Below the pieces are notes generated by a model. That model worked only from the letters and a program-made list of their open reading frames with translations. It ran no database searches and had not been told where the DNA came from. A DNA stretch of 64,000 nucleotides, from the NCBI RefSeq assembly GCF_000422545.1, contig NZ_AULZ01000005.1, forward strand, positions 1-64,000. Direction: 5' to 3'. The position numbers and the translations under genes are program-made. Shown here piece by piece: positions 1 to 64,000 of this stretch; within the stretch, counting starts at the first letter, position 1, and each line of letters begins with the position of its first letter. The DNA is from Desulfocurvibacter africanus subsp. africanus DSM 2603. Lineage in GTDB: Bacteria > Desulfobacterota > Desulfovibrionia > Desulfovibrionales > Desulfovibrionaceae.

Positions 1-95
1 CGTTGACGGCGCAAGTGAATTGCGCCTACGCCTACGCGGCGGCAAGCCATGCCGACGCATGGCTTGCAGAGCATTTTCAAAAGCAAAATGCTCTA
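1..95 (+). repeat. Family A repeat (copy A1, left end cut by window)
   Basis: This is the right-hand part of a roughly 125-bp element seen six times in the window. It contains the hairpin GGCGCAAgtgaaTTGCGCC, a second hairpin with arms GCAAGCCATGC and GCATGGCTTGC, and the right terminal repeat ending AAAAGCAAAATGCTCTA. It lies 36 bp beyond the stop codon of the minus-strand cbiA gene. Confidence 0.9.
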
Positions 96-130
96 AGGTG
101 AGTAAGCCTCCAGGCCATTTCGGGGGACAA

Positions 131-1597
131 CTACACGGATTCGGGCTGTCGGATGATCCCCGCGTACTCCGCGGCGGCGCGCACGAAATTTGGCGCCCAG
201 TCGCGGGTGCCCAGGGCGTGGATATGCGTGTAACCGGCAAAGGTGCGCTTGTGCATGAGCCCATCCTGTCCGGCATGCATGCCTGAACCGCGCTCGACGC
301 GCAGGGCGAAATCCAGGTTCGGCGACGGTCCATCCAGGCAGCAGGCCGAGTAATGGAATTCGTGCCCCGCGATGCGCTCGCCTGCCCGGAAGAAAGGCGT
401 GTCGCGCACGGCCTCGGCCTCGATGTAGCCCAAGCCCTGCGGACGGCTGCACAGCCGGGTGGACACGGGGAAAACACCGGCCATGGGCCAGGCTTGGCCC
501 TGGTATTCCAGGTGGCGGGCTAGATACATGAAGCCGCCGCATTCGGCGTATACCGGCATGCCCACTTCGGAGAGCCCGCGCACGCGCTCGCGCACGTCCA
601 CATTGGCGGCCAGGGTTTCGGCGTGCGTCTCGGGAAAGCCCCCGCCCAGATACAGGCCATGCAGTTCGGGCCAAGGCTCTGATGAAAGGATGCTCACACG
701 CACGATCTCGGCTCCGGCGCGCTCCAAGGCCTCGATATTCTCGGGATAGTAGAACCACAGGGCGGCGTCCTGAACCACGCCGATGCGCGGCTTACGCGGC
801 AATGGCAACGGCTCGGGCCAGAGCTTCACCGGCGCGCCTTCCGGCACGGGCGGAAGCGGTGCGGACTCTGCGACCGCACGCACTGCCTGCAGGTCGCAGC
901 TCGAAGCCACCATGTCCGCCAAACGGTCCAGGGCTGCATCCACGTCCTTGGCCAGTTCCTGGTCCGACCACAAGCCCATGTGCCGCTCGGGAATCGGGTT
1001 CTCGGACAGCTTGGGCAACATGCCCATCACCGGCACGTCCGTGTACTCTTCGATGGCCCCGCGCAGGATGGAGCGATGCCGCTCGCCGGCCGTGCGGTTG
1101 CAGACCACTCCGGCAAGTTGCAGGCCGGGCTCGAAGGCCGCGATGCCCGCCACTATGGCGGCGGCGGTGCGGGTCATCTTGGTGCAGTCGAGCACCAGAA
1201 TAACTGGAGCCTTGAGTTGGCGCGACAGCTCGGCCGTGGACAGGGTACCCTGCACGTCACGGCCGTCGAAAATGCCGCGATTGCCCTCCACCACGGCCAG
1301 GTCGAAACCGGCCATGCGATCGGCGAACAGCATGGGCAGCAGCGCGGGCGGCATGAGGTGAGGATCGAGGTTGCAGGCCGTGGCTCTCGCGGCGAGGCCA
1401 AGCCACTTGGCGTCTATGTAGTCGGGGCCTTTCTTGAAGGGGCGCACGGCCAAGCCGCTACGGGCCAAGGCTCGACACAGCCCCAGCGATAGAATCGTCT
1501 TGCCCGACCCGCCGGAAAGGCCGGCCAGGACCACGCGCGGCATGCGCGGATTGCCGAATGGCTTTGAAGGCTGCACAGAGTTGGAAACGTTCTGCAT
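131..1597 (-). CDS. cbiA: Cobyrinate a,c-diamide synthase family amidase (CbiA/DsrN-like)
   Basis: 488 aa. Enzymes of this family are ATP-dependent, glutamine-using amidases that convert side-chain carboxylates of a tetrapyrrole to amides. The N-terminus has the P-loop GLSGGSGKT (about residues 26-34) of the dethiobiotin-synthetase-like ATPase domain. The C-terminal half is a class I glutamine amidotransferase domain with the nucleophile region YAECGGFMYLARHL near residue 350 and a late GHEFHYS histidine motif. It follows dsrD on the same strand, separated by a family A repeat. CbiA makes cobyrinate diamide for B12; the dsr-linked homologue (DsrN) is thought to amidate siroheme for sulfite reductase. 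The dsr position favours the siroheme role, but I cannot exclude B12 synthesis. No strong ribosome site precedes the chosen ATG; an internal ATG at about 1543 is possible. Confidence 0.88.
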   Translation of the reverse strand: MQNVSNSVQPSKPFGNPRMPRVVLAGLSGGSGKTILSLGLCRALARSGLAVRPFKKGPDYIDAKWLGLAARATACNLDPHLMPPALLPMLFADRMAGFDLAVVEGNRGIFDGRDVQGTLSTAELSRQLKAPVILVLDCTKMTRTAAAIVAGIAAFEPGLQLAGVVCNRTAGERHRSILRGAIEEYTDVPVMGMLPKLSENPIPERHMGLWSDQELAKDVDAALDRLADMVASSCDLQAVRAVAESAPLPPVPEGAPVKLWPEPLPLPRKPRIGVVQDAALWFYYPENIEALERAGAEIVRVSILSSEPWPELHGLYLGGGFPETHAETLAANVDVRERVRGLSEVGMPVYAECGGFMYLARHLEYQGQAWPMAGVFPVSTRLCSRPQGLGYIEAEAVRDTPFFRAGERIAGHEFHYSACCLDGPSPNLDFALRVERGSGMHAGQDGLMHKRTFAGYTHIHALGTRDWAPNFVRAAAEYAGIIRQPESV

Positions 1598-1633
1598 TGA
1601 TGGTCTAGTTTGCGGACGGAATGGCTAATGCAT

Positions 1634-1760
1634 TAAGAGCATTTGCTTTTGAAAATGCTCTGCAGGCCATGCGTCGGCATGGCTTGCCGCCGCGTAGGCG
1701 TAGGCGCAATTCACTTGCGCCGTCAACGCCGGAGCGGGCGTCTTGAAAGCAATCTGCTCC
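1634..1760 (-). repeat. Family A repeat (copy A2)
   Basis: Complete copy in minus orientation between dsrD and cbiA. It begins near TAAGAGCATTTGC and ends at AATCTGCTC, with all internal hairpins present. It splits what is usually a tight dsrD-cbiA junction; nothing else is visible between 1598 and 1871. Confidence 0.9.
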
Positions 1761-1871
1761 AATAACACAGAGCCGGGAGGCAGGACGCGTGCTCCCGCCA
1801 ACCCGGCTCCTGCGTGGGCGGACTCCGGAGCGCGCCGTATATGCGCGGCGAACCCGGAGCCGTGGAAATTG

Positions 1872-2114
1872 CTAGTCCTCGCCGGAAGCGTGCTTGCCGG
1901 CGCCCTTGAGGCCGTACATGGTCGTGGAACCGGAAGACCAGTACTCAAGCTTCTCTTCCTTGACCAGATCGGACAAGATCTTCTTCACTTCGCGCGGCTT
2001 GCCGTCGGGAAACAACGCGGTGAAGTCGTTGAAGTAGAACTTGGTCTTCTTTTCTCTCTTTTCCTCAAGGAACTTGAGGACCTCGTCTTTCGCGGTCGCT
2101 GGATCGAACGGCAT
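1872..2114 (-). CDS. dsrD: Dissimilatory sulfite reductase-associated protein DsrD
   Basis: 80 aa, the normal size for DsrD. The sequence (MPFDPATAKDEVLKFLEEK... then YFNDFTALFPDGK) matches the small winged-helix DsrD protein of sulfate reducers, which lies directly after dsrB. DsrD has been linked to sulfate/sulfite reduction and reported to act on DsrAB activity rather than as a catalytic subunit; it has no cysteines or cofactor motifs here. The start is supported by an AAGGGGG ribosome site six bases upstream. It is the third gene of dsrABD, and a strong RNA hairpin separates it from dsrB. Confidence 0.97.
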   Translation of the reverse strand: MPFDPATAKDEVLKFLEEKREKKTKFYFNDFTALFPDGKPREVKKILSDLVKEEKLEYWSSGSTTMYGLKGAGKHASGED

Positions 2115-2136
2115 TGCAAACCCCCTTGCTTAGGAG

Positions 2137-2164
2137 CAGGGGCGCGGCCTTGGCCGCGCCCCTG
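2137..2164 (-). promoter_or_regulatory. Intercistronic hairpin between dsrB and dsrD
   Basis: Perfect 13-bp stem (CAGGGGCGCGGCC) closed by a two-base TT spacer, 19 bp after the dsrB stop. No U-tract follows on the minus strand, so it is not a classical terminator. It more likely stabilises or processes the dsrAB message and sets a different level for dsrD. Confidence 0.65.
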
Positions 2165-2182
2165 GTTGAGTGCCTCAGCCTT

Positions 2183-3328
2183 CTACCACTTGAACTGGGT
2201 GCTCTGGCGCCAGGTGTAGTAGGCGTGATCGCGGAAGTCGTCGATGAGGTGGTGGGTGAAGGGAAGTCCGGTGACTTCGAAGAACTTCTCCCAACCGATG
2301 CGCTCGGCCCACTCGCCCACGCGCTCGTACTTCCTGGCGTCCTTGGCATAGGCCTCAAGAATCTGCTTGATGACCTTGGTCAGGGACGGCCAACGCGGAG
2401 GCTCGTTGGGCACGTAGGCCACGACGACCTTGGAGAACTTAGGCATGGACAGACGGTTGGAAACCTTACCGCCAACCATGATGGCGCAGCCGTCACCCTC
2501 GGCGTCAGCCAGGGGCAGCGCGGCGCACATGGTGTAGCAGTTGCCGCAGAACATGCAGCGCTCGTCCTTGATGGCCACGGTGTTGCGCTGCTTGCCGTCG
2601 ATCTCGATCTTGGTCGGACGGATGGCGGCGGTGGGGCAGGCGGCAACGGCCAGCGGGATTTCGCAGATCTGATCAAGAACCGCGTGGTCCTTGAGGGGCG
2701 GCTTGCGGTGGATGCCCACGACCGCGATGTCGGAGCAGTGCACGGCACCACACATGTTCAGACAGCAGGCCAGGGCCAAACGGACCGAAGCCGGCAGCTT
2801 CATGCTGGTGAAGTACTCGAACACTTCGTCCATCACGGCCTTGACTGGGCCGGCGGCGTCGGTGGCCGGGGTGTGGCAGTGCTGCCAGCCCTGGGTGTGC
2901 ACCATGTTCGGGGTCGAAGCGCCGGTGCCGCCGATGGGGAACTTGAGGGAGCCGCCGGGGAACTTGCGGCTCTTCAGGTCGTCCATCAGGGGCTTCACCT
3001 TGGCCTTGGAATCGACCATGAACTCCACGTTGTTACGCGTGGTGAAGCGCAGGTGCCCGCCGCAATGCTTGTCGGCGACAGCGCACATCTCGCGGATGAG
3101 CCCTACGGACATGAGGCGGGCGGCGCCCACGCGGACGGAGTAGACTTCGTCACCGGACTCGGCCTTGTGCATGAGCACGCCGGGCTCCAGGATCTCGTGG
3201 TACAGCCACTGGCCGTAGTTCTTCTTGATGACCGGGGGCAGGAACTCATCATATTTGCGGGGGCCGATATCGGAGATGCGGTTCTCCATCGGCTTCTCAG
3301 GATTGTATCCAGAGGAAATGAAAGCCAT
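2183..3328 (-). CDS. dsrB: Dissimilatory sulfite reductase beta subunit
   Basis: 381 aa. Beta subunit of the cytoplasmic siroheme enzyme that reduces sulfite in the last step of sulfate respiration. The siroheme/[4Fe-4S] cysteines are visible as C151 and the C188-C189-x3-C193 group, spaced as in Desulfovibrio vulgaris DsrB. A ferredoxin insert ([11 protein letters not shown], about residues 250-260) supplies a second iron-sulfur cluster. The start has a GGGAGG site seven bases upstream. It is 63 bp downstream of dsrA and clearly co-transcribed. Confidence 0.98.
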
Positions 3329-3391
3329 TGTGCTTCCTCCCTAGGTATTTCGTTAGCTCTTGTTCGCCAAAACCTCAAGCCGCGAATCCGA

Positions 3392-4702
3392 CTAGCGCGC
3401 GTGACGCTTGCGGTACTCTTCGATGGGCCGATCCCAGTTGCCAACCTCTTCTTCCTTCCAGAAGATGTAGGGGTTCTCACGGGGATACTTGACGTGGCGC
3501 GCATCGGGCTCGACGCCAATGACGTTGAGCACCTTCTGCAAGGACATGCGGCGCATGGTCTCGCCGACGCGCTCGCGGTTCTTGCCCTCTTCCATCCACC
3601 AATCCCAGATCTTCTCGACGACTTCCTTGATCTCGTCGAAAGGATCCTCGGCGGGAACGAAGGGCACGATGAGCGAAGACATCTGCTGGCCGTCCAGGAT
3701 GGGAGCCTTGGCGCCGAGCAGGATCGAGGCGCCGGTCTCGGTGCCGACGCGCAGGGCGCGGGGCATGACGGCGATGCAGTGCATGCAGCGCACGCAGTTC
3801 TTGTTGTCGATGGACAGCTTGGAGCCGTCCCACTTGATGCACTGGCCCGGGCAGCGATTCACGACTTCAGCCGTGATGTCGAACTTGCCCCAGTCGCGAC
3901 CGGCGTGGGCGCCGGCGTTGGGCTTGAACTCGCCGCCGACGTAGGCCTTGACGGCCTCCTGGTCGATGCGGATGTCGCTCTTCCAGGTGCCGATGACCGA
4001 GAAGTCGGAACGGGCGATGGAACACACGCAGCCCATGGGGCAGCCGTCGAACTTGAACTTGAACTTGTAGGGGAAGGCGGGGCGGTGCAGCTCGTCCTGG
4101 TACTGCTGGACCATGGAGTACTCAAGGGCCATGGTGTCGTAGCAGGCGAACTCACAGCGAGACTTGCCAAGGCAGCCGGCGGGCGTGCGCAGGTTGGAGC
4201 CGGAGCCGCCCAGGTCGGTGTTCATATTGTGGGTCAGTTCGAAGAAGATCTCTTCGAGCTGCTCGGTGAAGGTGCCCAGGAGCACGATGTCACCGGTGGA
4301 GCCGTGCATGTTGGTCATGCCGGAACCACGCAGATCCCAGATGTCGCACAGGTCTGTCAGGAACTTGGTCGTGTAGTACTTGCCGGACGGCTGGTTCACG
4401 CGCACGGTGTGGAAGTGGGCCACGCCGGGGAACTGCTGGGGCATGTCGCAGTAACGGCCGATAACGCCGCCGCCGTAACCGAACACGCCAACGATGCCGC
4501 CGTGCTTCCAGTGAGTCTCCATGTCCTTGTAGGAGAGTTCCTGCAAGCCGAGCCAGTCTTCACAGACATCAGCCGGAATCTGGTAATCGATGTTATCAGG
4601 GTTAGCCTTGCGACGCTCGGCTTCGCCCTTGATGTCATCAACCCAGCTTGGCCAAGGCCCCTTGGTCAACTCATCGAGCATCGGGGTCTTGTGTTTTGCC
4701 AT
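3392..4702 (-). CDS. dsrA: Dissimilatory sulfite reductase alpha subunit
   Basis: 436 aa from the chosen start. Alpha subunit of DsrAB. The catalytic siroheme-linked [4Fe-4S] ligands C177, C183, C221 and C225 are all present, as in D. vulgaris DsrA. A ferredoxin domain follows with CPGQC (C284, C288) and CVRCMHC (C303-C309). The frame opens nine codons earlier, but the ATG at 4702 (MAKHKTPMLDEL) has a GGAGG site seven bases upstream and matches the family N-terminus, so it is preferred. First gene of dsrABD. Confidence 0.98.
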   Translation of the reverse strand: MAKHKTPMLDELTKGPWPSWVDDIKGEAERRKANPDNIDYQIPADVCEDWLGLQELSYKDMETHWKHGGIVGVFGYGGGVIGRYCDMPQQFPGVAHFHTVRVNQPSGKYYTTKFLTDLCDIWDLRGSGMTNMHGSTGDIVLLGTFTEQLEEIFFELTHNMNTDLGGSGSNLRTPAGCLGKSRCEFACYDTMALEYSMVQQYQDELHRPAFPYKFKFKFDGCPMGCVCSIARSDFSVIGTWKSDIRIDQEAVKAYVGGEFKPNAGAHAGRDWGKFDITAEVVNRCPGQCIKWDGSKLSIDNKNCVRCMHCIAVMPRALRVGTETGASILLGAKAPILDGQQMSSLIVPFVPAEDPFDEIKEVVEKIWDWWMEEGKNRERVGETMRRMSLQKVLNVIGVEPDARHVKYPRENPYIFWKEEEVGNWDRPIEEYRKRHAR

Positions 4703-5115
4703 GGTGCTACCTCCATCGGTTTCAATCATTTACAGGCCGCAACCAGTACAGAGCCATCATCTATTACGACCTTCGTCACGCCACAGGCAGGCCGATGCGA
4801 AGGGCTCTCTCAGCGCTGGGATGAAAGGATGAGTCCGCCCAATGAAGCCTCATCTCGCCTTATAATGGACAAGAACACCTGTTTGCTAGAAGCAATCAGG
4901 GATTTTGTCAACCCAAATGCCTTGCAGGCCAATGACTTGGCGGTACCTGTTCCCTTCAAACCCTCCTTCCAACGGAGCTGCTAGGCAAACTTTTGGGTGC
5001 ATACGACACCCTCAATTTACCTGATTTCTAGTACCTGAGACATACGAAAAGCACAATGGTTTTACCTGCCAGCCGCATGATGCTGAACTATTTTTCACAA
5101 GGCCGGTTTTACTAC
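4703..5115. other. Intergenic region upstream of dsrA (leader and promoter)
   Basis: 413 bp without a credible gene, more AT-rich than its surroundings. It holds the dsr promoter candidate described separately and a leader of about 170 bases. No riboswitch or operator was recognised. Confidence 0.7.
4883..4911 (-). promoter_or_regulatory. Candidate sigma-70 promoter for dsrABD
   Basis: On the minus strand a perfect TTGACA (-35, 4906-4911) is followed after 17 bp by TAGCAA (4883-4888). The -10 is weak; a TATAAG nearer the gene (about 4860-4865) is an alternative -10 without a good -35. Assignment is from pattern only. Confidence 0.4.
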
Positions 5116-5874
5116 TCAAGCCAAACGTTTCAAGGCTTCTCTGCTCAGATCGCCCACGGTGGTCCGTATCAGCCGGCCATCCTGAAACAACTCCAGACCG
5201 GTCTGATCTTTCATCTGGGCGGTCACCGCATTGCGAACCTCGGGACCGAGGGAGCCGCCGGACTCCGCCAGCAGACCCAGCACCCAGCAGGCCAGCCCCC
5301 TGGCCACGGCATCGTGGCACTCCACTGCCTCGGCCGCGGTTTTCCCCTCCACGCCCCTGGAGGGGTCGAGCACCAGCAGCAGGTCGGGCACGGCCTTGCG
5401 CGCCAGTTCGGGTCGGGTCCGAGCCAGCCGGCCGAGACCCCACAGCACCCCGCGGCGCAGGGCCGCGTTATCGAGGTAGTTGCCATGGCAGATGTCGCCC
5501 CCGGCCTCGCGCACGTAGGACACGAGAATTGAATGGTACTCCCGCGCCAGCCCCTCGTGTCCGGCCAGAATCGCTCCCATGGCCTCGGCCACGCCCCAGC
5601 CTATGTTCCCGGACTCCTCGTTCAAGCGCCACATCATCTGGCGCATGACCATCCGCGCGGCTTCCATGTCCCGCCGAGCCAAAGACGACACGGTCAGTCC
5701 GAAGGCCTCCACAGCCCGCCAGCGCACGAGATCGTCCCTGTGCAGGAGCATCTGGAACAGCGGCCCAATCAAGTCGCCGGGCCGTTCGCCGGCCAGGCTC
5801 TCCACCTGCTTGGACCAGTCGTCCGACGTCAGGGCTTGGACCAGCCCGGCTTTAAGCTCTCGAAAACGCGCCAT
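5116..5874 (-). CDS. HEAT-repeat-like protein, function unknown
   Basis: 252 aa. The protein is built of repeated amphipathic helices with HEAT/PBS-lyase-like phrasing, for example HRDDLVRWRAVEAFGLTV, GNIGWGVAEAMGAIL and NAALRRGVLWGLGRLA. No signal peptide, membrane segment or catalytic motif is visible, so a cytoplasmic protein-binding scaffold is the most that can be inferred. It lies about 410 bp upstream of dsrA on the same strand. A conserved SREALKRLA ending is seen. The relation to sulfite reduction is only positional. Confidence 0.7.
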   Translation of the reverse strand: MARFRELKAGLVQALTSDDWSKQVESLAGERPGDLIGPLFQMLLHRDDLVRWRAVEAFGLTVSSLARRDMEAARMVMRQMMWRLNEESGNIGWGVAEAMGAILAGHEGLAREYHSILVSYVREAGGDICHGNYLDNAALRRGVLWGLGRLARTRPELARKAVPDLLLVLDPSRGVEGKTAAEAVECHDAVARGLACWVLGLLAESGGSLGPEVRNAVTAQMKDQTGLELFQDGRLIRTTVGDLSREALKRLA

Positions 5875-5941
5875 GAACCCACTCCGGATTTTGTCCTACG
5901 CTACGCCCGTTTGAAGCTCACCGCAACGCGGCCCAAACAAA

Positions 5942-5973
5942 ACGGCCGCCTCCCGAAATCGGAAGGCGGCCGT
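5942..5973 (-). terminator. Rho-independent terminator after the TPR gene
   Basis: Stem ACGGCCGCCttcc/ggaAGGCGGCCGT with a short loop, followed on the minus strand by TTTTGTTT. It lies 25 bp after the stop of the TPR gene and ends that transcript before the HEAT gene. Confidence 0.8.
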
Positions 5974-5997
5974 AGACGTGCATCATGGACGAAAAAC

Positions 5998-6621
5998 TTA
6001 GGCCCCGTGGGCCTCCAGCTCCTTGAGCAAGCCCTCGGGCGGCTCGAAGCCGGTCTTGCGAGCCTGCTCGACGTACTCGCGGGCCTTGGCGTGGTTGCCG
6101 CGCTCGAGTTCCACCAGGGCCAGGTTGTTGAGAGCCGGGCCGAAGTTGGCCTCGATCTCCAGGGCGCGCTTGGAATAGCCCTCGGACTCGTCCAAATCGC
6201 CCTTCATGTACAGGGCTCCGCCCAGGCTGGCGATGGCCTGCACGAAGTTGGCGTCCTTTTTGATGGCCTGCTTGAAGGCCTTGATGGCTTCATCGACATT
6301 GCCGCGCTGCATGTACACGAAGCCCATGTTGGCGTAGGGCACGGGAAACAGCGGCATGTTCTTGGCCGCGATCTCGTTGTAATGCAGGCAACCCTCAAGA
6401 TCCCCGCGCTGCATGGCGATGCCGCCGAGCTGCACATAAGCCTCGACCAGCTTCGACGAGCAGTCCACGGCCTTGAGAAAGGCCTCCTCGGCCTCCTTGA
6501 ACATGCGCTTGGTCAGAAAGCCCATGCCGAGGTTGTAGTGCGTGTTGGCGCACTGCGGGTTGTCCTGGAGCTTGTTCATCTGCTCCGCGATGTATGCGTC
6601 GACTTTTGCGGTGTTGCTCAT
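5998..6621 (-). CDS. Tetratricopeptide repeat protein
   Basis: 207 aa. Consists almost wholly of about five TPR units (for example THYNLGMGFLTKRMFKEAEE, PYANMGFVYMQRGNVDEAIK, PALNNLALVELERGNHAKAR). There is no signal peptide, so it is a cytoplasmic protein-protein adaptor with unknown partners. The start has a GGAGG site eight bases upstream, and a clear terminator follows. It is separated by about 60 bp from the small protein gene upstream and may share its transcript. Confidence 0.85.
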   Translation of the reverse strand: MSNTAKVDAYIAEQMNKLQDNPQCANTHYNLGMGFLTKRMFKEAEEAFLKAVDCSSKLVEAYVQLGGIAMQRGDLEGCLHYNEIAAKNMPLFPVPYANMGFVYMQRGNVDEAIKAFKQAIKKDANFVQAIASLGGALYMKGDLDESEGYSKRALEIEANFGPALNNLALVELERGNHAKAREYVEQARKTGFEPPEGLLKELEAHGA

Positions 6622-6681
6622 GCGCGTGTCCTCCGAAGGTGGCGAGTATGCATATATGACGGCCTCGGGTCTTCTGCCCGG

Positions 6682-7029
6682 CTAATCCTTGAGCACGCCC
6701 TGCTCCCTGAGAAAATCCAGGTACCAGCGGGCGAAATCCATCATGCCGACGTAGCGGTCGGCGCTGTTGATGATGCCGTTGGCCAAATCGAAGGCCCCCT
6801 GGGCATAGGCGTCGTCGTGACGCCGCTCGGGCACGCTGCGCAGGAACGAACGCACGAGCTCGTGGGCCGTGAGCTTGACCTCGTCGGTGCGAATGTCGAT
6901 AGGGTCGTTGGGCTCGGCGAACGGCTCCCAGCTTTCGTAGCCAATCTTGTCCACGAACTTGCGCCGTCTGGGAGAAAGACGCTCGTAGATGGCCCGCTTC
7001 TGAGCCTCGTGTTCAGGACTGCCGGCCAC
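6682..7029 (-). CDS. Small conserved hypothetical protein
   Basis: 115 aa, GTG start placed directly after the TAG stop of the upstream YkgJ-type gene, with GAGG seven bases before it; the pair is surely translationally coupled. The protein is helical and hydrophilic (SPRRRKFVDKIGYESWEPF, SADRYVGMMDFARWYLDFL) with no cysteines or known motif. I do not recognise the family. The zero-base junction suggests it works with the Cys-cluster protein. Confidence 0.75.
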   Translation of the reverse strand: MAGSPEHEAQKRAIYERLSPRRRKFVDKIGYESWEPFAEPNDPIDIRTDEVKLTAHELVRSFLRSVPERRHDDAYAQGAFDLANGIINSADRYVGMMDFARWYLDFLREQGVLKD

Positions 7030-7893
7030 CTATTTGCCTCCGAGTTCGATGATCGTCGGGCTGCCCTTGCACCCGCCCGGTCCGGAAGACGCACAGCCCG
7101 TGCAGTCCGACTTCTCGCAGCCGGAGCAATCACCATCCTGGGCCTCGGCCATGGGCTTTATGCCGGAGGCGGCCGGTCTGGCCTCAGCCTGCTCGCCGGC
7201 CTGCGCCATAGCGAAGGGATCGGCGTGCATGGCCTCAACGACGGCGGTGTCCTTGCCCAGATACTCCTCATCGAACTTTGTCATGAGCGCCGTGGCCAGG
7301 GGGATGTGCATGGTGGTCATGGCCTTGAACTTGGTATTCAGGCTGTCCACGAGTTCCTGACCCAGCTCCACGAGCGCGTCCTGGATACGCTCCATGTTCA
7401 CCGTGGGATAGGGCTTGCCCGGCTCGAAGCCCGACATGCCGCAGGTGTGGGCCTGACCGCCGATGGCTAGGGGAATGCCGTACAAACGACAGGTGATGGG
7501 CCGGATGTCGTAGAGCACGCAGGTATCATTCGCGCCGAGCATGGGACAGCGAATGCGCTTCTTGGCCACGTCCTCCAGGATATCTTCGGCCTGGACACCC
7601 GATTCGCTGCGCTTGAAGGCCTTCTTGGCCAGCTTGATCTGCTTGCGCTCGGCCTCGTCGGCGCGGTCCAGCACCGCCTGGCGTTCCAGACCTTGCAGAG
7701 TCTGGTTGAACTTGTGGTTTATATAAAGCGCTTCCACGATGCTCAAGTCGAATACGGCGTTGCAGCAGTCGCTGCAGCCCGGCCGACAAGCCACGGCATC
7801 GCCGCACTGCTCGCGCACCCGCTGAAAAACCCCGTCCACCGAGGCCACGAGCTTCTCGTACTTGGCAAAGATATCACTGAAGTCCAGAGCCAT
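7030..7893 (-). CDS. YkgJ-family cysteine-cluster protein
   Basis: 287 aa from the ATG at 7893 (MALDFSDIFAKYEK), chosen because AAGGAGAG lies just upstream; the frame is open 28 codons further. The motif CRPGCSDCCN and the later RCPMLGANDTCVLYDIRPITCR are the CxxCxxCC...C...RPxxCR signature of the YkgJ (UPF0153) family, thought to bind zinc or iron-sulfur. An unusual C-terminal tail is rich in Cys-Gly pairs (CSGCEKSDCTGCASSGPGGC), adding about eight potential metal ligands beyond the family core. Function is unknown; coupled to the small protein downstream. Confidence 0.8.
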   Translation of the reverse strand: MALDFSDIFAKYEKLVASVDGVFQRVREQCGDAVACRPGCSDCCNAVFDLSIVEALYINHKFNQTLQGLERQAVLDRADEAERKQIKLAKKAFKRSESGVQAEDILEDVAKKRIRCPMLGANDTCVLYDIRPITCRLYGIPLAIGGQAHTCGMSGFEPGKPYPTVNMERIQDALVELGQELVDSLNTKFKAMTTMHIPLATALMTKFDEEYLGKDTAVVEAMHADPFAMAQAGEQAEARPAASGIKPMAEAQDGDCSGCEKSDCTGCASSGPGGCKGSPTIIELGGK

Positions 7894-8103
7894 GCCTTCT
7901 CTCCTTGGGGGATGGTTCTCGGCGCGTCCGGTAGCGGCCGGGAGGCTGCGCGCCTTGTCGGCGCGTGTGCCCATCAAGCGCCTATTAGGTCGCGGCAGGA
8001 CTCAAGTTAGTAAGTGCGATCAGGCGATCCGTCAATGGACGGCAATCAACGGAGACGATCAAGTGGAAACGGATCGAAGGAAATGGCGGGCGCCGACGCA
8101 AAC

Positions 8104-8141
8104 AAAAAAAGCGGGAACAGTGGAGATCCACCGTTCCCGCT
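8104..8141 (-). terminator. Rho-independent terminator after ferredoxin III
   Basis: Stem AGCGGGAAC...GTTCCCGCT (8110-8141) with an inner GTGGA/TCCAC extension, followed on the minus strand by seven T. It lies 21 bp after the ferredoxin stop. Confidence 0.88.
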
Positions 8142-8162
8142 TCAGATCGGGCGAAACCTGGA

Positions 8163-8351
8163 CTAGTTCTCTTCGACGGTCAGAGCGTCCTGCTCGCAAA
8201 CTTCGACGCAAGACTCGCAGCCGAGGCACTCATCCTCGTTGACCGCGACAGCCTTGCCGTCCTGCAGCTCATAGACCTCGACAGGGCAAACGTCCACGCA
8301 CTCGCCGTCGCCGGTGCACTTGTCGGTGTCGATGGTGATCTTGTAACCCAT
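8163..8351 (-). CDS. 7Fe-8S ferredoxin (D. africanus ferredoxin III type)
   Basis: 62 aa including Met. A small soluble electron carrier with two cluster motifs. The second is a normal CLGCESC; the first reads CTGDGEC, where Asp (residue 14 after Met removal) replaces the second cysteine. This arrangement gives a [3Fe-4S] cluster that readily takes up a fourth metal, the classic property of D. africanus ferredoxin III, and the whole sequence appears to be that protein from memory. GGAGG lies seven bases before ATG and a terminator follows, so it is monocistronic. Confidence 0.97.
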   Translation of the reverse strand: MGYKITIDTDKCTGDGECVDVCPVEVYELQDGKAVAVNEDECLGCESCVEVCEQDALTVEEN

Positions 8352-8647
8352 GATGATACCTCCGGAATTTTACTACGAACTCTTTGCGTTATGATACTTG
8401 CCCTGTGCGGTCCACGCCGTTGCAGGGCAGGATATCCTTGCGGTGTTGTATGCCGGGTAGAATTGATTTGCGCGTCGCGGCTATTGCCAGAAAACCCCTC
8501 CCATAGCCGGACGCATGCCAATCTTCTGCCTTTTGAAGCGGTTACGCGCCTGAACGCGCTTCAAGTGCCGATAAGCCCAGCCAATAGCCTCTCGCTTGAG
8601 CGGGTGTCAAGCCACGCCGGGAAATTTATGTTGGAGTGCGAGATTTT
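8352..8647. other. Intergenic region upstream of ferredoxin III
   Basis: 296 bp. It holds the ferredoxin leader with its GGAGG site; a TATCAT hexamer near 8390 on the minus strand could be a -10, without a convincing -35. The part nearer 8647 is the 3' flank of the histidine kinase gene. No gene or terminator hairpin was recognised. Confidence 0.5.
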
Positions 8648-10108
8648 CTACGCTCCGGCGGCGGAGCCCTTGTGGACAGGCAATACGAAGGAGAAGATGT
8701 TGCCTCCCTCCACCGGCTCGTAGCCGACTTCCCCTCCGTGCAGGGTGACGACCTCGCGCACGAAATGCAGGCCATGGCCCGTGCCGTACTCCCCCTGCAC
8801 ATTGGAGCCGCGGAAGCCCTCGGTATACAGCCGGTCGGCCTCTTGCGGCGTCAGGTTGGGACCCGTGGAGAAAACGTAGCAGCGCACGCCATCCTGGCCT
8901 CGGCCGTAGCGATCCGGTTCCAGGGCGCAGCCGTAAGTCACGTACTTCCGTCGGCCCGTGGAATCCTCGACTTCGCGTGTGTACTTCACGGCATTGGAGA
9001 AGAGATTGGAAAAGACCTGACTTATCAGGCCGACGTCCACCTCGGCCTCCAGCTCCGGATCGAGTTGCTTGCCCTCGGGCTCCACGACATCGATGCCCCG
9101 CTCTCCAAGCCGGCCGCGGAAGCGCTCCACCTGGGGCGCCACGATCTGACGCTGAACGTTCGCGGGCTGCATTTCGAGCACGTAATGACCTTGTTCGAAA
9201 TGACCGCGCCGCAGGAGCGTCTCCAGGAACATGCTGGTCTGCTCGTAATGGCGGTAAATCTCCCGAAACTGTTCCATGAGCGACTCGTAGGTGTAGTCCA
9301 TCTCTTTCTGCAGGCGCTTGCAGGCCGCGGTCTGCTCCGAGTCATCAATGGTGCAGCTGCCGGTGAATTCCGCGAACTGGGTGCTTATCTCGCGCAATAC
9401 GCGGATCTTGGATTCCAGGCGGCGGTAGAAAAGCTTGAAGTACATGTTGGGGACTATGACGTTGTGGCCGATATCGTCCACCAGGGAGCGGATGAACTGG
9501 AGGTGCTCGCGGTTCTTGGTGCTGATGAGCCGGTTGTGCAGCTGAAAACCGATGCGGTTGGCGTACTTCTCGAAGAAAAGGCGCTCATGAGGGCTCAGGT
9601 TCTCGGCCGGAGTCACGTCCAGCAAGCCGATGACCGCGCGCTTTGGCGAAAAAGCCATCTGCTCCAGCAAATCGCGGTTGCCCTTGATGGGGATATAGAA
9701 ACGACCGTCCCGCACCGTGGGCATTTGGACGAGCGGCGGCTCCTTCACGACCCCGGGTTCCTCGTCCCAGGGCACGGCCGCCGAGCAACGCCATTCAAGT
9801 CGGTCGTCCTTGCCGATGAGGAAAAGCGTGGCCTGCTTCTGGAAGAAGATCTTGGGCACGAGCACGCACAGGGCATAGAGATCGAAGACGTTGTCGTACT
9901 CTTGGGCCAGATCGAAAAAGATGTTCAAGGCCCGGCTCTCGAGGAGGGTGAAGCGGTAGTCCTCGTAGTCGTCGATCTTCTCGTGGACGCGCGTCTCCAG
10001 GAAGGCCATGCGCTCCCGCCCCGAGGTCCGCGCGTTGCGCCGCGCGTCGCTCTCGGAGGCGGACAGCAGGGACTTGTCATTCTGGACCGTGGCGGGATCA
10101 GGGGTCAC
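8648..10108 (-). CDS. Sensor histidine kinase, soluble, GAF-like N-terminus
   Basis: 486 aa, GTG start with AAGGAGA four bases upstream. No membrane helices. Residues about 55-205 look like a GAF-type sensor region (NIFFDLAQEYDNVFDLYALC, YIPIKGN, AVIGLLDV). The probable phospho-acceptor is in FIRSLVDDIGHNVIVPN, an H-box variant. The HATPase domain shows the N box (VFSNLFSNAVKYT) and the glycine box GTGHGLHFVREVV. No receiver domain is fused and no response regulator lies next to it, so it is an orphan kinase. The input signal is not evident. Confidence 0.85.
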   Translation of the reverse strand: MTPDPATVQNDKSLLSASESDARRNARTSGRERMAFLETRVHEKIDDYEDYRFTLLESRALNIFFDLAQEYDNVFDLYALCVLVPKIFFQKQATLFLIGKDDRLEWRCSAAVPWDEEPGVVKEPPLVQMPTVRDGRFYIPIKGNRDLLEQMAFSPKRAVIGLLDVTPAENLSPHERLFFEKYANRIGFQLHNRLISTKNREHLQFIRSLVDDIGHNVIVPNMYFKLFYRRLESKIRVLREISTQFAEFTGSCTIDDSEQTAACKRLQKEMDYTYESLMEQFREIYRHYEQTSMFLETLLRRGHFEQGHYVLEMQPANVQRQIVAPQVERFRGRLGERGIDVVEPEGKQLDPELEAEVDVGLISQVFSNLFSNAVKYTREVEDSTGRRKYVTYGCALEPDRYGRGQDGVRCYVFSTGPNLTPQEADRLYTEGFRGSNVQGEYGTGHGLHFVREVVTLHGGEVGYEPVEGGNIFSFVLPVHKGSAAGA

Positions 10109-10190
10109 GGGCTCTCCTTCAGTTCATCACCTATGGCCCGAAACCGGCGCGCGGGTCAAGGCGGCCCACGGACTGCTCCCGCCGCGGGCC

Positions 10191-10316
10191 TAGAGCAGAT
10201 TGCTTTTAAGACGCCCGCTCCGGCGTTGACGGCGCAAGTGAATTGCGCCTATGCCTACGCGGCGGCAAGCCATGCCGACGCATGGCTTGCAGAGCATTTT
10301 CAAAAGCAAATGCTCT
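10191..10316 (+). repeat. Family A repeat (copy A3)
   Basis: Complete copy from TAGAGCAGATTGCTTTT to AAAAGCAAATGCTCT. It lies 13 bp after the stop of the minus-strand ino1 gene, with the right end nearest that gene. Confidence 0.92.
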
Positions 10317-10328
10317 CAGGCGGACGGA

Positions 10329-11432
10329 TCACCGCTCGCATTCGCCGCGGATGAACTCCTCGGTAAGGCGGCAGGCCTCGTCATCCGTATACTGCACGGG
10401 CGGGTGCTTCATGAAATAGGCCGAGGGCGAGGTGAGCGCGCCGGCCACGCCCCGCTCGCGGGCAAGCTTGAGGCAGCGGATGGCGTCGATGACCACGCCG
10501 GCCGAGTTTGGCGAGTCCTCCACGGACAGACGGCACTCCAGGCTCATGGGCACGTCGCCGAACAGGCGGCCTTCCAGGCGAATGTAGGCGACCTTGTTGT
10601 CCTTCTGCGACGGCACCCAGTCGCTGGGGCCGATATGGACATGATCACCGGTCAGATGCTGCTCGGTCTGGGATGTCACGGCCTCGGTCTTGGAAATCTT
10701 TTTGGACTGCAGCCGCTGGCGGTCGAGCATGTTCAGGAAGTCGGTGTTGCCGCCGAAGTTGAGCTGATACGTCGAGTCGATCTTGACCCCGCGGTTGCGG
10801 AACAGGCGGGTCAGGGTGCGGTGAACGATGGTCGCGCCCAGCTGCGACTTGATGTCGTCGCCGATGACCGGAATACCTGCTTGCTCGAAGCGGGCGGCCC
10901 ACTCCGGGTTGCTGACGATGAACACGGGGATGTTGTTGACCAGGCTGACCCCGGCCTCCAGGGCGCACTCGGCGTAGAAGCGCGTGGCCTGCTCCGAGCC
11001 CACGGGCAGGTAGTTGAGCAGGATTTCCGCGCCCGTCTCGCGCAGCACGCGCACGACCTCCGCCTTGTCGGGCTGCGCGGCGTCGGCCGGCGCAAAGGTG
11101 TAGCGCTCGTCATAAGCGCGCATGTGCTCGGCCATTCCATCCAGCAAGCGGCCCATGCGCACGCTCACGCCCGCGGGAGGCATGTTCGGGCAAAAAATCT
11201 TCGTGCAGTTGGGCAGACAGTGCATGGCCTCGTGCACATCCTTGCCTACCTTGCGGCGGTCGATGTCCCAGGCCGCCACGACGCGAATATCCGCCGGCGA
11301 GTAGCCGCCCAGGTCCCAATGCATGAGGCCGATGGCTTCCTCGGACTTGCCCTGCCTGTAGAATTCGATGCCCTGAAGCAGTGCGCTGGCGCAGTTGCCG
11401 ATTCCGACTATCGCTATCTTAATTTCTTTCAT
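10329..11432 (-). CDS. ino1: Myo-inositol-1-phosphate synthase
   Basis: 367 aa. Converts glucose-6-phosphate to inositol-1-phosphate using bound NAD. The N-terminal Rossmann motif KIAIVGIGNCASALLQGI and the LNFGGNTDFLNM motif are characteristic of the short prokaryotic/archaeal type. The ATG at 11432 (MKEIKIAIVG) is preferred over a GTG two codons upstream. Last gene of the long minus-strand glycan island and about 100 bp downstream of a CDP-alcohol phosphatidyltransferase, which suggests that the product is built into an inositol phospholipid. Confidence 0.93.
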   Translation of the reverse strand: MKEIKIAIVGIGNCASALLQGIEFYRQGKSEEAIGLMHWDLGGYSPADIRVVAAWDIDRRKVGKDVHEAMHCLPNCTKIFCPNMPPAGVSVRMGRLLDGMAEHMRAYDERYTFAPADAAQPDKAEVVRVLRETGAEILLNYLPVGSEQATRFYAECALEAGVSLVNNIPVFIVSNPEWAARFEQAGIPVIGDDIKSQLGATIVHRTLTRLFRNRGVKIDSTYQLNFGGNTDFLNMLDRQRLQSKKISKTEAVTSQTEQHLTGDHVHIGPSDWVPSQKDNKVAYIRLEGRLFGDVPMSLECRLSVEDSPNSAGVVIDAIRCLKLARERGVAGALTSPSAYFMKHPPVQYTDDEACRLTEEFIRGECER

Positions 11433-11531
11433 TCTCACCTGTCTCCAAGGACCTGAACTTACTAATTCATCCTAGCACGAAAAAAGCTGGGCAACAATAA
11501 ACAGTCACACATTGGCGATGCATACGAGAAC

Positions 11532-12191
11532 TCACGCGGAATCAGGTTCCCGGCTTGCCGGCTTCCGGACCGGAGCCAGGCTGTCCAAACTCCGGCCCAC
11601 GCGCAGCAGCCGGTGACCGGCCGTAAGCAGGCACAGGACCAGATAGAGCCACAGCCCGCCCCAGAGCATGGCGCTCCGGCCTTCCTGGGCCAGCCCGGCG
11701 GCCAGAGCCCAGACCAGAAGATAGACCGTGCGTGCCTCGCGGCTCATGAGCGCCGAGGGGCACGATCCGCCCAGGCCCTCGATGCGGGCCTTGATGTAGC
11801 TGATGAGCAGCGTGGCGGTCATGGCCGCGAAGAACAGGGCCGTGGCCGGGACGAAGTGCGGATCGTCGCGGAACAGAAGCCAGAAGCCGGCCAGGTAGAA
11901 CACGTCGGCCACGCGATCCGTGCTGGAGTCGAGCAGCGCGCCGAAGCGCGTGGACAGCCCCATTTCCCGCGAGACTAGGCCATCCAGGGAGTCGGCCAGC
12001 CCGGACAGGGCCATGGCCGCCAAGCCCCATAGCGGGTGCAGGGCAAAGGCCGGCGGCACGAGGCAAGCCACGGCCAGCCCAGCCACGGTGATGCCGTTGG
12101 GGCCCAGGCCGAGCCCGCGCGCTACGGGCAGCACGCATGCGGCCAGAGTGCGATAGTAGCCCCGGCCAAGCCGACTAGTGCGAAGACCCAT
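11532..12191 (-). CDS. CDP-alcohol phosphatidyltransferase family protein
   Basis: 219 aa from the ATG at 12191 (MGLRTSRLGRGYYRTL). Integral membrane enzyme that moves a phosphatidyl group from CDP-diacylglycerol to an alcohol. The catalytic signature is visible as LADSLDGLVSR followed by FGALLDSSTDR, giving the four conserved Asp; the usual Ala before Arg is Ser. Five or six hydrophobic helices follow. A longer reading starts at an ATG at 12266 that overlaps the methyltransferase stop (TGATG) but adds an atypical Pro/Cys-rich leader. Next to ino1 it is probably a phosphatidylinositol(-phosphate) synthase; the acceptor is inferred from context only. Confidence 0.85.
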   Translation of the reverse strand: MGLRTSRLGRGYYRTLAACVLPVARGLGLGPNGITVAGLAVACLVPPAFALHPLWGLAAMALSGLADSLDGLVSREMGLSTRFGALLDSSTDRVADVFYLAGFWLLFRDDPHFVPATALFFAAMTATLLISYIKARIEGLGGSCPSALMSREARTVYLLVWALAAGLAQEGRSAMLWGGLWLYLVLCLLTAGHRLLRVGRSLDSLAPVRKPASREPDSA

Positions 12192-12265
12192 AAAAATCCG
12201 CCCCCCTGCTGAAAGCCGTGGACCGCACACGGCGAGCGCCTGGCATCCAAAGCCTGGCGCAGGCA

Positions 12266-13081
12266 TCAAACGCGCACCAGGATCAGGCCCACGGAGGTAT
12301 ACGGGTAGCCATGAAAGCGGCTCATGGCCGGCCTGACCAGCTCCCAGTCAACCTCCAGATCCACGCCGCCCTCGATGCGGAAACCCTCGGCGTTAAGGAT
12401 GTGCCGACTCAGGGAATCCCGGTCGAACACGTTCCAATCGACCCGGAAGGAGCGGCCCGGCCCCTCGTGCCACATCTCTTCGGATGCGTCGCGGGCGTAG
12501 TCCGTGGTCAACAGCAACCGGCCGTCGGGCCTGAGCACGCGGCGCAATTCGGCCATTGCCAGAGCAATGCCGGACGCCGGAAAATGCTCGATGACCGAAA
12601 TGCAAAATACGGCTTGAAATACACCCTCGGCGAACGGGAGACAAGCCAGGTTTCCCTGGATGCTCAAATAGTTAAGCCCGTGAAGCGCCGCGAGCCCAGC
12701 CGGAGGGTTCAGGTCCACGGCCGCCACCGACATGCCTTGCGCGGCCAGATAGGCCGGAAAGATGGACCCGCCGCAGCCCGCGTCCAGCACACGGTCGCCG
12801 GGCCGCAAGCCCGCCTGCTCCAGGGCCCAGGGATACTCCCAGCGCTTGCTCGGGTGCAGGTAGGACACATCCTCGCGGGCAGTCATGCGCTCCATCTCGC
12901 GCACGATGTCCCGGTAGTCGGGCCGCTCCAGCTCGGCCAGATCCAGAGGCCGGTTGGGGGCGCGGCAGGCAGATATAATGGGAGCTTGTGAGGAGGGCGA
13001 AGAGGGCCTCCGGCGGCCGGGGGAATCATTCCCCCGGACCCCCGCATTGTTAGCGTTATGCCGTTTGGCATCAGGCGACAT
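12266..13081 (-). CDS. Class I SAM-dependent methyltransferase with repeat-derived N-terminus
   Basis: 271 aa. The SAM-binding motif I is VLDAGCGGSIFPAYLAAQG (about residues 97-115), followed by AAVDLNPP, the LPFAEGVFQAVFCISVIEH region and RVLRPDGRLLLTTD, typical of a small-molecule or sugar methyltransferase. Its start overlaps the end of the GT9 gene by 11 bp and an AGGA site precedes it. Codons for about residues 9-26 coincide with a family B repeat module, so the N-terminus appears to be made of captured repeat DNA; the conserved fold starts near residue 45. Acceptor unknown; the context suggests glycan modification. Confidence 0.85.
   Translation of the reverse strand: MSPDAKRHNANNAGVRGNDSPGRRRPSSPSSQAPIISACRAPNRPLDLAELERPDYRDIVREMERMTAREDVSYLHPSKRWEYPWALEQAGLRPGDRVLDAGCGGSIFPAYLAAQGMSVAAVDLNPPAGLAALHGLNYLSIQGNLACLPFAEGVFQAVFCISVIEHFPASGIALAMAELRRVLRPDGRLLLTTDYARDASEEMWHEGPGRSFRVDWNVFDRDSLSRHILNAEGFRIEGGVDLEVDWELVRPAMSRFHGYPYTSVGLILVRV
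13005..13049 (-). repeat. Family B repeat module inside methyltransferase codons
   Basis: Read on the minus strand the segment matches the family B hairpin unit (ATGCGGGGGTCCGGGGGAAT, then ATTCCCCCGG and CCGCCGGAGG) and lies wholly within the 5' coding part of the methyltransferase gene. Confidence 0.75.
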
Positions 13082-14174
13082 GTTCTTCCTTTTTGTCCTG
13101 GGCAGCCTCGTTCACGCGTCTGCAAGCAGCCATGACCGCCTCGGTCGATACATGGGTTACGCAGCCGCCCGGCCCGGCCAGGTCGGAATACAGGCAACGA
13201 CCGGTGGCAATGCACGCGGGCGGGCCGAAGGTATTCCGCCGGCGCAGGGGGCAAGCCACGTCCGGCTCGACAGCCACGCAGCCTGCGTGGCGCGGCAGGT
13301 AGATGCGCGGGTCCGTGGGGCCGAACACGGCCAAGGCCGGCGTGCCCACTGCCGCGGCCATGTGCAGGAGGCCGGTATCGTTGCAAACAAGCGCCCGGCA
13401 GCGGGCCAGAACGGCTGCCGTAATCCGCAGCGGCAGACAGTTAGCCAGGCGCACCCTGTCCTGGCGGCGCATGGAGGCGAGAACGTGTTGCGCGTCCCCG
13501 GCTTCCGGACCGGCGAGAATGAGCACAGGACGGCCCAGTTCGTCCGCCACCATGTCGGCGACCCTGGCCAATCGCTCTTCGGGCCAACGCTTGAGCGGCG
13601 AGGAAGCCACGGCTGACACGGCCACGACCTGACGATCATCCGCCAAGCCCAGCCCGCGCAGGATCAGTGTCGCGTCCTCGCGCTCATCCTGCTCCAGCGC
13701 CAAGCTTGGCGGGTTGGCGGGGTTCAGCTCAAGTCCCCAGCCACGGCGAATGTCCTCGATCACGGCATCCTGGCCGCTGCCGTTCCGGGCCAGAATAGCA
13801 GGCAGCGCGCCTTCTCCCGAATCCAGGAACAGCCCTCCCCGCCGCCACAAGGCCAGGCGTACGCAGGTCACGGCATGGGACACGTCCAGCACCGCGTCGA
13901 AATTCCGCTCATCCAGCCAGCGTTCCACCTCGGTCGTGGCCACCGCATCGCCATAATCACCCCAATGCCGCAGGCCGAAGCCCTGCACGGCCACGACCTC
14001 GTCAACGCCTTGGTTGCGCGCCACCAGCGCCGTGGCCGGGGCGGCCCCCAAAGCCGTTATGTGCGCTCGCGGGGATGCGCGGCGCAGAGCCCGCAGGGCA
14101 GGCGTCTCCATGACCACGTCGCCGATGCCGTAGCGCAGGCAGACCAGGATGCGTCGCAAGCTGGAAAAATCCAT
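13071..14174 (-). CDS. Glycosyltransferase family 9 (heptosyltransferase-like)
   Basis: 367 aa. GT-B glycosyltransferase of the ADP-heptose:LPS heptosyltransferase family. Visible marks are the N-terminal RILVCLRYGIGDVVMETPAL motif, the second-domain LKRWPEERLARVADM region and the nucleotide-sugar site CNDTGLLHMAAAVGTPALAV with GPTDPR after it. Several cysteines near the C-terminus are unusual. It belongs to the glycan island, between two methyltransferase genes; donor and acceptor sugars cannot be told from sequence. Confidence 0.9.
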   Translation of the reverse strand: MDFSSLRRILVCLRYGIGDVVMETPALRALRRASPRAHITALGAAPATALVARNQGVDEVVAVQGFGLRHWGDYGDAVATTEVERWLDERNFDAVLDVSHAVTCVRLALWRRGGLFLDSGEGALPAILARNGSGQDAVIEDIRRGWGLELNPANPPSLALEQDEREDATLILRGLGLADDRQVVAVSAVASSPLKRWPEERLARVADMVADELGRPVLILAGPEAGDAQHVLASMRRQDRVRLANCLPLRITAAVLARCRALVCNDTGLLHMAAAVGTPALAVFGPTDPRIYLPRHAGCVAVEPDVACPLRRRNTFGPPACIATGRCLYSDLAGPGGCVTHVSTEAVMAACRRVNEAAQDKKEEHVA

Positions 14175-14180
14175 GCCGTC

Positions 14181-14975
14181 CTACCCGCCCCCCGGAGCCG
14201 CGCGGCCCAGGGCGGCCGCGAACTCCTCCTCGAAACCCAGGCCGCGGCGCGACTCGCCCTCTGGGTCGGGTTCGCAGAGCCAGACTTCCGTGCCAGGCCG
14301 GGCGACGACCTTGAGGGCGCGCGTGCGCAAGACGGCTTCCACGCAGGACGGATTCGGCACCCACCAGTTGGTTGGGTCGCCGGCCATGGAGTGCTCCACG
14401 AAGGCCATGCGCGGCCAAGCTTCGGAAACCAGTTCAGCCCGCTGGGCGAAAGGCAGGTCGCGCACCTCCGGCCCCTGCTCCGGGCCGGGCATGATCAGGG
14501 TCTGGAAGGCCAGCAGCCGGCCGACCTTCTCGCGCACGATATCCAGGGCCAGCAGGGGATAGCGCAGGTGGTAGAATACGCCCAGGAACAGCACCAGGTC
14601 GCAGGTCCCGGCCATGCGGGCCAGCTCGTAAACCTGCATGCGCCGGAATTCGATGCGCTCGGCCAGGCCGTAAACCCTGGCGGCCCAGGCGGCCTGGGAC
14701 AGATAGTGCGCGTTGGAGTCGATGGCCGTGACCCGCGCTCCGCGCCGAGCCAGCTCGAAACTGTAGAAGCCCGCGTTGCAGCCGATGTCCAGGACGGTCC
14801 AGCCCGTCATGTCCTGGGGCAGCAGCGGGGCCAGCTCCTGCCACTTGTAGGCCGGAAAATCGCCCAGAAAATGGTCGGGCGCGGTCTGTGTGCCGTCCGG
14901 CAGGTGCAGGTTGTGGAACCAGGGCTGCATGCTTCTGGCCGCGTCGGCCAGGCTGAGTCCAGCGGTTTGGGCCAT
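14181..14975 (-). CDS. CmoB-like SAM-dependent methyltransferase of glycan clusters
   Basis: 264 aa from the ATG at 14975, which has a perfect AAGGAG five bases upstream; the frame is open much further but the extra part is non-protein-like. The N-terminal WFHNLHLPDG...HFLGDFPAYKW block and VLDIGCNAGFYSFELARRGA motif resemble CmoB/DUF1698 methyltransferases, but it is short and set among glycosyltransferases, so tRNA modification is unlikely. From memory it corresponds to a methyltransferase family that recurs in clusters with CgeB glycosyltransferases and a B12 radical SAM protein (unverified). Six bases separate it from the GT9 gene. Confidence 0.85.
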   Translation of the reverse strand: MAQTAGLSLADAARSMQPWFHNLHLPDGTQTAPDHFLGDFPAYKWQELAPLLPQDMTGWTVLDIGCNAGFYSFELARRGARVTAIDSNAHYLSQAAWAARVYGLAERIEFRRMQVYELARMAGTCDLVLFLGVFYHLRYPLLALDIVREKVGRLLAFQTLIMPGPEQGPEVRDLPFAQRAELVSEAWPRMAFVEHSMAGDPTNWWVPNPSCVEAVLRTRALKVVARPGTEVWLCEPDPEGESRRGLGFEEEFAAALGRAAPGGG

Positions 14976-15046
14976 GACGTCTCCTTGCCGCGGCGCCGTG
15001 ACTCCGGCAGCCGCGCGATGTGTCCGGACACGAGTGAGTTGACGCA

Positions 15047-15652
15047 TCACAGAACCGGCAAGGCCCCCGTGTGGTTCAGGCAACGCAACTCCGCGCCCCA
15101 CTCCTCCAGGGCCAGCACGCTCACCGAGGCTGGCTCCAGGACCACGCGCAACACGAAATCCAGAGGCAACCCCAGGAAATGCATGAGCGCCGCGCGAATA
15201 GTGTCGGCATGGCTGACCAGGGCCACCCGGCTTCCGTGATATTCCTCGCGCAAGGCCAGCATGAGCCCAGCCACGCGCGCCTGGACCTCCAGCATGGTCT
15301 CGCCGCCTGGAATGCGCGTGCCGCTGCGGAAGCTGTTGAAGGCCTTCCAGCGCGGATCGCCTTCCAGTTCCGCGTAGCTCTTGCCCGTCCACTGCCCGTA
15401 ATCCAGCTCGTTCAACTCCTGCCGAACATCCACTCGCACCCCGACGGCCTCGGCCAAGGGCGCAGCGGTCTGCCGGGCGCGCTCCAGAGGGCTCGACAGC
15501 ACGGCGGACAGCCCGACGCCGCGCAAGCGTTCGGCCACTTCCCGCGCCTCGCGCCGGCCCCGCTCGGTCAGCTCCACGCTCGGACTGCGGCCGTTGATCG
15601 CCTTGCCCACATTGTCGGCATGGCCATGGCGCACCAGCAGGAACATACTCAT
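15047..15652 (-). CDS. Histidine phosphatase (phosphoglycerate mutase-like)
   Basis: 201 aa. The catalytic RHG motif is in LLVRHGHADN near residue 8; SSPLERARQTA and the second catalytic His in LVSHADTIRAAL are also present, and an ELDYGQWTG segment carries the acid residue. It is closest to the alpha-ribazole phosphatase/cofactor-independent mutase branch (CobC-like). It overlaps the glycosidase gene upstream by four bases (ATGA). In this island it could dephosphorylate a sugar-phosphate intermediate; a role in cobalamin synthesis for the B12 radical SAM neighbour is a less likely alternative. Confidence 0.88.
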   Translation of the reverse strand: MSMFLLVRHGHADNVGKAINGRSPSVELTERGRREAREVAERLRGVGLSAVLSSPLERARQTAAPLAEAVGVRVDVRQELNELDYGQWTGKSYAELEGDPRWKAFNSFRSGTRIPGGETMLEVQARVAGLMLALREEYHGSRVALVSHADTIRAALMHFLGLPLDFVLRVVLEPASVSVLALEEWGAELRCLNHTGALPVL

Positions 15653-16557
15653 GCGAACCTCTTCACGGCCCCGGCACCGGCCGGCACGTAGCGGTCCACG
15701 ACCTGGGCCGCGAAATAGGCAAACTCGCCCGGGTCCAAGGGCGGGCTAGTGTGGCAGGGCCGCTTGCCCCGCGAGGGCGGAGTGAAGCAGAGCGTAACCG
15801 TGACCTCGAACTCCTCCAGGGCCTCCATCTGACGGTCGAACCAGCGCACAGCCTCGGGCCTGTGCCAATCGGCCCAGCTGATGCCCGTGCGCAGCCGGCG
15901 CACGCCTATCTTGCGCAGCCACTCCACGGCCAGCTCCAGGCGGTGGTCCTCGAAGTGGAACCACTGGGCGATGCCCAGTTCGGGATCAAAATGCTCCAGC
16001 GCCGGCTTTGGCCTGCCGTCGGCGCGGATGAGACCCATGTGGAAGTGGCGGTAGTAGGAGCTGCCCTCGCTCTCCTTGTGGCGCGTGGTGGCCTCCCAGG
16101 TGGGCGGCAGGTCGAACAGGCTGTACCAGAAGATCCGCTCGGCCTTGCCGCGCAGCAGCTCGGCCGTGCGCTTGAGGCCGAAGGACTGCACCTCGTAGGC
16201 TCCAAATGTGGACACGCCCACTTCCGTGACCCACACCGGCTTTCCGGTCAGCTCGGCCACCTCGCGCACCTTGTCCGGCCACTCGTCGATCATCCAGTGG
16301 TTCCAGTCCAAGGGAAAACCATGCACGGCCACGGCGTCTACCGCGTCCAGCACGCCGAAGCCGGCCAGCCTGCGCAGAAACTGCGGATCGATGGGCGAGA
16401 TGCCACCCAGAACCTGGGTCAGCCCAGGGCGCGCGTCGCGCATGGCTTGCGAGGCCAGCAGCGCCATGTCCGAAAACTCCCGCCACTCCGGGTCCATGAG
16501 GAAATCCCAGTGCGAGAGGTTGTTGGGCTCGTTCCAGATCTTGACCGCTTCAACCAT
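15649..16557 (-). CDS. Clan GH-A-like glycosidase with permuted halves
   Basis: 302 aa from the ATG at 16557 (GGGAGA four bases upstream). The protein begins almost at the acid/base motif VKIWNEPNNLSHWD, which normally falls on strand 4 of a beta/alpha barrel, and then shows VHGFPLDWN and the likely nucleophile motif VWVTEVGVSTFG. The last 90 residues (VRRLRTGISWADWHRPEA, VTVTLCFTPPSRGKRPCHTS) look like the first strands of the same kind of barrel. The order therefore appears circularly permuted. No signal peptide, so it is cytoplasmic. Homologues are usually labelled beta-xylosidase; substrate unknown. Confidence 0.75.
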   Translation of the reverse strand: MVEAVKIWNEPNNLSHWDFLMDPEWREFSDMALLASQAMRDARPGLTQVLGGISPIDPQFLRRLAGFGVLDAVDAVAVHGFPLDWNHWMIDEWPDKVREVAELTGKPVWVTEVGVSTFGAYEVQSFGLKRTAELLRGKAERIFWYSLFDLPPTWEATTRHKESEGSSYYRHFHMGLIRADGRPKPALEHFDPELGIAQWFHFEDHRLELAVEWLRKIGVRRLRTGISWADWHRPEAVRWFDRQMEALEEFEVTVTLCFTPPSRGKRPCHTSPPLDPGEFAYFAAQVVDRYVPAGAGAVKRFA

Positions 16558-16580
16558 GCATTCTCCCTTTAACTGACTTT

Positions 16581-16800
16581 GTGGAGAGGGCGCTGCCCTC
16601 TCCACGCCTCTCCCGGCAGGGGTGCTGCCCCTGCACCCCGCCAGGGAGATGATCTCCCTGGACCCTGCATTTTGATGACGCGGACGAGTGCGTCGCCGGC
16701 ACGTCCGGACTTCCCCCCAAACATCGCGGGTCCAGGGGCGCGCCTTATCCGACGGCCCTGGCGGGGTGAAGTCTGGAGAGGGGCAGCGCCCCTCTCCAGG
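16581..16800. repeat. Family B repeat pair (copy B1)
   Basis: Two inverted arms. The left arm has hairpins GGAGAGGGCGCTGCCCTCTCC and CCAGGGAGATGATCTCCCTGG; the right arm has GGTCCAGGGGCGCGCC...GGCCCTGG and GGAGAGGGGCAGCGCCCCTCTCC. It fills the gap between the glycosidase and the first CgeB-like gene, both minus strand. Confidence 0.88.
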
Positions 16801-16803
16801 TCT

Positions 16804-17892
16804 TTACGCGCTCCAGCGCTGCTCGCCGCCATGGCCGGCAGCCTCTTCGGCATACGCCACGAGTTCCCGCGCACGCGCGTCCGCCGTGTGCGACTCCAAA
16901 ACCCTGGCTCTGGCGGCCCGGGCCAGGCTTCCGCGCTCGGGCTCGCTCATGTGCGTCATGCAATCGGCCACATCCTGGCTGGATGCGGCCACGATGATTT
17001 CCTCGTCGGGCCGGAAGAAGTCGTCCAGCCCAGCCCACCAGTCGCTGATCACAGGCGTGCCGCAGGCCCCGGCCTCGAACAGACGTATGCTCGGCGACCA
17101 GCCTGCCGCAACCATATCCGCGCGGGTCAGGTTGAGCGTGAAGCGTTGGGCCGCATAGAAGCCGGGATGCTCGGGCGGCGGCAGATGTTCCACGCGCGCC
17201 ACGTTGCCCGGCCAGGCGATATTCGCCGGGTACTGCGGTCCGGCCACCACGAAATGCTTGTCGGACAAGCTCTGCGCCGGCTCCAGCATGAGCCGCGAGA
17301 GAACCGGCTGGCGCGTGGGGCAGTAGGTGCCCAGGTAGCCCAGGTCCCACTGCGGGGCGCGGCGCACGGGGTAGTAGTTGCGCGGGTCCACGCTGCAGTA
17401 CAGGGGCCGGGCCATGGGCGAGCCGAACTCCTTCTCCAGGCGCGTGAGCGTCGGCCCGCCGGTGAAGGAAAGGTACAGGTCGTAGGCCGGGATGAGCGAC
17501 GGCTCCAGGTAGGCGCACTCGCCGCGCGCCAAAGCCGCCAGCGTCACGGGCGTGTCGATGTCGTAGAAGGCCCGCACGCCGCTCGCCGTGTCGAGCACGA
17601 AGCGGCCCACCTGCACGCCTCGGGGCACATAGGAGCCCACGATGACCAAGTCGGCCTCGCGCACGGCCTGCACATGGCGTGGGGAAAGATCCTTGATGCG
17701 CTTGTAGAGCACTGTCTCGCAGAAGGGCGGCGAGGGCAGGTCGCGGTTCTCGGCATACCAGGGCACGTCGCGCTCCAGGAACAGCACGCGATGGCCGCGC
17801 GCGGCCAGGGCGCGCACCAGGCCGCGATAGGTCACGGCATGGCCGTTGCCCCAGGAAGAGGTGATGGACAACCCGAAAATGGCTACGCGCAT
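16804..17892 (-). CDS. CgeB-like glycosyltransferase (copy 1)
   Basis: 362 aa from the ATG at 17892, which has GGGAGG seven bases upstream and overlaps the previous gene by 10 bp. GT-B fold protein of the CgeB type: N-terminal RVAIFGLSITSSWGNGHAVT, a central DLGYLGTYCPTRQPVLSRLM segment and the C-terminal GWSPSIRLFEAGACGTPVIS motif with the Glu of retaining GT4-like enzymes. No membrane helix. It is the last of three tandem related genes. CgeB is known from Bacillus spore-surface glycosylation; here it must act on another polysaccharide. The sugars are unknown. Confidence 0.87.
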   Translation of the reverse strand: MRVAIFGLSITSSWGNGHAVTYRGLVRALAARGHRVLFLERDVPWYAENRDLPSPPFCETVLYKRIKDLSPRHVQAVREADLVIVGSYVPRGVQVGRFVLDTASGVRAFYDIDTPVTLAALARGECAYLEPSLIPAYDLYLSFTGGPTLTRLEKEFGSPMARPLYCSVDPRNYYPVRRAPQWDLGYLGTYCPTRQPVLSRLMLEPAQSLSDKHFVVAGPQYPANIAWPGNVARVEHLPPPEHPGFYAAQRFTLNLTRADMVAAGWSPSIRLFEAGACGTPVISDWWAGLDDFFRPDEEIIVAASSQDVADCMTHMSEPERGSLARAARARVLESHTADARARELVAYAEEAAGHGGEQRWSA

Positions 17893-18977
17893 TGGACGGC
17901 CTCCCGGTCCGTGATCTCGCCACGCAGCAGCCAATCGAGTCCGCGCGCCCGGCGGGCATATGTGTGCTGATCCATGGCCCGCGCCAGGGCCGCCAGGCCG
18001 ATGACCCGCGCCTTGCGCGGCGAGAGGTCGGCCAAGACCTCGGCCACCTCCTCGCCGGAACCGGCCACGAGTATCTCGCGGCCCGGCTCGAAGAAGTCTC
18101 CCACGCCCGTGAAGGCGTCCGTGATGACACAAGCGCCTGCCGCCGCAGCCTCGAAGACCCGCGTGGCCGGCGACCAGCCGTTCAGGGCCATGCTCTCGCG
18201 GTTGATGTTGAGCACGGCAAGGGTCGAGCAGTTCAGGGCGTTGTGGTCCGCGGTGTAGACATGGCCGAGCCAACGCACGTTGCCCGGCATCGGCTTGCCG
18301 TCCCAGCCGTTGCCGCCCAGCAGGAAGCTCCGGCTCGGCAGGCGCTCGGCGGCCTTGAGGAAGAACTCCTCCACCCTGGCCTCGCGGTCGGGCAGCCGGT
18401 TGCCCAGAAAGCTCAGATCGGCCCGGAAGCGTGCCCTGCAGCCCACGGGATGGTGCGTCTCGGGCGAGAATCCATTGTAGATCGGCACGCACAGCCGTGC
18501 GCCGAACTTTTCAAAGGCCTGCACCACGGGTCGGCCGCCCCCGTAGGTCAGCACCAGGTCGTAGCGCGGCAGGTTGGCGCGCATGGGGTCGGCCGGATCG
18601 GCGTCGATTCGCGCCAGCGTGGCCGGAGCATCCACGTCCCAGTAGGTCACCAGGGTGGACGGGGACTGCAGCCGCAGCACCTCGCGCTCCAGGTACTCGT
18701 CGAATATGCCCACGCCGCTGGCCTTGACCACCACGTCGGCTCCGGCGGCCTGCTCCAGGCAGGCGTCCACGCCGTCCTGCGTCGGCGGATAGACCACCAC
18801 CTTCACCCAGTGCGGGTCGTCCATGTCGCGGTGCTGCTGACGGCCGTAGGCATCGGGCTCGTAGAAGGTCACGCGCCAGCCCAGGGAGTGCAGCTCGCGG
18901 ATGAGCCCGCGGTAATATGTCGCGGCCCCGTTCCAGTAGGCGGACACGAGGCTCGAACCGAAGAATGCCATATTCAT
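17883..18977 (-). CDS. CgeB-like glycosyltransferase (copy 2)
   Basis: 364 aa. N-terminus MNMAFFGSSLVSAYWNGAAT followed by YYRGLIRELHSLGWRVTFYE; the C-terminal domain has LNGWSPATRVFEAAAAGACV and then DFFEPGREILVA. Clearly paralogous with copies 1 and 3 and fused to them by short overlaps: 10 bp with copy 1 and an ATGA overlap with copy 3. The YWDVDAPATLARI motif is shared with copy 1 (YDIDTPVTLAAL), suggesting a similar donor site in these two copies that copy 3 lacks. Probable cytoplasmic enzyme; sugar specificity unknown. Confidence 0.87.
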   Translation of the reverse strand: MNMAFFGSSLVSAYWNGAATYYRGLIRELHSLGWRVTFYEPDAYGRQQHRDMDDPHWVKVVVYPPTQDGVDACLEQAAGADVVVKASGVGIFDEYLEREVLRLQSPSTLVTYWDVDAPATLARIDADPADPMRANLPRYDLVLTYGGGRPVVQAFEKFGARLCVPIYNGFSPETHHPVGCRARFRADLSFLGNRLPDREARVEEFFLKAAERLPSRSFLLGGNGWDGKPMPGNVRWLGHVYTADHNALNCSTLAVLNINRESMALNGWSPATRVFEAAAAGACVITDAFTGVGDFFEPGREILVAGSGEEVAEVLADLSPRKARVIGLAALARAMDQHTYARRARGLDWLLRGEITDREAVQCA

Positions 18978-20107
18978 GCGTTTGCCTCCGTGGCGGTAAT
19001 GGCGCGCGCGGTCCGGCTCTCCCGGCCCAGCCCTGCGCAGATATTCAGCAGCTCGACGGCCCGATGGCCGCAGGTGTGGCGGGAAAGAACGGTCTCCAGC
19101 CCGCTGCGGGCCAGGGATTCGGCCAGATCCGGATCACAGAGCACCTCGCGCATCTTGAGCTCCATGTCCCGGCCGCAACGGGCTGACAGGTAGTCCTGGC
19201 CGGGCCGGAACAGGCCCTCGATGTCCTCCCAGAGCGAGCACAGGAGCGGGATGCCGCAGGCCAGGGCCTCGAACACGCGGATGGTCGGGATGCCGGGGAG
19301 CTGGCGGGTGTAGAGCCGCCTGGGCACGTGCACGGTCATACGGTGGGCTGCGAATATCTCGGGAACGCGATGGTTGGCCAGCCAGCCCATGTACTGCGCG
19401 CCGGAGCGATGCACGGCCAGCAGGCCCGGCTCGGGGTAGCGCACGCCGTACACGCGCGCGGACAACCCCTGACAGCGCAAGGGTCCGTACAGGAACTCGC
19501 GCAACTCGTGGCTGCGCTCGCCGTCGCCCCAGTTGCCCACGAACACGAGGTCGCGCTCCCGGCGCAGCTCGGGCCTGGGCCGGAACAGCTCCGTGTCCGC
19601 GGCCTCGTGCCATACGTAGGCACGACCGTCCCAGCCCTGGCGCACATAGACCTCGCGCAGGGCCCCGCCGAATGCCAGCACGCCGTCGAAGGCCGAGAGG
19701 TCGAAGGCGGCCATTTCCTCGGGCCTGCTCACGGCCCGGTGGTGCGTGTCATGGAAGAAGAGCAGGAATTGCCCGCCGCCCGCGCGCCTGCGGCCGATGC
19801 GGCCGGCCAATGCCGGGTCGTTCCACTCGTGGACCAGCACCACATCCGCGCCATCCAAGGCTTGATCCAGATCCAGTGAGTCCGGGTCGTACTCCTGGGA
19901 AGTGAAGCCGGAAAAGGCACGGTAAAAATCGTCCTCCGCACGGGGGTCCGTTTCGAGCATGTTCGCGCGGCTCCAGCCGTCGACCGGCTCGTACACCCGG
20001 ACCTCATGGCCCAGGCCGGTCAAGGAGCGCACAAGACCACGCAGGAAGTGGGCATTGCCGTGGTTCCAGCAGGAAACCAGCGAGTGATAGAAGAGCACGA
20101 AGCGCAC
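18974..20107 (-). CDS. CgeB-like glycosyltransferase (copy 3)
   Basis: 377 aa using a GTG start at 20107 that follows the upstream TAG by one base, with GGGAG six bases ahead; the frame is open 20 codons further but would overlap the GT4 gene. N-terminus VRFVLFYHSLVSCWNHGNAH, then DLVFVGNWGDGERSHELREF and the C-terminal LPGIPTIRVFEALACGIPLL motif with DYLSARC after it. This is the most divergent of the three paralogues. It probably adds one sugar in the pathway; the acceptor is unknown. Confidence 0.87.
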   Translation of the reverse strand: MRFVLFYHSLVSCWNHGNAHFLRGLVRSLTGLGHEVRVYEPVDGWSRANMLETDPRAEDDFYRAFSGFTSQEYDPDSLDLDQALDGADVVLVHEWNDPALAGRIGRRRAGGGQFLLFFHDTHHRAVSRPEEMAAFDLSAFDGVLAFGGALREVYVRQGWDGRAYVWHEAADTELFRPRPELRRERDLVFVGNWGDGERSHELREFLYGPLRCQGLSARVYGVRYPEPGLLAVHRSGAQYMGWLANHRVPEIFAAHRMTVHVPRRLYTRQLPGIPTIRVFEALACGIPLLCSLWEDIEGLFRPGQDYLSARCGRDMELKMREVLCDPDLAESLARSGLETVLSRHTCGHRAVELLNICAGLGRESRTARAITATEANA

Positions 20108-20108
20108 T

Positions 20109-21302
20109 CTAGGCTCCCTGGGCCAAGGCCAGCGGCCCTTGTCCCGAGTCGTCGGGGCCCTGGTCATCGGGTTCGATTTCGCTGGAGGAGGCGTGCTCCA
20201 AGTCGATGACCCCTAGGCCGTCGCCTACCATGAGGTTGTAAACCGCGGCGTAACGCAGGGCCATGCGCTCCACGCTCATGGCCAGGGCCCTTGCGCGGGC
20301 CTCGCGGGCCAGCCGCGTGCGCAAACCCTTGCGGATCATGAGCAGGGTCAGGGCATTGCGCAGCTCCCTGGGCTCGTCGGGGTCCACGAACAGCGCCGCG
20401 CCGTTCCACAGCTCGCGCAGGCTGCCGATGTCGCCCAGCACAAGGGCGCAGCCGCTCATGGCCGCTTCGAGCACCGTCAGGCCGAATGGCTCGTAGCGTG
20501 CGGGCAGGCAGTAGATGGAGGCCTTGGCCATGTGTCCGGCCAAGGCCGCGCGCGGCAAAAAGCCCAGGTACTCGGCGTTGGCGGGCTTGCAGGATGTGCC
20601 GCAAGGGTGGCGCCACTCTCCGGCGATTCTCACGGGCCAGGCCAGGTTGCTGGCGGCCTTGTCCAGGCTGGTTACGTTCTTGGCCTCGTCCCACACGCGC
20701 CCGGCCCCGAGCACCAGCGGCTGCTTGCGGCCGGGCGAGAACAAGGCGGGGTCGCAGCCGTTGCGGATGACGATGGCCGGAGCCGAGCGGCCGTACAGGC
20801 TGTGTATCGTGCGCAGCATGTGACGCGTCGGCGCGGCCACCGCGTCGGCTCCCAGCAGGCCACGCTTGACCAATTCGGCGTAGCCCAACCACTGTTTCGG
20901 GGCCATGCGCCCCTTGACCGCCAGCCACCAGGACAGCACGCACGAATGGGCCACGACGAGGCAAGGCGCTTTCCAGGGCAGGCAGCCGTGGGCGTAATTG
21001 TTCAGATGGATCAGGTCCGGCCTGACCACGGACTCCAGGTCCAGCAGCCATTCCCCGGCTCGACCCACGTCCGCCGTGCCGCCGTCCATCCACTCCAGCT
21101 TGAAGTCGCCGTGGTGCAGCTCAAGGCCGACAATGGACTCGGCCTCGGCGCGCCGCTCGGCGGACAGGTCGCCCATGACCGCCAGGGTCACGCGCACGCC
21201 GAGCTTCGCCAGGCCCCGCACCAGGTCCAGGCAGTAATCCCAGACCCCGCCCACGGCATCGGCGGTCATGAGCACCCGCCGCACTTTCCTCGTTATGGTC
21301 AT
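20109..21302 (-). CDS. Glycosyltransferase family 4
   Basis: 397 aa from the ATG at 21302 (GGAGG just upstream). GT-B fold retaining glycosyltransferase. N-terminal domain: RRVLMTADAVGGVWDYCLDL; the linker has VIRNGCDPALFSPGRK; the C-terminal donor site is YCLPARYEPFGLTVLEAAMS with the E-x7-E pattern typical of GT4. The C-terminal 35 residues are acidic and low-complexity, unlike the family core. One base separates it from CgeB copy 3, and a family A repeat lies just upstream, between it and the radical SAM gene. Confidence 0.92.
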   Translation of the reverse strand: MTITRKVRRVLMTADAVGGVWDYCLDLVRGLAKLGVRVTLAVMGDLSAERRAEAESIVGLELHHGDFKLEWMDGGTADVGRAGEWLLDLESVVRPDLIHLNNYAHGCLPWKAPCLVVAHSCVLSWWLAVKGRMAPKQWLGYAELVKRGLLGADAVAAPTRHMLRTIHSLYGRSAPAIVIRNGCDPALFSPGRKQPLVLGAGRVWDEAKNVTSLDKAASNLAWPVRIAGEWRHPCGTSCKPANAEYLGFLPRAALAGHMAKASIYCLPARYEPFGLTVLEAAMSGCALVLGDIGSLRELWNGAALFVDPDEPRELRNALTLLMIRKGLRTRLAREARARALAMSVERMALRYAAVYNLMVGDGLGVIDLEHASSSEIEPDDQGPDDSGQGPLALAQGA

Positions 21303-21318
21303 GCCGCCTCCAGCCAAA

Positions 21319-21442
21319 ACAGATTGCTTTTAAGACGCCCGCTCCGGCGTTGACGGCGCAAGTGAATTGCGCCTACGCCTGCTCGGCGGCAAGCCATGCC
21401 GACGCATGGCTTGCAGAGCATTTTCAAAAGCAAAATGCTCTA
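21319..21442 (+). repeat. Family A repeat (copy A4), supplies a stop codon
   Basis: Complete copy between the GT4 and radical SAM genes. The TAG that ends the radical SAM gene (21440-21442) is the first triplet of the terminal repeat TAGAGCATTTTGC. A small sequence change (CCTGCTCGGCGGC) distinguishes this copy. Confidence 0.92.
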
Positions 21443-22714
21443 GCTCCCCACTGCCGCGGGCATGCTCCAGGCGTCCTGCAGCTCGCTCAGGCGCGTTACG
21501 CCCGCATGGTAGTCCTGCAGGGCCCGCTCCCAAGCCAGGTCGTCGGGCTCGCCCCATTTGCGCCGGTAGATATTCGAGCCGGGATAAGGAAAAATGGGCA
21601 CGGGATCATTGGCCCATATGCCGCGACTGTGCAGCCTGTCCCGCCACTCGGCCACGAAGTCCGGACTCTCGCAGCCCACGTCCACCAGGTTTGCCTGCAC
21701 GAAGGGAATATTGCTCTTGGCCATGACCAGCCGCTCGACCATCTGCTCGGTGCTCATGGCGCTGCGCTTGCCGAGCAGGGCGCGCACATCCGGGGTCAGG
21801 CACTCCAGGCCGGCCTCCACGGACACGCAGCCGGCCCTGCCCAGCAGTTCCAGATCGCGCGGCTTCCATATGTCGATGCGCGTCTGGATGCCGAATTTGA
21901 GTCCACGAGCGGCCAGTTCGCTGAGCAATGGCCGGTCGGCCAGGAACAGCTCGTCGATGAAGTAGACGTACTCCACGCCCCGCGACAGCAGGCCGTCGAT
22001 CTCGGCCAGCACCGTGGCCATGGGCCGCTTGCGGTACACGCCGCGGAAGTATTCGCGGGCGCAGAACACACAGCCGAACGGGCAGCCGCGCGAAGCCTCC
22101 ACCTCCGCGCCGGGACCCTTGGGCGGCGCATCGAAGCGGTGGTGATGGTGAACATGGCGCGAGATCCACTCGTCTGGCCAGCTCAAGGCCGGCAACGCCT
22201 CCACCTTCGCGGTCTGCACCCGGCCGTCCTTGCCGTGCAGGCGTCCGCGCCAGTTGAAGACCAGGCCGGGAATCTCGCGCCAGTCCTTGTCCGCCAAAAG
22301 TGGCAGGGCCTGCTCGAACTCGCCGCGCAGCACGGCGTCGGCCCGCAGCTTGGCCAGAACCGAACCGGGGCTGGTGGACGGGTGCGGGCCCACGGCCACG
22401 AGCACGCCGGCCGCCTCGATGATGGCCGCGGCCGTCAGTTCGGGCACGGTCAGCTCGGGCTGGGCGCAGCGCCAGAACAGGTAGGTCGGGGCAGTGACCA
22501 GCACCGTGAAGTCCGGCGCGAAGTCCTCCAGCCGGGCGCGCAAATCGCCCAGTGACAGATTGAACAGGTGCGCGTCGATGATCACGGCCTCATGGCCGGC
22601 GTCCTCCAGGGCCCGCGCGGCGTAGCCCAGCTCCAGCGGCAGATGCGGCTCGCGGCAGCCGAAATAGACGCTGCCGGCGAAGCACCAGTTTGGATTGACG
22701 AGCGCGAATCTCAT
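21440..22714 (-). CDS. B12-binding domain radical SAM protein
   Basis: 424 aa from the ATG at 22714, with GGGAGG seven bases upstream and an ATGA overlap with the epimerase. Residues 1-160 form a B12-binding-like Rossmann domain (PLELGYAARALEDAGHEAVI, VAVGPHPSTSPGS). The radical SAM core has SRGCPFGCVFCAREYF, the CxxxCxxC cluster site, near residue 205. This class performs methylations or rearrangements on unreactive carbons. The stop codon comes from a family A repeat, so the original C-terminus may be shortened. In this island it probably modifies a sugar or lipid; I believe the same family recurs with CgeB clusters elsewhere (unverified). Confidence 0.9.
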   Translation of the reverse strand: MRFALVNPNWCFAGSVYFGCREPHLPLELGYAARALEDAGHEAVIIDAHLFNLSLGDLRARLEDFAPDFTVLVTAPTYLFWRCAQPELTVPELTAAAIIEAAGVLVAVGPHPSTSPGSVLAKLRADAVLRGEFEQALPLLADKDWREIPGLVFNWRGRLHGKDGRVQTAKVEALPALSWPDEWISRHVHHHHRFDAPPKGPGAEVEASRGCPFGCVFCAREYFRGVYRKRPMATVLAEIDGLLSRGVEYVYFIDELFLADRPLLSELAARGLKFGIQTRIDIWKPRDLELLGRAGCVSVEAGLECLTPDVRALLGKRSAMSTEQMVERLVMAKSNIPFVQANLVDVGCESPDFVAEWRDRLHSRGIWANDPVPIFPYPGSNIYRRKWGEPDDLAWERALQDYHAGVTRLSELQDAWSMPAAVGS

Positions 22715-23814
22715 GAAATGGCCTCCCGTGCCCAAAGTTGTCCGCCTGCCATGACTCTGTGCTCCTTGAGCCACTTCGTCAGGGCGGCCACACCGTCCCT
22801 CTTGCTCATGCGCGGTTTCCAGCCCGTGGCCGCTTCGAAGCCGCCCGTGTCGGCCACGAACCAGGCCTGGTCGCCAGGCCTGCCCTTGCCGTAGGCCATG
22901 GAAGCGGGCGTCACGCCCAGTTCGCGCATCATGTCCAGAAGCTCCAGCAGGCTTATGGCGTTATCCGGCCCGCCGCCCATGTTGAAGGCCCTGCCGCGCA
23001 GATCGTCGGCAAGCTTCACGGCCAGCAGGAAGGCGTCGACCAAATCCTCCACCCAGAGCACGTCGCGCACCTGCTTGCCGTTGCCGTAGATGGTCAGCCC
23101 CCGTCCCTCCAGGGCGCTGATGAGGAAATGGGCCACCCAGCCCTGGTCCTCGGTGCCGGACTGATGCGGGCCGTAGATGCAGCTCATGCGCATGGCCACG
23201 GCCCGCAGGCCGTAGATGCGTGCGTAATCCAACACGTACTGATCGGCCGCGCCCTTGGAGCAGCCGTAAGGGCTGTAGAAATCCAGGGGACGGTCCTCGG
23301 CCACGCCGTGCTCGGCCACCAAGGCATCGACCGGTGCATAGCGCGTGTCGCCCTCCAGCAGCTCCAGATTGGCCAGCTTGCCGTAAACCTTGTTGGTGGA
23401 GGTGAACACCAATGGCGGCGGGTTTTCGAGGCTTCGCAAGGCCTCAAGGACGTTGAGCGTGCCCGCGGCGTTGACCTCGAAGTCCGCGCGCGGATTGCGC
23501 ACGCTCGTGGTCACGGCCACCTGCGCGGCCAGATGGAAGACTGCGTCCGCGCCCTGCACGGCCGAAGCCACGGCGCGGGCGTCGCGCACGTCGGCTGTCT
23601 GCGCGGTGACCAGATCGCCGTGCATGGCCTTGAGCCACGCCAGATTCCGTTCGCCGCCGGGCCGGGACAGGTTGTCCAGGATGAGCACGCGGCGTCCCTG
23701 GCCGGCCAGACGGTGGCTCAAGTTTGTGCCGATGAAGCCTGCCCCGCCGGTGACCAGCGCATGGGGTCCGCTGCGCTGACGCGACAGGGACGCGGTTCCC
23801 CGCTTGGCTGTCAT
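22711..23814 (-). CDS. NAD-dependent nucleotide-sugar epimerase (CDP-paratose 2-epimerase-like)
   Basis: 367 aa from the ATG at 23814, which overlaps the previous stop (ATGA). Extended short-chain dehydrogenase: NAD site ALVTGGAGFIGTNLSHRLA, catalytic Ser-Thr around VFTSTNKVYG and the YxxxK pair in YSPYGCSKGAADQY. The TNKVYG and GCSKGAADQYVLDYARIYGL wording is typical of the CDP-paratose/tyvelose 2-epimerase branch, but the sugar cannot be fixed from sequence. It supplies an activated sugar for the glycosyltransferases downstream. Confidence 0.92.
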   Translation of the reverse strand: MTAKRGTASLSRQRSGPHALVTGGAGFIGTNLSHRLAGQGRRVLILDNLSRPGGERNLAWLKAMHGDLVTAQTADVRDARAVASAVQGADAVFHLAAQVAVTTSVRNPRADFEVNAAGTLNVLEALRSLENPPPLVFTSTNKVYGKLANLELLEGDTRYAPVDALVAEHGVAEDRPLDFYSPYGCSKGAADQYVLDYARIYGLRAVAMRMSCIYGPHQSGTEDQGWVAHFLISALEGRGLTIYGNGKQVRDVLWVEDLVDAFLLAVKLADDLRGRAFNMGGGPDNAISLLELLDMMRELGVTPASMAYGKGRPGDQAWFVADTGGFEAATGWKPRMSKRDGVAALTKWLKEHRVMAGGQLWAREAIS

Positions 23815-24926
23815 ATGGTCAGCCCCCTGCCGCTCAGCTCCTTGGCCATGTCGTCGAACTTGTCCACTGCCTGCTGTCCCGCCAGCCAGTCGGACAGCTC
23901 CGCCAGGCCGTCGCTCAGCTCCACCTGGGGCTTGAAGCCGAGCACGTTTCTGGCCAGGCTCGTATCCGCGAAGCAGTGGCGGATGTCGCCCACGCGGCAC
24001 TTGCCCGTGATCTCCGGCTCCAGGGAGCTGCCCAGCACCGCTCCCAGACCTTCGGCCAGGTCGCGCACGGAATAGCTGTTGCCGCTACCGATGTTGAAGA
24101 CCTTGCCTGCGGCATCCGGCTTTTCCAGGGCCAGCCTGCAGGCTCGGGCCACATCGGCCACGTGCACGAAGTCCCGGCGCTGGCGACCATCCTCGAAGAT
24201 CATGGGCGATTTGCCGTTGAGCAGGCGCGAGGCGAAGATAGCCAGCACGCCCGTGTAGGGGTTGGAGAGGGCCTGGCGCGTGCCGTAGACGTTGAAGAAG
24301 CGCAGGCCCACGGTCTGGATGCCGTAGCTTGAACCCACCATGTGGCACATGCGTTCCTGGGCGTACTTGCTAAGGGCGTAGACCGAGGCCAGGCAGGGCC
24401 GCTTGCTTTCCGGCGTGGGCATGGGCACGAGCGGCGCGCCGTCCCTGTCGCAGCACTCCCAGCGTCCCTGGCGCAGGGCCTCGCCCTCGCGGCAGGCGTC
24501 TTCCACCAGCCGGCCGTCGGGAGCCAGATAGAGGCCCTCGCCGTAGATGGACATGGACGAGGCCACGATCAACCGCTCCACGGGATTCGTCGTGAGCTTC
24601 TGCAGAAGGGCGGCGGTTCCGGTCTCGTTCACGTCCACATAATCGCGCACCTGATACATGCTCTGCCCGACGCCGACCATGGCCGCGAAATGGAATACCG
24701 CGTCCACTCCGCACAGGCACTTGCGCAGCATGTTCATGTCGCGCACATCCCCGACCAGCAGTTCCACTTCCGGATCCAGATAATCAGGACGGATCTTGTC
24801 CCGGCCGTGAACCTGCTCGCTCAGGTTGTCTAGCACTCGCACCGCGTATCCGGCGGCCAGAAGCTCGTCGGCCAGATGCGAGCCGATGAAGCCCGCTCCG
24901 CCCGTAATGAGCACCTGTTTGGCCAT
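23811..24926 (-). CDS. NAD-dependent nucleotide-sugar epimerase/dehydratase (GalE-like)
   Basis: 371 aa. Extended SDR enzyme: QVLITGGAGFIGSHLADELL at the N-terminus, a VASSMSIYGEG segment with the catalytic Ser, and YALSKYAQERMCHMVGSSYG with the YxxxK pair. An insert of about 45 residues after IYGEG (rich in Cys, Arg and Pro) is larger than in plain GalE and resembles dTDP-glucuronate/galacturonate epimerase-like proteins of glycan clusters. First gene of the minus-strand island, with about 390 bp of AT-rich regulatory DNA upstream. Confidence 0.92.
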   Translation of the reverse strand: MAKQVLITGGAGFIGSHLADELLAAGYAVRVLDNLSEQVHGRDKIRPDYLDPEVELLVGDVRDMNMLRKCLCGVDAVFHFAAMVGVGQSMYQVRDYVDVNETGTAALLQKLTTNPVERLIVASSMSIYGEGLYLAPDGRLVEDACREGEALRQGRWECCDRDGAPLVPMPTPESKRPCLASVYALSKYAQERMCHMVGSSYGIQTVGLRFFNVYGTRQALSNPYTGVLAIFASRLLNGKSPMIFEDGRQRRDFVHVADVARACRLALEKPDAAGKVFNIGSGNSYSVRDLAEGLGAVLGSSLEPEITGKCRVGDIRHCFADTSLARNVLGFKPQVELSDGLAELSDWLAGQQAVDKFDDMAKELSGRGLTI

Positions 24927-25316
24927 GCAATCCTCCTCTTACGTGATTCGCGCCCCTGGACATTAATTCCTCAGCCTACAGGGGAAACCACATCTCGACG
25001 TTAGAGGCAAGCGGCATGACCATCCTGATGAAGTTATTCACTAACCAAAATACATCAATAAAGGCTGTGAAATCACACAGATTTGCCAACAAAGTTAATT
25101 ATTGCATAAAAAAACATTCTTATTGCTGTAGTACATTATCCTACACATTAGTCCCTGCGACTTAGGGTTTAGGACTACAAGAAGTAAGGCATTCATGTGC
25201 ATGTCGTAGGAACTCGTCCTACATGACTGTACTTGCCAAGATTATGCGATCCGCTTGCACTTTTTTCTCCAGATAGGCTACCTTAGCGGCCGCGTCTCAC
25301 AAACAGGGAGCATGAC
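24927..25316. promoter_or_regulatory. AT-rich divergent promoter region with three short palindromes
   Basis: 390 bp, the most AT-rich stretch in the window, between the glycan island and the FAD-Rieske gene. It contains TGTGA-AA-TCACA (25066-25077, a perfect 12-bp palindrome, spacing too short for a CRP/HcpR box), TAGTCC...GGACTA (25149-25177) and GTAGGA...TCCTAC (25206-25222). These could be operators; no -35/-10 pair is clear. No gene is seen. Confidence 0.45.
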
Positions 25317-26864
25317 ATGGACAGCCAATCCTCGCCTATCGAAGAGCATACAATGCAGCAGGGCCCGACCTTCTCCAGATCCCTGTGGGTGGATACCGTG
25401 GAGCCGAGCCGCTATCCGCGCATGACCCGCGACAATCTCGTGGACACGGCCATCATCGGCGCGGGCATGGCCGGACTGAACCTGGCCCTGCTTCTTCTAC
25501 AGTCCGGCCAACGCGTCGCCGTCATCGACATGCGCGAGGTAGGCTCCGGGGTCACGGCCAATACCACGGCCAAGATCACGGCCCTGCACGGCCAGCTGTA
25601 CACCGACATCACTCGCCGCTTCGGCCGCGAGGCCGCGGCCTTGCATGGCGAGGCCAACCAAAACGCCATCGCCCAGTACGAAGCCGTTATCAAACGCTAC
25701 TCCATCGACTGCGACTTCAGCCACGCGCCGGCCTGGACCGTGTCCAATCGCGAGGAGGACATGGCCGCCCTGGCCGCCGAAGCCGATGCGGCCAGGCAGA
25801 GCGGCCTGCCCGCGAGCTTCTCGCGCGACACGGGTCTGCCTTTCGGCGTGTCCGGCGGCGTAAGGGCCGAGAACCAGGCCCGCTTTCACCCGCTCAAGTA
25901 CCTGTTGGGCATCGCCCGCGAGCTGGCCGGGCGCGAGGTGAAAATTTTCGAGAACACCCGCGCCCTGGAGATCCGCCCCGGCCAGCCAGCGGACGTCATC
26001 ACCGACCGCGGGCTCTTGCGGGCCAAGCATGTAGTCTTGGCCACCAACATCCCCTTTCACCGCAGCTCCGAGTTCTTCCTGCGCGTGGTCCAGTCGCGCT
26101 CCTACGTGCTTGCCTATCCCGTGGAGCCGGGCTTCATCCCGGACGCCATGTACTACCAGACGCGCCAGCCCTTCCGTTCCCTGCGCCTGCAGACATCCGG
26201 GGACCGCACCTGGCTGCTCGTGGGCGGCGAAAAACACCACTCCGGCCAAGTGACAGACACGGAAGCCTGCTACGCGCGCCTAGCCGAGTGGGCCCGCGAG
26301 ACCATGGGCCTGGAGAACCCGGTCTACCGCTGGTCCACCCACGACCAATTCCCCCTGGACCGCCTGCCCTACGTGGGCCCGGTATCCCGCGGACAGAAGA
26401 ATATCCTCGCCGTGACCGGGTTCGGCGGCTGGGGCATGTCCCAGTCCATGGTCGCCGCGCACCTGCTGCGCGACCTTATCTATGGGGTCAAAAACTCCTT
26501 GTCGCGCACCTACGCCGTGGGCCGCCTGAAGCTGAGCGACCTGGGACCCGTGGCCGGACAGAACCTGCACAAGGTCAGGCGTCTCGTCTCGGACCGGCTC
26601 TCCTCGCCCAAGACGCAGGCCAAGGACCTGGAGCCCAGCCACGGAGGGCTGACCAAGCTGGATGGATCGACCGTAGCGGCCTTTCGCGACGAGCAGGGCG
26701 AGCTGCATGCGGTCTCGCGCGTGTGCACGCATATTGGCTGCGTGGTGCAGTGGAACAATGCCGAACGGTCCTGGGATTGTCCGTGCCATGGCTCGCGGTT
26801 CGACATCGACGGCCGCGTACTGCACGGCCCGGCGGTCAAGGACTTGCAGAAAAAGAAATCCTGA
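25317..26864 (+). CDS. FAD-dependent oxidoreductase with C-terminal Rieske domain
   Basis: 515 aa, ATG with GGGAG six bases upstream. Residues about 40-410 form a DAO-type FAD domain (VDTAIIGAGMAGLNLALLLL at the nucleotide site, LPYVGPVSRGQKNILAVTGF near the flavin). The last 90 residues are a Rieske [2Fe-2S] domain with all ligands: C470-T-H472 and C488-P-C-H491. No signal peptide or membrane anchor. The same fusion is known from putative YhfW/glycine-oxidase-like proteins whose substrate is unknown. It starts a plus-strand group with the following two genes. Confidence 0.92.
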   Translation: MDSQSSPIEEHTMQQGPTFSRSLWVDTVEPSRYPRMTRDNLVDTAIIGAGMAGLNLALLLLQSGQRVAVIDMREVGSGVTANTTAKITALHGQLYTDITRRFGREAAALHGEANQNAIAQYEAVIKRYSIDCDFSHAPAWTVSNREEDMAALAAEADAARQSGLPASFSRDTGLPFGVSGGVRAENQARFHPLKYLLGIARELAGREVKIFENTRALEIRPGQPADVITDRGLLRAKHVVLATNIPFHRSSEFFLRVVQSRSYVLAYPVEPGFIPDAMYYQTRQPFRSLRLQTSGDRTWLLVGGEKHHSGQVTDTEACYARLAEWARETMGLENPVYRWSTHDQFPLDRLPYVGPVSRGQKNILAVTGFGGWGMSQSMVAAHLLRDLIYGVKNSLSRTYAVGRLKLSDLGPVAGQNLHKVRRLVSDRLSSPKTQAKDLEPSHGGLTKLDGSTVAAFRDEQGELHAVSRVCTHIGCVVQWNNAERSWDCPCHGSRFDIDGRVLHGPAVKDLQKKKS

Positions 26865-26894
26865 CCAAGCCCCAGGAAGCCGACGGAGGATGAC

Positions 26895-27662
26895 ATGGCG
26901 TCCAAAGGCGACGTGCAGACCCTGGAGAAAGGCAGCGTCTACTTCTTCTACCGGCCCAAGGTGAACGAGGAGGAGCCCTCCGGCCTGGGCGACGTGGAGC
27001 GCATGTACATGGTGCTCTCGCCCGGGCGGCGCGATGTGGTGCGCCTGGCCGTGGTGGGCCGCAAGAAGCTGCCCGACCCCTCCGAGAAGGGCCGGCGCAA
27101 ATACTGGGGCTTCGTGGACATGGTGCGCAAGGACCCCACGGCCATCCGGGACGAGCTCGGTTCCGACGAGTACCGGACCAAGACCCGTGGCAGGCAGCAC
27201 CTGCCGGCGGCCAGGCCCGTTGGCGAAGGTGTCTACCGCATCTTGCGCCACGGCGACCACACGCACCTGGTCTATGCCCTGGAGCTGCCGGACAAGACAG
27301 GCAAGGTCCAGAAAGACCTCAACATCGCGCGGGAAGCAAGCTACATCATAAGCGTCAAGAACCCGGAGAGCGGCGGCAAGCCCCAGGCCGGCCTGTCCGA
27401 TGGCCAGCAGGCCGGCTTCCCCAAGAAGCTCCAGGAGGAGTTTCGCGGCCGCAAGTTCGCCGACGCCGATCCACCCGAGTTCCTGGACCACGAGGGCTGC
27501 GAATTCCTGCTCATCCCGGCCTCGGATGATGTCAAGGAAGAGCTGGGCCTGGAGCTGAACCCCGAACACGAGACGCGCCATTCGGCCGACGTGTTTCAGG
27601 AGCTGCGCCTGGACGTGGACGAGAACCCGGTGCGGCCGCTCTTTGAAGGCAAGTGGGACTAG
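26895..27662 (+). CDS. Conserved hypothetical protein
   Basis: 255 aa, ATG with GGAGG five bases upstream, 30 bp after the Rieske gene and therefore probably co-transcribed. Hydrophilic, no signal peptide, no cysteine cluster. Readable features are KGSVYFFYRPKVNEEE near the N-terminus, a Lys/Arg-rich segment around RRKYWGFVDMVRKDP, a DHTHLVYALELPD strand-like part and FRGRKFADADPPEFLDHEGC near residue 195. I do not recognise the family and assign no function. Confidence 0.75.
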   Translation: MASKGDVQTLEKGSVYFFYRPKVNEEEPSGLGDVERMYMVLSPGRRDVVRLAVVGRKKLPDPSEKGRRKYWGFVDMVRKDPTAIRDELGSDEYRTKTRGRQHLPAARPVGEGVYRILRHGDHTHLVYALELPDKTGKVQKDLNIAREASYIISVKNPESGGKPQAGLSDGQQAGFPKKLQEEFRGRKFADADPPEFLDHEGCEFLLIPASDDVKEELGLELNPEHETRHSADVFQELRLDVDENPVRPLFEGKWD

Positions 27663-27688
27663 ATTTCGCAGGAAAGGGAAGGACTGAC

Positions 27689-28453
27689 ATGAACGCTGGG
27701 TTGCGCACGGCCGTGTGCGGAGTGCTGCTTCTGGGATTATTGGCTGCCGCGCCATTGCAGGCCTTGGCACAGTCTTACGACTTGGACGAGAATTTCCCGT
27801 TACGCATGGAGGATGCCGAGGTCATCGGTAAGGATAATTTCACCTTCCAGGGCAGCTTTGCCTACGAGCTGGGCGAGGACGGCGAGGATCTTTTCGAGCT
27901 TGAGCCGGCGCTGCAATACGGCCCATTGGAGAGACTGGAGCTGGAGCTCGCCTCGCTATTCCTGCTCGGCAATATCGACGACCGGGGTAGCGGAGACATC
28001 ACGGCCTCGGCGCAGTACAAGCTCACCGAGGCCGGCCGCTGGGTGCCCTCCCTGGCGGTCAAGGGCGCTCTGACCTTCCCGTCGGGAGAGGACAGCCGGG
28101 GCGTGGACCCTTCGCTCAAGCTACTGGCCTCCTGGCACCTTGGCGACTCGGGGCTGCACCGCGTGCATGTGAACGGCTCTTGGTTGCGTAACCTCGAGCC
28201 GTATGCAGACGAGCGCAAGGACGGCTGGCTGTACCTGCTCGGCTATAGCTACCGGCTGAACCAGAACTGGATAATGCTGGCCGACATCTGGCGCGAGCAT
28301 ACCACCCTCACCGACGAGGAGATCAATATCGCCGAAGCCGGCTTGATCTACGAGTTCAGCGACCAGCTCTTCATGGCCGTGGGCGCGGGCGGCGGCTTCG
28401 GCGACGAGTCGCCCGAGATGCGCGCCAGCACGGCATTCCAGCTCAACTTCTGA
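27689..28453 (+). CDS. Outer-membrane beta-barrel protein, transporter-like
   Basis: 254 aa from the ATG at 27689 (AAGGGAAGG upstream). A signal peptide is evident: charged MNAGLRTAVC, a Leu/Ala core and cleavage after LQALA. The mature part has alternating strands separated by charged turns (NFTFQGSFAYELGEDGED, WVPSLAVKGALTFPSGED) and ends in Phe (TAFQLNF), the usual outer-membrane assembly signal. It resembles the small-barrel transporter-like family often labelled phenol-degradation MetA-like. A family A repeat follows 22 bp after the stop. Confidence 0.82.
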   Translation: MNAGLRTAVCGVLLLGLLAAAPLQALAQSYDLDENFPLRMEDAEVIGKDNFTFQGSFAYELGEDGEDLFELEPALQYGPLERLELELASLFLLGNIDDRGSGDITASAQYKLTEAGRWVPSLAVKGALTFPSGEDSRGVDPSLKLLASWHLGDSGLHRVHVNGSWLRNLEPYADERKDGWLYLLGYSYRLNQNWIMLADIWREHTTLTDEEINIAEAGLIYEFSDQLFMAVGAGGGFGDESPEMRASTAFQLNF

Positions 28454-28474
28454 TGAGCGTCCGGCGAACCCTTT

Positions 28475-28601
28475 AAAGCAGATTGCTTTTAAGACGCCCG
28501 CTCCGGCGTTGACGGCGCAAATAAATTGCGCCTACGCCTACGCGGCGGCTAGCCATGCCGACACATGGCTAGCAGAGCATTTTCAAAAGCAAAATGCTCT
28601 A
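28475..28601 (+). repeat. Family A repeat (copy A5)
   Basis: Complete copy 22 bp after the outer-membrane protein stop. It carries paired changes (GGCTAGCCATG against CATGGCTAGC) that keep the central stem paired, a sign that the structure is under selection. The 263 bases from here to 28864 show no other feature apart from the chemoreceptor leader. Confidence 0.92.
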
Positions 28602-28864
28602 ATGCTCTGAAAACGAGCGTGCCGCCTCGCCATGCCTTTGTCTGTCCCGCCTTGTTTGCCGGGGCTTTCTCGCGGCAATACTCCGCGAATACAGCCGCGT
28701 ACAACCCTTCCCCTGCCTGAACCACGACTGATCGCGGTTGAACTTTCCCGCGCCGGGGCGTACAAACAAACTGCCAGAAGAACTCCATGGCCAAAGGCTT
28801 GAACGCTTTTGCTGCCGTCTTCCAGGCCAACCGCTCCGATCTCTACCCTCTTCGAGGTAACGAC

Positions 28865-30517
28865 ATGCATCAAAAGCAACTCGTGCTGACCGTTTGCGCA
28901 TTGTGCGCAGTCGTAGCCGCCCTCGCGGCCGTGCTTTCCCTGTTCGCGCCCACGGCGACCCTGGTGCTCTGCCTGGCCATGGCCCCGGCGCTGTCCTGGT
29001 TGGCGCTCTATCTGCTGCGACAGGTATTCGCGCCCCAGGAGCGCGCCATGGCCACTGCGCTAGCCGCAGGCATCGCTGCTGAAACCGGCCTGGCCGAGAC
29101 AGTCGAGAGCCTGGCTGGCGAGCTGCGCTCCCGCAAGGCGGAGCTGACCGCCAAATCCGAGGAACTGCGCGCGGTGACGGCCCGCTCGGATGAGGCCGTA
29201 CGTCAGGCTGGCGAAGCCTCGCAAATGGCCGAGCAGGCCCGCGAGGAAGGCATGCGCGAGGCCGCGGGCCGGCTGCAGGCGGTGGCTCACAAGATCACTG
29301 AATCCTCCGACCTGCTGGAATCACTCTCCTCGCGCATCGTGTCCGGCGCGGACAACCAGAAGGAGCGCATGCATCATACCGCCGTAGCCATGGGCGAAAT
29401 GAACATGGCCATCACCGAGGTCTCACGCAGCGCGGCCACGGCCGCGACCAACGTGGACATGGCCAAGGAACGGGCCCAGGAGAGCATGCAGGTCGTCACG
29501 CGTTCCCACGAGGCCATCACCAAGGTCAACGGCGTGGCCACGCGACTCAAGACCGACATGGCCGAGTTGGGCAACATGGCCATGTCCATCGACAAGGTCA
29601 TCAACGTCATCAATGACATCGCGGACCAGACCAACCTGCTGGCGCTCAACGCGGCCATCGAGGCGGCCAGGGCCGGCGAGGCGGGCCGCGGCTTCGCCGT
29701 GGTGGCCGACGAGGTGCGCAAGCTGGCCGAGAAGACCATGCTGGCCACCAAGGAAGTGGGAGCGAGCATCCTGGCCATCCAGGATTCCGTGAAACGCAAT
29801 GTGGAAGGCATGGATGAGGCCGTGGCCCTGGCGGCCCAAGCCGCGGATATGGCCACCCGCTCCGGCGAGTCCTCGCGGATGATCGTGCGCCATACCGAGG
29901 ACAACGCGACCATGATCGCCTCCATCGCCTCCGCCGCCGAGGAACAGTCTGCCTCCAGCCACGAGATAAGCCAAGCCGTGGGCGAGGTGCGCGAGATCGC
30001 CGTGGACATCGCAGGCGGCATCCACGAGTCGTCCCGTGCCATTGGGCAGCTCACCACCCTGACCGTGCAGCTCGGCGAGCTTATCCGCGACATGCAGGCC
30101 AGCCAGGGCGACACCCTGTTGACCTGGACCGCCACGCTCAGCGTGGGCGTGCGCGAGATCGACCAGCAGCACGTGAAGCTCGTGGATCTGCTCAATCAGC
30201 TCTACGCGGCCATGAAGGCCGGCAAGGGCAACAACGCGCTGGTAAAAATCTTGAACGAGCTTGTGGACTATACGGTCTACCACTTCGACCACGAGGAGAA
30301 GCTCTTCGCCAAGTACGGCTACCCGCAGGCTTCGGCCCACGCCCGCGAGCACGCGGTCCTCAAGACCAAGGTGAGCGAGTTCGCCGCCGCCTTCAAGACC
30401 GGCAAGGCTCAGGTCACCACGGATATCCTTAATTTCCTCAAGAACTGGGTGGTCAACCACATCAAGGGCACGGACAAGAAATACAGCCCTTTCCTGAACA
30501 GCAAAGGTCTGCGCTAA
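28865..30517 (+). CDS. Methyl-accepting chemotaxis protein with C-terminal hemerythrin domain
   Basis: 550 aa from the ATG at 28865 (GAGG seven bases upstream). Two N-terminal membrane helices (LVLTVCALCAVVAALAAV and LVLCLAMAPALSWLALYL) with almost no periplasmic part, then a coiled coil, the MCP signalling hairpin (DQTNLLALNAAIEAARAGEA) and a bacteriohemerythrin domain from about residue 420. The O2-binding diiron ligands can be read in QQHVKLVD, HFDHEEKLF, HAREHAVL and HIKGTDK. Such DcrH-type receptors sense oxygen or redox and steer the anaerobe away from air. Here sensing must be cytoplasmic through hemerythrin. Confidence 0.93.
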   Translation: MHQKQLVLTVCALCAVVAALAAVLSLFAPTATLVLCLAMAPALSWLALYLLRQVFAPQERAMATALAAGIAAETGLAETVESLAGELRSRKAELTAKSEELRAVTARSDEAVRQAGEASQMAEQAREEGMREAAGRLQAVAHKITESSDLLESLSSRIVSGADNQKERMHHTAVAMGEMNMAITEVSRSAATAATNVDMAKERAQESMQVVTRSHEAITKVNGVATRLKTDMAELGNMAMSIDKVINVINDIADQTNLLALNAAIEAARAGEAGRGFAVVADEVRKLAEKTMLATKEVGASILAIQDSVKRNVEGMDEAVALAAQAADMATRSGESSRMIVRHTEDNATMIASIASAAEEQSASSHEISQAVGEVREIAVDIAGGIHESSRAIGQLTTLTVQLGELIRDMQASQGDTLLTWTATLSVGVREIDQQHVKLVDLLNQLYAAMKAGKGNNALVKILNELVDYTVYHFDHEEKLFAKYGYPQASAHAREHAVLKTKVSEFAAAFKTGKAQVTTDILNFLKNWVVNHIKGTDKKYSPFLNSKGLR

Positions 30518-30531
30518 GTCGCCGCGAAGAA

Positions 30532-30779
30532 ACTGGGAGAGGGCTGCGCCCTCTCCCAGACCCTCACCCGCCAGGGGACTGATTCCCCTGGACCCAGCAT
30601 TTTTGTAGTTTGTTCCGCTTCGCGCCGGCTCTATGCCGAACTTTCCGCACACCTATTTAGGGCACATAACGAAGAATGCCGGGTTTTCCCGGCATTCTTC
30701 CAAAAATATCGCGGGTCCAGGGGGGCGTCCCCCCTGGCGGGGTTTCCAAAGGGGCAGAGCCCCTTTGGCCGCCGGAGGC
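30532..30779. repeat. Family B repeat pair (copy B2) between convergent genes
   Basis: Left arm: GGGAGAGGGCTGCGCCCTCTCCC hairpin (given as arms GGGAGAGGGC/GCCCTCTCCC) and CCAGGGGACTGATTCCCCTGG-type hairpin. Right arm: GGTCCAGGGGGG...CCCCCCTGG and CCAAAGGGG...CCCCTTTGG, ending GGCCGCCGGAGG. It fills the gap between the chemoreceptor and encapsulin genes. Confidence 0.88.
30671..30700. terminator. Bidirectional hairpin terminator between chemoreceptor and encapsulin
   Basis: Perfect 13-bp stem GAAGAATGCCGGG with TTTT loop, flanked by CAAAAATA on the right and ATAAC on the left. It sits in the middle of repeat B2 between convergent genes; nearly the same hairpin occurs in B3. Confidence 0.6.
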
Positions 30780-30785
30780 ATAGCG

Positions 30786-31595
30786 TTAGCCGCCTTGGCT
30801 CCAGCCGAAGCACTGGATGGCGCGGGGCTCCAGCACGTGGAAGGTGAAGGACTCGGTGAAGAAGAGTTTGACCTTCTCCTTGTCATGAGAGCCGTGGCCG
30901 ATTCCGATGTCCTGCCCGAGGGTCAGGGTCATGTCGCCGCCGCGCGTGGAGATCAGGAAGGCGTCCTCCACGAACGGGCTGACCACGATGGGTCCGCCCA
31001 GCATGCTCTCCACGTACTTGTTCAGCGGATAGCCGCGGATCTGGCCCGACAAGGCGACCCACATTTCGGGGCAGACCACCAGGGCGAACGGCCCCTGGAT
31101 GCCTTCGCGCAGCATGCGCGTCAGCCCCTCGGTGACCTTCTGCACGATATCCTCGGGAGAGCCGGAAATGCCCAGGGCCTCGTGGCCAGAGGCCTCCTTG
31201 AGGCCCTTGATCTGGGCCTGATGCAGGCCGTAGTAGACCGCCCGCTCCTCCATGCGCGCCAGATCGCGCGCGGCCTTTTCCAGGGGCGACAGGTCGATGT
31301 CCTTGGCTCCGCGCACCAGGTTGTCGATCTCCCAGATGTCCAGTTCGAAGGGCACGCGCACTTCCACCAGGGGCAACACCCGGCGGATGCCGAAGTGCAC
31401 GTTCTCGATGGGCTGATTCTCGGGCAAGCTCAGCCTGCCCAAGGGCACAGCCGAGTATTCCCAACCTTTGGGGCCGTCCACGTCCACGACCTTGCGGGCG
31501 GACAGGACCGAATTGAGGATCATGCGGGCCTGCTCGTCGATGACGGCCCAGGTCTGCTGCGTGATAGGCGCCAGCTCTCGCTTGAGAATGTCCAT
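30786..31595 (-). CDS. Encapsulin shell protein
   Basis: 269 aa, the usual length of T=1 encapsulins. The sequence follows the linocin-M18/HK97-fold family: MDILKRELAPITQQTWAVID at the N-terminus, GWEYSAVPLGRLSLP, the E-loop region VPFELDIWEIDNLVRGAKDI and a C-terminal FHVLEPRAIQCF. Copies self-assemble into a closed protein shell. GGAGG lies four bases before ATG. It is directly downstream (32 bp) of its cargo gene, forming a two-gene iron-storage or oxidative-stress operon. Confidence 0.96.
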   Translation of the reverse strand: MDILKRELAPITQQTWAVIDEQARMILNSVLSARKVVDVDGPKGWEYSAVPLGRLSLPENQPIENVHFGIRRVLPLVEVRVPFELDIWEIDNLVRGAKDIDLSPLEKAARDLARMEERAVYYGLHQAQIKGLKEASGHEALGISGSPEDIVQKVTEGLTRMLREGIQGPFALVVCPEMWVALSGQIRGYPLNKYVESMLGGPIVVSPFVEDAFLISTRGGDMTLTLGQDIGIGHGSHDKEKVKLFFTESFTFHVLEPRAIQCFGWSQGG

Positions 31596-31627
31596 GGTTC
31601 CTCCGTGTGGGCTTACCGTGCGCGTGT

Positions 31628-32035
31628 TCAGGTGCTCTTCTTCAGGCTGCCGAGACCCAGCCCTCCGCCGGCCGGGACGGACGCTTCCTGCACGGGCTGA
31701 TCCGCGCCGCGTCCTCCGACCTCTCCAGCCTGGCCGATTTCCGCGGCCTCCTCGATGGCGGTCACATCACCCTCGGTGAAGAGATACGTGCGCATCTGCT
31801 CGTCCCAGCCGGGCATGTTGCGCCGTAGCCACTCCAGCGCCATGACCGCGTGCTCGATCTCTTCGTCGCGGTTGTGGGCCAGAATGCTTTTGAGTTGCGG
31901 ATCAGGGCAGGTGGCCACTCGCTGATGGTACCAGTCCACCGCCTCGATCTCTTCCTTGAGGCTCATGAGCGCCCGCACATAGTTCCGGTCCTGCTGGGTC
32001 AATTCGCCTACCGGCTCGTGGTACTGATTCGCCAT
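31628..32035 (-). CDS. Encapsulated ferritin-like protein (EncFtn) with targeting peptide
   Basis: 135 aa from the ATG at 32035 (AAGGAG six bases upstream). The short two-helix core carries the half-ferroxidase motif: KEEIEAVDWYHQR (E29, E31, W35-Y36) and DEEIEHAVMALEW (E58, E61, H62). The protein lacks two of the four ferritin helices, so a dimer makes each iron site, as in EncFtn. A linker rich in Gly, Gln and Glu ends in GGGLGLGSLKKST, which matches the cargo-loading peptide that binds the inside of the shell. Oxidises and stores iron within the compartment. Confidence 0.95.
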   Translation of the reverse strand: MANQYHEPVGELTQQDRNYVRALMSLKEEIEAVDWYHQRVATCPDPQLKSILAHNRDEEIEHAVMALEWLRRNMPGWDEQMRTYLFTEGDVTAIEEAAEIGQAGEVGGRGADQPVQEASVPAGGGLGLGSLKKST

Positions 32036-32185
32036 TTCAATCTCCTTGGGATGCTCCTGCGGGACAAGCCCGTCCGTGCCGCCGGGCCAGCCTAACGGCA
32101 CGAGCGAGGGTCTATCTGGCCATGCTTAACACGGTTTCAAATCCATGGGAACCTGAGGGTCTTCAAAAGCTTGCTCATGTCAGGC

Positions 32186-32213
32186 TTCACGAAAGCCTCT
32201 GTTGGAGTATAGT
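32186..32213 (+). promoter_or_regulatory. Candidate promoter for the RND efflux operon
   Basis: TTCACG (32186-32191), 16-bp spacer, TATAGT (32208-32213), 30 bp before the first gene of the operon. The -10 has five of six consensus bases. Pattern evidence only. Confidence 0.4.
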
Positions 32214-32243
32214 GGAAAGCTCCAGCTCTAGAGGCGTCATGGT

Positions 32244-33560
32244 ATGAGAAGGGAGCGATGCGTGGGTTGTGCGACTGACCGGCCGATAGTGGCGCGAGGG
32301 GCTGCATGGGTGTGGCTGGCCCTCCTGCTGTGCGGCCTGGCCGCCTGCGGGGAGGAGCCGCAGCAGGCCGCGGAGGAGCCTTCCGTTGCGGTGGAGACGG
32401 CCACGGTGCGCAGGAGCGATTTCCTGGAGGACGTCACGGGCATCGGCACCCTGCTGGCGGTCGAGGTCGTGCGCATCCGGCCCGAAGCGAGCGGCATCGT
32501 GCGCGAGATCGGCTTTCGGGAAGGCGAACGCGTGAACAAGGGCGCGCTGCTGTTTCTCCTGGATGCCAATAAGCTGCTCCGCGAACTAGCCGCGAACCAA
32601 GCGGCCCTGCAGTCGGCCAGGGCCAGCCAGGAGAACGCCAGGCGCACGTACCAGCGCTTCTGGCGGCTCTACGAACGACGTACGGTATCCAAGGACGAGC
32701 TGGATCAGCGCCAGACCGAGTTCCGCGTAGCCCAGGCCGAAGTGAGCCGGTTGGAGGCCCAGGTGGCCCTGGACCGTGAACGGCTGGAGGACATGCGCAT
32801 CCGCGCGCCCATGGCCGGAAAAGTGTCCCAGAGAAACGTGGACGTGGGAGACTACGTGGAGGAGGGCGATGAGCTCGTGACCCTCTACTCCGATCGCCTG
32901 GAGATCACCTTCGACGTGTCCGAACGCTACATGGGCCGCGTGCGTCTGGGCCAGCCCGTGCGCATAACGGTCACGGCCTACCCGGAGCTGGAATTCGAAG
33001 GACGGGTCAGCTTCGTGAGTCCGAGCGTGATCGTGGCTACGCGCAAATTCGCGGTCAAGGCCCTGGTGGGCGATCCCGAGGGCCTGCTCAAGCCCGGCGC
33101 CTTCGCCACGGCCAGGCTCGTGCTCGACGTGCGCGAAGACAGGCCCGCGGTGCCCGAGTCCGCCTTGGTGGCCACACGCGAGGGTTATCTGGTCTTTGTC
33201 GTGCAGAACGGCAAGGCTATGATGCGGCCCGTGGACATAGGCCTGCGCCGCACGGGCCTGGCCGAGGTACGCCAAGGCCTCGACGTCGGCCAGGAGGTGG
33301 TCGTGGCCGGCCAGCTCAACCTGAGCGACGACACGCCGGTGCAGGTTGCGGGGCGTGGCCGGGACGACACGGGCCCTGACGGAACCGATGGCCACGGCAC
33401 GAGCCTGGCCAGGCAGCCCGAGGGCCGGCCCGGTTCCGACGGGATCGCCAATCCAGGCAGCTTAGTCAATCCAGGCAGTCCAGGCGGCTCCGCCAACGCG
33501 GCCGAGCCCGACCGCAGGGAAAGGCCGGCTGATATGAACGGCGCAGGAAACGGACCGTGA
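32244..33560 (+). CDS. RND efflux periplasmic adaptor lipoprotein
   Basis: 438 aa. Membrane fusion protein that joins the inner-membrane pump to an outer-membrane channel. Signal peptide with lipobox LAAC (Cys35). Typical adaptor order: beta barrel/lipoyl part (IRPEASGIVREIGFREGERV), a coiled-coil hairpin (about residues 105-175), second lipoyl half (IRAPMAGKVSQRNVDVGDYV) and beta barrel. The last 60 residues are Gly/Asp/Pro-rich low complexity, an unusual extension. A GTG at 32262 has a better placed GGGAG and may be the true start. Its stop overlaps the start of the pump gene by four bases. Confidence 0.93.
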   Translation: MRRERCVGCATDRPIVARGAAWVWLALLLCGLAACGEEPQQAAEEPSVAVETATVRRSDFLEDVTGIGTLLAVEVVRIRPEASGIVREIGFREGERVNKGALLFLLDANKLLRELAANQAALQSARASQENARRTYQRFWRLYERRTVSKDELDQRQTEFRVAQAEVSRLEAQVALDRERLEDMRIRAPMAGKVSQRNVDVGDYVEEGDELVTLYSDRLEITFDVSERYMGRVRLGQPVRITVTAYPELEFEGRVSFVSPSVIVATRKFAVKALVGDPEGLLKPGAFATARLVLDVREDRPAVPESALVATREGYLVFVVQNGKAMMRPVDIGLRRTGLAEVRQGLDVGQEVVVAGQLNLSDDTPVQVAGRGRDDTGPDGTDGHGTSLARQPEGRPGSDGIANPGSLVNPGSPGGSANAAEPDRRERPADMNGAGNGP

Positions 33561-36500
33561 TCTGGAATTTCTGCATCTCCCGGCCCGTGCTGACCATCGT
33601 CGGCGTGCTCGTGACGGCCATCTTCGGCATCTACGGCTACTACCAGATGCCCGTGCGCGAGGACCCGGACGTGGAGTTCCCGATCGTCAGCGTCAACGTG
33701 GTCTTTCCCGGCGCCGAGCCCGAAGTGGTGGAGACCGAGATCATCGAGCCGCTGGAGGAGGAGATCAACACGGTCGAGGGCCTCAAGACCCTGACCTCCA
33801 CGGCGCGCGAGGAGGTGGCCACGGTCACGGCCGAATTCGAGCTGTGGCGCGACATAGACGTGGCGGCCCAGGACGTGCGCGACCGGGTCAGCCGCGCCCG
33901 GCGCGAACTGCCCGACGGCATCGAGGAGCCCATCATCGAGAAGCTCGACCCGGACGCCCAGGCCGTGCTGTGGATCGCGCTGACCGGCGACACGCGCTGG
34001 GACGAGGTGCGCCTGTCCACCTATGCCGACGAGGTGCTGCGCCAGCGGCTGGAGAACCTGCGCGGCGTGGGGCGCATCATCATCGGCGGCGAGCGGCGCT
34101 ACGCCGTGCGCATCGAGCTCGACCCGCTCAAACTCGCCGCGCACCGCCTCACGGTGCAGGACGTGGTCGAGGCGGTGCAGGCCAACAACGTGGACATCCC
34201 CTCGGGCCGCGTGGAGTCCGTGGCCCGCGAGTTCCTGGTCAAGACGCGCGGCCAGCTTTCCGAGGCCGAGCCCTTCAACGAGCTCATCGTGGCCTCGCGC
34301 GATGGTGGGCCGGTGCGCGTCCGCGACGTGGGCCAGGCCGTGGACGGCGTGGAAAACGACCGCCAGATCGCGCGTTTCGTGGGCGAGACGGCCGTGGGCA
34401 TGGGCGTGGTCAAGCTGAGCGGCGCGAACACCGTGTCCCTGGCCGAGGGGGTCAAAGCGCGCATGGAGGAGCTGGCCCGCGATTTCCCGGCCGGGCTCGA
34501 CTACCAGATCGCCTCGGACGAATCCGTGTTCATCGAGGAATCCATCCGCGACCTGCTGTTCACCATCGGCCTGACCTCGGGTCTGGTCGTGCTCGTGGTG
34601 CTCCTTTTCCTGCGCACCTTCCGGGGCACGCTCATCGTGGGCCTGGCCATCCCGGCTTCGCTGCTGGGCGGCCTGGCGGTCATGAACGTGCTCGGCTTCT
34701 CTGTGAACACGCTGACCATGCTTGGGCTCATCCTGGCCATCGGCATCGTCATCGACGACGCCATCGTGGTGCTGGAATCGAGCTACCGCCACCTGGAGCA
34801 GGGCGCGGACCCGGTGCCGGCCGCGCGCGTGGGCACCACGGAGGTGGCCTTCCCGTCCATCGCCAACACCCTGTCGCTGGCGGCGGTGTTCATCCCCGTG
34901 GCCTTCACGCCCGGGCTCATCGGCCGCTTCTTCTACGAGTTCGGCCTAACCGTGGCCGCAACGGTCATCGCCTCCACGCTCACGGCCCTCACGCTCACGC
35001 CCATGCTCTGCTCGCGCCTGCTGCACCGGAACCACAAGCGCGGGAGGATCTTCCACGCCCTGGAGCGCGGCTTCGAGATATTCGAGGCGGCCTACGCGCG
35101 CTCTCTCGACGTGGCCATGGCCGCGCGCTGGCTCACGGTCCTGCTGGCCCTGGCGGCCTTCGGGCTGGGCGCTTTCCTGTTCACGCGGTTGTCCACGGAG
35201 TTCCAGCCCGAGGTGGATCGCGCCGAATTCATGATCTCCTTCGAGACGCCCGAGGGCGCGACCCTTGGCCAAACCGACCTCTATGCGCGCGAAATCGAAA
35301 AGGTCCTGCGCGCCACGCCCGAGGTGCGCCAGTTCTTCCTGGCCATCGCCCTGTCGCGCGGCGGCGGGCCTGGTCGGGTCAACGACGGCATCTCCTTCGT
35401 GCGCCTGCACTCGGCGGCCCAGCGCGGGCGGCACCAGTCCGAGATCATGCAGGAGCTGCGTCGCGAGCTCTCCCTCCTGCCGGGCGGACGGGCCTTCGTC
35501 TTCTCCAGCGGCGGCTCGGGCATCGGCGGCGAGGGCGCGCCCCTGCAGCTCGTGCTCCAGAACCCGGACATCGACGCCCTGGCCGCTGCCCAGGAGCAGG
35601 TCATGGCCTGGATGAACCAGCGCCAGGACCTCATCGGCGTGAACACGAACCTCAAGCTCAACAAACCCCAGGTTGAGGTGGACATCCTGCGCGACAAGGC
35701 CACGCAGATGGGCATCAGCGTGCTGGAACTGTCCAACGCCCTGCGCTTCCTCCTGGGCGAGCCGGATATCTCGGAAATCGAGCGCGCCAGCGAGCGCTAC
35801 GAAGTCATCCCCGAGGTCGTCGGCAAGGGCGGCATGGTTCCCGACGACATCAAGCGCATCTACGTGCGCAACCAGACCGGCGCCCTGGTCTCCATGGACA
35901 ACCTCGTGGAGCTGACGGAAACCGTGGGACCCAGCGAGATCCACCACTTCAACCGGCTACGCTCAGCCACGGTCTCGGCCTCCACCCCGCCGGACGTGGC
36001 CCTGGGCGATCCGCTCGCCGCGCTGCAGGACTGGCTCGACGAAAACCTGCCGGACGATTTCTCCTTCGAGTTCACGGGCCAGACCCGCGACTTCCAGGAG
36101 TCCTTTTTTTACCTGAGCATCACCATCGTCTTCTCGGTCATCTTCATCTACCTCGTGCTCGCGGCGCAGTTCGAGTCGTTCGTCAATCCGCTCATCATCC
36201 TCACCGCCCTGCCCCTGGCCGGGGTAGGCGCGGCCGGGGCCCTGTGGCTGCTGGACATGCCGCTGGGCATCTACGCCTTTATCGGGCTCATCATGCTCGC
36301 GGGCATGGCCACCAAGAACGCCATCCTCATGCTCGACTACGCGGGCGTGCTGCAGGCTCGCGGCGAATCCGCGCGCAAGGCCGCCATGGACGCGGCCCAC
36401 GTGCGCTTCAGGCCCGTGATCATGACCACCATGTCCACGGTGCTCGGCATGCTGCCCATCGCCCTGGGCTTCGGCGCGGGCGGCGAAGCCCGAGCGCCCA

Positions 36501-36634
36501 TGGGCGTGGCCGTGGCCTCGGGCCTGCTCGTCACGACCTTCCTGACCCTGATCGTGCTGCCCGTGGTCTACACCTTGACGGCCGACCTGCGCGTCTGGCT
36601 GACCCGCCGCAAAGGCCGCGCGGAGGAGGACTGA
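33557..36634 (+). CDS. RND multidrug efflux permease (AcrB/HAE1 family)
   Basis: 1025 aa, GTG start within the overlap GTGA. Inner-membrane proton antiporter with 12 helices and two large periplasmic loops. Helix 1 is ISRPVLTIVGVLVTAIFGIY; TM4 has the proton-relay pair in GLILAIGIVIDDAIVVLESS; late helices include YLVLAAQFESFVNPLIIL and MATKNAILMLDYAGVLQARG. Full length with no damage. There is no outer-membrane factor gene nearby, so it must share a TolC-like channel from elsewhere. Operon with the adaptor upstream and the PII-like gene 3 bp downstream. Confidence 0.95.
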   Translation: MIWNFCISRPVLTIVGVLVTAIFGIYGYYQMPVREDPDVEFPIVSVNVVFPGAEPEVVETEIIEPLEEEINTVEGLKTLTSTAREEVATVTAEFELWRDIDVAAQDVRDRVSRARRELPDGIEEPIIEKLDPDAQAVLWIALTGDTRWDEVRLSTYADEVLRQRLENLRGVGRIIIGGERRYAVRIELDPLKLAAHRLTVQDVVEAVQANNVDIPSGRVESVAREFLVKTRGQLSEAEPFNELIVASRDGGPVRVRDVGQAVDGVENDRQIARFVGETAVGMGVVKLSGANTVSLAEGVKARMEELARDFPAGLDYQIASDESVFIEESIRDLLFTIGLTSGLVVLVVLLFLRTFRGTLIVGLAIPASLLGGLAVMNVLGFSVNTLTMLGLILAIGIVIDDAIVVLESSYRHLEQGADPVPAARVGTTEVAFPSIANTLSLAAVFIPVAFTPGLIGRFFYEFGLTVAATVIASTLTALTLTPMLCSRLLHRNHKRGRIFHALERGFEIFEAAYARSLDVAMAARWLTVLLALAAFGLGAFLFTRLSTEFQPEVDRAEFMISFETPEGATLGQTDLYAREIEKVLRATPEVRQFFLAIALSRGGGPGRVNDGISFVRLHSAAQRGRHQSEIMQELRRELSLLPGGRAFVFSSGGSGIGGEGAPLQLVLQNPDIDALAAAQEQVMAWMNQRQDLIGVNTNLKLNKPQVEVDILRDKATQMGISVLELSNALRFLLGEPDISEIERASERYEVIPEVVGKGGMVPDDIKRIYVRNQTGALVSMDNLVELTETVGPSEIHHFNRLRSATVSASTPPDVALGDPLAALQDWLDENLPDDFSFEFTGQTRDFQESFFYLSITIVFSVIFIYLVLAAQFESFVNPLIILTALPLAGVGAAGALWLLDMPLGIYAFIGLIMLAGMATKNAILMLDYAGVLQARGESARKAAMDAAHVRFRPVIMTTMSTVLGMLPIALGFGAGGEARAPMGVAVASGLLVTTFLTLIVLPVVYTLTADLRVWLTRRKGRAEED

Positions 36635-36637
36635 GCC

Positions 36638-36931
36638 ATGCCCAAGCTCGTGCACATCTTCCATCGTTTCGAGTTCAAGGAGGCCGTGGAGGCCATCCTG
36701 GACCGCCATGGGATCGACAGCTTCGTGCGCCTGCCAATGGCCGAGGGCCGCGACAAGGACGGCAAGCACCACGGCTCGCAAGTCTTTCCGGGCAACATGA
36801 GCCTCGTGCAGGCCCTGGTGGACGAGGAGCGCATCGATGGCCTGTTGGAGGAGCTGCGCCGTTTCAAGCAGTCCAGGCCGGCGCACGAGCATCTGCGCGT
36901 GACGGTGGTGACGGTGGAGCGGACTCTGTAG
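36638..36931 (+). CDS. Small PII/CutA-like protein (DUF3240-type)
   Basis: 97 aa. A small alpha/beta protein beginning MPKLVHIFHRFEFKEAVEAI and ending VTVVTVERTL, with the strand-helix-strand pattern of PII-like trimeric proteins. It follows the RND pump gene by three bases, a placement seen for DUF3240/PII-like proteins with metal or drug RND pumps. Three His (H6, H9 and the KHHG pair) could bind a metal. A regulatory or metal-sensing role for the pump is inferred. Confidence 0.65.
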   Translation: MPKLVHIFHRFEFKEAVEAILDRHGIDSFVRLPMAEGRDKDGKHHGSQVFPGNMSLVQALVDEERIDGLLEELRRFKQSRPAHEHLRVTVVTVERTL

Positions 36932-37004
36932 GTTTTGGCACATTCCGGCCCGCATGGACAAGCCGCCCCGGAAGTGGGATAGGATTGCCGAGGATGAAAC
37001 GAGG

Positions 37005-37931
37005 ATGACCCCAGATCCAGCGATCCCACCCATCATCGAGGCCACGGACCTGTGCAAGCGCTTCGGCGTGTTCACCGCCGTGGACGGCGTGTCCCTGCGC
37101 GTGGAGCGCGGCGAGTTCTTCGGCCTCTTGGGTCCCAACGGCGCGGGCAAGACCTCGGCCATTCGCATGATGTACGGCTTCTCGCCAATCACAAGCGGGA
37201 GCATGCGCGTCTTCGGCCTGGACATCCGCGACCACTGGCGCGAGATACGGGGCCGCCTGGGCGTGTGCCAGCAGGACAACACCCTGGACACGGACCTGAC
37301 CGTGGAGGAGAACCTGCACCTATTCGCCGGCTACTTCGCCATCCCGCGCAAGGTGGCCCGCAAGCGCGCCGACGAGCTTTTGTCCTTCTTCGCCCTGGAG
37401 AAAAAACGCAAGGCCAAGGTCGGCGAGCTTTCCGGCGGCCTGGCCCGCCGGCTCATCCTGGCCCGCGCGCTCATCAACGACCCGGAGCTGGTCATCCTGG
37501 ACGAGCCCACCACCGGCCTGGACCCGCAGTCGCGCCACCAGCTCTGGGACCGGCTGACGGACCTCAAGCGACGCGGGCTCACGCTCCTGCTCACCACACA
37601 CTACATGGAGGAGGCCGCGCACCTCTGCGACCGGCTGGTCATCCTGGACCACGGCAAGATACTGGTGCAGGGCAGCCCGCAGGAGCTGGTGCGCAAGCAC
37701 GCGGGCGACTCCATCATCGAGATCGGCAGCCCCGCGCCCGAACTGCGCGCCTTCCTGCGCGAGCGGAACATCAACCACGACGACCTGGGCGAGCGCGCCA
37801 TCGTCTACGACGGCGACCCGGCCCTGGGCGAGCACATCCGCCAGACCTACTGCATGGAGCGCTGCATCTTCCGCACGGCGACCCTGGAGGACGTGTTCCT
37901 GCGCCTCACCGGCAGGGAGCTGCGCGAGTGA
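37005..37931 (+). CDS. ABC transporter ATP-binding protein (NodI-like)
   Basis: 308 aa from the ATG at 37005; the frame is open to an ATG at 36954 without a ribosome site. Walker A GLLGPNGAGKTS, signature LSGGLARRLILARALINDPE, Walker B LVILDEPTTGLDP and the switch His in LLTTHYMEEA are all intact. The signature has LSGGLARR, as in the NodI/DrrA subgroup. A C-terminal 90-residue extension is normal for this type. It energises the permease encoded 19 bp downstream; the substrate could be a lipid, glycan or drug. Confidence 0.92.
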   Translation: MTPDPAIPPIIEATDLCKRFGVFTAVDGVSLRVERGEFFGLLGPNGAGKTSAIRMMYGFSPITSGSMRVFGLDIRDHWREIRGRLGVCQQDNTLDTDLTVEENLHLFAGYFAIPRKVARKRADELLSFFALEKKRKAKVGELSGGLARRLILARALINDPELVILDEPTTGLDPQSRHQLWDRLTDLKRRGLTLLLTTHYMEEAAHLCDRLVILDHGKILVQGSPQELVRKHAGDSIIEIGSPAPELRAFLRERNINHDDLGERAIVYDGDPALGEHIRQTYCMERCIFRTATLEDVFLRLTGRELRE

Positions 37932-37950
37932 CCGTCAGGGAGCTGTACGC

Positions 37951-38730
37951 ATGACCGGCAACCTTTCCTTGCGCCTGTTCCGCGTCTGGTGGCGCAACCT
38001 GGTGGTCTACAAACGCATTTGGCAGGTCAACTTCCTGGTGCCGCTGCTGGAGCCCGCCTTCTACATCCTGGCCTTCGGCCTGGGTTTCAGCGGCATGATC
38101 GGCAACGTGGAGTACGCAGGCCTGTCCCTGACCTACACCGAGTTCATCGCCCCGGCCCTGGTCGCCACGGCCGTCATGTACAACAGCTTCTTCGAGACCA
38201 CCTACACGTCCTTCGTGCGCATGTATTACCAGAAGACCTTCGACGCCATGCTGGCCACCCCGCTCTCGCTGGAGGAGGTCATCACGGCCGAGATCGTCTG
38301 GAGCGCCTCCAAGGCCGCGGCCGCCGTGGCCATCATGCTGCTGGTGCTCATGCCGCTCGGCTACGTGGCCTTCCCGTCGGGACTTCTGCTCATTCCTCTG
38401 GCCTTTCTGGGCGGCCTGGCCTTCGGGTCCATCGGCATGTTCTTCACAGGCATCACGCCGAGCATCGACATGTTCAACCTGCCCACGTTCCTGTTCATCA
38501 CGCCCATGTTCCTTTTTTCGGGCACCTTCTTCCCCATCTCGGGCCTGCCGGGCTGGGCCCAGGCCGCATCCCTGGCCTTTCCGCTCTATCATCTGGTCGA
38601 GCTGTGCCGCCTGTTGTCCCTGCGCGCCTCCGAGTCCAACGCCCTGATCAACCTGGTCTACCTGCTGGGCTTCACGCTCCTGTTCGGCTTGCTCGGCCTG
38701 CGCACCATGCGCCGACGGCTGATAAGGTAA
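37951..38730 (+). CDS. ABC-2 type permease (NodJ-like)
   Basis: 259 aa, six predicted membrane helices (LLEPAFYILAFGLGFSGMIG, AVAIMLLVLMPLGYVAFP, LPTFLFITPMFLFSGTFFPI) and the NodJ-type N-terminal RVWWRNLVVYKRIWQVNFLV. Membrane partner of the upstream ATPase, forming a two-gene exporter that shares an operon with the RND pump by position. GGGAG lies eight bases before ATG. Substrate not evident. A family B repeat and a hairpin terminator follow. Confidence 0.92.
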   Translation: MTGNLSLRLFRVWWRNLVVYKRIWQVNFLVPLLEPAFYILAFGLGFSGMIGNVEYAGLSLTYTEFIAPALVATAVMYNSFFETTYTSFVRMYYQKTFDAMLATPLSLEEVITAEIVWSASKAAAAVAIMLLVLMPLGYVAFPSGLLLIPLAFLGGLAFGSIGMFFTGITPSIDMFNLPTFLFITPMFLFSGTFFPISGLPGWAQAASLAFPLYHLVELCRLLSLRASESNALINLVYLLGFTLLFGLLGLRTMRRRLIR

Positions 38731-38747
38731 GAGTAAGATATAAGAGC

Positions 38748-38983
38748 TGGGAAGGGCGTTGCCCTCCCCAGACCCCACCCACCAGGGCGGAACGCCGCCC
38801 TGGACCCGCGATGTTTGCGAAGAATGCCGGCAAAGCCCGGCATTCTTCGTTTGTATCATCGACTCATACGCGAAACCTTCGGATTGGAGTCGGCGCGGAG
38901 CGCGTCACACTGAAAAATGCGGGGTCCAGGGGGATCATCCCCCTGGTGGGTGAGGGTTCGGGAGAGGGCAAAGCCCTCTCCCG
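38748..38983. repeat. Family B repeat pair (copy B3) between convergent genes
   Basis: Arms: GGGAAGGGCGTTGCCCTCCCC-type hairpin and CCAGGGCGG...CCGCCCTGG on the left; GGGGTCCAGGGGGATCATCC (with CCCCCTGG after it) and GGGAGAGGGC/GCCCTCTCCC on the right. It lies between the NodJ-like gene and the P450 gene. Confidence 0.88.
38818..38849. terminator. Bidirectional hairpin terminator between NodJ-like and P450 genes
   Basis: 13-bp stem CGAAGAATGCCGG/CCGGCATTCTTCG with loop CAAAGC, followed by TTTGTATC. Almost the same hairpin as in repeat B2, again between convergent genes. Confidence 0.6.
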
Positions 38984-39001
38984 ATTGGTCTGCGGGATAT
39001 A

Positions 39002-40261
39002 CTACACTATCACCTCTCGCGGCCGCACGTCGGCGATGACGAAGCCGCTTTGAGGCATGGTCGGCATGCGGGTCATGCTGACCGTCAGGTCCTGTTGCGG
39101 GACGATGTAATCCATGGACATGACCAGGAGGCGCACGGCCTCCTTCATCAACTCAATGGTAATCCATTCCCCTGGGCAGCGATGGTTCTCGTAGTGGTCG
39201 CCGCCGCCCTGGGAGATGAAGTTGAAGGGGCTTCCGTCCCAGGTGAGGAAGCGCTCCGGCCGGAACGTCTCCGGATCGTCCCAGGCCCTCGGGTCGTGGT
39301 CCGTGCCGTAGAGGTCCAGGAGCGCCCTGGCTCCTTCCGGAAAATGGTAGCCCTGCCAATCGAAGGGTTTGCTCACGCGCGCGGCGACAAAGGGGAAGAA
39401 GGGATAGAAACGCCGGACCTCCTGGACGAACAGCTCCAGCTCCCGGTCTTTTTGCCGGGCAAGCCTGCGCCGCCAGTCGGGATACTCATACAGGGCCAGG
39501 GCCGCGAAAGTGATGAAGCGCGCCACTGCCACGGTGGGCCGCAGGACGTTGATCAGCTCCACCGCCGCGATGCGCGTCTTAAGCAGCTCGCCGTCGAGCT
39601 CCCGGTGGAATGCGACCGTGCGCAGCGCGCTGCCCTCGGGAGGATTCAGCCTGCCGGCGCGCACGGCCTCGATAATCCCGCCGATCCACCCCTCGGCCCG
39701 CTTGCGGGACAGCCTGCCCTTCCAGTGCCGCGGCCCGATCGCGCCCGAGTCCTCGATCATGGCCGCGAAGTCCTGCGTGCGTTTGCGGACCTCGGACTCC
39801 TTCAACGGAACGCCGGTCCAGGCGCACACGGCCCGACACAGGATATCCCTGGCCGCATCGAGTAGCACGACACGGCCTTTCTCGGCCCACTCGGGCAGGG
39901 CGGCACGCCACTCGTCGGACATGAGGCGCACCAGGCGGGCGATGGATTCCGAGGACATGAGCGACATGAACATGGCCTTGCGGTGCCGGTGCGCCTCGCC
40001 GTCCATGCCCTGCACGCCGCCCTGGCCGAACAGGGTCTTCCGCAGCCGCAGAGGGGCGCCGCCCTTGCGCTGAAAATAGCGTTGGTCGTAAAAGACCTGG
40101 GCCGCCTCCGGCCCGCGCATGCAGACGGTCTTCTGGAGCATGAGCCGCGTCTGGAAAACGTCGCTGCCCAGGCGCTCGCAGCGCTTACCGATGAACTCGT
40201 ACCCGTCGCGGAACAACGCCAGCGTGCTCTCCGGCAGCTTGTCGCGGGGAATTGTCGGCAT
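39002..40261 (-). CDS. Cytochrome P450, CYP152-type fatty-acid peroxygenase
   Basis: 419 aa, the typical CYP152 length. The heme-thiolate loop reads FISQGGGDHYENHRCPGEWI with Cys362; the ExxR motif is E281-V-R-R284. In the I helix the usual acid-alcohol pair is replaced by Arg241-Pro242 (INVLRPTVAVARF), the hallmark of H2O2-using peroxygenases such as P450 BS-beta, SP-alpha and OleT. It would hydroxylate or decarboxylate fatty acids with peroxide and no redox partner. No membrane anchor. It stands alone: convergent with the ABC exporter, divergent from the radical SAM gene. An oxygen- or peroxide-linked enzyme in a strict anaerobe is notable. Confidence 0.93.
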   Translation of the reverse strand: MPTIPRDKLPESTLALFRDGYEFIGKRCERLGSDVFQTRLMLQKTVCMRGPEAAQVFYDQRYFQRKGGAPLRLRKTLFGQGGVQGMDGEAHRHRKAMFMSLMSSESIARLVRLMSDEWRAALPEWAEKGRVVLLDAARDILCRAVCAWTGVPLKESEVRKRTQDFAAMIEDSGAIGPRHWKGRLSRKRAEGWIGGIIEAVRAGRLNPPEGSALRTVAFHRELDGELLKTRIAAVELINVLRPTVAVARFITFAALALYEYPDWRRRLARQKDRELELFVQEVRRFYPFFPFVAARVSKPFDWQGYHFPEGARALLDLYGTDHDPRAWDDPETFRPERFLTWDGSPFNFISQGGGDHYENHRCPGEWITIELMKEAVRLLVMSMDYIVPQQDLTVSMTRMPTMPQSGFVIADVRPREVIV

Positions 40262-40488
40262 GGATTCGATGACCTCCGGCTTGAAGTGGCCACGCGAACC
40301 AAGGGGAAACCCTGCCCTGCTTGGGATTGGCGGCGTGGAGCTTGGACGTTTCCGCCTTCAAGCATATGCAAGCCTGGGGATCACGGACAAGGATAATCGG
40401 GCTTCCCGGGTGGCAATCATTATGTCCGCGCGGGCCAGCGCAGGCGTAAAACCTCGCTCCCGACTGGAGATGGGGGAAAATCCGGGAT

Positions 40489-40518
40489 TTGTGTCGCGCC
40501 GCGCACCCGTGGTAAACT
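40489..40518 (+). promoter_or_regulatory. Candidate promoter for the radical SAM gene
   Basis: TTGTGT (40489-40494), 18-bp spacer, TAAACT (40513-40518), 31 bp before the start. The rest of the 287-bp gap 40262-40548 shows only the upstream region of the P450 gene, without a clear promoter. Confidence 0.35.
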
Positions 40519-40548
40519 TATTTTTAATGAAATTAGGGGAGGTAGTTC

Positions 40549-41515
40549 ATGGCCAGCACGCCTAGATACCTGAGTCTCTTCGGCAGCGGCGAGCTTGCGC
40601 GGCGAGCCGAGCAAGCCGTCGCCCGCCTGTCCGAATGCCGCATGTGCCCGCGCGACTGCGCCGTGGACCGCCTGCATGGCGAGCTGGGTGTATGCCGCAC
40701 GGGCCGCCATGCCCAGGTGGCCAGTTGGAATCTGCACTTCGGCGAAGAGGCTCCGCTGGTGGGCAAAATGGGCTCGGGGCACCATCTTTTTCGCCCAGTG
40801 CAACCTTAACTGCGTCTTCTGCCAGAACTGGGACATCAGCCATCCGGACGAGGCCTTCCCGGAGGCCGGCCCCGAGCGCCTCGCGCAGATTATGCTGGAT
40901 TTGCAGGCCGAAGGCGCGGCCAACATCAATTTCGTTTCGCCCTCGCACGTCGTGGCCCAGATTCTGGAGGCCCTGCCCATAGCCGTGGAGCGCGGCCTGG
41001 CCGTGCCGCTGGTCTACAATTCCGGCGGCTACGACAGTCTGGAGACTCTGCGCCTGCTGGACGGCGTGGTGGACATCTACATGCCCGACGCCAAGTTCTG
41101 GGACCCGCAAGTGGCCAGGAAACTCTGCGGGGCCAAGGATTATCCCGAGCGCGCCCGCGAAGCCATCGCCGAGATGCACCGCCAGGTGGGCGACCTGCGC
41201 CTGGACGGCACGGGAATGGCTCGCGAGGGGCTGCTCGTGCGCCATTTGGTCATGCCCGAAGGGCTGGCCGGCACGGTCGAATGGATGCGTTTCATCGCCG
41301 GATTGTCCAGGAATACCTATGTCAACGTCATGGAGCAGTACCGGACATGCGGCAAGGCCTGCGCAATGCCCGGCATCGACCGCGCGGTGAGCGCGCAGGA
41401 GTGCCGCGAAGCCAGACAGATGGCTCTGGATGCTGGCCTCACGCGCTTGGACGAACGTTGCGGCGACGCGGCCAAGAAGCTCCTGGAGCGGCTCATGAAC
41501 ATCGAGGGAGGATAA
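40549..41515 (+). pseudogene. PflA-like radical SAM protein, interrupted by a one-base frameshift
   Basis: The gene starts at 40549 (GGGGAGG six bases upstream) with MASTPRYLSLFGSGELARRA and an N-terminal cysteine motif CRMCPRDCAVD. That frame ends at 40809, while the rest of the protein continues in the next frame from about 40780 with FFAQCNLNCVFCQNWDISHP, the radical SAM CxxxCxxC site, to 41515. The break is at GGGG (40776-40779): with three G the reading becomes KMGSGTIFFAQC, which fits the family exactly. Intact length would be about 321 aa. It belongs to the PflA/AmmeMemoRadiSam-like family (MJ0808/YgiQ-like activases). The cause may be a sequencing error, a true mutation or slippage. 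Confidence 0.85.
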
Positions 41516-41532
41516 CTGGCAAAGGAGGCCAC

Positions 41533-41766
41533 GTGCAGATTCCCAAGCTGGAGGACACATACAGGCTGCGCTGCAACGTGGGCCGGACCGAGGCCCTGCT
41601 GCGCGTCTTCACGGGACTTGCCATTCTCGGAGCCGGCGTCTATTTCCAGAGCTGGGTGGGGCTTATCGGGCTGGTGCCGCTGCTGACCGGACTCCTCAAG
41701 TGGTGCCCGCTGTACCGCCTGCTCGGGGTGAGCACATGCACTTCCCGCAGTAAATGGAACAGGTAG
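41533..41766 (+). CDS. DUF2892 (YgaP-like) small membrane protein
   Basis: 77 aa with a GTG start at 41533, chosen for the strong AAAGGAGG four bases upstream; it begins 17 bp after the radical SAM stop. After a short N-terminal part (NVGRTEALLRVF) come two membrane helices, TGLAILGAGVYFQSWVGLIG and LVPLLTGLLKWCPLYRLLG, with two cysteines near WCPLY and STC as in the DUF2892 family. Often linked to rhodanese or sulfur/thiol systems; role unknown here. Confidence 0.8.
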   Translation: MQIPKLEDTYRLRCNVGRTEALLRVFTGLAILGAGVYFQSWVGLIGLVPLLTGLLKWCPLYRLLGVSTCTSRSKWNR

Positions 41767-41827
41767 CCTCGCCTTTTCTTTTGCATACCATACAAAGCGT
41801 CAGGGCAGGACCCTGAGGGGCGGGAGC

Positions 41828-44542
41828 ATGGACGAACAGCGCACCCTGGTCGGCAAGCTTGCGGCCATGGCCGATCGCGGGGACAAGCCGGCGATCATTG
41901 CCTTTGGCGAAAAGGATGCCGAGACCATCAGCTTCGCGGAGCTCGACGCGCGCACCGGTCGCGTGGCCGCGGCCCTGTCGGCGCGCGGGTTGGGCAGGCA
42001 AGCCGTGGTGGCCTTCATGGCCGAACCCTCGCCGGCCTTCATGACCGCTGCCCTGGGCGTGCTCCGGGCAGGCCTGGTGGTCTGCCCCATGGACGCGCAG
42101 CTCTCGGGCCAAGCCCTGGAGCATGTGCTGCAGGACAGCGGCGCGGTGCTGGTCTTCGCGGATCGGGAGCGCGCGGAAAAACTCCGCGCCCACGGCAAGA
42201 CCCCGGAAATCGTGCTGCTCGACGCACCCGCGAGCGAGCCCAGGTCCCTGGCCGCGCTGACGGCCAAGGCAGCGGACCGGGATGTGCCGCCTTTCGCCCC
42301 CGCCGATTCGGATAACGTAGCCGCGCTCTTTTACACCTCGGGCACAACAGGCCGGCCCAAGGGCGTGCCCCTGACGCACGGCAACGTCTCCGCTCAGTTG
42401 CAGGCCCTGGTGGACATGCGCCTGTTCAACGACGAAGACCGCATGCTCACACCCCTGCCGATGCACCACGTCTATCCGTTCGTGCTCGGCTTTTTCTTTC
42501 CGCTCAGCTTCGGCATGCCGGTCATCCTGCCCTACGGCTTGACCGGCCCCGAGCTCGTGCGCGCCATGAGCCAGGGTCAAGTCTCGGTTATCGCCGGCGT
42601 GCCCAGGCTGTACAAGGCCCTGGTGGACGGCATCGAGGCCAAGGTCAAAGCCTCCGGAGCGCTCGCCCGCATGATCTTCGGTCTCCTGCTCGGCCTGTCC
42701 ATGAAAGTATATAAGCGCACCGGCATACGCCTCGGCAAACTCCTGTTCGGCTCCCTGAACCGCCGCCTCGGCGGCAGGGTGCGCTTCCTGGCTTCGGGCG
42801 GCTCACTGCTGGACCCGGAACTCGGCTGGAAGCTGGAAGGCCTGGGCCTGCCCGTGGCCATCGGCTATGGTCTGACCGAGACCTCGCCGTTGCTGGCCTC
42901 CAAACAGCTCGACTCACGCGAGATGGACAGCGTCGGCGTGCCTCTGCCGGGCGTGGAGCTGCGTATCGGCAAGCCTCCCCGGGCGTTGGGCGGCGACGAG
43001 GAAGCCCGCGCATGTGCGGGCGGCGAGATTCAAGCTCGCGGCCCCGGCGTGTTCAAGGGCTACCTGCACCTGCCGGACAAGACCGCCGAGGCCTTCACCG
43101 AGGATGGCTGGTTTCGCACCGGCGACCTGGGTTGCATTGACGACAAGGGCATCCTGCGCCTCACGGGCCGCGCCTCCACGCTCATCGTGACCCAGGGCGG
43201 CGAGAACGTGCAGCCCGACGAAGTCGAGGAGGCCTGCGAGAGCCACGAGTACATCCGCGAGTGCGGCGTGGTGGAGCGCGGCGGCAGCCTGGCCGCCCTG
43301 GTGGTGCCGGACCTGAACGCCCTGCGCAAGGCCGGCGAGGGCGACCTGCGCGAAGCGGTGCGCCGCGCCCTGGCCGAGATCGGCAAGCGGTTGCCCTCCT
43401 ACAAGCGGCTAGCGGACTTCGCCATCACCCGCGAACCCCTGCCGCGCACCCGCCTGGGCAAGATCCGCCGGCACATCCTGGAGCAGCTCTTCGACCGCGC
43501 CAAGAGCGGCGACGCCGAGGCCATCGGCCCGGCAGGCCCCATGGACGTCTCGGACATGGGACCCGACGATCAGCGACTGCTGGAGAACGACGCTGCGCGC
43601 ACGGTCTGGCTGTGGCTGGCCGAGCGCTTCCCCGATCGCCGGCTGACTCCGGACACGAGCCCGTCCATGGACCTGGGCATTGACTCCCTTGAGTGGCTCA
43701 ACGTGACCATGGTCATCCGCGAGCGCACGGGCGTGGACCTGTCCGAGGAAGCCATCGGCCGCATCGAAAACGTGCGCGACCTGCTGTCCGAGGTACGCGG
43801 CCACGCCAGCCAGGAGCAGGCCGGTCCTGTCGCCGACCCCATCGAGCAGCCCCTGGAGGTGCTCAGCGACACGCAGAAGCGTTGGCTCAAGCCCCTGCCC
43901 AAGTCCAAACGGATACTGGCGCTGCTCATGTCCCTGTTCGTCAAGACCGTCTTCTACGGATTCTTCCGCATGCGGGTCAGCGGCCGGGAAAACGTTCCCA
44001 CCAAGGGTCCGTTCGTCATCGCGCCCAACCACGAGAGCTTCCTGGACGCCTTCGCAGTCGCGGCCGCGCTGGGCTACCGCCGCTCGCGGCTCCTGTACTG
44101 GGCGGGCTGGACCGGCATCGCCTTCCGCAACAAGTTCTTCCGCTTCGTCAGCCGCCTGGGCCAGGCCGTGCCCATCGACCCGACCTCCGGCATCCGCGCC
44201 AGCTTGGCCTTTGCCGCCGCGGTCCTGTCCAGGGGCGATTCGCTGGGCTGGTTCCCCGAGGGCCGGCGCACGCGCGACGGATACCTGCAATCCTTCAAGC
44301 CCGGCCTGGGCATGGTCCTGGCGCGCTACCCGGCCACGGTGGTGCCAGTGGCCATCAACGGAGCCTACGAGGCCATGCCGCCGAACAAAGCCTTTCCACG
44401 CCTGTTCACACCCATCAGCCTGACCTTCGGCAAGCCCATGACGCCTCGGGAACTCATGGCCCGCGGCAAGGGCAATACCGAGGCCGAGCGCATGATGGAC
44501 GGCCTGCGTCAGGTGGTGAAGGAGCTGGGCAATCTGGAGTAG
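41828..44542 (+). CDS. Fused acyl-ACP/CoA synthetase - acyl carrier - acyltransferase
   Basis: 904 aa with three domains. Residues 1-565: AMP-forming ligase with YTSGTTGRPKGVPLTHGN (about 168), IGYGLTETSPLL and GWFRTGDLG. Residues about 590-660: an acyl carrier domain with the phosphopantetheine site DLGIDSLEWL, Ser620. Residues about 680-900: a PlsC-type acyltransferase with PNHESFLDAFAVA (H-x4-D, near 734) and WFPEGRRTRDG. The order synthetase-carrier-acyltransferase suggests that a free fatty acid is activated, held on the built-in carrier and moved to a lysophospholipid, like a self-contained Aas. A hydrophobic segment precedes the PlsC part. Confidence 0.93.
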   Translation: MDEQRTLVGKLAAMADRGDKPAIIAFGEKDAETISFAELDARTGRVAAALSARGLGRQAVVAFMAEPSPAFMTAALGVLRAGLVVCPMDAQLSGQALEHVLQDSGAVLVFADRERAEKLRAHGKTPEIVLLDAPASEPRSLAALTAKAADRDVPPFAPADSDNVAALFYTSGTTGRPKGVPLTHGNVSAQLQALVDMRLFNDEDRMLTPLPMHHVYPFVLGFFFPLSFGMPVILPYGLTGPELVRAMSQGQVSVIAGVPRLYKALVDGIEAKVKASGALARMIFGLLLGLSMKVYKRTGIRLGKLLFGSLNRRLGGRVRFLASGGSLLDPELGWKLEGLGLPVAIGYGLTETSPLLASKQLDSREMDSVGVPLPGVELRIGKPPRALGGDEEARACAGGEIQARGPGVFKGYLHLPDKTAEAFTEDGWFRTGDLGCIDDKGILRLTGRASTLIVTQGGENVQPDEVEEACESHEYIRECGVVERGGSLAALVVPDLNALRKAGEGDLREAVRRALAEIGKRLPSYKRLADFAITREPLPRTRLGKIRRHILEQLFDRAKSGDAEAIGPAGPMDVSDMGPDDQRLLENDAARTVWLWLAERFPDRRLTPDTSPSMDLGIDSLEWLNVTMVIRERTGVDLSEEAIGRIENVRDLLSEVRGHASQEQAGPVADPIEQPLEVLSDTQKRWLKPLPKSKRILALLMSLFVKTVFYGFFRMRVSGRENVPTKGPFVIAPNHESFLDAFAVAAALGYRRSRLLYWAGWTGIAFRNKFFRFVSRLGQAVPIDPTSGIRASLAFAAAVLSRGDSLGWFPEGRRTRDGYLQSFKPGLGMVLARYPATVVPVAINGAYEAMPPNKAFPRLFTPISLTFGKPMTPRELMARGKGNTEAERMMDGLRQVVKELGNLE

Positions 44543-44570
44543 GCCGTGAGAGTTTCGATGCAGATTAACT

Positions 44571-44738
44571 GAGAGAGGGCTTTGCCCTCTCTCAGACTCT
44601 CACCCACCAGGGAGCAACGGCTCCCTGGACCCCGCATTCTACGGGCTGCTACAAAACAGTTTGCTAGTTACCATGCGGGGTCCAGGGGAATGATTCCCCT
44701 GGTGGGTGGGGTTTGGGGAGGGCAAAGCCCTTCCCAAC
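44571..44738. repeat. Family B repeat pair (copy B4)
   Basis: Left arm GAGAGAGGGC/GCCCTCTCTC and CCAGGGAGCAACGGCTCCCTGG-type stem; right arm GGGGTCCAGGGGAATGATTC followed by CCCTGGTGGG, and GGGGAGGGC/GCCCTTCCC. It lies between the acyltransferase fusion and shikimate kinase genes, both plus strand. Confidence 0.88.
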
Positions 44739-44768
44739 TCTTAGAATGTCTCGCCAGGAGGTGCGGCC

Positions 44769-45392
44769 ATGAAGCCCAAGGATTTCATCAACAAGAAAGC
44801 AGAGGTACAGGACGCCGACAAGGTTTCCGTTTACGACTACAGCAACTTCGTTCGACCCAGCCCCGATGCCCGGCCAGCGAACCTCTTCCTAGTGGGCTTG
44901 CGCGGCAGCGGCAAGAGCACCCTGGGCCGGGCGGCGGCCGAAAAGGCCGGCATGACCTTCGTGGACACGGACCTGCTGATCGAGGAGAAGGCCGGCAAGT
45001 CCATCGCGGCCATCGTCTCGGAAGGCGGTTGGGAGGCTTTCCGGGACCTGGAGAGCCAGGCTTTGGCCGAGGTCTGCGGCCGCACGGGGCAGATCGTGGC
45101 CACGGGCGGCGGCATGGTCCTGCGCGCCGAGAACCGCCAGCGCATGCGCGAATGCGGCAAGACGCTCTACCTCATGGCCGACGTGCCCCTGCTGGCCGCG
45201 CGGCTGGCCAACGACCCGGACCTGGCCCGCAGGCCGGCCCTGAGCGACAGCCCCATGGTGGAAGAGCTGCGGCGCACCCTGGCCGAGCGCGAACCGCTAT
45301 ACATGGAAGTCATGGACGGCCTGCTGCAGGCCCGCAAGTCCCTGAACGAGCTGGTGGAAGACATAATGGAGCGCCTGCCGCTGATGGCATGA
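44769..45392 (+). CDS. aroK: Shikimate kinase
   Basis: 207 aa. Phosphorylates shikimate in the chorismate pathway. P-loop LVGLRGSGKSTLGRAAAEKA near residue 41, the substrate Asp and Arg in FVDTDLLIEEKAGKSIAAIV and EAFRDLESQAL, and ATGGGMVLR are present; the lid carries LARRPAL. An N-terminal extension of about 37 residues precedes the family start, with an Asp/Lys-rich sequence of unknown use. AGGAGG lies seven bases before ATG. Stands alone after a repeat, so it has its own transcript or is a weak distal gene. Confidence 0.92.
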   Translation: MKPKDFINKKAEVQDADKVSVYDYSNFVRPSPDARPANLFLVGLRGSGKSTLGRAAAEKAGMTFVDTDLLIEEKAGKSIAAIVSEGGWEAFRDLESQALAEVCGRTGQIVATGGGMVLRAENRQRMRECGKTLYLMADVPLLAARLANDPDLARRPALSDSPMVEELRRTLAEREPLYMEVMDGLLQARKSLNELVEDIMERLPLMA

Positions 45393-45586
45393 AGCGATGC
45401 GAAGACTTTGTCGGACAGGTCGCTGTCGACAAATCAGGCCAGGAGAAACGCTAGATCATGGGCCTGGGCGTCGATGGTAATGACGGAGGGCTGGACCACC
45501 AGCTGGCAGCCTGCAAGCCAAGGAGCTAACTGCTGATAATCAGGAGATGCCAGGTTCGGCTTCCTGATTGGTGTGACGACTCAGTG

Positions 45587-46603
45587 CTATTGTTTGACCA
45601 ATTGACCAGCTACCCGCTTCATGAGGGCATCCAGTTCAGCCAGTTCAGGGAAGTCGGGCAGTTTGGGGCGGTTTGCGAGGTAGAGCCCGTGGGCCTGGGC
45701 AAGCCGGCCCCTCTCCGTGAGCAGCATGATTTGTTCGCTCAACTTGCAGGACGCGGACAGAAGACACTCTTCCAACTCGCATTTAAAGGCGATGATGGCT
45801 TGAGCGAGCTCACCCCGTTCGAAGCTGCCCAGCACCTTGTCCCGAATTGCGTTGCACTCACCGAAATCCCTGCTTTTCAGGTAAGCGGGCACATAGCTCA
45901 TGCGGAGCCGGGCCAATTCCTTGTATGCCCCCTCCTGGTTGGACAAAGCCGCTTCTTCACGCCAGTAGAGTCCCGTGAAGTGTGGGATGTTCCGCAGCAC
46001 ATGCTTTCGACCAAGGCGGAGCCAAAAGTCCTGGTCGCCTACGGATTTGAAGGACTCGTCAAACAAACCGACCGGGCCATGAACTTTCTTGCGCCACATG
46101 GGATGCGGACCCACGGAGCACCTGACCAGCAGGTCGAAGTAGCTGAAGGGAGGCCACTGCCAGGCTGGCCCTTCATCTCCCACGCTGGGAGAAAAACTCT
46201 CAAAGGTCTGGTGCGGCAGGTCGGTCAGGTGCGTATCGCCGTACACCAAGTCCACGTCCGGATGCTCGTCCAGATAGCGGCTCAGGACCTCGTAGGCGTC
46301 GGGGGCGAGGCGGTCGTTGGTGCTGAAGGGCGTCAAATATTTGCCCCGCGCGGCCTTGATAGCCACGTTCCAGGCTGCGTAAATGCCGATGCGTTCGGGC
46401 GTGCGAATGTAGTTGATGCGCGGAAAGCGCTCCTGATAGCGCGCCACGATCTCTCCCTCGCCCTGGGGCGAGCAGGCGTCCACCACCACGATTTCAAGCT
46501 GGTCGGCGGCAGTCTGGCCCACGAGGTCGTCCAGGCACTCGGCCATGAACTCCTCGGAAGCGTATGTGGAGACTATGGTGGATATTTTCACTTCATCTGG
46601 CAT
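45587..46603 (-). CDS. Glycosyltransferase family 2
   Basis: 338 aa from the ATG at 46603 (AGAGAAG seven bases upstream). GT-A fold: ISTIVSTYASEEFMAECLDD, LEIVVVDACSPQGEGEIVA and a DxD-like STNDRLAPDA, then VGDQDFWLRLGRKH, where ED/QD is the probable base region. The last 100 residues are helical. No membrane helices. The surrounding 190 bp (45393-45586) and the gap upstream are non-coding and lower in GC, so this gene may be a relatively recent arrival. Acceptor unknown. Confidence 0.87.
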   Translation of the reverse strand: MPDEVKISTIVSTYASEEFMAECLDDLVGQTAADQLEIVVVDACSPQGEGEIVARYQERFPRINYIRTPERIGIYAAWNVAIKAARGKYLTPFSTNDRLAPDAYEVLSRYLDEHPDVDLVYGDTHLTDLPHQTFESFSPSVGDEGPAWQWPPFSYFDLLVRCSVGPHPMWRKKVHGPVGLFDESFKSVGDQDFWLRLGRKHVLRNIPHFTGLYWREEAALSNQEGAYKELARLRMSYVPAYLKSRDFGECNAIRDKVLGSFERGELAQAIIAFKCELEECLLSASCKLSEQIMLLTERGRLAQAHGLYLANRPKLPDFPELAELDALMKRVAGQLVKQ

Positions 46604-46741
46604 AGGGGCACTTCTCTCTGCCTGACGGTTATCAACATAGTTGGTAAAGAATGGCAGCTTCGCATTTCGCTGATGGCCGCAGACTGCTCCGATCAGTTTG
46701 TCGCTGGTGGTAAAAAGCAAACGGTATGCCACTTAATGTGA

Positions 46742-46933
46742 TTGGATCGGGGTAGTGCCAAGCACAGAAGGTTCTTCAACACTATTCGGCACACGGAGAG
46801 GGCGACGGCGATCACGCTTACTCCGCGCGACCTTCGCCGGACGGGCCAAGATCTCTTATCAAATTATTTCAGGCTATTCCAGGCGAGGCAAGAGAGCGAA
46901 TATCAGGAGTGTTCTACCGCATTGATACAGTAG
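46742..46933 (+). pseudogene. Possible tyrosine-recombinase (integrase) remnant
   Basis: A 63-codon open stretch reads RFFNTIRHTERATAITLTPR then DLRRTGQDLLSN. The TPRDLRRT block resembles the box II region of phage and island integrases, where the catalytic Arg follows, but the homology fades at once and no Tyr motif is found. TTG start without ribosome site. If real it is a decayed fragment; it could also be chance. Confidence 0.3.
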
Positions 46934-46990
46934 CTGAGGGCCTCCTCGGCGACAGTACCCACGCTACTGCCCGCCAATTTTGTCCGAAGT

Positions 46991-47052
46991 TGCGGCGACC
47001 GTCCGGAATGTCACGGTTAAACCGAGTCATCCGGTCGGTCGCCGCACTTTTT
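46991..47052 (+). terminator. Long hairpin with T-tract, no associated plus-strand gene
   Basis: Outer stem TGCGGCGACCG/CGGTCGCCGCA (11 bp) is extended inward by CCGG...CCGG, ATG...CAT and CGGTT-A-AACCG with a few mismatches, then followed by TTTTT (47048-47052). The T-tract points to plus-strand termination, although the nearest gene ending here, alanine dehydrogenase, is on the minus strand. It could end an unannotated small RNA. Confidence 0.6.
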
Positions 47053-47103
47053 ATGAAAGACACTGGCTCTAGGCTTCACTCAGCCAAGAGCTCAGCAAGA
47101 GCG

Positions 47104-48210
47104 TTAATTCAACACCACTCCCGGCGTCACCGAGGCCATGCCAAAGGCCTCGCCCACGCCCGGGCAGGTCAGTTGCTTCTGGTATGTATTGAGGCCCAGG
47201 GCCAGGCTCTTGTCAGCGCGCAGGGCGTCGATGCCCTTGGCGGCCAGTTTGAGGGCGTAGGGCAGGGTCTGGTTGGCCAAGGCGAAGGTGGAGGTGCGGG
47301 GCACGGCGCCGGGCATGTTGGCCACACCGTAATGCAGCACGCCGTCCACCATGTAGGTCGGGTCCGCATGGGTAGTGGGCTTGATGGTCTCCACGCAGCC
47401 GCCCTGGTCCACGGCCACGTCCACGATGACCGAACCCTCGCGCATGGTCGAAAGCATGTTGCGCGTGACGAGCCTGGGGGCTTTGGCGCCCGGGATGAGC
47501 ACAGCGCCAATGACCAGATCCGCGGTCTTGACTATCTCGCGGACGTTGGGTTCGGTGGAGGTCATGGTCATGATGCGGCCGCCGAACACGTCGTCCAGGT
47601 ACTGCAGGCGGCCGTGGCTCACGTCGAGCACGGTCACGCGCGCGCCCAGGCCCATGGCCATCTTGGCGGCGTTGGTGCCCACGATGCCGCCGCCCAGCAC
47701 GACCACGTGGCCGGGCATGACTCCGGGCACGCCGCCGAGCAGGATGCCGCGACCGCCCTGAGGCTTTTCCAGATACTTGGCGCCTTCCTGGGTGGCCATG
47801 CGGCCTGCGACCTCGCTCATGGGCGTGAGCAGTGGCAGCGCGCCGCCCGGGAGCTGCACGGTCTCGTAGGCGATGCCCGTGGTGCCCGATGTGAGCATGG
47901 CCTTGGTCAGGGCCTCGTCGGCGGCCAGGTGCAGGTAGGTAAACAGGATGAGCTCGGGGCGCAGGAAGCGGAACTCCTCGGTCAGAGGCTCCTTGACCTT
48001 GATGACCATCTGGCAGGACCAGGCGTCCTCGGCCGAGACGAGCCTGGCTCCGGCGGCCTGGTACTCCTCGTCCGTCAGGCCGCTGCCCAGGCCGGCGCCA
48101 CGCTCCACCAGGACTTCATTCCCACGGCGGACAAGAGAGTCGACTCCACCGGGAGTCATGGCCACTCTATTTTCCAGGGTCTTAATCTCTTTTGGAATTC
48201 CTATGCGCAT
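47104..48210 (-). CDS. ald: Alanine dehydrogenase
   Basis: 368 aa, the standard length. NAD-dependent reversible deamination of L-alanine to pyruvate and ammonium. Typical features: [20 protein letters not shown], the catalytic Lys in [11 protein letters not shown], the catalytic His region [11 protein letters not shown], the NAD site [20 protein letters not shown] and the C-terminal [16 protein letters not shown]. Intact. Monocistronic by position, with about 490 bp of untranscribed-looking DNA upstream. Lets the cell use alanine as carbon and electron source with sulfate. Confidence 0.97.
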
Positions 48211-48704
48211 ACAGCTCCTCCGAAGGTGAAGTTGGCGGCTGTCGAGCTTGGCAGCACCAGATGAATAGCCGATGGACGGCTCTAGCAGCCCCAGGGCGCA
48301 GGGTCAACAGCCTGGGATTGCACGCGCTTGCACAGCAGGGCTGACACCTTTTCGCTTACGAATATTTTACTGTTGCCTCGCATTACGCTTTACAACATAA
48401 TCGATTGAAAGCCTGTTTCGGATTTCAAGCTGCATTGCGTGCAGCGGCCTCCAGCCTAGCAAAGAGCTTTGGAGCGCACGCGCCGTCTAAAGCATGCGCT
48501 CTGCCCGTCCGATAAGATCGGATACAGTCCATCGCATTACTGACAGGGCCGGGTGAAGGCGAACGTCTTGCGCTTGTTTCCGGTCGAGACGGCTCCGAAG
48601 GAATTGCATACGGAGTCAGCGAACGCCCATGCGCCGGCCCAAGTCTCGCTGCCCTCCGGTGGCGCGCCCCGGCCCAGGAATCCATGGATGGAATGAGGAA
48701 CGGC
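48211..48704. other. Intergenic region between divergent ald and cNMP-FliG-like genes
   Basis: 494 bp. The part next to ald (48340-48420) is AT-rich and should contain its promoter, but no convincing hexamer pair was found; TTGTAA and TAAAAT on the minus strand are 20 bp apart. No gene, RNA or repeat is recognised in the rest. Confidence 0.45.
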
Positions 48705-49922
48705 ATGGCCGACGCAACTAGCAGCAAGAATATCATCTTCCACAAGAATCAGATCGTCCTGCGGGAAGGCCAGTCCAACCCTACGGCCTACATGGTCAAG
48801 CGTGGCTCCGTGACCATCTACCGCATCGTGAACAACCGGCGGGTGGTCCTGGGCGTTATCAAGCCCGGCCAGTTCTTCGGCGAGGCCTCGTTGCTCACGG
48901 GTGAGCCTTTCCACGCCAATGCCGAGGCCGACGACTACACCGAGCTCATCCCCTTCGACGCGCCGCTGCTGCACGGGCTGCTGCTCAAGAGCCCCGTGCC
49001 GCTGCAGCGCCTGCTGCGCCATCTCCTGGAGCGGGTAAAGGTGCTGGAAAAGGCCATCCAGGATCAGCCCACCAACAACCGCGTGCTCGGCGTATGCCAG
49101 GTCCTGCACCTCCTGCACCTGGCTTCGGAGCAGGGCCAGCCCAAGAAGCGCAGCAACGCGGACCCCGTGGAGTTCAGCTCCACGGACACCCACAGGGCCA
49201 TCCGCAACATCCTGCTCATCTCGCAGCTGGAGCTGGAGCTTATCCTGGAGCGTTTGGCCAAGCTCGGGCTCATCGCCATCTCCGACGTTAAGCAATCCCG
49301 ATACGAGAAAAACATCTTCGGCGAGCTCCAAAAGACGGGCGAGCAGGTGCGCGACCGCATGATCAGCCTGTGCAACCCGCAGACCTTCCTGTCCACGGCG
49401 CGTAATCTCGCGGTCAGCGACCCCGATCCCAACTCGCCCTTCACCAAGGAACTCGAGTACATCGACATCCACGCCTTCGCCCAGCTCGTGGACGCAAGCC
49501 CGGAGATGGTCTACCGCAAGATCGGCAACCAGGAAGTGCCCGAGGAGCTGTTCTTCCTCTGCAAGACACAGGCGCAAGCCTGGGCGCGGGAAATGGGCGA
49601 GAACTTCTTCAAGAAGATCAAGCGCAAGCGCCTCAAGCTCGAAGAGCTGGAAACCGTGGACGACATCGTCATGGTGGACGACACCACCCTGCAGGAGGCC
49701 TTCCCGCTACTCGGGTTCCACAAGTTGGGAATTCTTTACTCCGCCGCCCAGCCCGAGACTCGCGACAAAATCCTGGCCAACCTCTCGCGCAAGATGGCCA
49801 AGGTCATCCATGACGAGGGCCGCGACAAAAAATTTTCCGACACCGAAGTGGCCGACGTGGAGCACGAGCTCATGGAGCTCATCAAGCAGCGCAAGGGCCA
49901 AAGCCCTGGCAAGGGAGCCTAA
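48705..49922 (+). CDS. Cyclic nucleotide-binding protein with FliG-like C-terminal region
   Basis: 405 aa from the ATG at 48705 (GAGG six bases upstream). Residues 10-125: cNMP-binding jelly roll (VLREGQSNPTAYMVKRGSVT, GVIKPGQFFGEASLLTGEP). Then a helical middle part. The last 110 residues (LEELETVDDIVMVDDTTLQE, AAQPETRDKILANLSRKMAK, TEVADVEHELMELIKQ) read like the C-terminal domain of the flagellar rotor protein FliG, which meets MotA. It is directly followed by motA and motB, 3 bp away, so it probably binds a nucleotide and acts on the stator. The cNMP domain lacks a clear full cNMP-phosphate cassette, so the ligand is open. Confidence 0.85.
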   Translation: MADATSSKNIIFHKNQIVLREGQSNPTAYMVKRGSVTIYRIVNNRRVVLGVIKPGQFFGEASLLTGEPFHANAEADDYTELIPFDAPLLHGLLLKSPVPLQRLLRHLLERVKVLEKAIQDQPTNNRVLGVCQVLHLLHLASEQGQPKKRSNADPVEFSSTDTHRAIRNILLISQLELELILERLAKLGLIAISDVKQSRYEKNIFGELQKTGEQVRDRMISLCNPQTFLSTARNLAVSDPDPNSPFTKELEYIDIHAFAQLVDASPEMVYRKIGNQEVPEELFFLCKTQAQAWAREMGENFFKKIKRKRLKLEELETVDDIVMVDDTTLQEAFPLLGFHKLGILYSAAQPETRDKILANLSRKMAKVIHDEGRDKKFSDTEVADVEHELMELIKQRKGQSPGKGA

Positions 49923-49925
49923 GGC

Positions 49926-50750
49926 GTGAACATCGCGACGATCCTCGGCATCCTGTCCGGCGCCGTGGTGCTCGGCTGGGCGACCTACCACTCCACCAGC
50001 GACCCCATGGTCTTCGTGAACTATCCGGGCCTTGCCATCGTGCTCGGCGGCATCGCCGCTGCTACGTTCATCTGCTACCCCCTCAAGGAGGTCATGCGCG
50101 TCTTCCAGGTCTTCCTGCTGGCCTTGCGGCGGGAGGAGCTGCCCATCGGCGCGTACATCGACGAGATCGTCAAGATCGCCCGGACGGCTTCGGCGCGCGG
50201 CAAGGTGCACCTGGAAAACTCCCTGCCCGGCATCGAGAACCAGTTCATGCGCCACGCCGTGCAGATGCTCGTGGACGGCTACAGCCGTGAGGAGATCAAG
50301 GAGATCCTGGATACGCGCATCGAGCAGGGCTACGAGCAGGAAATGTCCTCGGCTTCCATCTATCGCACCATGGCCAAGCTCGCGCCGGCCTTCGGCATCA
50401 TCGGCACGCTCATCGGCCTTATCGGCATGCTCCAGTCCCTGCAGAACAACATGGCCAGCCTGGGGCCGTCCATGGCCGTGGCCCTGACCACGACGCTGTA
50501 CGGCGCTCTGCTGGCCTATGTGCTCTTCCTGCCCATCGCCATCAAGGTCGAGAAGCGCATCGAGGAACGCGTCGTCCTCATGCAGGTCATCCGCGACGGA
50601 ATTCTGTTCATCCATGACAAGACTCCGGCGTCCATCGTGCTAGACAAACTCAAGGCCTACCTGCCTCCCCGACGCTGGAAATCCATTCAAGCCGGCAGAC
50701 AGCCCAGGCAGATCGAGCAGACCGGCCCGGCCGTGTCGAAAAGCCGGTAG
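49926..50750 (+). CDS. motA: Flagellar motor stator protein MotA
   Basis: 274 aa, GTG start. Ion-channel subunit of the motor stator. N-terminal helices (IATILGILSGAVVLGWATYH, YPGLAIVLGGIAAATFICYP), a cytoplasmic loop with the conserved charged segment (EQGYEQEMSSASIYRTMAKL), then APAFGIIGTLIGLIGMLQSL and ALTTTLYGALLAYVLFLPIA. Proline residues at the channel end (LAPAFG, LFLPIA) are present. Followed after 10 bp by motB; three-gene operon with the cNMP/FliG-like protein. Confidence 0.96.
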   Translation: MNIATILGILSGAVVLGWATYHSTSDPMVFVNYPGLAIVLGGIAAATFICYPLKEVMRVFQVFLLALRREELPIGAYIDEIVKIARTASARGKVHLENSLPGIENQFMRHAVQMLVDGYSREEIKEILDTRIEQGYEQEMSSASIYRTMAKLAPAFGIIGTLIGLIGMLQSLQNNMASLGPSMAVALTTTLYGALLAYVLFLPIAIKVEKRIEERVVLMQVIRDGILFIHDKTPASIVLDKLKAYLPPRRWKSIQAGRQPRQIEQTGPAVSKSR

Positions 50751-50760
50751 GCCAAGCGCC

Positions 50761-51480
50761 ATGGCGGTGCGAAGCCCGTTGGAGAAACTGCGCAGGCGCA
50801 GGATGGATCAGGAAGGAGGAGAGGACTGGCACCTCTCCCTGGCCGACATGATGACCTTGCTGCTGTGCTTTTTCGTGCTGCTGGCCTCCATCTCCCAGGT
50901 GGACTACACCCTCTTCGACGAAATCGCCGGTTCCATGCAGACGGCCCTGAAACCGTCCGAGGCCCGCAAGTCGGGTCTGCGCGAGGCTGTTACCCGCGAG
51001 TTGGACAGGCAGGCCACCCTGGAGCACATCATAAGCGACCTGCAACAACGCTTTCGCGGCGAGGCCGCCGAGCACGTCCAATTTCAGCTGCGGCCCGGCG
51101 CCGTGGCCATCAACCTGCACGGCCCGGCCTTTTTCGACTCGGGCAGCGCCGAGCTGACCCCGGACGCCGTGCGCATGCTGCGCAAGATCGGCGTCGTGCT
51201 GGTGGGCGTGCCCTACCACCTGACCGTGGAAGGCCACACGGACAACGTGCCCATCCAGACCGGGGCCTTTGATTCCAACTGGGAACTCTCGGCCCTGCGG
51301 GCCACGCGCGTGGCCCGCTTCCTCATCAGCCAGGGCGTGCGGCCCGACAACATGAAAATCGTGGGTCTGGCCGACACCCGGCCCCTGCTGCCCAACAACG
51401 ACGCCAGCGGAGCCGCCCTGCCCGAGAACCAGACACGCAACCGCCGCGTGGTCATTCTTGTGGCTCCGGAAGGGAACTAG
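50761..51480 (+). CDS. motB: Flagellar motor stator protein MotB (OmpA domain)
   Basis: 239 aa. One N-terminal helix with the proton/sodium-binding Asp in WHLSLADMMTLLLCFFVLLA, then a linker and an OmpA/MotB peptidoglycan-binding domain (PAFFDSGSAELTPDAVRMLR, TVEGHTDNVPIQTGAFDSNW, LSALRATRVARFLISQGV, NRRVVILV). Complete and in the expected place after motA. A family B module starts 20 bp after the stop. Confidence 0.96.
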   Translation: MAVRSPLEKLRRRRMDQEGGEDWHLSLADMMTLLLCFFVLLASISQVDYTLFDEIAGSMQTALKPSEARKSGLREAVTRELDRQATLEHIISDLQQRFRGEAAEHVQFQLRPGAVAINLHGPAFFDSGSAELTPDAVRMLRKIGVVLVGVPYHLTVEGHTDNVPIQTGAFDSNWELSALRATRVARFLISQGVRPDNMKIVGLADTRPLLPNNDASGAALPENQTRNRRVVILVAPEGN

Positions 51481-51499
51481 GGCATTTCGCACAAGAGCC

Positions 51500-51562
51500 A
51501 GGAAGGGCTTTGCCCTTCCCGGACCCATCCCACCAGGGGCGGAAGCGTCCCTGGACCCGCGC
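51500..51562. repeat. Family B repeat, single arm (copy B5)
   Basis: GGAAGGGCTTTGCCCTTCC hairpin followed by CCAGGGGCGGAAGCGTCCCTGG-type stem and GACCCGCGCAT. Directly after motB; may act as its transcription end. Confidence 0.8.
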
Positions 51563-51989
51563 ATTTCGTTTGCAGAGTGCCATAGCCAAACAGGACGAAA
51601 TTGGGCGGGGTCCTTCACCGGACCCACGGCGAGCGCCCAACCCCAAGGCCATGCTCGCCCTCTCCGGCGACTCAGACCATGCCCGGCAGTATGCGACCGA
51701 TCCCTAGCTCCCCGCTCGTGTGAATTGACTCTCGGTTCACGGCAACCAGCCCATCAGATTTTTGGCGAATTGCCTAAAGGTCCGAGCCGACTTCCGCAAA
51801 ACCAAGAGACTCCCTGGCCAGGACCACTTCCTGATCCACCTTCGGTCCTGAAGAGCTGCGCAACTATTTCTTCCTGGCGATACCCAGACCGACCTCCCTG
51901 TGCTAATCCCCTGATGCAAGACTCCCTTGGATGCGCGGCCGTATGCATGGCAGCGCGGGCATGATCGAGCAATGGAGGTATGATCCGCG
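51563..51989. other. Non-coding gap after motB
   Basis: 427 bp. Apart from a small stem GGGTCC/GGACCC near 51615-51640 nothing is recognised: no gene, tRNA or clear promoter for the following methyltransferase. Confidence 0.45.
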
Positions 51990-52796
51990 ATGACTGAAGG
52001 GGTTCACCAGCGCGCCAGGCAGGTCGTGCGCTCATGGCTGGAGAGCGTCTCGGGCCGAACCGTTCACGGGCGCTCACGTCACTCGGACTTCGGGCGCAAG
52101 GCTTACGAACTCTGCAAGGGCAAGGGGCTGGAGATCGGCGCCCTGCACAACCCCTTCGACCTTGACGCCGAGGTCGTTTATTTGGACCAGCGCAAGACGG
52201 CCGAGCTACGCGCGCATTTTAAAAAGCACCCCAGGGTGCGGCGCATTTCGCAGATACAGCTCGTGTGGAAGGGCGATGCCTATCCTTTCATCGATGACAA
52301 CGCCTTCGACTTCGTCGTGAACAGCCATGTCCTTGAGCATGTCTGCAATCCGGGCCGGGTCATCCAGGAGTGGCTGCGCATCGTCCGGCCGGGCGGCATC
52401 GTGTACATGGTCGTGCCCGACAAGAATCACTGCTTCGACAGGCGCCGTGAGATCACCAGCCTCGAACACCTCATCCAGGATTACGAGGCGGACACCAAAC
52501 TCATCGAGCTTGCGCACTACCGCGACTACATCTTCAATACCGCGGGCGAGGCCGAGGTCACGCACGAGGCGAGCGAGGAGTTCGCCCAGAAGTGCTTCAA
52601 AGGCCAGACGAGCGTCCATGCGCACACCTTCACTGCCCGAAGCCTAGACGAATTCCTGCGCGCACTGGCCAAGCGTGTTCCCTTCGAGCTTGCCCTGTGC
52701 GAACAGCAACGCTCAGCGCCGCTGCACATCCATTGCGCCCTGCGCAAGGTAGGCCAGCCCGGGGTTCAAGCGCCTAATAGAGCATTTTGCTTTTGA
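51990..52796 (+). CDS. Class I SAM-dependent methyltransferase, stop supplied by repeat
   Basis: 268 aa. Motif I is LEIGALHNPFDLDAEVVYLD, a variant seen in methyltransferases of glycan and capsule clusters; the post-motif region is DFVVNSHVLEHVCNPGRVIQ and IVRPGGIVYMVVPDKNHCFD. Hydrophilic, cytoplasmic. The final residues NRAFCF and the TGA stop are encoded by a family A repeat, so the original end was probably a few codons beyond KVGQPG. Not in an operon; acceptor unknown. Confidence 0.85.
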   Translation: MTEGVHQRARQVVRSWLESVSGRTVHGRSRHSDFGRKAYELCKGKGLEIGALHNPFDLDAEVVYLDQRKTAELRAHFKKHPRVRRISQIQLVWKGDAYPFIDDNAFDFVVNSHVLEHVCNPGRVIQEWLRIVRPGGIVYMVVPDKNHCFDRRREITSLEHLIQDYEADTKLIELAHYRDYIFNTAGEAEVTHEASEEFAQKCFKGQTSVHAHTFTARSLDEFLRALAKRVPFELALCEQQRSAPLHIHCALRKVGQPGVQAPNRAFCF

Positions 52797-52908
52797 AAAT
52801 GCCCTGCAAGCCGTGCGTCGGCATGGCTTGCCGCCACGCGTAGGCGCAGGCGCAATTCACTTGCGCCGTTAACGCCGGAGCGGGCGTCTTAAAGGCAATC
52901 TGCTTTAA
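52777..52908 (-). repeat. Family A repeat (copy A6), supplies a stop codon
   Basis: Complete copy in minus orientation from TAGAGCATTTTGC to TCTGCTTTA. Its first 20 bases are translated as the last codons and stop of the methyltransferase. Confidence 0.92.
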
Positions 52909-53024
52909 GTAAGCTGAGCGCCGAACGAGGATGCCCCCGGCTGAGGTCCAGGACAAGGATCAGCACTCCAGGCTTTCACCTTTCCAATTCCACGGCAGAC
53001 GTCAAAGAGCCAGAAAACGAAAAT

Positions 53025-53085
53025 AGCCACCAGGGGAATCAAACCTCTGGTGGCTCGAGTCAGGGGAGGGCAAAGACCTTCCCTG
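53025..53085. repeat. Family B-like module after pspC (copy B6)
   Basis: Stem AGCCACCAG/CTGGTGGCT (with bulge) and GGGGAGGGCAAAGACCTTCCC-type stem, 18 bp beyond the pspC stop. Possible end of the pspABC transcript. Confidence 0.6.
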
Positions 53086-53102
53086 CTCTTTGGCGAACGA
53101 CT

Positions 53103-53561
53103 TCAACCCCGGCGCAAACGGCGATCCCAGTCGGCCTCGCGGGCCGAGCGCGAGGTTACGAGGTCCTCGATGCGCCGGATGCGGCCATCCACGCGCTCGT
53201 AGCGCTCGCGCAGGCTGCTCGTGGCGCGGGCCGGGTCGCGGGTGTACAAGTCGTACAGCTCCTGTTCATGCATATCGGCCGGCGGCAGGGCCGGTTCCGG
53301 CTTCATGAGCAGGGCGGCCAGGAAGTACAGGCCCACCAGTGGCCATAGACCCGTGAAGAGCATGCCGAGTATGAAGATCATGCGCACGACGAAGGCCGAG
53401 GTGCCCAGGTAGTTGGCTAAGCCCTTGCACACGCCGAGCAGAATGCCATTGCGCGAGCGATAGGGCCGCCGAGAGCCGCCAGAATTAATAAACCTACGAT
53501 GATTGCAACCATGGCCTTGGCGTCGGTGGCCACACATGGACCGATTCATATTCAGCCTCAT
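53103..53561 (-). CDS. pspC: Phage shock protein C (PspC domain)
   Basis: 152 aa. PspC core: SRNGILLGVCKGLANYLGTS followed by one or two membrane helices (FVVRMIFILGMLFTGLWPLV, GLYFLAALLM) and a charged C-terminal helix. A Cys/His-rich N-terminal stretch (MNRSMCGHRRQGHGCNHRRF) precedes the core and is unusual; it could bind a metal. The start overlaps the pspB stop by four bases. Inner-membrane sensor or effector of the envelope stress response with PspB. Confidence 0.9.
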   Translation of the reverse strand: MRLNMNRSMCGHRRQGHGCNHRRFINSGGSRRPYRSRNGILLGVCKGLANYLGTSAFVVRMIFILGMLFTGLWPLVGLYFLAALLMKPEPALPPADMHEQELYDLYTRDPARATSSLRERYERVDGRIRRIEDLVTSRSAREADWDRRLRRG

Positions 53562-53803
53562 GGCCGTCGTGCCTCCTTGTCCTCCAGGAGGATGGTCTCC
53601 AGGGCGTCCAGGCGACTCTCCAGGCGCTCCAGGCCCTGATGCAGCTCCTGCACTTGGCGGGCCTCGTCGCTTCCATTACGCAAGCGGCTGCCGCCAAAGA
53701 TGATCTTGAGCGCCGCCAGGATGAAGAAGCCGACGATGATGACCACAATGACCTTGGCGCCGGCGGCCACGGTGGTGGCCAGGAAAAAGAAGAACTCCTC
53801 CAT
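53558..53803 (-). CDS. pspB: Phage shock protein B
   Basis: 81 aa. One N-terminal membrane helix (FFFFLATTVAAGAKVIVVII) and a cytoplasmic leucine-zipper-like coiled coil (ELHQGLERLESRLDALETIL), the PspB plan. With PspC it senses inner-membrane damage and draws PspA away from PspF. Lies 12 bp after pspA and overlaps pspC. Confidence 0.9.
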   Translation of the reverse strand: MEEFFFFLATTVAAGAKVIVVIIVGFFILAALKIIFGGSRLRNGSDEARQVQELHQGLERLESRLDALETILLEDKEARRP

Positions 53804-53815
53804 GGGACTCCGCCT

Positions 53816-54490
53816 TTACTCTCCGGTTTTTTCGGGCGACTGGCCGGACTTGAGGCGGGCCAGCTCACGCTCGATGTCCTCGTCATGCTCCAGACGCGCG
53901 TACTCCTGCTCCAGGCTGGGCTTGCCGGGGCGTGCGGCCAGTTCGGCCTCGGCCTCCATGCGCTCGATGCGGTTCTCGATGTGGTCAAAGCGCAGCATGG
54001 CCGAGGCGGAGTCGTAGCGACGCAGGTTCTCGTAGGCCTGCTTGCGCGTCCTGGCGCGCATGTGCCTGGCCACCAGGCTGCGCTGCTTGTCCATGGCCGC
54101 GGCCAGCTTCTCCTCCAGCTTGGAGATATCCTCTTGGTATTGTGCCACATGCTCGTCGGCCATGGCCAGCTCGGCCTTGAGGCTGTCGGCGCGCTCGGCG
54201 AAACGGCGCTTCTCGATCAGGGCCTCGCGGGCCAGATCGTCGCGTCCCTTTTCCACGGCCAGTCTGGCGCGGACTTCCCAGGAGTCGAGCTTGGTCTGCA
54301 CGTCCTCGAATTCCCGGCCGATCTTCTTGCTTGCGGCCATGGCCTGGGCGCAGGAGGCCTTGACCTCCACCAGGGTCTCTTCCATCTCCTGGATCATAAG
54401 CCGGATGAGCTTTTCGGGCTCCTCGGCGCGGTCCAGGATGGAGTTGATATTGGAGTTGATGATGTCCCGCACGCGGGTGAAAATGCCCAT
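53816..54490 (-). CDS. pspA: Phage shock protein A
   Basis: 224 aa. ESCRT-III-like coiled-coil protein: MGIFTRVRDIINSNINSILD with the amphipathic N-terminal helix, EDPEKLIRLM-type motif present as EEPEKLIRLMIQEMEETLVE, and long heptad helices to the end. It binds and stabilises stressed inner membrane and inhibits PspF. GGGAGG lies five bases before ATG. First gene of pspABC, read from a sigma-54 promoter, divergent from pspF. Confidence 0.96.
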   Translation of the reverse strand: MGIFTRVRDIINSNINSILDRAEEPEKLIRLMIQEMEETLVEVKASCAQAMAASKKIGREFEDVQTKLDSWEVRARLAVEKGRDDLAREALIEKRRFAERADSLKAELAMADEHVAQYQEDISKLEEKLAAAMDKQRSLVARHMRARTRKQAYENLRRYDSASAMLRFDHIENRIERMEAEAELAARPGKPSLEQEYARLEHDEDIERELARLKSGQSPEKTGE

Positions 54491-54542
54491 GACGTCCTCC
54501 CAAATAGCTTAATGGTCATTGTCGCCAAACCTGCGGGGAGTA

Positions 54543-54559
54543 AAGCACTTAGCATGCCT
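54543..54559 (-). promoter_or_regulatory. Sigma-54 (-24/-12) promoter of pspABC
   Basis: On the minus strand AGGCATGCTAAGTGCTT: the GG and GC dinucleotides are separated by exactly 10 bases, with good agreement to TGGCACG-N4-TTGCT. It is about 50 bp before pspA and divergent from the sigma-54 activator gene pspF, the expected arrangement. Confidence 0.65.
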
Positions 54560-54684
54560 ATGGCCGTCGGGATAAGCTTTCCAAGGAGATACGCGCTTGG
54601 CCTTCCTTGACGAAGGCCTCCTGCGAGGCTATTTCCGCCACATGTTGGCAAACCACACCACAATAAACCTGAGGGCGGCTTGCC

Positions 54685-55746
54685 ATGGCGCGTGACTCCA
54701 ATTCCTATGCGCCCTCCTACCAGGAGGCTCTGGGCAGTTCCGAGGCGTTCCTGCACTGCCAGGAGCGCTTGTCCCTGGCGGCCAAGGTCAACCGGCCACT
54801 GCTCATCATCGGCGAGCGTGGCACGGGCAAGGAGCTGGCCGCGCGCAAGGTGCACTATTTGTCCCCGCGCTGGCGGCAGCCGCTGGTCACACTCAACTGC
54901 GCGGCGCTTGCGCCTACGCTCATCGAGTCCGAGCTGTTCGGCCACGAGGCCGGAGCCTTCACCGGCGCGCAGGGTCGGCGAGCGGGCCGTTTCGAGGAAG
55001 CCCACGATTCCACGCTGTTCCTGGACGAGATCGGCGCCATTCCGCTGGAGGCGCAGGAGAAGATCCTGCGCGTGGTGGAATACGGGACTTTCGAGCGCGT
55101 GGGCGGTTCGCGCACGGTGGAGGTGGATGTGCGCATCGTGGCCGCCACCAACGCCGATCTGCCGGCCCTGGCCGAAGCCGGGCGCTTCAAGCGCGACCTG
55201 CTGGACCGGCTGGCCTTCGAGGTCATCCACATCCCGCCCCTGCGCGAGCGCGGCGAGGACGTGCTCTTGCTGGCGCGGCATTTCGCTGGACGTATGGCCG
55301 CGGAACTGAGCCTGGGTCAGTCCCCGCGCTTCTCGCGCCAAGCCGAGCGGGCGCTACTGGCTCATGGCTGGCCGGGCAACGTGCGCGAGCTCAAGAACGT
55401 GGTGGAGCGCTCCCTGTTCCGCGCCGACAGGCCGCTCATCCGTGATGTCGCCCTTTCGCCCTTCGAGGACTGCGGTATTTTCATGATGGGCCGGGATTCG
55501 CAGCCGGATGCCAGCGCCCGTGAATCCTCGACGCAAACCCTGCACGATCTCAGTCAGCCGTCATCCGCATTGCCGGATTCCGGCGTGTCCTTCCACCAGG
55601 TCGTGCGCGAGTTCGAGCTGTCGCTCGTGCGTCGCGCCCTGGCCGCCGCGCGCCATAATCAGCGCAAGGCAGCCGATCTGCTCGGCTTGAGCTACGACCA
55701 GTTTCGCGGTTTGTACCGCAAGTTCATCAAGGAATTGGCTGAGTAA
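54685..55746 (+). CDS. pspF: Sigma-54 activator PspF
   Basis: 353 aa, no receiver or sensor domain, as in PspF. AAA+ domain from residue 15: Walker A GERGTGKELAARKVHY, the sigma-54 contact loop FGHEAGAFTGAQGRRAGRFE, Walker B STLFLDEIGAIPLEAQEKIL, VAATNADLP and RDLLDRLAFEVIHIPPLRER. A Ser/Asp-rich linker and a Fis-type helix-turn-helix (AAARHNQRKAADLLGLSYDQ) close the protein. It opens the pspA promoter unless PspA holds it. Convergent with the downstream MobA/HD gene. Confidence 0.95.
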   Translation: MARDSNSYAPSYQEALGSSEAFLHCQERLSLAAKVNRPLLIIGERGTGKELAARKVHYLSPRWRQPLVTLNCAALAPTLIESELFGHEAGAFTGAQGRRAGRFEEAHDSTLFLDEIGAIPLEAQEKILRVVEYGTFERVGGSRTVEVDVRIVAATNADLPALAEAGRFKRDLLDRLAFEVIHIPPLRERGEDVLLLARHFAGRMAAELSLGQSPRFSRQAERALLAHGWPGNVRELKNVVERSLFRADRPLIRDVALSPFEDCGIFMMGRDSQPDASARESSTQTLHDLSQPSSALPDSGVSFHQVVREFELSLVRRALAAARHNQRKAADLLGLSYDQFRGLYRKFIKELAE

Positions 55747-55788
55747 GGCAGGAGGTTAAGAGCCGAGTAGGGTCTGGATTCCGCCCGG

Positions 55789-56904
55789 CTAGCCCCAGAG
55801 TTGCTCGAGACTGCGGCCCATGGCGGCCTCCATGCGCTTTTGCATGCGCAGGGCGCGGGCCATGCGGCCCCTGATGGCCGCAGCCGCCTCGGGGTCGTGG
55901 CCGTGCAGCCTTAGCTTGGCCTCGAAGCGCTCCTCCACGCTCACCAATTGCTGCCCCTTGGCCAGCTTGTCGGCCAGGTAGACTATTTCGCGCTCGGTGA
56001 GCGGTGCGTCGGCGGGCAGGTCGATGTCGCGGTGCGCCTCCACGATGCCCGCCACCCTGGGAAACCCCAACTGATCGAGGATGCGTCCGCCCTCCCGCTC
56101 GTGGCTGGGCAAGCCCTTGGCCACGTCGTGCAGCAGGGCGGCTGCGGTGACGAGCCGCGCATCGGGCGCGGGTTCGTATCCGGCCCGCAGGAGCGCGCCG
56201 GCCATGGCCGAGGCGAAGCGTTCCACGGCGCGGCAGTGCGCCAGGCCGCGTTCGTTGACGTTCGGCCTGAGAGCGAGCAGCGTTTCGCACTCCTCGCGGT
56301 CAGGATAATCGAGGTAATCAAGCCGTTCGGCCAAGGCCGTCGCGTCCTGGTCCGTGTCCATGTCCAGCAGGATATGGCTGTCGGACACCGGGATATCCAA
56401 GGCGCGCTGCTCATTACGCGCCAAAAGCCCCATCAGCCCACCTTCACCACCCCAGGCCAGGATGTCGGCCTGCAGATCCGCCGGAAGCAGCGGCGGATGG
56501 CCGCGTTCGCCCCGGTAGGTGAGATGGAGGATGCGCTCGGGATTATCGGCATGCCGATCGAGGAGCAGCCGCACGGTACCGGGCCGCACCAGGGGGATGT
56601 CCACGGGCAGCAGCAGGAATGGCGCTCCTGGCGAAAGGCTGCGTACACCGGCCTGGATCGAAGAGAACATGCCCTCGCGGTACTCGGGATTGTCGATCAC
56701 CCGCGCGCCAGCCGCAACGGCCTCGGCTCGCGTCTCGGCCACGCGATGGCCGGTGACCACGCGCACGTCCTTCACCCCGGCAGCGTGGAACAGGTCTATT
56801 GTACGCACCAGCGAGCTGCGGCCGCCCAGATCGAGCAGCGGCTTGAAGCCCGTCATGCGCGAGGAGATCCCGGCGGCCAGCACGATTGCGACGACATCAG
56901 CCAC
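55789..56904 (-). CDS. MobA-like nucleotidyltransferase fused to HD phosphohydrolase domain
   Basis: 371 aa. Residues 1-195: MobA/MocA-type transferase (VVAIVLAAGISSRMTGFKPL, the L-A-A-G-x-S-x-R-M signature, and PFLLLPVDIPLVRPGTVRLL). Residues about 215-345: HD domain with HCRAVERFASAMAGALL, AAALLHDVAKGLPSHEREGG and IVEAHRDIDLP. The first half probably adds CMP or GMP to molybdopterin; the HD part could hydrolyse a phosphoester in the same path. It overlaps xdhC by eight bases, which supports molybdenum cofactor work for a xanthine-oxidase-family enzyme such as aldehyde oxidoreductase. Confidence 0.92.
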   Translation of the reverse strand: MADVVAIVLAAGISSRMTGFKPLLDLGGRSSLVRTIDLFHAAGVKDVRVVTGHRVAETRAEAVAAGARVIDNPEYREGMFSSIQAGVRSLSPGAPFLLLPVDIPLVRPGTVRLLLDRHADNPERILHLTYRGERGHPPLLPADLQADILAWGGEGGLMGLLARNEQRALDIPVSDSHILLDMDTDQDATALAERLDYLDYPDREECETLLALRPNVNERGLAHCRAVERFASAMAGALLRAGYEPAPDARLVTAAALLHDVAKGLPSHEREGGRILDQLGFPRVAGIVEAHRDIDLPADAPLTEREIVYLADKLAKGQQLVSVEERFEAKLRLHGHDPEAAAAIRGRMARALRMQKRMEAAMGRSLEQLWG

Positions 56905-57976
56905 GACGAGGTCCTCCGGCCCTGTGCAGGATCATCTCGGCCACGACGCTGACCCCGATTTCCTCGGGCGTCTGCGCGCCGATGTCCAGGCCGATGGGGC
57001 AATGCACGCGCGCGAAGTCATGCGGGCCGAAGCCCTTTTCCCCTAGTTTGCGGTAGGTCGCTTCGCGCTTGGCGCGGCTGCCGATCATGCCTATGTAGCC
57101 GGCGGCGGTGCGCAGCGTCTGCTCCAGGACATCGGCGTCGTGGCGGTGCCCCCTGGTCACGATGACCACATAGCTGGTGTCAGTCATGGGTTCGCGGGCA
57201 AGTTCGGGCAGTCCAAAGACATTGGCGAAGGAGGGCGGCGCAAGCAGCAGTTCGGCTTGAGGAAAGAGTTCCCTGCTGGCGAACTCGGGCCGATCGTCCA
57301 GCACCGCGATGCGGAAACCCGCGATGTGGGCCACATGCGCGATCTTCTGCGCCACGTGGCCGCCGCCGAACAGGTAGACCGTCTCCCTCGGCCGGTAATG
57401 CTCGACCAGCCAGTCCGCGCCCGGCTGTCGCACCAGGCTCCAGGGCTCCCAGCCGGCTTCCCGCAGCACGCCTTCCAGCTCCTGCTCCCCGGCGCACGAG
57501 CCCTGGCGCAACGCCGGCTGGCCCGCGTGCTCCGGGGCCCGCAGGCAACGGGCGATCTCCACGCCGTTTTCGTCCTCGCTCGCGCGCAGCATGGTCAGCA
57601 GCGTGAAGGGCCGCCGATCCTGGCGGCAGGTCTGCGCGGCCTGCAGCACCGGCAGCAGCTTCGCCGGGTCGATAATAGGCTCGATGAGCGCTTCAAGCCT
57701 GCCGCCGCAGATCATGTCCATGCCCTGGTCGCGCCCGCCGGTCAGATCGAAGGAGGCGCGCGCGGACCGGCCAGTGCGCAGGCTTGCACGCGCCATGTCC
57801 ATGGCCATGGCCTCGACTTGACCGCCGCCGATGGTCCCGGCGATGGAGCCGTCCGCGAACACGAGCATGCGCGCTCCCGCCGTGCGCGGCGTGGAGCCGT
57901 CCTGATGCAGAATGGTCACATGGGCCAAGGACTCGCCTCGCCCGAGGCGGTCCAACATGATATCCAGCAGGTCCAT
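56897..57976 (-). CDS. xdhC: XdhC/CoxI family molybdoenzyme maturation factor
   Basis: 359 aa. N-terminal XdhC/CoxI domain (VTILHQDGSTPRTAGARMLV, GSIAGTIGGGQVEAMAMDMA, GMDMICGGRLEALIEPI) and C-terminal Rossmann domain (VYLFGGGHVAQKIAHVAHIA, VVIVTRGHRHDADVLEQTLR, YIGMIGSRAK). This protein binds Mo cofactor, promotes its sulfuration and inserts it into xanthine-dehydrogenase-family enzymes. Operon with the MobA/HD gene. The target oxidoreductase is not in the window. Confidence 0.94.
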   Translation of the reverse strand: MDLLDIMLDRLGRGESLAHVTILHQDGSTPRTAGARMLVFADGSIAGTIGGGQVEAMAMDMARASLRTGRSARASFDLTGGRDQGMDMICGGRLEALIEPIIDPAKLLPVLQAAQTCRQDRRPFTLLTMLRASEDENGVEIARCLRAPEHAGQPALRQGSCAGEQELEGVLREAGWEPWSLVRQPGADWLVEHYRPRETVYLFGGGHVAQKIAHVAHIAGFRIAVLDDRPEFASRELFPQAELLLAPPSFANVFGLPELAREPMTDTSYVVIVTRGHRHDADVLEQTLRTAAGYIGMIGSRAKREATYRKLGEKGFGPHDFARVHCPIGLDIGAQTPEEIGVSVVAEMILHRAGGPRRG

Positions 57977-58365
57977 GGGTCGTTTCCTCGCTTATGCCTT
58001 GAAGTGCATAATTCATAATTCCCTTCACCCTTCTTTTGCAACCATTCCCGCGTCTTCGGAAAGCACGGCCAGGGAAGGCCATCTCTGCCCGATTACGGCC
58101 CGCCATGCTGGCAAAAAGCCCTGATCCTGCTATCCTGCGGCATTCCGGGGGGATTGGCCTTGCACCCGGCCACACTGTTACAAGACGACAAAGAACGAGG
58201 GGGGCCGGGGTAAATCATTTCCCCCGGTCGGGGTCCAGGGGTGAAACCCCTGGCCGCCGGAGGCATATTGTACGTATCCCATGGCGCCGGGACAGGAAGC
58301 CTCCGGCGGCCAAAGGGGCCGCGCCCCTTTGGAATCCCTTTTTTGAAAACGAAGCGGGGGCGGTC
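57977..58365. other. Gap between xdhC and GT4, mostly repeat
   Basis: 389 bp between divergent genes. 57977-58196 shows nothing recognisable beyond the xdhC leader (GAGGAAA site); 58197-58332 is repeat B7; 58333-58365 is the GT4 leader with a GCGGGGGCGG purine-rich site. Confidence 0.6.
58197..58332. repeat. Family B repeat pair (copy B7)
   Basis: GGGGCCGGGGTAAATCATTT then CCCCCGG; GGGGTCCAGGGGTGAAACCC then CTGG; GGCCGCCGGAGG and its inverted copy CCTCCGGCGGCC; and CCAAAGGGGC/GCCCCTTTGG. It sits just upstream of the GT4 gene that itself contains another family B element. Confidence 0.85.
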
Positions 58366-59697
58366 ATGCGCGTGCTTCATCTGGGCAAATACTATCCTCC
58401 CGCCTTGGGGGGCATGGAAACCTTCCTGCGCGACCTGGCCACGGCCCAGGTCGTGCAAGGCTTGGAAGTGCGCGTGCTGGCCCATGCCGAGCGGCCCTGG
58501 CGGCTGGGCAATCGGGAGGTCGCGGAGGGTGTGGATGTGCGGCGCGCGGCCATTCTGGGGCGATTGGCCTTCGCGCCCCTTGCGCCAGGGTATCCCATGG
58601 CCTTGGCCGGTCTGCTGGCCGACTTCCGGCCCCAGGTAATTCATGCGCATCTGCCCAACACGAGTGCCTTTGCCCTGTTGGGCCTGTCGGCCCTGCCCGA
58701 GGCCATACGGCCCGCCCTGGTACTGCACTGGCATTCGGACGTGGTCACGGACGGCAGCCGCAGCCTGGCCAGACTCTACCCCCTGTACCGCGTCTTCGAG
58801 CAGGCCCTGTTGCGTCGGGCCGACGCCGTTGTGGCCACATCCGAGCCCTATCTGCAGGCCAGCGACTCCCTGGCCGCGCACCGAGCCAAGTGCCGGGTGA
58901 TCTCACTTGGGCTGGACCCGCTCAGGCTGCCTCAACCGTCGCCAAGCGAGATCGCCGCCGCCCGGGCGCGCACTCTAAAGCACTTTGCAAAAGAAATGAG
59001 GGTCCAGGGAAATCATTTCCCTGGCGGGAAAGAGTCTGAGAGAGGACCGAGCCGGTCTGGCAGGCAGTGCCCTCTCCCGGCTCAAATGCAAAGTGCTCTA
59101 GGCAATGACGGTTTCCTCGTCTTGGCGGCGGGCCGCTTCAGCCACTACAAGGGTTTCGAGGTGCTGGTGCGCGCGGCGGGGTTGCTGCCCGAACGAGCGC
59201 GCGTGGTTATCGCGGGTGACGGACCGCTTCGCCGGGACCTGCTGCGCCTGGCCAAAGAACTTGGCGTCGAGGATCGCGTGCGCATGCCCGGCAGCCTGCC
59301 CGAAGCGCATTTGCACGCGCTCATGGCCGGCTGCGACTGCTTCTGCCTGCCCTCGATAGCGCGAGCCGAGGCCTTCGGGCTGGTGTTGGCCGAGGCCATG
59401 CGCTTTGGCCGCCCGCTGATCTCCTCGCGGCTGACCGGCTCGGGCATGAGCGTGCTCAACGAAGAAGGGATTACCGGCCTGGCCTTCGAGCCCGGCAATG
59501 CGCTGGAGCTGGCTTCAGCGGTGCACAGACTCATGGCCGATGCGGACTTGCGCGAGCGTCTGGGACAAGCCGGCAGGAAACGTTTCGACACGCAGCTGCA
59601 CATCGCTCCCGTGTCCGCGCGGATGACGGAGCTTTACCGCGAGCTTACTGCACGAGCCAGACGCCGCCCACGAAGGGGTGGTAAGCCAGCTGCTTGA
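58366..59697 (+). CDS. Glycosyltransferase family 4 with 41-codon repeat insertion
   Basis: 443 aa from the ATG at 58366. GT-B enzyme: RVLHLGKYYPPALGGMETFL at the N-terminus, VISLGLDPLRL before the linker, then FLVLAAGRFSHYKGFEVLVR, VIAGDGPLRRDLLRLAKELG and the donor motif CLPSIARAEAFGLVLAEAMR. A family B element lies in frame between the two domains (about residues 204-244). Removing it joins AARARTL to GNDGFLVLAAG, a normal GT4 linker, so the fold should survive. It is convergent with the STT3-like gene and overlaps it by 53 bp. Probably builds the lipid-linked glycan for the neighbouring transferase. Confidence 0.9.
   Translation: MRVLHLGKYYPPALGGMETFLRDLATAQVVQGLEVRVLAHAERPWRLGNREVAEGVDVRRAAILGRLAFAPLAPGYPMALAGLLADFRPQVIHAHLPNTSAFALLGLSALPEAIRPALVLHWHSDVVTDGSRSLARLYPLYRVFEQALLRRADAVVATSEPYLQASDSLAAHRAKCRVISLGLDPLRLPQPSPSEIAAARARTLKHFAKEMRVQGNHFPGGKESERGPSRSGRQCPLPAQMQSALGNDGFLVLAAGRFSHYKGFEVLVRAAGLLPERARVVIAGDGPLRRDLLRLAKELGVEDRVRMPGSLPEAHLHALMAGCDCFCLPSIARAEAFGLVLAEAMRFGRPLISSRLTGSGMSVLNEEGITGLAFEPGNALELASAVHRLMADADLRERLGQAGRKRFDTQLHIAPVSARMTELYRELTARARRRPRRGGKPAA
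58976..59100 (+). repeat. Family B element inserted in frame in GT4 gene (copy B8)
   Basis: Bounded by TA on both sides (58976-58977 and 59099-59100). Terminal inverted repeats TAAAGCACTTTGCAAA and TAGAGCACTTTGCATTT (read on the minus strand for the right end). The inside holds GGGTCCAGGG...CCCTGG and a GAGAGGAC...CCTCTC pair. Net insertion 123 bp, divisible by three, with no stop in the gene's frame. Confidence 0.88.
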
Positions 59698-61765
59698 ATT
59701 CCTGGAAGCCCTTGGGATCTCCATATAAAAGCTGGCCGGCCACGCTGTCGTACATGGGCCGGACCAACAGCGTCAGATAGGGCGAGCCCGCCACGCGCAG
59801 GGCCACCATGCCCTCGGCGGAAGCCCCCTGGGAATGCTCCAGGCCATTTCGGCTCACCTCCACCACCATGGACAGGGGCAGGATGCCCTGGCCGATTTGC
59901 ATGGTTCCTCGGCCTTTGTCGATGGTGGCCATGGCCATCGGCACAAGCGTGGTTTCCGGCGGTGTTTTCGCCTGCGACTCGCTGAACAGACTGCCGTAAT
60001 AGTACCACCAGCCCTTGTAGATAATGTCCACCGTGAGATAGATGAACACGGGCTTACGCATGGCCGGAAACAGATAAGGCTTCCATTGGCCCGGATCGAG
60101 GCCAGCGGCGGTCAGCATCTTCTCGGTCTGTTCCGGGTCGGCGAAAACCGCGCGCAGGAGCTCGGCGGCCTGTCGCGGTCCGCCAAGCCGCTGCGCCAGG
60201 CGGCGGAAGCCCTCCACGTCGTGCGCGGCCACGAAGCGCATCCAGCGTGCGGCCAGGGCCGGATCATTGGAGGCCAAGGGCAGCGAGGCCAGGAAGATGC
60301 GCTCCGGATCCTGGGAGCCGCCGTCGATCAACGTAGGCACCTTTGCGAAGTACTGCAGAAAATAGCCCTGGTCCCACCAGTTCCAGAACAGGCCGGAGCT
60401 GGAGCCGGCCGAACCGACGCTCATGGCCAGGGCTGCCTGCGCGGTATTGAAGGCGGGATGCACAGGCCGGGTCAGGCTGGCCCAGACTCCGGGCGCGGCC
60501 AATGTCATGGCCAGCAGCCCGGCCAGGGCCAGGCGCATTGCCGGGCGGAGCCGGGCGATTCCGGGCCTGGCGGCGAGGGTGCCTGCCAGCAGGGACAGAC
60601 CCAGAGCATAGGCCGGCACCAGGAAGATGACGAAACGCTGGGCAAAGCCAGCCAACGCACCCAGGAGAACAAATGGCAGGATAAGCATCAGCGCCGCCCA
60701 GTCGCGCCGAAGCGCGGCCAGGGCCAGACCCGCAAGGGATGCCGCGAGCGGAAGCCAGCCTCCCGCCAGATCCTGAGGCAAACGGCTGATCTCCAGGGGC
60801 GTCAGCTCGGAGATGGACTGCCCCACTTCGGCGAATGCGCCGCTGCTTTGTTTGGTGATGAGACCCAGGTGGGCCAGGGCCGAATCTCCCAGGGACGTAA
60901 AGCCGGCCAGAGCCTGGGGCAGGTGACGGTGCAGGCCCAAGCCCAGGAAGCCCAGGCCAGCGGCCAGCAGAAGCAGCAGCCCGAGCTTGGCCAGCCGTTC
61001 GGTCCTGGATGCCGGAGCCATGAAACTGAGGCCGTAGGCCAAGCAGAACAGCGGCAGGGCCAGCAGGCCGACGCTGGGCCACCACAGGGCCAAGCCGACT
61101 ATCCCGGCGGCGCACAGCAGCAGTTGTGCCGCACGGACGCGCCACGATCCGGGCGGCTGTTCAGGCTCGTTCTGTACCTGCCGGCTCCGGGCGCTCCAAT
61201 AGCCCCAAGGGCCAAAGGCGAACCCGGTCAACCCCAACGCGGCCAGGACGGGAAAGAACAAATTGAGCGGATCGGTGTCGAACCAGCCCAGGGAGCAACG
61301 CACGAACCAGAACGGGCTGGCTGCCCCGGCCAAGCCCGCCGCAAGACCTCCCCATGGCCCGGCCACGGCCCAGCCGGCCAGAGCCAGGGCCAAACTCGAC
61401 AGCACGGCCAGGGCTGGCGGCAGGTAAAAGGCAAGCTCGCGCATGGGGATGGATAGGGTCTTGTGCAGCGCGGAGGCCAGGGCGCTCACGGGCGGAACAT
61501 GTTCCGGCCGTTTAATCTGGCCGGGCCGCAGCTCATCCCTGTCGCGGTACTCGCCGCTCGCGTGCTCCTCGGCCAGGCGCAAATAGTAATAGCCATCGGC
61601 CGTGGTCAGCAGCGGCTGTCCGGCCACGAAGGTCGAGCCGCGCTGATTCGTCCAGTCCGGCAGGCGCGCCAGGTGCAGCCCCAGCGTCCAGGCCGCCGTG
61701 ACGATCAGCACCAGGAGCAGGATCGAAAAGCGTCCTTCCGTGCCGTGCGCGTTGTTCGAAGCCAT
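59645..61765 (-). CDS. STT3/PglB-type oligosaccharyltransferase
   Basis: 706 aa. Transfers a lipid-linked oligosaccharide to Asn of exported proteins. About 12 N-terminal membrane helices; the first luminal loop has the metal/acceptor motif TTADGYYYLRLAEEH, and the second has GWFDTDPLN. The periplasmic part starts with GLFWNWWDQGYFLQYFAKVP: the family motif WWDYG is WWDQG here, a form I believe is usual for desulfovibrios. DGGSQDPERIF follows. Separated by six bases from DUF2304. Its 3' end overlaps the convergent GT4 gene. Confidence 0.92.
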   Translation of the reverse strand: MASNNAHGTEGRFSILLLVLIVTAAWTLGLHLARLPDWTNQRGSTFVAGQPLLTTADGYYYLRLAEEHASGEYRDRDELRPGQIKRPEHVPPVSALASALHKTLSIPMRELAFYLPPALAVLSSLALALAGWAVAGPWGGLAAGLAGAASPFWFVRCSLGWFDTDPLNLFFPVLAALGLTGFAFGPWGYWSARSRQVQNEPEQPPGSWRVRAAQLLLCAAGIVGLALWWPSVGLLALPLFCLAYGLSFMAPASRTERLAKLGLLLLLAAGLGFLGLGLHRHLPQALAGFTSLGDSALAHLGLITKQSSGAFAEVGQSISELTPLEISRLPQDLAGGWLPLAASLAGLALAALRRDWAALMLILPFVLLGALAGFAQRFVIFLVPAYALGLSLLAGTLAARPGIARLRPAMRLALAGLLAMTLAAPGVWASLTRPVHPAFNTAQAALAMSVGSAGSSSGLFWNWWDQGYFLQYFAKVPTLIDGGSQDPERIFLASLPLASNDPALAARWMRFVAAHDVEGFRRLAQRLGGPRQAAELLRAVFADPEQTEKMLTAAGLDPGQWKPYLFPAMRKPVFIYLTVDIIYKGWWYYYGSLFSESQAKTPPETTLVPMAMATIDKGRGTMQIGQGILPLSMVVEVSRNGLEHSQGASAEGMVALRVAGSPYLTLLVRPMYDSVAGQLLYGDPKGFQEFKQLAYHPFVGGVWLVQ

Positions 61766-61771
61766 GGCCGA

Positions 61772-62176
61772 TTACTGCTTGGGGTGCGTGGAACGCCGTT
61801 CGGAATCAGCGCGGAGCGTAGAATCTTGACTTATGCGCTCATTGTGCTCCAGGCGCTCCTCCATGATCGCCAGACGCTGGGTCAGGCGACGGAGCTTGAC
61901 CTCCATCTTGGAGCGCTCGATGTCCATGGTCAAAATCTTCAGCACGTAGAGCACTCCGGCCAGAATGAAGATGAGGCTCGGCGGATAGGACACTCCCAGC
62001 CAGCCCGCCAGCACGTCGGAGATTCGCGGGAAAACGCCCAGGACGAAAATGGCCGCGGCCATGGACAGCCACCACACGCTGTAACGCGTGTAGAGGTGGT
62101 CGCGGCGCACCAGATAAATGATGATCAGGGCTATGCTCACGCCCAGAATGCCGGTGGTCCATTGCAGGCTGATCAT
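61772..62176 (-). CDS. DUF2304 membrane protein
   Basis: 134 aa. Three membrane helices (TTGILGVSIALIIIYLVRRD, YSVWWLSMAAAIFVLGVFPR, PPSLIFILAGVLYVLKILTM) and a coiled-coil tail (LRRLTQRLAIMEERLEHNER), the DUF2304 plan. Such proteins lie next to polyprenol-phosphate glycosyltransferases and may anchor them to the membrane. GGGGAGG four bases upstream; the start overlaps the GT2 stop (ATGA). Confidence 0.88.
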   Translation of the reverse strand: MISLQWTTGILGVSIALIIIYLVRRDHLYTRYSVWWLSMAAAIFVLGVFPRISDVLAGWLGVSYPPSLIFILAGVLYVLKILTMDIERSKMEVKLRRLTQRLAIMEERLEHNERISQDSTLRADSERRSTHPKQ

Positions 62177-62883
62177 TGGTCCTCCCCGGCATTATCCGAT
62201 TGGCGGGAACCGCGCACGCTCTTCGACATTGCCAGGATGGAACTGTGCAGCATGTATTTGCCCACCGAAGGCCAGGTGTTGAAAATACGCGAATGGCCGC
62301 TCAGGCGGCAGGCCATGGCGATGGGCGTTTCCACGATGCGCAGGCCGCTCCCGCGCAGCAGGAAGAGCACGCCAAGGTCCTGGTAATCCAGAAGCGTGGC
62401 GCGTGGTCCGGCCAGCAGTTCCATGGCCCGACGATTATAAGCCCTGAAGCCGGAAGTCAGGTCGCCCACGCCCAGCCCGCCGATACCCCGGAAAAGACCC
62501 CAGGCGACTTGCCGCAAGGGGCTGCCCCGGCTCGTGCAAGAGCCGATGGCCGCATCGGCCCGGCCGCGCAGCACCGGTTCCAGCACCACGGGCAGGCTTT
62601 GCACGGGGTGCTGCCCGTCGGCATCCATGGTCACGCAGCGCTTGTAGCCTCTGCTCAGGGCGTAGCGAATGCCGGCCTGCATGGCGCCCCATGCGCCAAG
62701 CCCCAGCCGCAAGCTCAGGACGGTCGCCCCGGCCCTGCGCGCGGCGTCGGCGGTTTCGTCGTTGCTGGCGTCATCCACCACAACCACGGGCAAGCCCAGG
62801 TCCGAGACCACGGCTCCGGCCACGAGATGCACCGACTCCTGCTCGTTCTTGGCTGGGATGATGACCAGGGTTTCCGGCGTCAT
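62173..62883 (-). CDS. Polyprenol-phosphate glycosyltransferase (DPM1-like GT2)
   Basis: 236 aa. GT-A fold: TLVIIPAKNEQESVHLVAGA, PVVVVDDASNDETADAARRA, CVTMDADGQHPVQSLPVVLE with the DAD metal motif, and DLTSGFRAYNRRAMELL. No membrane helices of its own, so the DUF2304 partner probably holds it at the membrane. It likely charges undecaprenyl or dolichyl phosphate with one sugar for the STT3-like enzyme. First gene of the three-gene glycosylation operon. Confidence 0.92.
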   Translation of the reverse strand: MTPETLVIIPAKNEQESVHLVAGAVVSDLGLPVVVVDDASNDETADAARRAGATVLSLRLGLGAWGAMQAGIRYALSRGYKRCVTMDADGQHPVQSLPVVLEPVLRGRADAAIGSCTSRGSPLRQVAWGLFRGIGGLGVGDLTSGFRAYNRRAMELLAGPRATLLDYQDLGVLFLLRGSGLRIVETPIAMACRLSGHSRIFNTWPSVGKYMLHSSILAMSKSVRGSRQSDNAGEDQ

Positions 62884-62920
62884 GGCTGTTCCGTTAAGCC
62901 GCGTTTGGGGTTTATGGATG

Positions 62921-62948
62921 CGGGAGGCCGGACAAACCCGGCCTCCCG
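62921..62948 (-). terminator. Hairpin after the surface-protein gene
   Basis: 11-bp stem CGGGAGGCCGG/CCGGCCTCCCG with loop ACAAAC, 40 bp after the stop of the minus-strand gene. No long T-tract; a terminator is the likeliest role. Confidence 0.55.
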
Positions 62949-62987
62949 TTTGGCACTATGCCATCATGCGTATTTCATGGATAGCTT

Positions 62988-64000
62988 TTAGGGAAGAATA
63001 GAACCTCCATTGATGGGCGCGCTGGCCAGGCCGGTGATATTTTTGTCAGTATCCAGGTCGATTCTGATATTAGCCGTGGTGCCGGTCACGTTGTCCGGGC
63101 TAAGGTAGCCGACATCGAAGGGCTCGCCAGTCACGAAAGCCATGCCCAGGAGCGACTTGCTCACGTTATCGGGGGTGCCGGCCCAGAACCAGCCGTTGTC
63201 CACGGTCAAGGTGGCCACGCCCGGAGCATCCGGCTGGCCGACGGGCTCTACCGTGCTGGTCAGGTTAATGGTCACTGTGCTGGTATTGTCATCGTTTACC
63301 ACCAGGCTGGAGCTTTCGATGGCCGTGGGACGCCTGTTGTCCGTGGGCTGGACAAAGGTGATGAGCCTGTCGGCGCCGTCAATGGTCAGGCCATCGAGGC
63401 TGGTGCCCAGGATGTTGGCCGTGACCGTGGCCGTGTTGTCCACGCCAACGAAAGGCAGAGTCTCGACCTGGAAGCCGGCTCCGCCGGTAACTGGTTCGGG
63501 AGTCAGCGTGGCGGGCAGGAATTCATCGCCGTCATCTGAGACGACCGAGGCCGCGAACCTCTGCAGATAGTCGCCGGTCACATCGACGCCCTTGCCGTCG
63601 AGCACCACGAAGTTAAGGGTGCTGGTAGCGGTGTCGTTGCTGGTTTCACCGGCTGGGATCTCCACCACGGCCGGATTGAGGATCAGGATCATCTGCGCCG
63701 GCGGGTTGGTTACCAGCTCAGACATTGCCGTAAAAGCCGGAACGGTGAAAGCGGGCGAGGTGGTGACGCCCAAGAATTCGGCCTCGGCGGTCAGGGTTGG
63801 ACCCAGGTTGTCGAGAGCGGTCTGGATGTCGCTGCCTGTGTATTCATTGAATCGAGTCTCGATCGCGGTCAGCACATCGCCGGGATCGGTGGCGGTATCG
63901 CCGCCAGGAATGAGCGCCACGGCCTCGGTGAACAGGCCTGTAAGAGCCGCGGCATTATCATCGCCGAAACCCTCCACTACGCCATCGACCAGGCCGTCGG
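62988..64000 (-). CDS. Sequon-rich secreted/surface protein, C-terminal part
   Basis: At least 337 aa; the frame is open to the window edge, so the start is missing. Composition is rich in Thr, Asn, Asp, Val and Gly with very few Cys or Lys, like an exported beta-rich protein (VVLDGKGVDVTGDYLQRFAA, TVTANILGTSLDGLTIDGAD). It holds six N-x-S/T sequons (NDT, NTS, NLT, NVS, NVT, NIT), two of them in the bacterial D-x-N-x-S/T form (DDNTS, DKNIT). No anchor or domain family is recognised in the visible part. It lies directly upstream of the STT3 operon and may be its substrate. Confidence 0.75.
   Translation of the reverse strand, partial: DGLVDGVVEGFGDDNAAALTGLFTEAVALIPGGDTATDPGDVLTAIETRFNEYTGSDIQTALDNLGPTLTAEAEFLGVTTSPAFTVPAFTAMSELVTNPPAQMILILNPAVVEIPAGETSNDTATSTLNFVVLDGKGVDVTGDYLQRFAASVVSDDGDEFLPATLTPEPVTGGAGFQVETLPFVGVDNTATVTANILGTSLDGLTIDGADRLITFVQPTDNRRPTAIESSSLVVNDDNTSTVTINLTSTVEPVGQPDAPGVATLTVDNGWFWAGTPDNVSKSLLGMAFVTGEPFDVGYLSPDNVTGTTANIRIDLDTDKNITGLASAPINGGSILP

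Follow-up and report, generated by a model that had tools for sequence, protein, structure and literature searches.

PslG is a GH39-related endo-glycosidase of the Psl exopolysaccharide locus of Pseudomonas. The glycosidase encoded in the gene island analysed here resembles PslG (PDB 5bx9, 4zn2 and 9g17) in its predicted barrel fold, in an acid/base residue within a WNEPN motif, in the nucleophile glutamate and in belonging to a glycan-building locus. However, its strands 4-8 precede strands 1-3, it is about 300 residues long, it lacks a signal peptide and it adjoins an inositol synthase. In the MshA route to mycothiol and in PIM synthesis, an Ino1-type synthase makes inositol-3-phosphate and GT4 glycosylation follows; the island differs from both in its three to four CgeB enzymes (named after a spore protein), its epimerases and its radical SAM enzyme.

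The mycobacterial MMP and MGLP loci encode a glycosyltransferase, a methyltransferase and a chain-recycling endo-glycosidase for a cytoplasmic polymethylated glycan (PMC9883506). The island likewise combines predicted glycosyltransferases, methyltransferases and a glycosidase, whereas an inositol synthase, CgeB and a B12 radical SAM enzyme go unmentioned in the parts of that account consulted. MmpH can be likened to the island glycosidase by its proposed role.

The set is not wholly unrecognised, as NCBIfam has TIGR04295 and TIGR04290 as hypothetical equivalogs, and the island radical SAM enzyme and the methyltransferase MT1 pass the respective curated cut-offs. Both entries carry names without a function and, as returned, neither holds the inositol link or the permuted glycosidase. 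No description of the TIGR04295/TIGR04290 gene set was found in the open literature searched.

Gene content and organization of the island

The preliminary description placed about twelve genes, overlapping head to tail on one strand, at 13071-24926 of the window (the whole stretch analysed, 64,000 nucleotides). Every gene that it named is present there on the minus strand with unambiguous family matches: two SDR sugar epimerases, a B12 radical SAM enzyme, GT4, three CgeB-type glycosyltransferases, a glycosidase (with a weak Pfam match), a histidine phosphatase, methyltransferases and GT9 (Table 1). Eleven genes are complete in this interval, but only the start of a twelfth (MT2) falls inside. 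The genes share one strand but do not all overlap, with gaps of 137 nt between the radical SAM and GT4 genes, 246 nt between CgeB3 and the glycosidase and 71 nt between the phosphatase and MT1. The island also extends beyond this interval to about 10329, which adds a second methyltransferase, a CDP-alcohol phosphatidyltransferase and a myo-inositol-3-phosphate synthase and brings the total to 14 genes. None of the island proteins matched a Pfam family of Wzx, Wzy or ABC transporters, which supports the earlier view that this is not an ordinary O-antigen locus.

Table 1. Genes and a repeat of the island. Loci, occurrence at the island position among 83 loci, which contain one duplicate (L030 = L093, the same contig of a single genome, listed both as G119 and as G236).
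Feature	Position	Strand	Family match	Loci
epi1, SDR nucleotide-sugar epimerase/dehydratase (GalE-like)	23811..24926	-	PF01370, 180 bits	79
epi2, SDR nearest CDP-tyvelose (CDP-paratose) 2-epimerase	22711..23814	-	PF01370, 175 bits	72
B12-binding radical SAM enzyme	21440..22714	-	TIGR04295, 593.7 bits (cut-off 400)	
GT4-type glycosyltransferase	20109..21302	-	PF13439/PF00534	82
CgeB1, GT-B glycosyltransferase	18974..20167	-	PF13524, 116.8 bits (cut-off 25)	
CgeB2, GT-B glycosyltransferase	17883..18977	-	PF13524, 125.7 bits (cut-off 25)	
CgeB3, GT-B glycosyltransferase	16804..17892	-	PF13524, 130.8 bits (cut-off 25), scored on the longer ORF 16804-18492; start placed at 17892	71
21-nt dispersed palindrome	16583..16603	.		
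Circularly permuted PslG/GH39-like glycosidase	15649..16557	-	PF11790, 22 bits (cut-off 21)	
Histidine phosphatase (branch 1)	15047..15652	-	PF00300, 173 bits	
MT1, TIGR04290 family SAM methyltransferase	14181..14975	-	TIGR04290, 355.7 bits (cut-off 300), scored on the longer ORF 14181-15392	
GT9 glycosyltransferase	13071..14174	-	PF01075, 81 bits	1 (window)
MT2, second SAM methyltransferase	12266..13081	-	PF08241, 58 bits	1 (window)
CDP-alcohol phosphatidyltransferase, bacterial phosphatidylinositol-phosphate-synthase-like	11532..12191	-	PF01066, 47 bits	1 (window)
myo-Inositol-3-phosphate synthase, Ino1 type	10329..11432	-	PF01658, 125 bits (cut-off 27)	

The PDB matches of epi1 are UDP-glucose 4-epimerases and their relatives, and those of epi2 include 9rl0 (E 2e-85) and 1orr (E 2e-80); in some relatives epi2 is fused behind a canonical-order glycosidase domain. 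The radical SAM enzyme carries the cluster motif CxxxCxxC. GT4 matches MshA weakly (29.9 bits, cut-off 462.5), and the best NCBIfam match of the histidine phosphatase, the MSMEG_4193 family TIGR03848, stays below its cut-off (172 against 203.85 bits). CgeB1 may start at GTG 20107, since its relatives align from residue 21. The phosphatidyltransferase matches 6h5a (E 1.8e-15) and fails the phosphatidylinositol-phosphate synthase family NF045883 (94.5 bits, cut-off 170). The inositol synthase, the sole such gene in the genome, matches the solved synthase 1gr0 over its full length (E 1.3e-114, PDB) and misses the mycothiol-type INO1 family TIGR03450 (439.6 bits, cut-off 638). The earlier interpretation is partly supported, having missed the inositol-phosphate synthase and PI-synthase-like genes, the split into two modules and the permutation of the glycosidase.

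A circularly permuted PslG-like glycosidase

The main new result is this permutation, which we regard as close to certain, whereas the product is something that we infer. The protein, a predicted glycosidase, is almost certainly a retaining barrel of the PslG/GH39-like kind that has undergone natural circular permutation. The acid/base strand (WNEPNN) stands at its N-terminus, and strands 1-3, the opening strands of PslG and of the epimerase-fused paralogue of the same cluster, close the chain; on account of this rotated order we term it a permuted relative and not a GH39 member. The predicted catalytic residues are the acid/base E10 in WNEPNN and the nucleophile E112 in WVTEVG, which sit on strands 4 and 7 according to an AF2 model of an eight-stranded barrel (pLDDT 87, pTM 0.87). 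WNEPNN and the nucleophile motif are present in 45/45 permuted copies, and both glutamates are invariant in the 30 aligned (30/30).

A profile built from eight canonical-order copies matched the window glycosidase in two exchanged segments, profile positions 125-302 aligning with residues 2-184 and positions 14-121 with residues 185-290. Rotation in silico raised the score of all 30 permuted copies (30/30), the median of the best single-domain score rising from 120 to 201 bits. The canonical profile is collinear with PslG (22-304 to 20-321, E 3e-8); the permuted profile aligns with it in exchanged segments, 3-152 with PslG 132-300 and 197-293 with PslG 21-128 (E 6e-8).

The weak Pfam match of the glycosidase would fit a spurious rotation, produced by gene calling, assembly or chance alignment. 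However, the same order is shared by 45 loci, the 44 other proteins being 60-68% identical to the window protein from end to end. In 36 of 44 loci the MT1 stop codon shares 1 or 4 nt with the beginning of the glycosidase gene, and this overlap fixes the N-terminus at strand 4; L111 lacks a start codon where one was computed. PslG, a reference outside the cluster, gives the same rotation and therefore also counts against an artefact, which we consider extremely improbable.

Structure searches agree with PslG kinship for the canonical paralogue (PslG, Z 26.3). With the permuted model, the best listed match reached Z 13.8 and the matches were other barrels, and Foldseek and VIA-align returned generic TIM barrels with no GH39 among the matches listed; sequential aligners handle a rotated chain poorly, and the missing GH39 match is not taken to mark a difference. 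Fixed-order profile searches undercount permuted enzymes, as the 22 bits obtained with Pfam illustrate. On circular permutation in glycoside hydrolases, the open literature searched yielded, by title and abstract, an alpha-glucan review and unrelated papers.

The canonical-order copies differ according to the presence of a permuted partner. All four full-length copies without one keep both catalytic glutamates, whereas five of the six full-length copies with one have lost at least the nucleophile. The canonical copy of L078, which keeps the nucleophile, was left out of the four because it is visible from its second half only; with it included, the Fisher value is 0.013. It is an evenly balanced proposition that the permuted glycosidase, spread through several bacterial phyla, is the hallmark of an undescribed pathway to a methylated inositol oligosaccharide and that it replaced an ancestral canonical glycosidase-epimerase fusion of the same cluster. 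A conserved PslG-like permutant with its canonical paralogue in one cluster would be a clean case in which to study how barrel enzymes withstand rearrangement.

Distribution and association with inositol synthase

Relatives of the radical SAM enzyme are encoded in 440 stretches from several phyla. Across phyla the genes keep the order epi1-epi2-rSAM-GT4-CgeB1-CgeB2-CgeB3, so that they are not dispersed in all relatives. A similar set, without a known product, had been suggested for Rhizobiales; it is present in Bradyrhizobium and Methylobacterium, and the open literature searched contained no described product. The island is absent from the six genomes of the same family examined, and in a quick radical SAM tree the window falls, at support 0.96, with a Desulfuromonadales MAG (L032) and two Nitrospirae MAGs (L090 and L076). 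The set is conserved and transferable, its transfer being argued from these two observations. GC content was set aside as a sign of transfer, since the island (0.66-0.69) is matched by other window stretches (0.68-0.69).

In the phylum of the window, the permuted glycosidase occurs in exactly three of 198 genomes, which are those with TIGR04295 above its cut-off. Across the 44 genomes with the cluster it was found in 41, and inositol synthase in 40, being missing in all three that lack the permuted glycosidase. The two genes lie at most 5 kb apart in 23 of the 41. In one order represented by 150 genomes, all nine with the permuted glycosidase have the synthase, always within 5 kb, compared with 22 of the 141 without it; these samples include related species, and Fisher values overstate their independence. 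It is thus likely that the permuted glycosidase is coupled to an inositol branch. Inositol is not universal, however, because the synthase is missing from four of the 44 genomes that carry the cluster.

Two gene modules

The genes form two modules, which usually occur together and can lie apart. Module A consists of inositol-3-phosphate synthase, histidine phosphatase, (CgeB4, nucleotidyltransferase), MT1 and the permuted glycosidase, and module B of epi1, epi2, the B12 radical SAM enzyme, GT4 and CgeB1-3. The module A nucleotidyltransferase had no match in the window genome.

Both modules need not contribute to a single molecule, because the radical SAM enzyme is missing in five of the nine genomes with the permuted glycosidase in the 150-genome order, and MT1 occurs without a nearby synthase in L131 and L132. 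Two unrelated pathways might therefore stand side by side, module A making a methylated inositol as a compatible solute and module B a C-methylated glycan. Those five genomes fit this idea, as do Azospirillum and Skermanella genomes (G202, G208 and G228) in which the modules are physically separate. However, the permuted glycosidase accompanies module B in 41 of 44 genomes, and L126, L129 and L130, whose genomes lack TIGR04295, keep module B CgeB enzymes beside module A. Considering both sides, we judge independent pathways unlikely.

Proposed product and pathway

As the best explanation of the whole, and judging from gene content, we propose a horizontally spread pathway that would build a methylated, inositol-containing oligosaccharide in the cytoplasm, with a probability of roughly one half. 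The identity of the product as a cytoplasmic methylated inositol oligosaccharide is put forward tentatively. The synthase would make inositol-3-phosphate, which (or free inositol) a GT4 or CgeB enzyme would glycosylate, and the histidine phosphatase would strip the phosphate. Sugar nucleotides would be supplied by epi2, of the C2-epimerase type, and epi1, while the remaining CgeB enzymes would lengthen the chain. MT1 (here also MT2) would O-methylate it, and the B12 radical SAM enzyme would C-methylate or otherwise remodel a sugar. The cytosolic permuted glycosidase would trim, recycle or transglycosylate the chain, much as MmpH acts on mycobacterial methylmannose polysaccharide. The PI-phosphate-synthase-like enzyme of this genome may also place inositol on a lipid. 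The presence of the PI-synthase-like gene, GT9 and MT2 in a single locus counts against this explanation. With inositol phosphate proposed as its starting molecule, and with a marker enzyme, this nameless, widespread gene set would become a pathway open to testing.

The cytoplasmic location is suggested by the glycosidase, which has no N-terminal hydrophobic stretch, and by the lack of a transporter among the conserved annotated families surveyed in the locus flanks. Alternatively, the product is an exported surface glycan (capsule, exopolysaccharide or spore-like coat) with its exporter encoded elsewhere, and the glycosidase serves as an accessory hydrolase, in the way that PslG serves Psl. 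PslG is indeed its nearest solved relative and comes from an exopolysaccharide locus, and the name CgeB points to spores. Yet no flippase, polymerase or ABC transporter is found among the conserved annotated families, and a permuted chain that begins at a barrel strand leaves no room for a signal peptide, making export improbable.

A membrane glycolipid anchored through phosphatidylinositol, like the mycobacterial PIMs, appears quite unlikely. Inositol phosphate would be transferred onto CDP-diacylglycerol, after which the histidine phosphatase would remove the phosphate and GT4 and CgeB enzymes would add the sugars. The synthase adjoins the PI-phosphate-synthase-like gene in the window, and the flanks of the cluster carry cardiolipin-synthase-like PLD, EEP and VTT genes in nine, eight and five of the 83 loci, respectively. 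These flanking lipid genes represent a minority of loci, however, and the phosphatidyltransferase stands beside the set in the window only and scores below the PI-phosphate synthase cut-off. Synthesis of bradyrhizose, mycothiol or hopanoid cyclitol was set aside, as no hpn or msh neighbours occur among the annotated families; the set spans phyla that are not known to make these compounds.

Other features of the locus

An open reading frame on the plus strand (10251-11456), opposite the inositol synthase gene, has no Pfam match. The palindrome that separates CgeB3 from the glycosidase gene has 16 forward sites in the genome, compared with 0 for its reversed control.

Gene content of the island

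The genome of the window comprises 4.4 Mb in 40 contigs, of which C3 holds the window. The island consists of 14 minus-strand genes. The preliminary description had placed it at 13071-24926; that span stands, but its edges do not, as the last three of the 14 genes were left out. One of these is the myo-inositol-3-phosphate synthase gene, the sole copy in the genome (PF01658, 125 bits; solved synthase 1gr0, E 1e-114), and the reading frame on the opposite strand gave no Pfam match. The component genes are of known kinds, two of the families having already been named by NCBI, without function.

Features of the window and of related loci
Feature	Location	Strand	Remarks
Island	window 24926-10329	-	Order: epi1 and epi2 (SDR sugar epimerases), B12 radical SAM, GT4, CgeB1, CgeB2, CgeB3, glycosidase, histidine phosphatase, MT1 (TIGR04290 methyltransferase), GT9, MT2 (second methyltransferase), CDP-alcohol phosphatidyltransferase, inositol-3-phosphate synthase
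ORF opposite synthase	window 10251-11456	+	
Oxidoreductase	window 25317-26864	+	FAD-dependent, fused to Rieske domain; adjoins island
Chemotaxis protein	window 28787-30517	+	Methyl-accepting, C-terminal hemerythrin domain; likely an oxygen sensor
Palindrome GGAGAGGGNNNNGCCCTCTCC	window 16583-16603, 30536-30556, 38961-38981		REP-like repeat; 16 forward sites genome-wide, 0 for reversed control pattern
PLD/EEP/VTT cassette	L029 11960-14288		Similar places in L030/L093, L045, L062, L075, L076 and L090
Canonical glycosidase domain	L093 8011-8907		Fused ahead of epi2
Two canonical-order glycosidase relatives	G018:C31:368882-379564		Open frames of 477 and 1260 aa; no TIGR04295 over cut-off in genome G018

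Conservation and modular organization

Relatives of the radical SAM protein were found encoded in 440 stretches of the genome collection with a three-sequence profile, and 80 of these were retained. Together with the window, L029 and L030 (on the same contig as L093), 83 loci were compared. Because contig ends cut many loci, the counts are lower bounds: radical SAM 83, GT4 82, epi1 79, CgeB1 76, CgeB2 73, epi2 72, CgeB3 71, glycosidase 51 (both strand orders pooled), MT1 50, phosphatase 41 and inositol synthase 36, with GT9, MT2 and the phosphatidyltransferase in one locus each. Gene order is strongly conserved. A cassette of PLD-type (cardiolipin-synthase-like) and EEP genes, in some cases with VTT-domain genes, lies next to the cluster in loci from deltaproteobacteria and Nitrospirae.

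Loci around the glycosidase, taken both from genomes that carry the radical SAM gene and from genomes that lack it, delimit a module A of inositol synthase, phosphatase, (CgeB4, nucleotidyltransferase), MT1 and glycosidase, reduced to synthase-phosphatase-MT1-glycosidase in L126, L129, L130 and L134. Module B is epi1-epi2-rSAM-GT4-CgeB1-CgeB2-CgeB3. The two adjoin in Bradyrhizobium (L051) and are separated in the Azospirillum and Skermanella genomes examined; the window contains both, but rearranged. The product might be cytoplasmic, chiefly given that the conserved families annotated include no transporter and that the glycosidase has no signal peptide. The mycobacterial methylmannose polysaccharide pathway (PMC9883506) may serve as a working analogy for the island, not as a sign of family membership.

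Strand order of the glycosidase

Judged by sequence comparison, the PslG/GH39-like glycosidase is a circular permutant. When the window protein was aligned to L030 by BLASTP, it matched in two pieces in swapped order, and 44 other loci encode the swapped form at full length (60-68% identity); the canonical-order form is found as the N-terminal portion of an epi2 fusion. Profile scores before and after the sequence was rotated in silico also support permutation, as does comparison with PslG. Structure prediction gives a barrel of eight strands, which would run 4, 5, 6, 7, 8, 1, 2, 3 in a PslG numbering read from the alignment and the model. Among the structural matches listed, its best was a lacto-N-biosidase (Z 13.8, rmsd 3.8, 231 aligned); the predicted barrel of the canonical L087 copy matched PslG best (Z 26.3, rmsd 3.3, 288 aligned). 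In 36 of 44 loci the glycosidase gene begins within the end of MT1, its start codon sharing 1 or 4 nt with the MT1 stop, so no strands 1-3 have been lost upstream. MT1 is not upstream of the glycosidase in the window, where AGGGAG precedes the ATG at 16557. The literature searched describes no PslG-like barrel with a natural circular permutation.

Catalytic residues

The WNEPNN and nucleophile motifs, whose Glu residues we take to be catalytic from PslG and clan GH-A, occur in all 45 permuted copies. Where the genome has no permuted copy, full-length canonical copies retain both Glu (4/4; L080, L087, L131, L132), and L078, visible only in its second half, retains the nucleophile. Six canonical copies have a permuted partner; of these, both Glu persist in L038 and the nucleophile is gone from L039, L042, L075, L086 and L093 (Fisher 0.013 for retention versus partner, L078 included; small sample). 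Since canonical copies without a permuted partner keep these residues and most partnered ones do not, one working copy is suggested to be needed. The canonical domain of L093/L030, whose cluster also has an intact permuted copy, apparently lacks the catalytic residues.

Link to inositol synthase

Among the 44 cluster genomes, from 44 of the 80 retained loci, 41 encode a full-length permuted glycosidase and 40 the inositol synthase, the two lying at most 5 kb apart in 23 of the 41. The synthase is absent from all three genomes without a permuted copy (G231, G232, G234) and also from G233. A further sample covered 150 genomes from the order to which G216, the sample centre, belongs. Nine, G216 included, have a permuted copy, all with the synthase within 5 kb; it occurs in 22 of the 141 without one and in neither of the two having only a canonical copy. 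Just four of the nine have TIGR04295, and therefore in this order the permuted copy is associated more closely with inositol than with the radical SAM protein. No such tie between a permuted PslG-like glycosidase and the synthase was described in the literature searched. TIGR04295 passed the cut-off in none of the six other genomes of the window's own family and in 3 of 198 genomes of its phylum, the same three in which the permuted copy was found.

Follow-up and report, generated by a model that had tools for sequence, protein, structure and literature searches.

The glycosyltransferase gene and its inserted repeat

The window, by which we mean the whole stretch of 64,000 nucleotides that was analysed, contains a glycosyltransferase (GT) gene with a short repeat inside its open reading frame (ORF). 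In Pfam, the ORF matched Glycos_transf_1 (2.4e-36) and Glyco_trans_4_4 (6.5e-23), so that both GT4 domains, N- and C-terminal, are represented. The E-x7-E motif of GT4 enzymes was intact in the alignment, and a fold search with the predicted model returned GT-B enzymes as the best matches, among them MshA, sucrose-phosphate synthase and BshA. With both GT-B domains and the motif present, the product belongs to the GT4 class. The features of the locus are as follows.

58366..59697, + strand: GT4 glycosyltransferase ORF, 443 aa, ATG at 58366, stop at 59695-59697; carries the element
58976..59100, + strand: family-B MITE, 125 bp with both TA; 123 bp net, residues 205-245
58976..58989, + strand: left terminal inverted repeat TAAAGCACTTTGCA; 14/14 against the right end of the IS630 element at C35
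58976..58977, no strand: TA target dinucleotide, left copy, at codon positions 2-3 (CTA); duplication seen in sister copies
59004..59024, + strand: inner palindrome 1, CCAGGGAAATCATTTCCCTGG, conserved family-wide
59032..59083, + strand: inner hairpin 2, a longer variant with 18 more bases than the 107-bp form
59087..59100, - strand: right terminal inverted repeat TAGAGCACTTTGCA; 13/14 against the IS630 right end
59099..59100, no strand: TA target dinucleotide, right copy

The element reads TAAAGCACTTTGCA...TGCAAAGTGCTCTA, and its 14-bp inverted ends are complementary at 13 of 14 positions. When one TA is taken as original, the net addition is 41 stop-free codons. A length below about 300 bp, inverted ends and the absence of a transposase ORF are the marks of a MITE, and this copy has all three. 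Its RNA was predicted to fold strongly on both strands (z -3.7 and -6.1); Rfam contained no match to it. The first-pass annotation of this DNA had described a 123-bp element with inverted ends and TA borders that adds 41 in-frame codons to the linker of the GT4 protein, and we found all of this again. The end sequence that it gave, TAGAGC, is true of the right end only; the left end is TAAAGC.

Upstream of the gene, the window carries a further inverted-repeat stretch at 58202-58341 (GGTCCAGGGGTGAAACCCCTGGCCGCCGGAGGC...) and, at 58310-58341, a terminator-like hairpin with a T-run. A search of the region for sigma-70 promoter-like sites found none. At the other side, an STT3/PglB-like oligosaccharyltransferase gene (59645-62883, - strand) is convergent with the GT gene and overlaps its 3' end, and is followed by DUF2304 and GT2 genes. 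This neighbourhood is possibly a protein-glycosylation set.

The insert was absent from the GT homologues compared. The nearest of these are only about 30-51% identical to the protein, and one homologue comes from a Desulfovibrionaceae MAG. The comparison with an empty site is one at the protein level; a scan of viral contigs for relatives of the protein found none. The linker, measured from the VIPLG to the GR motif, comprises 22-42 residues in 35 homologues, 73 in this protein and 32 when the insert is left out. In several homologues sharing an FSHY/FAHY variant it is exactly 33 residues long. With the element taken out, the protein would run ...RART-L-GNDGF... across the site. The linker lengths bear out the proposal that removal of the element restores a family-like linker.

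Family B in the genome

The genome (4.40 Mb in 40 contigs, referred to by C numbers) contained 42 matches to family B in a DNA search, in which the copy next closest to the GT-gene element had an E value of 1e-34. A covariance model built from 17 copies, with at most 150 candidates scored, gave at least 143 matches (E <=0.001). These numerous copies lie at unrelated sites, as expected of a dispersed MITE, and the membership of the GT-gene element in the family is far above chance. Full copies are mostly 104-116 bp long; the GT-gene copy is longer by the 18 bases in its second hairpin. TA is retained at the two ends in 46 of the 116 copies that were extracted.

One 114-bp subfamily (TACAGCACCTTGC...) is represented by six identical copies with unrelated flanks, at C1:353262, C5:9058, C8:124309, C8:147538, C10:95678 and C14:22429. 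Identity at unrelated sites shows that family B moved recently, in a burst. The closest copy to the GT-gene element, on the other hand, is 88% identical, and the insertion in the GT gene may thus not be very recent.

At the cut-off used, 4 of 58 related genomes had family-B matches, all weak and partly confined to the core. Full-length family B is confined to its own genome among 60 genomes searched, and a literature search found no report of such repeats in Desulfovibrio-type bacteria. The two-hairpin core also occurs without IS630-like ends, at C19:60428-60490, C3:16580-16636 (in the window) and C1:293996-294088, and so may predate the mobile form or move in another way.

An IS630-type element with matching ends

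Four DDE_3 (IS630-type) matches were found in the genome. The element at C35:2-986 is 985 bp long (DDE_3, 8e-37), reads TAAAGCAACTTGCA...TGCAAAGTGCTTTA, and encodes orfA and orfB in different frames. Bordered by TA, its ends are TAAAGCA..TTGCA. Contig C20 terminates in 95 bp with 100% identity to the right end of this element, of which the genome therefore has at least two copies.

We compared its right end with both ends of the GT-gene element. The left end agreed at 14/14 positions and the right at 13/14; over the first 26 bases, 20-21 were shared. The string AGCACTTTGCA occurs six times in 4.4 Mb: at both ends of the GT-gene copy, at ends of other family-B copies (on C4 and on C12), and where the IS630 element has its right end, on C35 as well as C20. 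Its reversed control does not occur in the genome. Likeness to the ends of a resident autonomous element is what is expected of elements moved by IS630/Tc1-mariner transposases, and the C35 element is most likely the mobiliser of the GT-gene element. Judged from its ends alone, its transposase plausibly plays this role. The two differ in content, as the C35 element carries a two-ORF DDE transposase and the GT-gene element is gene-free.

The first-pass annotation had taken the element for a hybrid, with ends of another repeat family, family A, around a family-B inside. End-by-end comparison did not support this: family-A ends agreed with the left end at 11/14 positions and with the right end at best at 12/14. 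The ends are ordinary family-B ends and fit the IS630-type element better. Of the accompanying suggestion that families A and B share one mobilising enzyme, the family-B part gains from the matching IS630-type element, which plausibly serves this family; that the same transposase is common to family A is possible.

Insertion at TA

Three family-B copies are nested in family-A repeats, and excising them with a single TA restores the family-A sequence. In the case of C2:47021, the rejoined flanks aligned to family A over 125 columns, gap-free and with 93.6% identity. These empty sites show that family B inserts at TA and duplicates it, as IS630/Tc1-mariner elements do. The duplication is seen in these sister copies; for the GT-gene copy, the evidence consists of its TA borders and the protein homologues.

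Family B has landed repeatedly, at C2:47021, C1:353262 and C39:265945, on a TA near one family-A end (GGGCGTCT-TA-AAAGCAAT), and the IS630 element on C35 adjoins a family-A copy at the same TA-bearing place. Family A is a 128-bp repeat, present in the window at 28474-28601, 21315-21442, 52778-52907, 10191-10330 and at the window start. It is far more uniform than family B: at least 41 matches were scored, almost all of them with 95-99% identity, and a first look at the genome gave 369 candidates.

Reading frame of the repeat

Neither the GT-gene copy nor the 107-bp form contains a stop on either strand when the TA occupies codon positions 2-3; in each of the other two phases both contain one in every case. 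Among the 46 copies that extend from TA to TA, 27 are open in this phase on the plus strand and 40 on the minus strand, and in 23 the net length is a multiple of three. In 29 long ORFs of the window, 19% of TA dinucleotides lie in phase 2-3. Taken together, these counts of phase, length and TA lead us to expect that a fair proportion of insertions into genes will be read through, with no need for coding adaptation. For a repeat with one open phase out of three on both strands, the null expectation here is chance read-through in about one fifth of gene insertions, and in-frame insertion alone is thus no proof of co-option.

We then surveyed about 110 copies with readable flanks on the basis of codon usage. 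Most had at most one coding flank, and only the GT-gene copy lay in frame and stop-free inside a gene. The copy at C39:285797 has coding flanks on one strand but is out of frame, with two stops. The sensitivity of the survey is limited, as stricter thresholds missed the GT-gene copy that laxer settings find; settings with shorter flanks added a handful of weak candidates, each interrupted by stops within the element.

In the GT gene, the ORF is open across the insert, an in-frame read-through of the host gene of the kind seen with Rickettsia palindromic elements (RPEs). The flanks scored as host-like coding sequence (+16 and +24), the insert as foreign in the same frame (-17.7). An AlphaFold2 model from a five-sequence alignment (pTM 0.79) was mostly confident in both domains. 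In this model the linker helix runs to residue 215 and pLDDT falls below 50 for residues 216-246, and most of the insert is accordingly predicted to be disordered.

Discussion

Taking these results into account, we consider it highly probable that an IS630-family transposase placed a family-B MITE in the linker of a GT4 glycosyltransferase, where it is tolerated as a mostly disordered loop rather than kept for a selected function. The transposase, most likely that of the C35 element, would move the family-B element in trans. Insertion would have taken place at the TA of a linker codon CTA, with duplication of the TA. With a net 123 bp, a multiple of three, and the TA at the stop-free codon positions 2-3, the ribosome should read through and thereby lengthen the segment between the two GT-B domains by 41 residues. 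The enzyme would presumably remain active and the insertion would be close to neutral.

The main rival reading is loss of activity, in which the insertion in effect inactivated the glycosyltransferase and left a young pseudogene, whose intact appearance comes merely from the chance in-frame arrival of the element. We regard this as possible, although the less probable account. Forty-one residues that are poorly structured in the model lie at the hinge of a two-domain enzyme, and the strongly folded RNA of the element (-52.6 kcal/mol, z -3.7, for its hairpins in the mRNA) makes an effect on GT-gene expression possible, which could be a lowering. Intragenic family-B copies are otherwise almost absent from the survey, so that selection appears to act against insertion into genes. 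Nevertheless, the remaining ORF is intact, its codon usage is host-like and the conserved GT4 residues are kept. No frameshift or stop has accumulated in spite of 12% divergence from the nearest relative copy.

On the tolerated-loop reading, the segment most likely has no selected new function. That the insert was co-opted, its 41 residues providing a new partner, localisation or hinge behaviour that is kept by selection, seems unlikely to us. The reading frame is maintained, and new interactions could matter next to the convergent STT3/PglB-like gene and the DUF2304 and GT2 genes. The segment nevertheless retains the foreign codon usage of the repeat and is mostly predicted to be disordered. 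The open phase is also common in many copies outside genes, so the open frame requires no selection. We give still less credence to the specific version in which a domesticated MITE segment alters GT-B domain motion or partner choice in the nearby oligosaccharyltransferase gene set.

It is very improbable that family B is a coding-adapted repeat that enters genes repeatedly in frame, in the manner of RPEs. The resemblance is real in that family B is a palindromic repeat of 100-150 bp with one phase often open on both strands and a net length divisible by three in half of the TA-to-TA copies. The GT-gene copy lies in frame in a protein gene, and its linker location, probably an exposed and flexible place, fits the sites reported for RPEs (PMC10969869, PMC3767692). 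RPEs are genic many times (PMC10969869), whereas family B provides one clear case in about 110 copies, and we reject such a coding specialisation on our survey, which showed no recurrence within genes. Family B has a matching IS630 element; RPEs are not known to have an agreed transposase. Finally, an assembly error that set a repeat copy inside the gene can practically be dismissed: the genome is a 40-contig draft in which repeats or IS copies form the ends of some contigs, but this copy lies well inside a 290-kb contig with exact TA borders, and reads from other copies could hardly have collapsed here when their identity to it does not exceed 92% over any part or 88% over most of its length.

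A closer parallel is the RUP of pneumococcus, a 107-bp MITE with ends like those of IS630-Spn1 (PMC3049150). Both families have a common form of about 107 bp, IS630-like terminal repeats, target duplication, many copies and strong structure (PMC3049150). The hosts are unrelated, and the family-B core is GC-rich with two hairpins whereas RUP is AT-rich. In addition, the genic RUP cases described in PMC3049150 disrupt their genes, unlike the GT-gene copy, which is in frame. Family B is a RUP-like MITE of a known type, and the GT gene offers one clean instance of something already known, the incorporation of a short mobile repeat into a protein frame. Visible together in this case are the element and its family, the IS that probably mobilises it, the rule for the target, and how long the ancestral linker was. 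As the in-frame segment can be cleanly deleted, its cost or benefit would be measurable.
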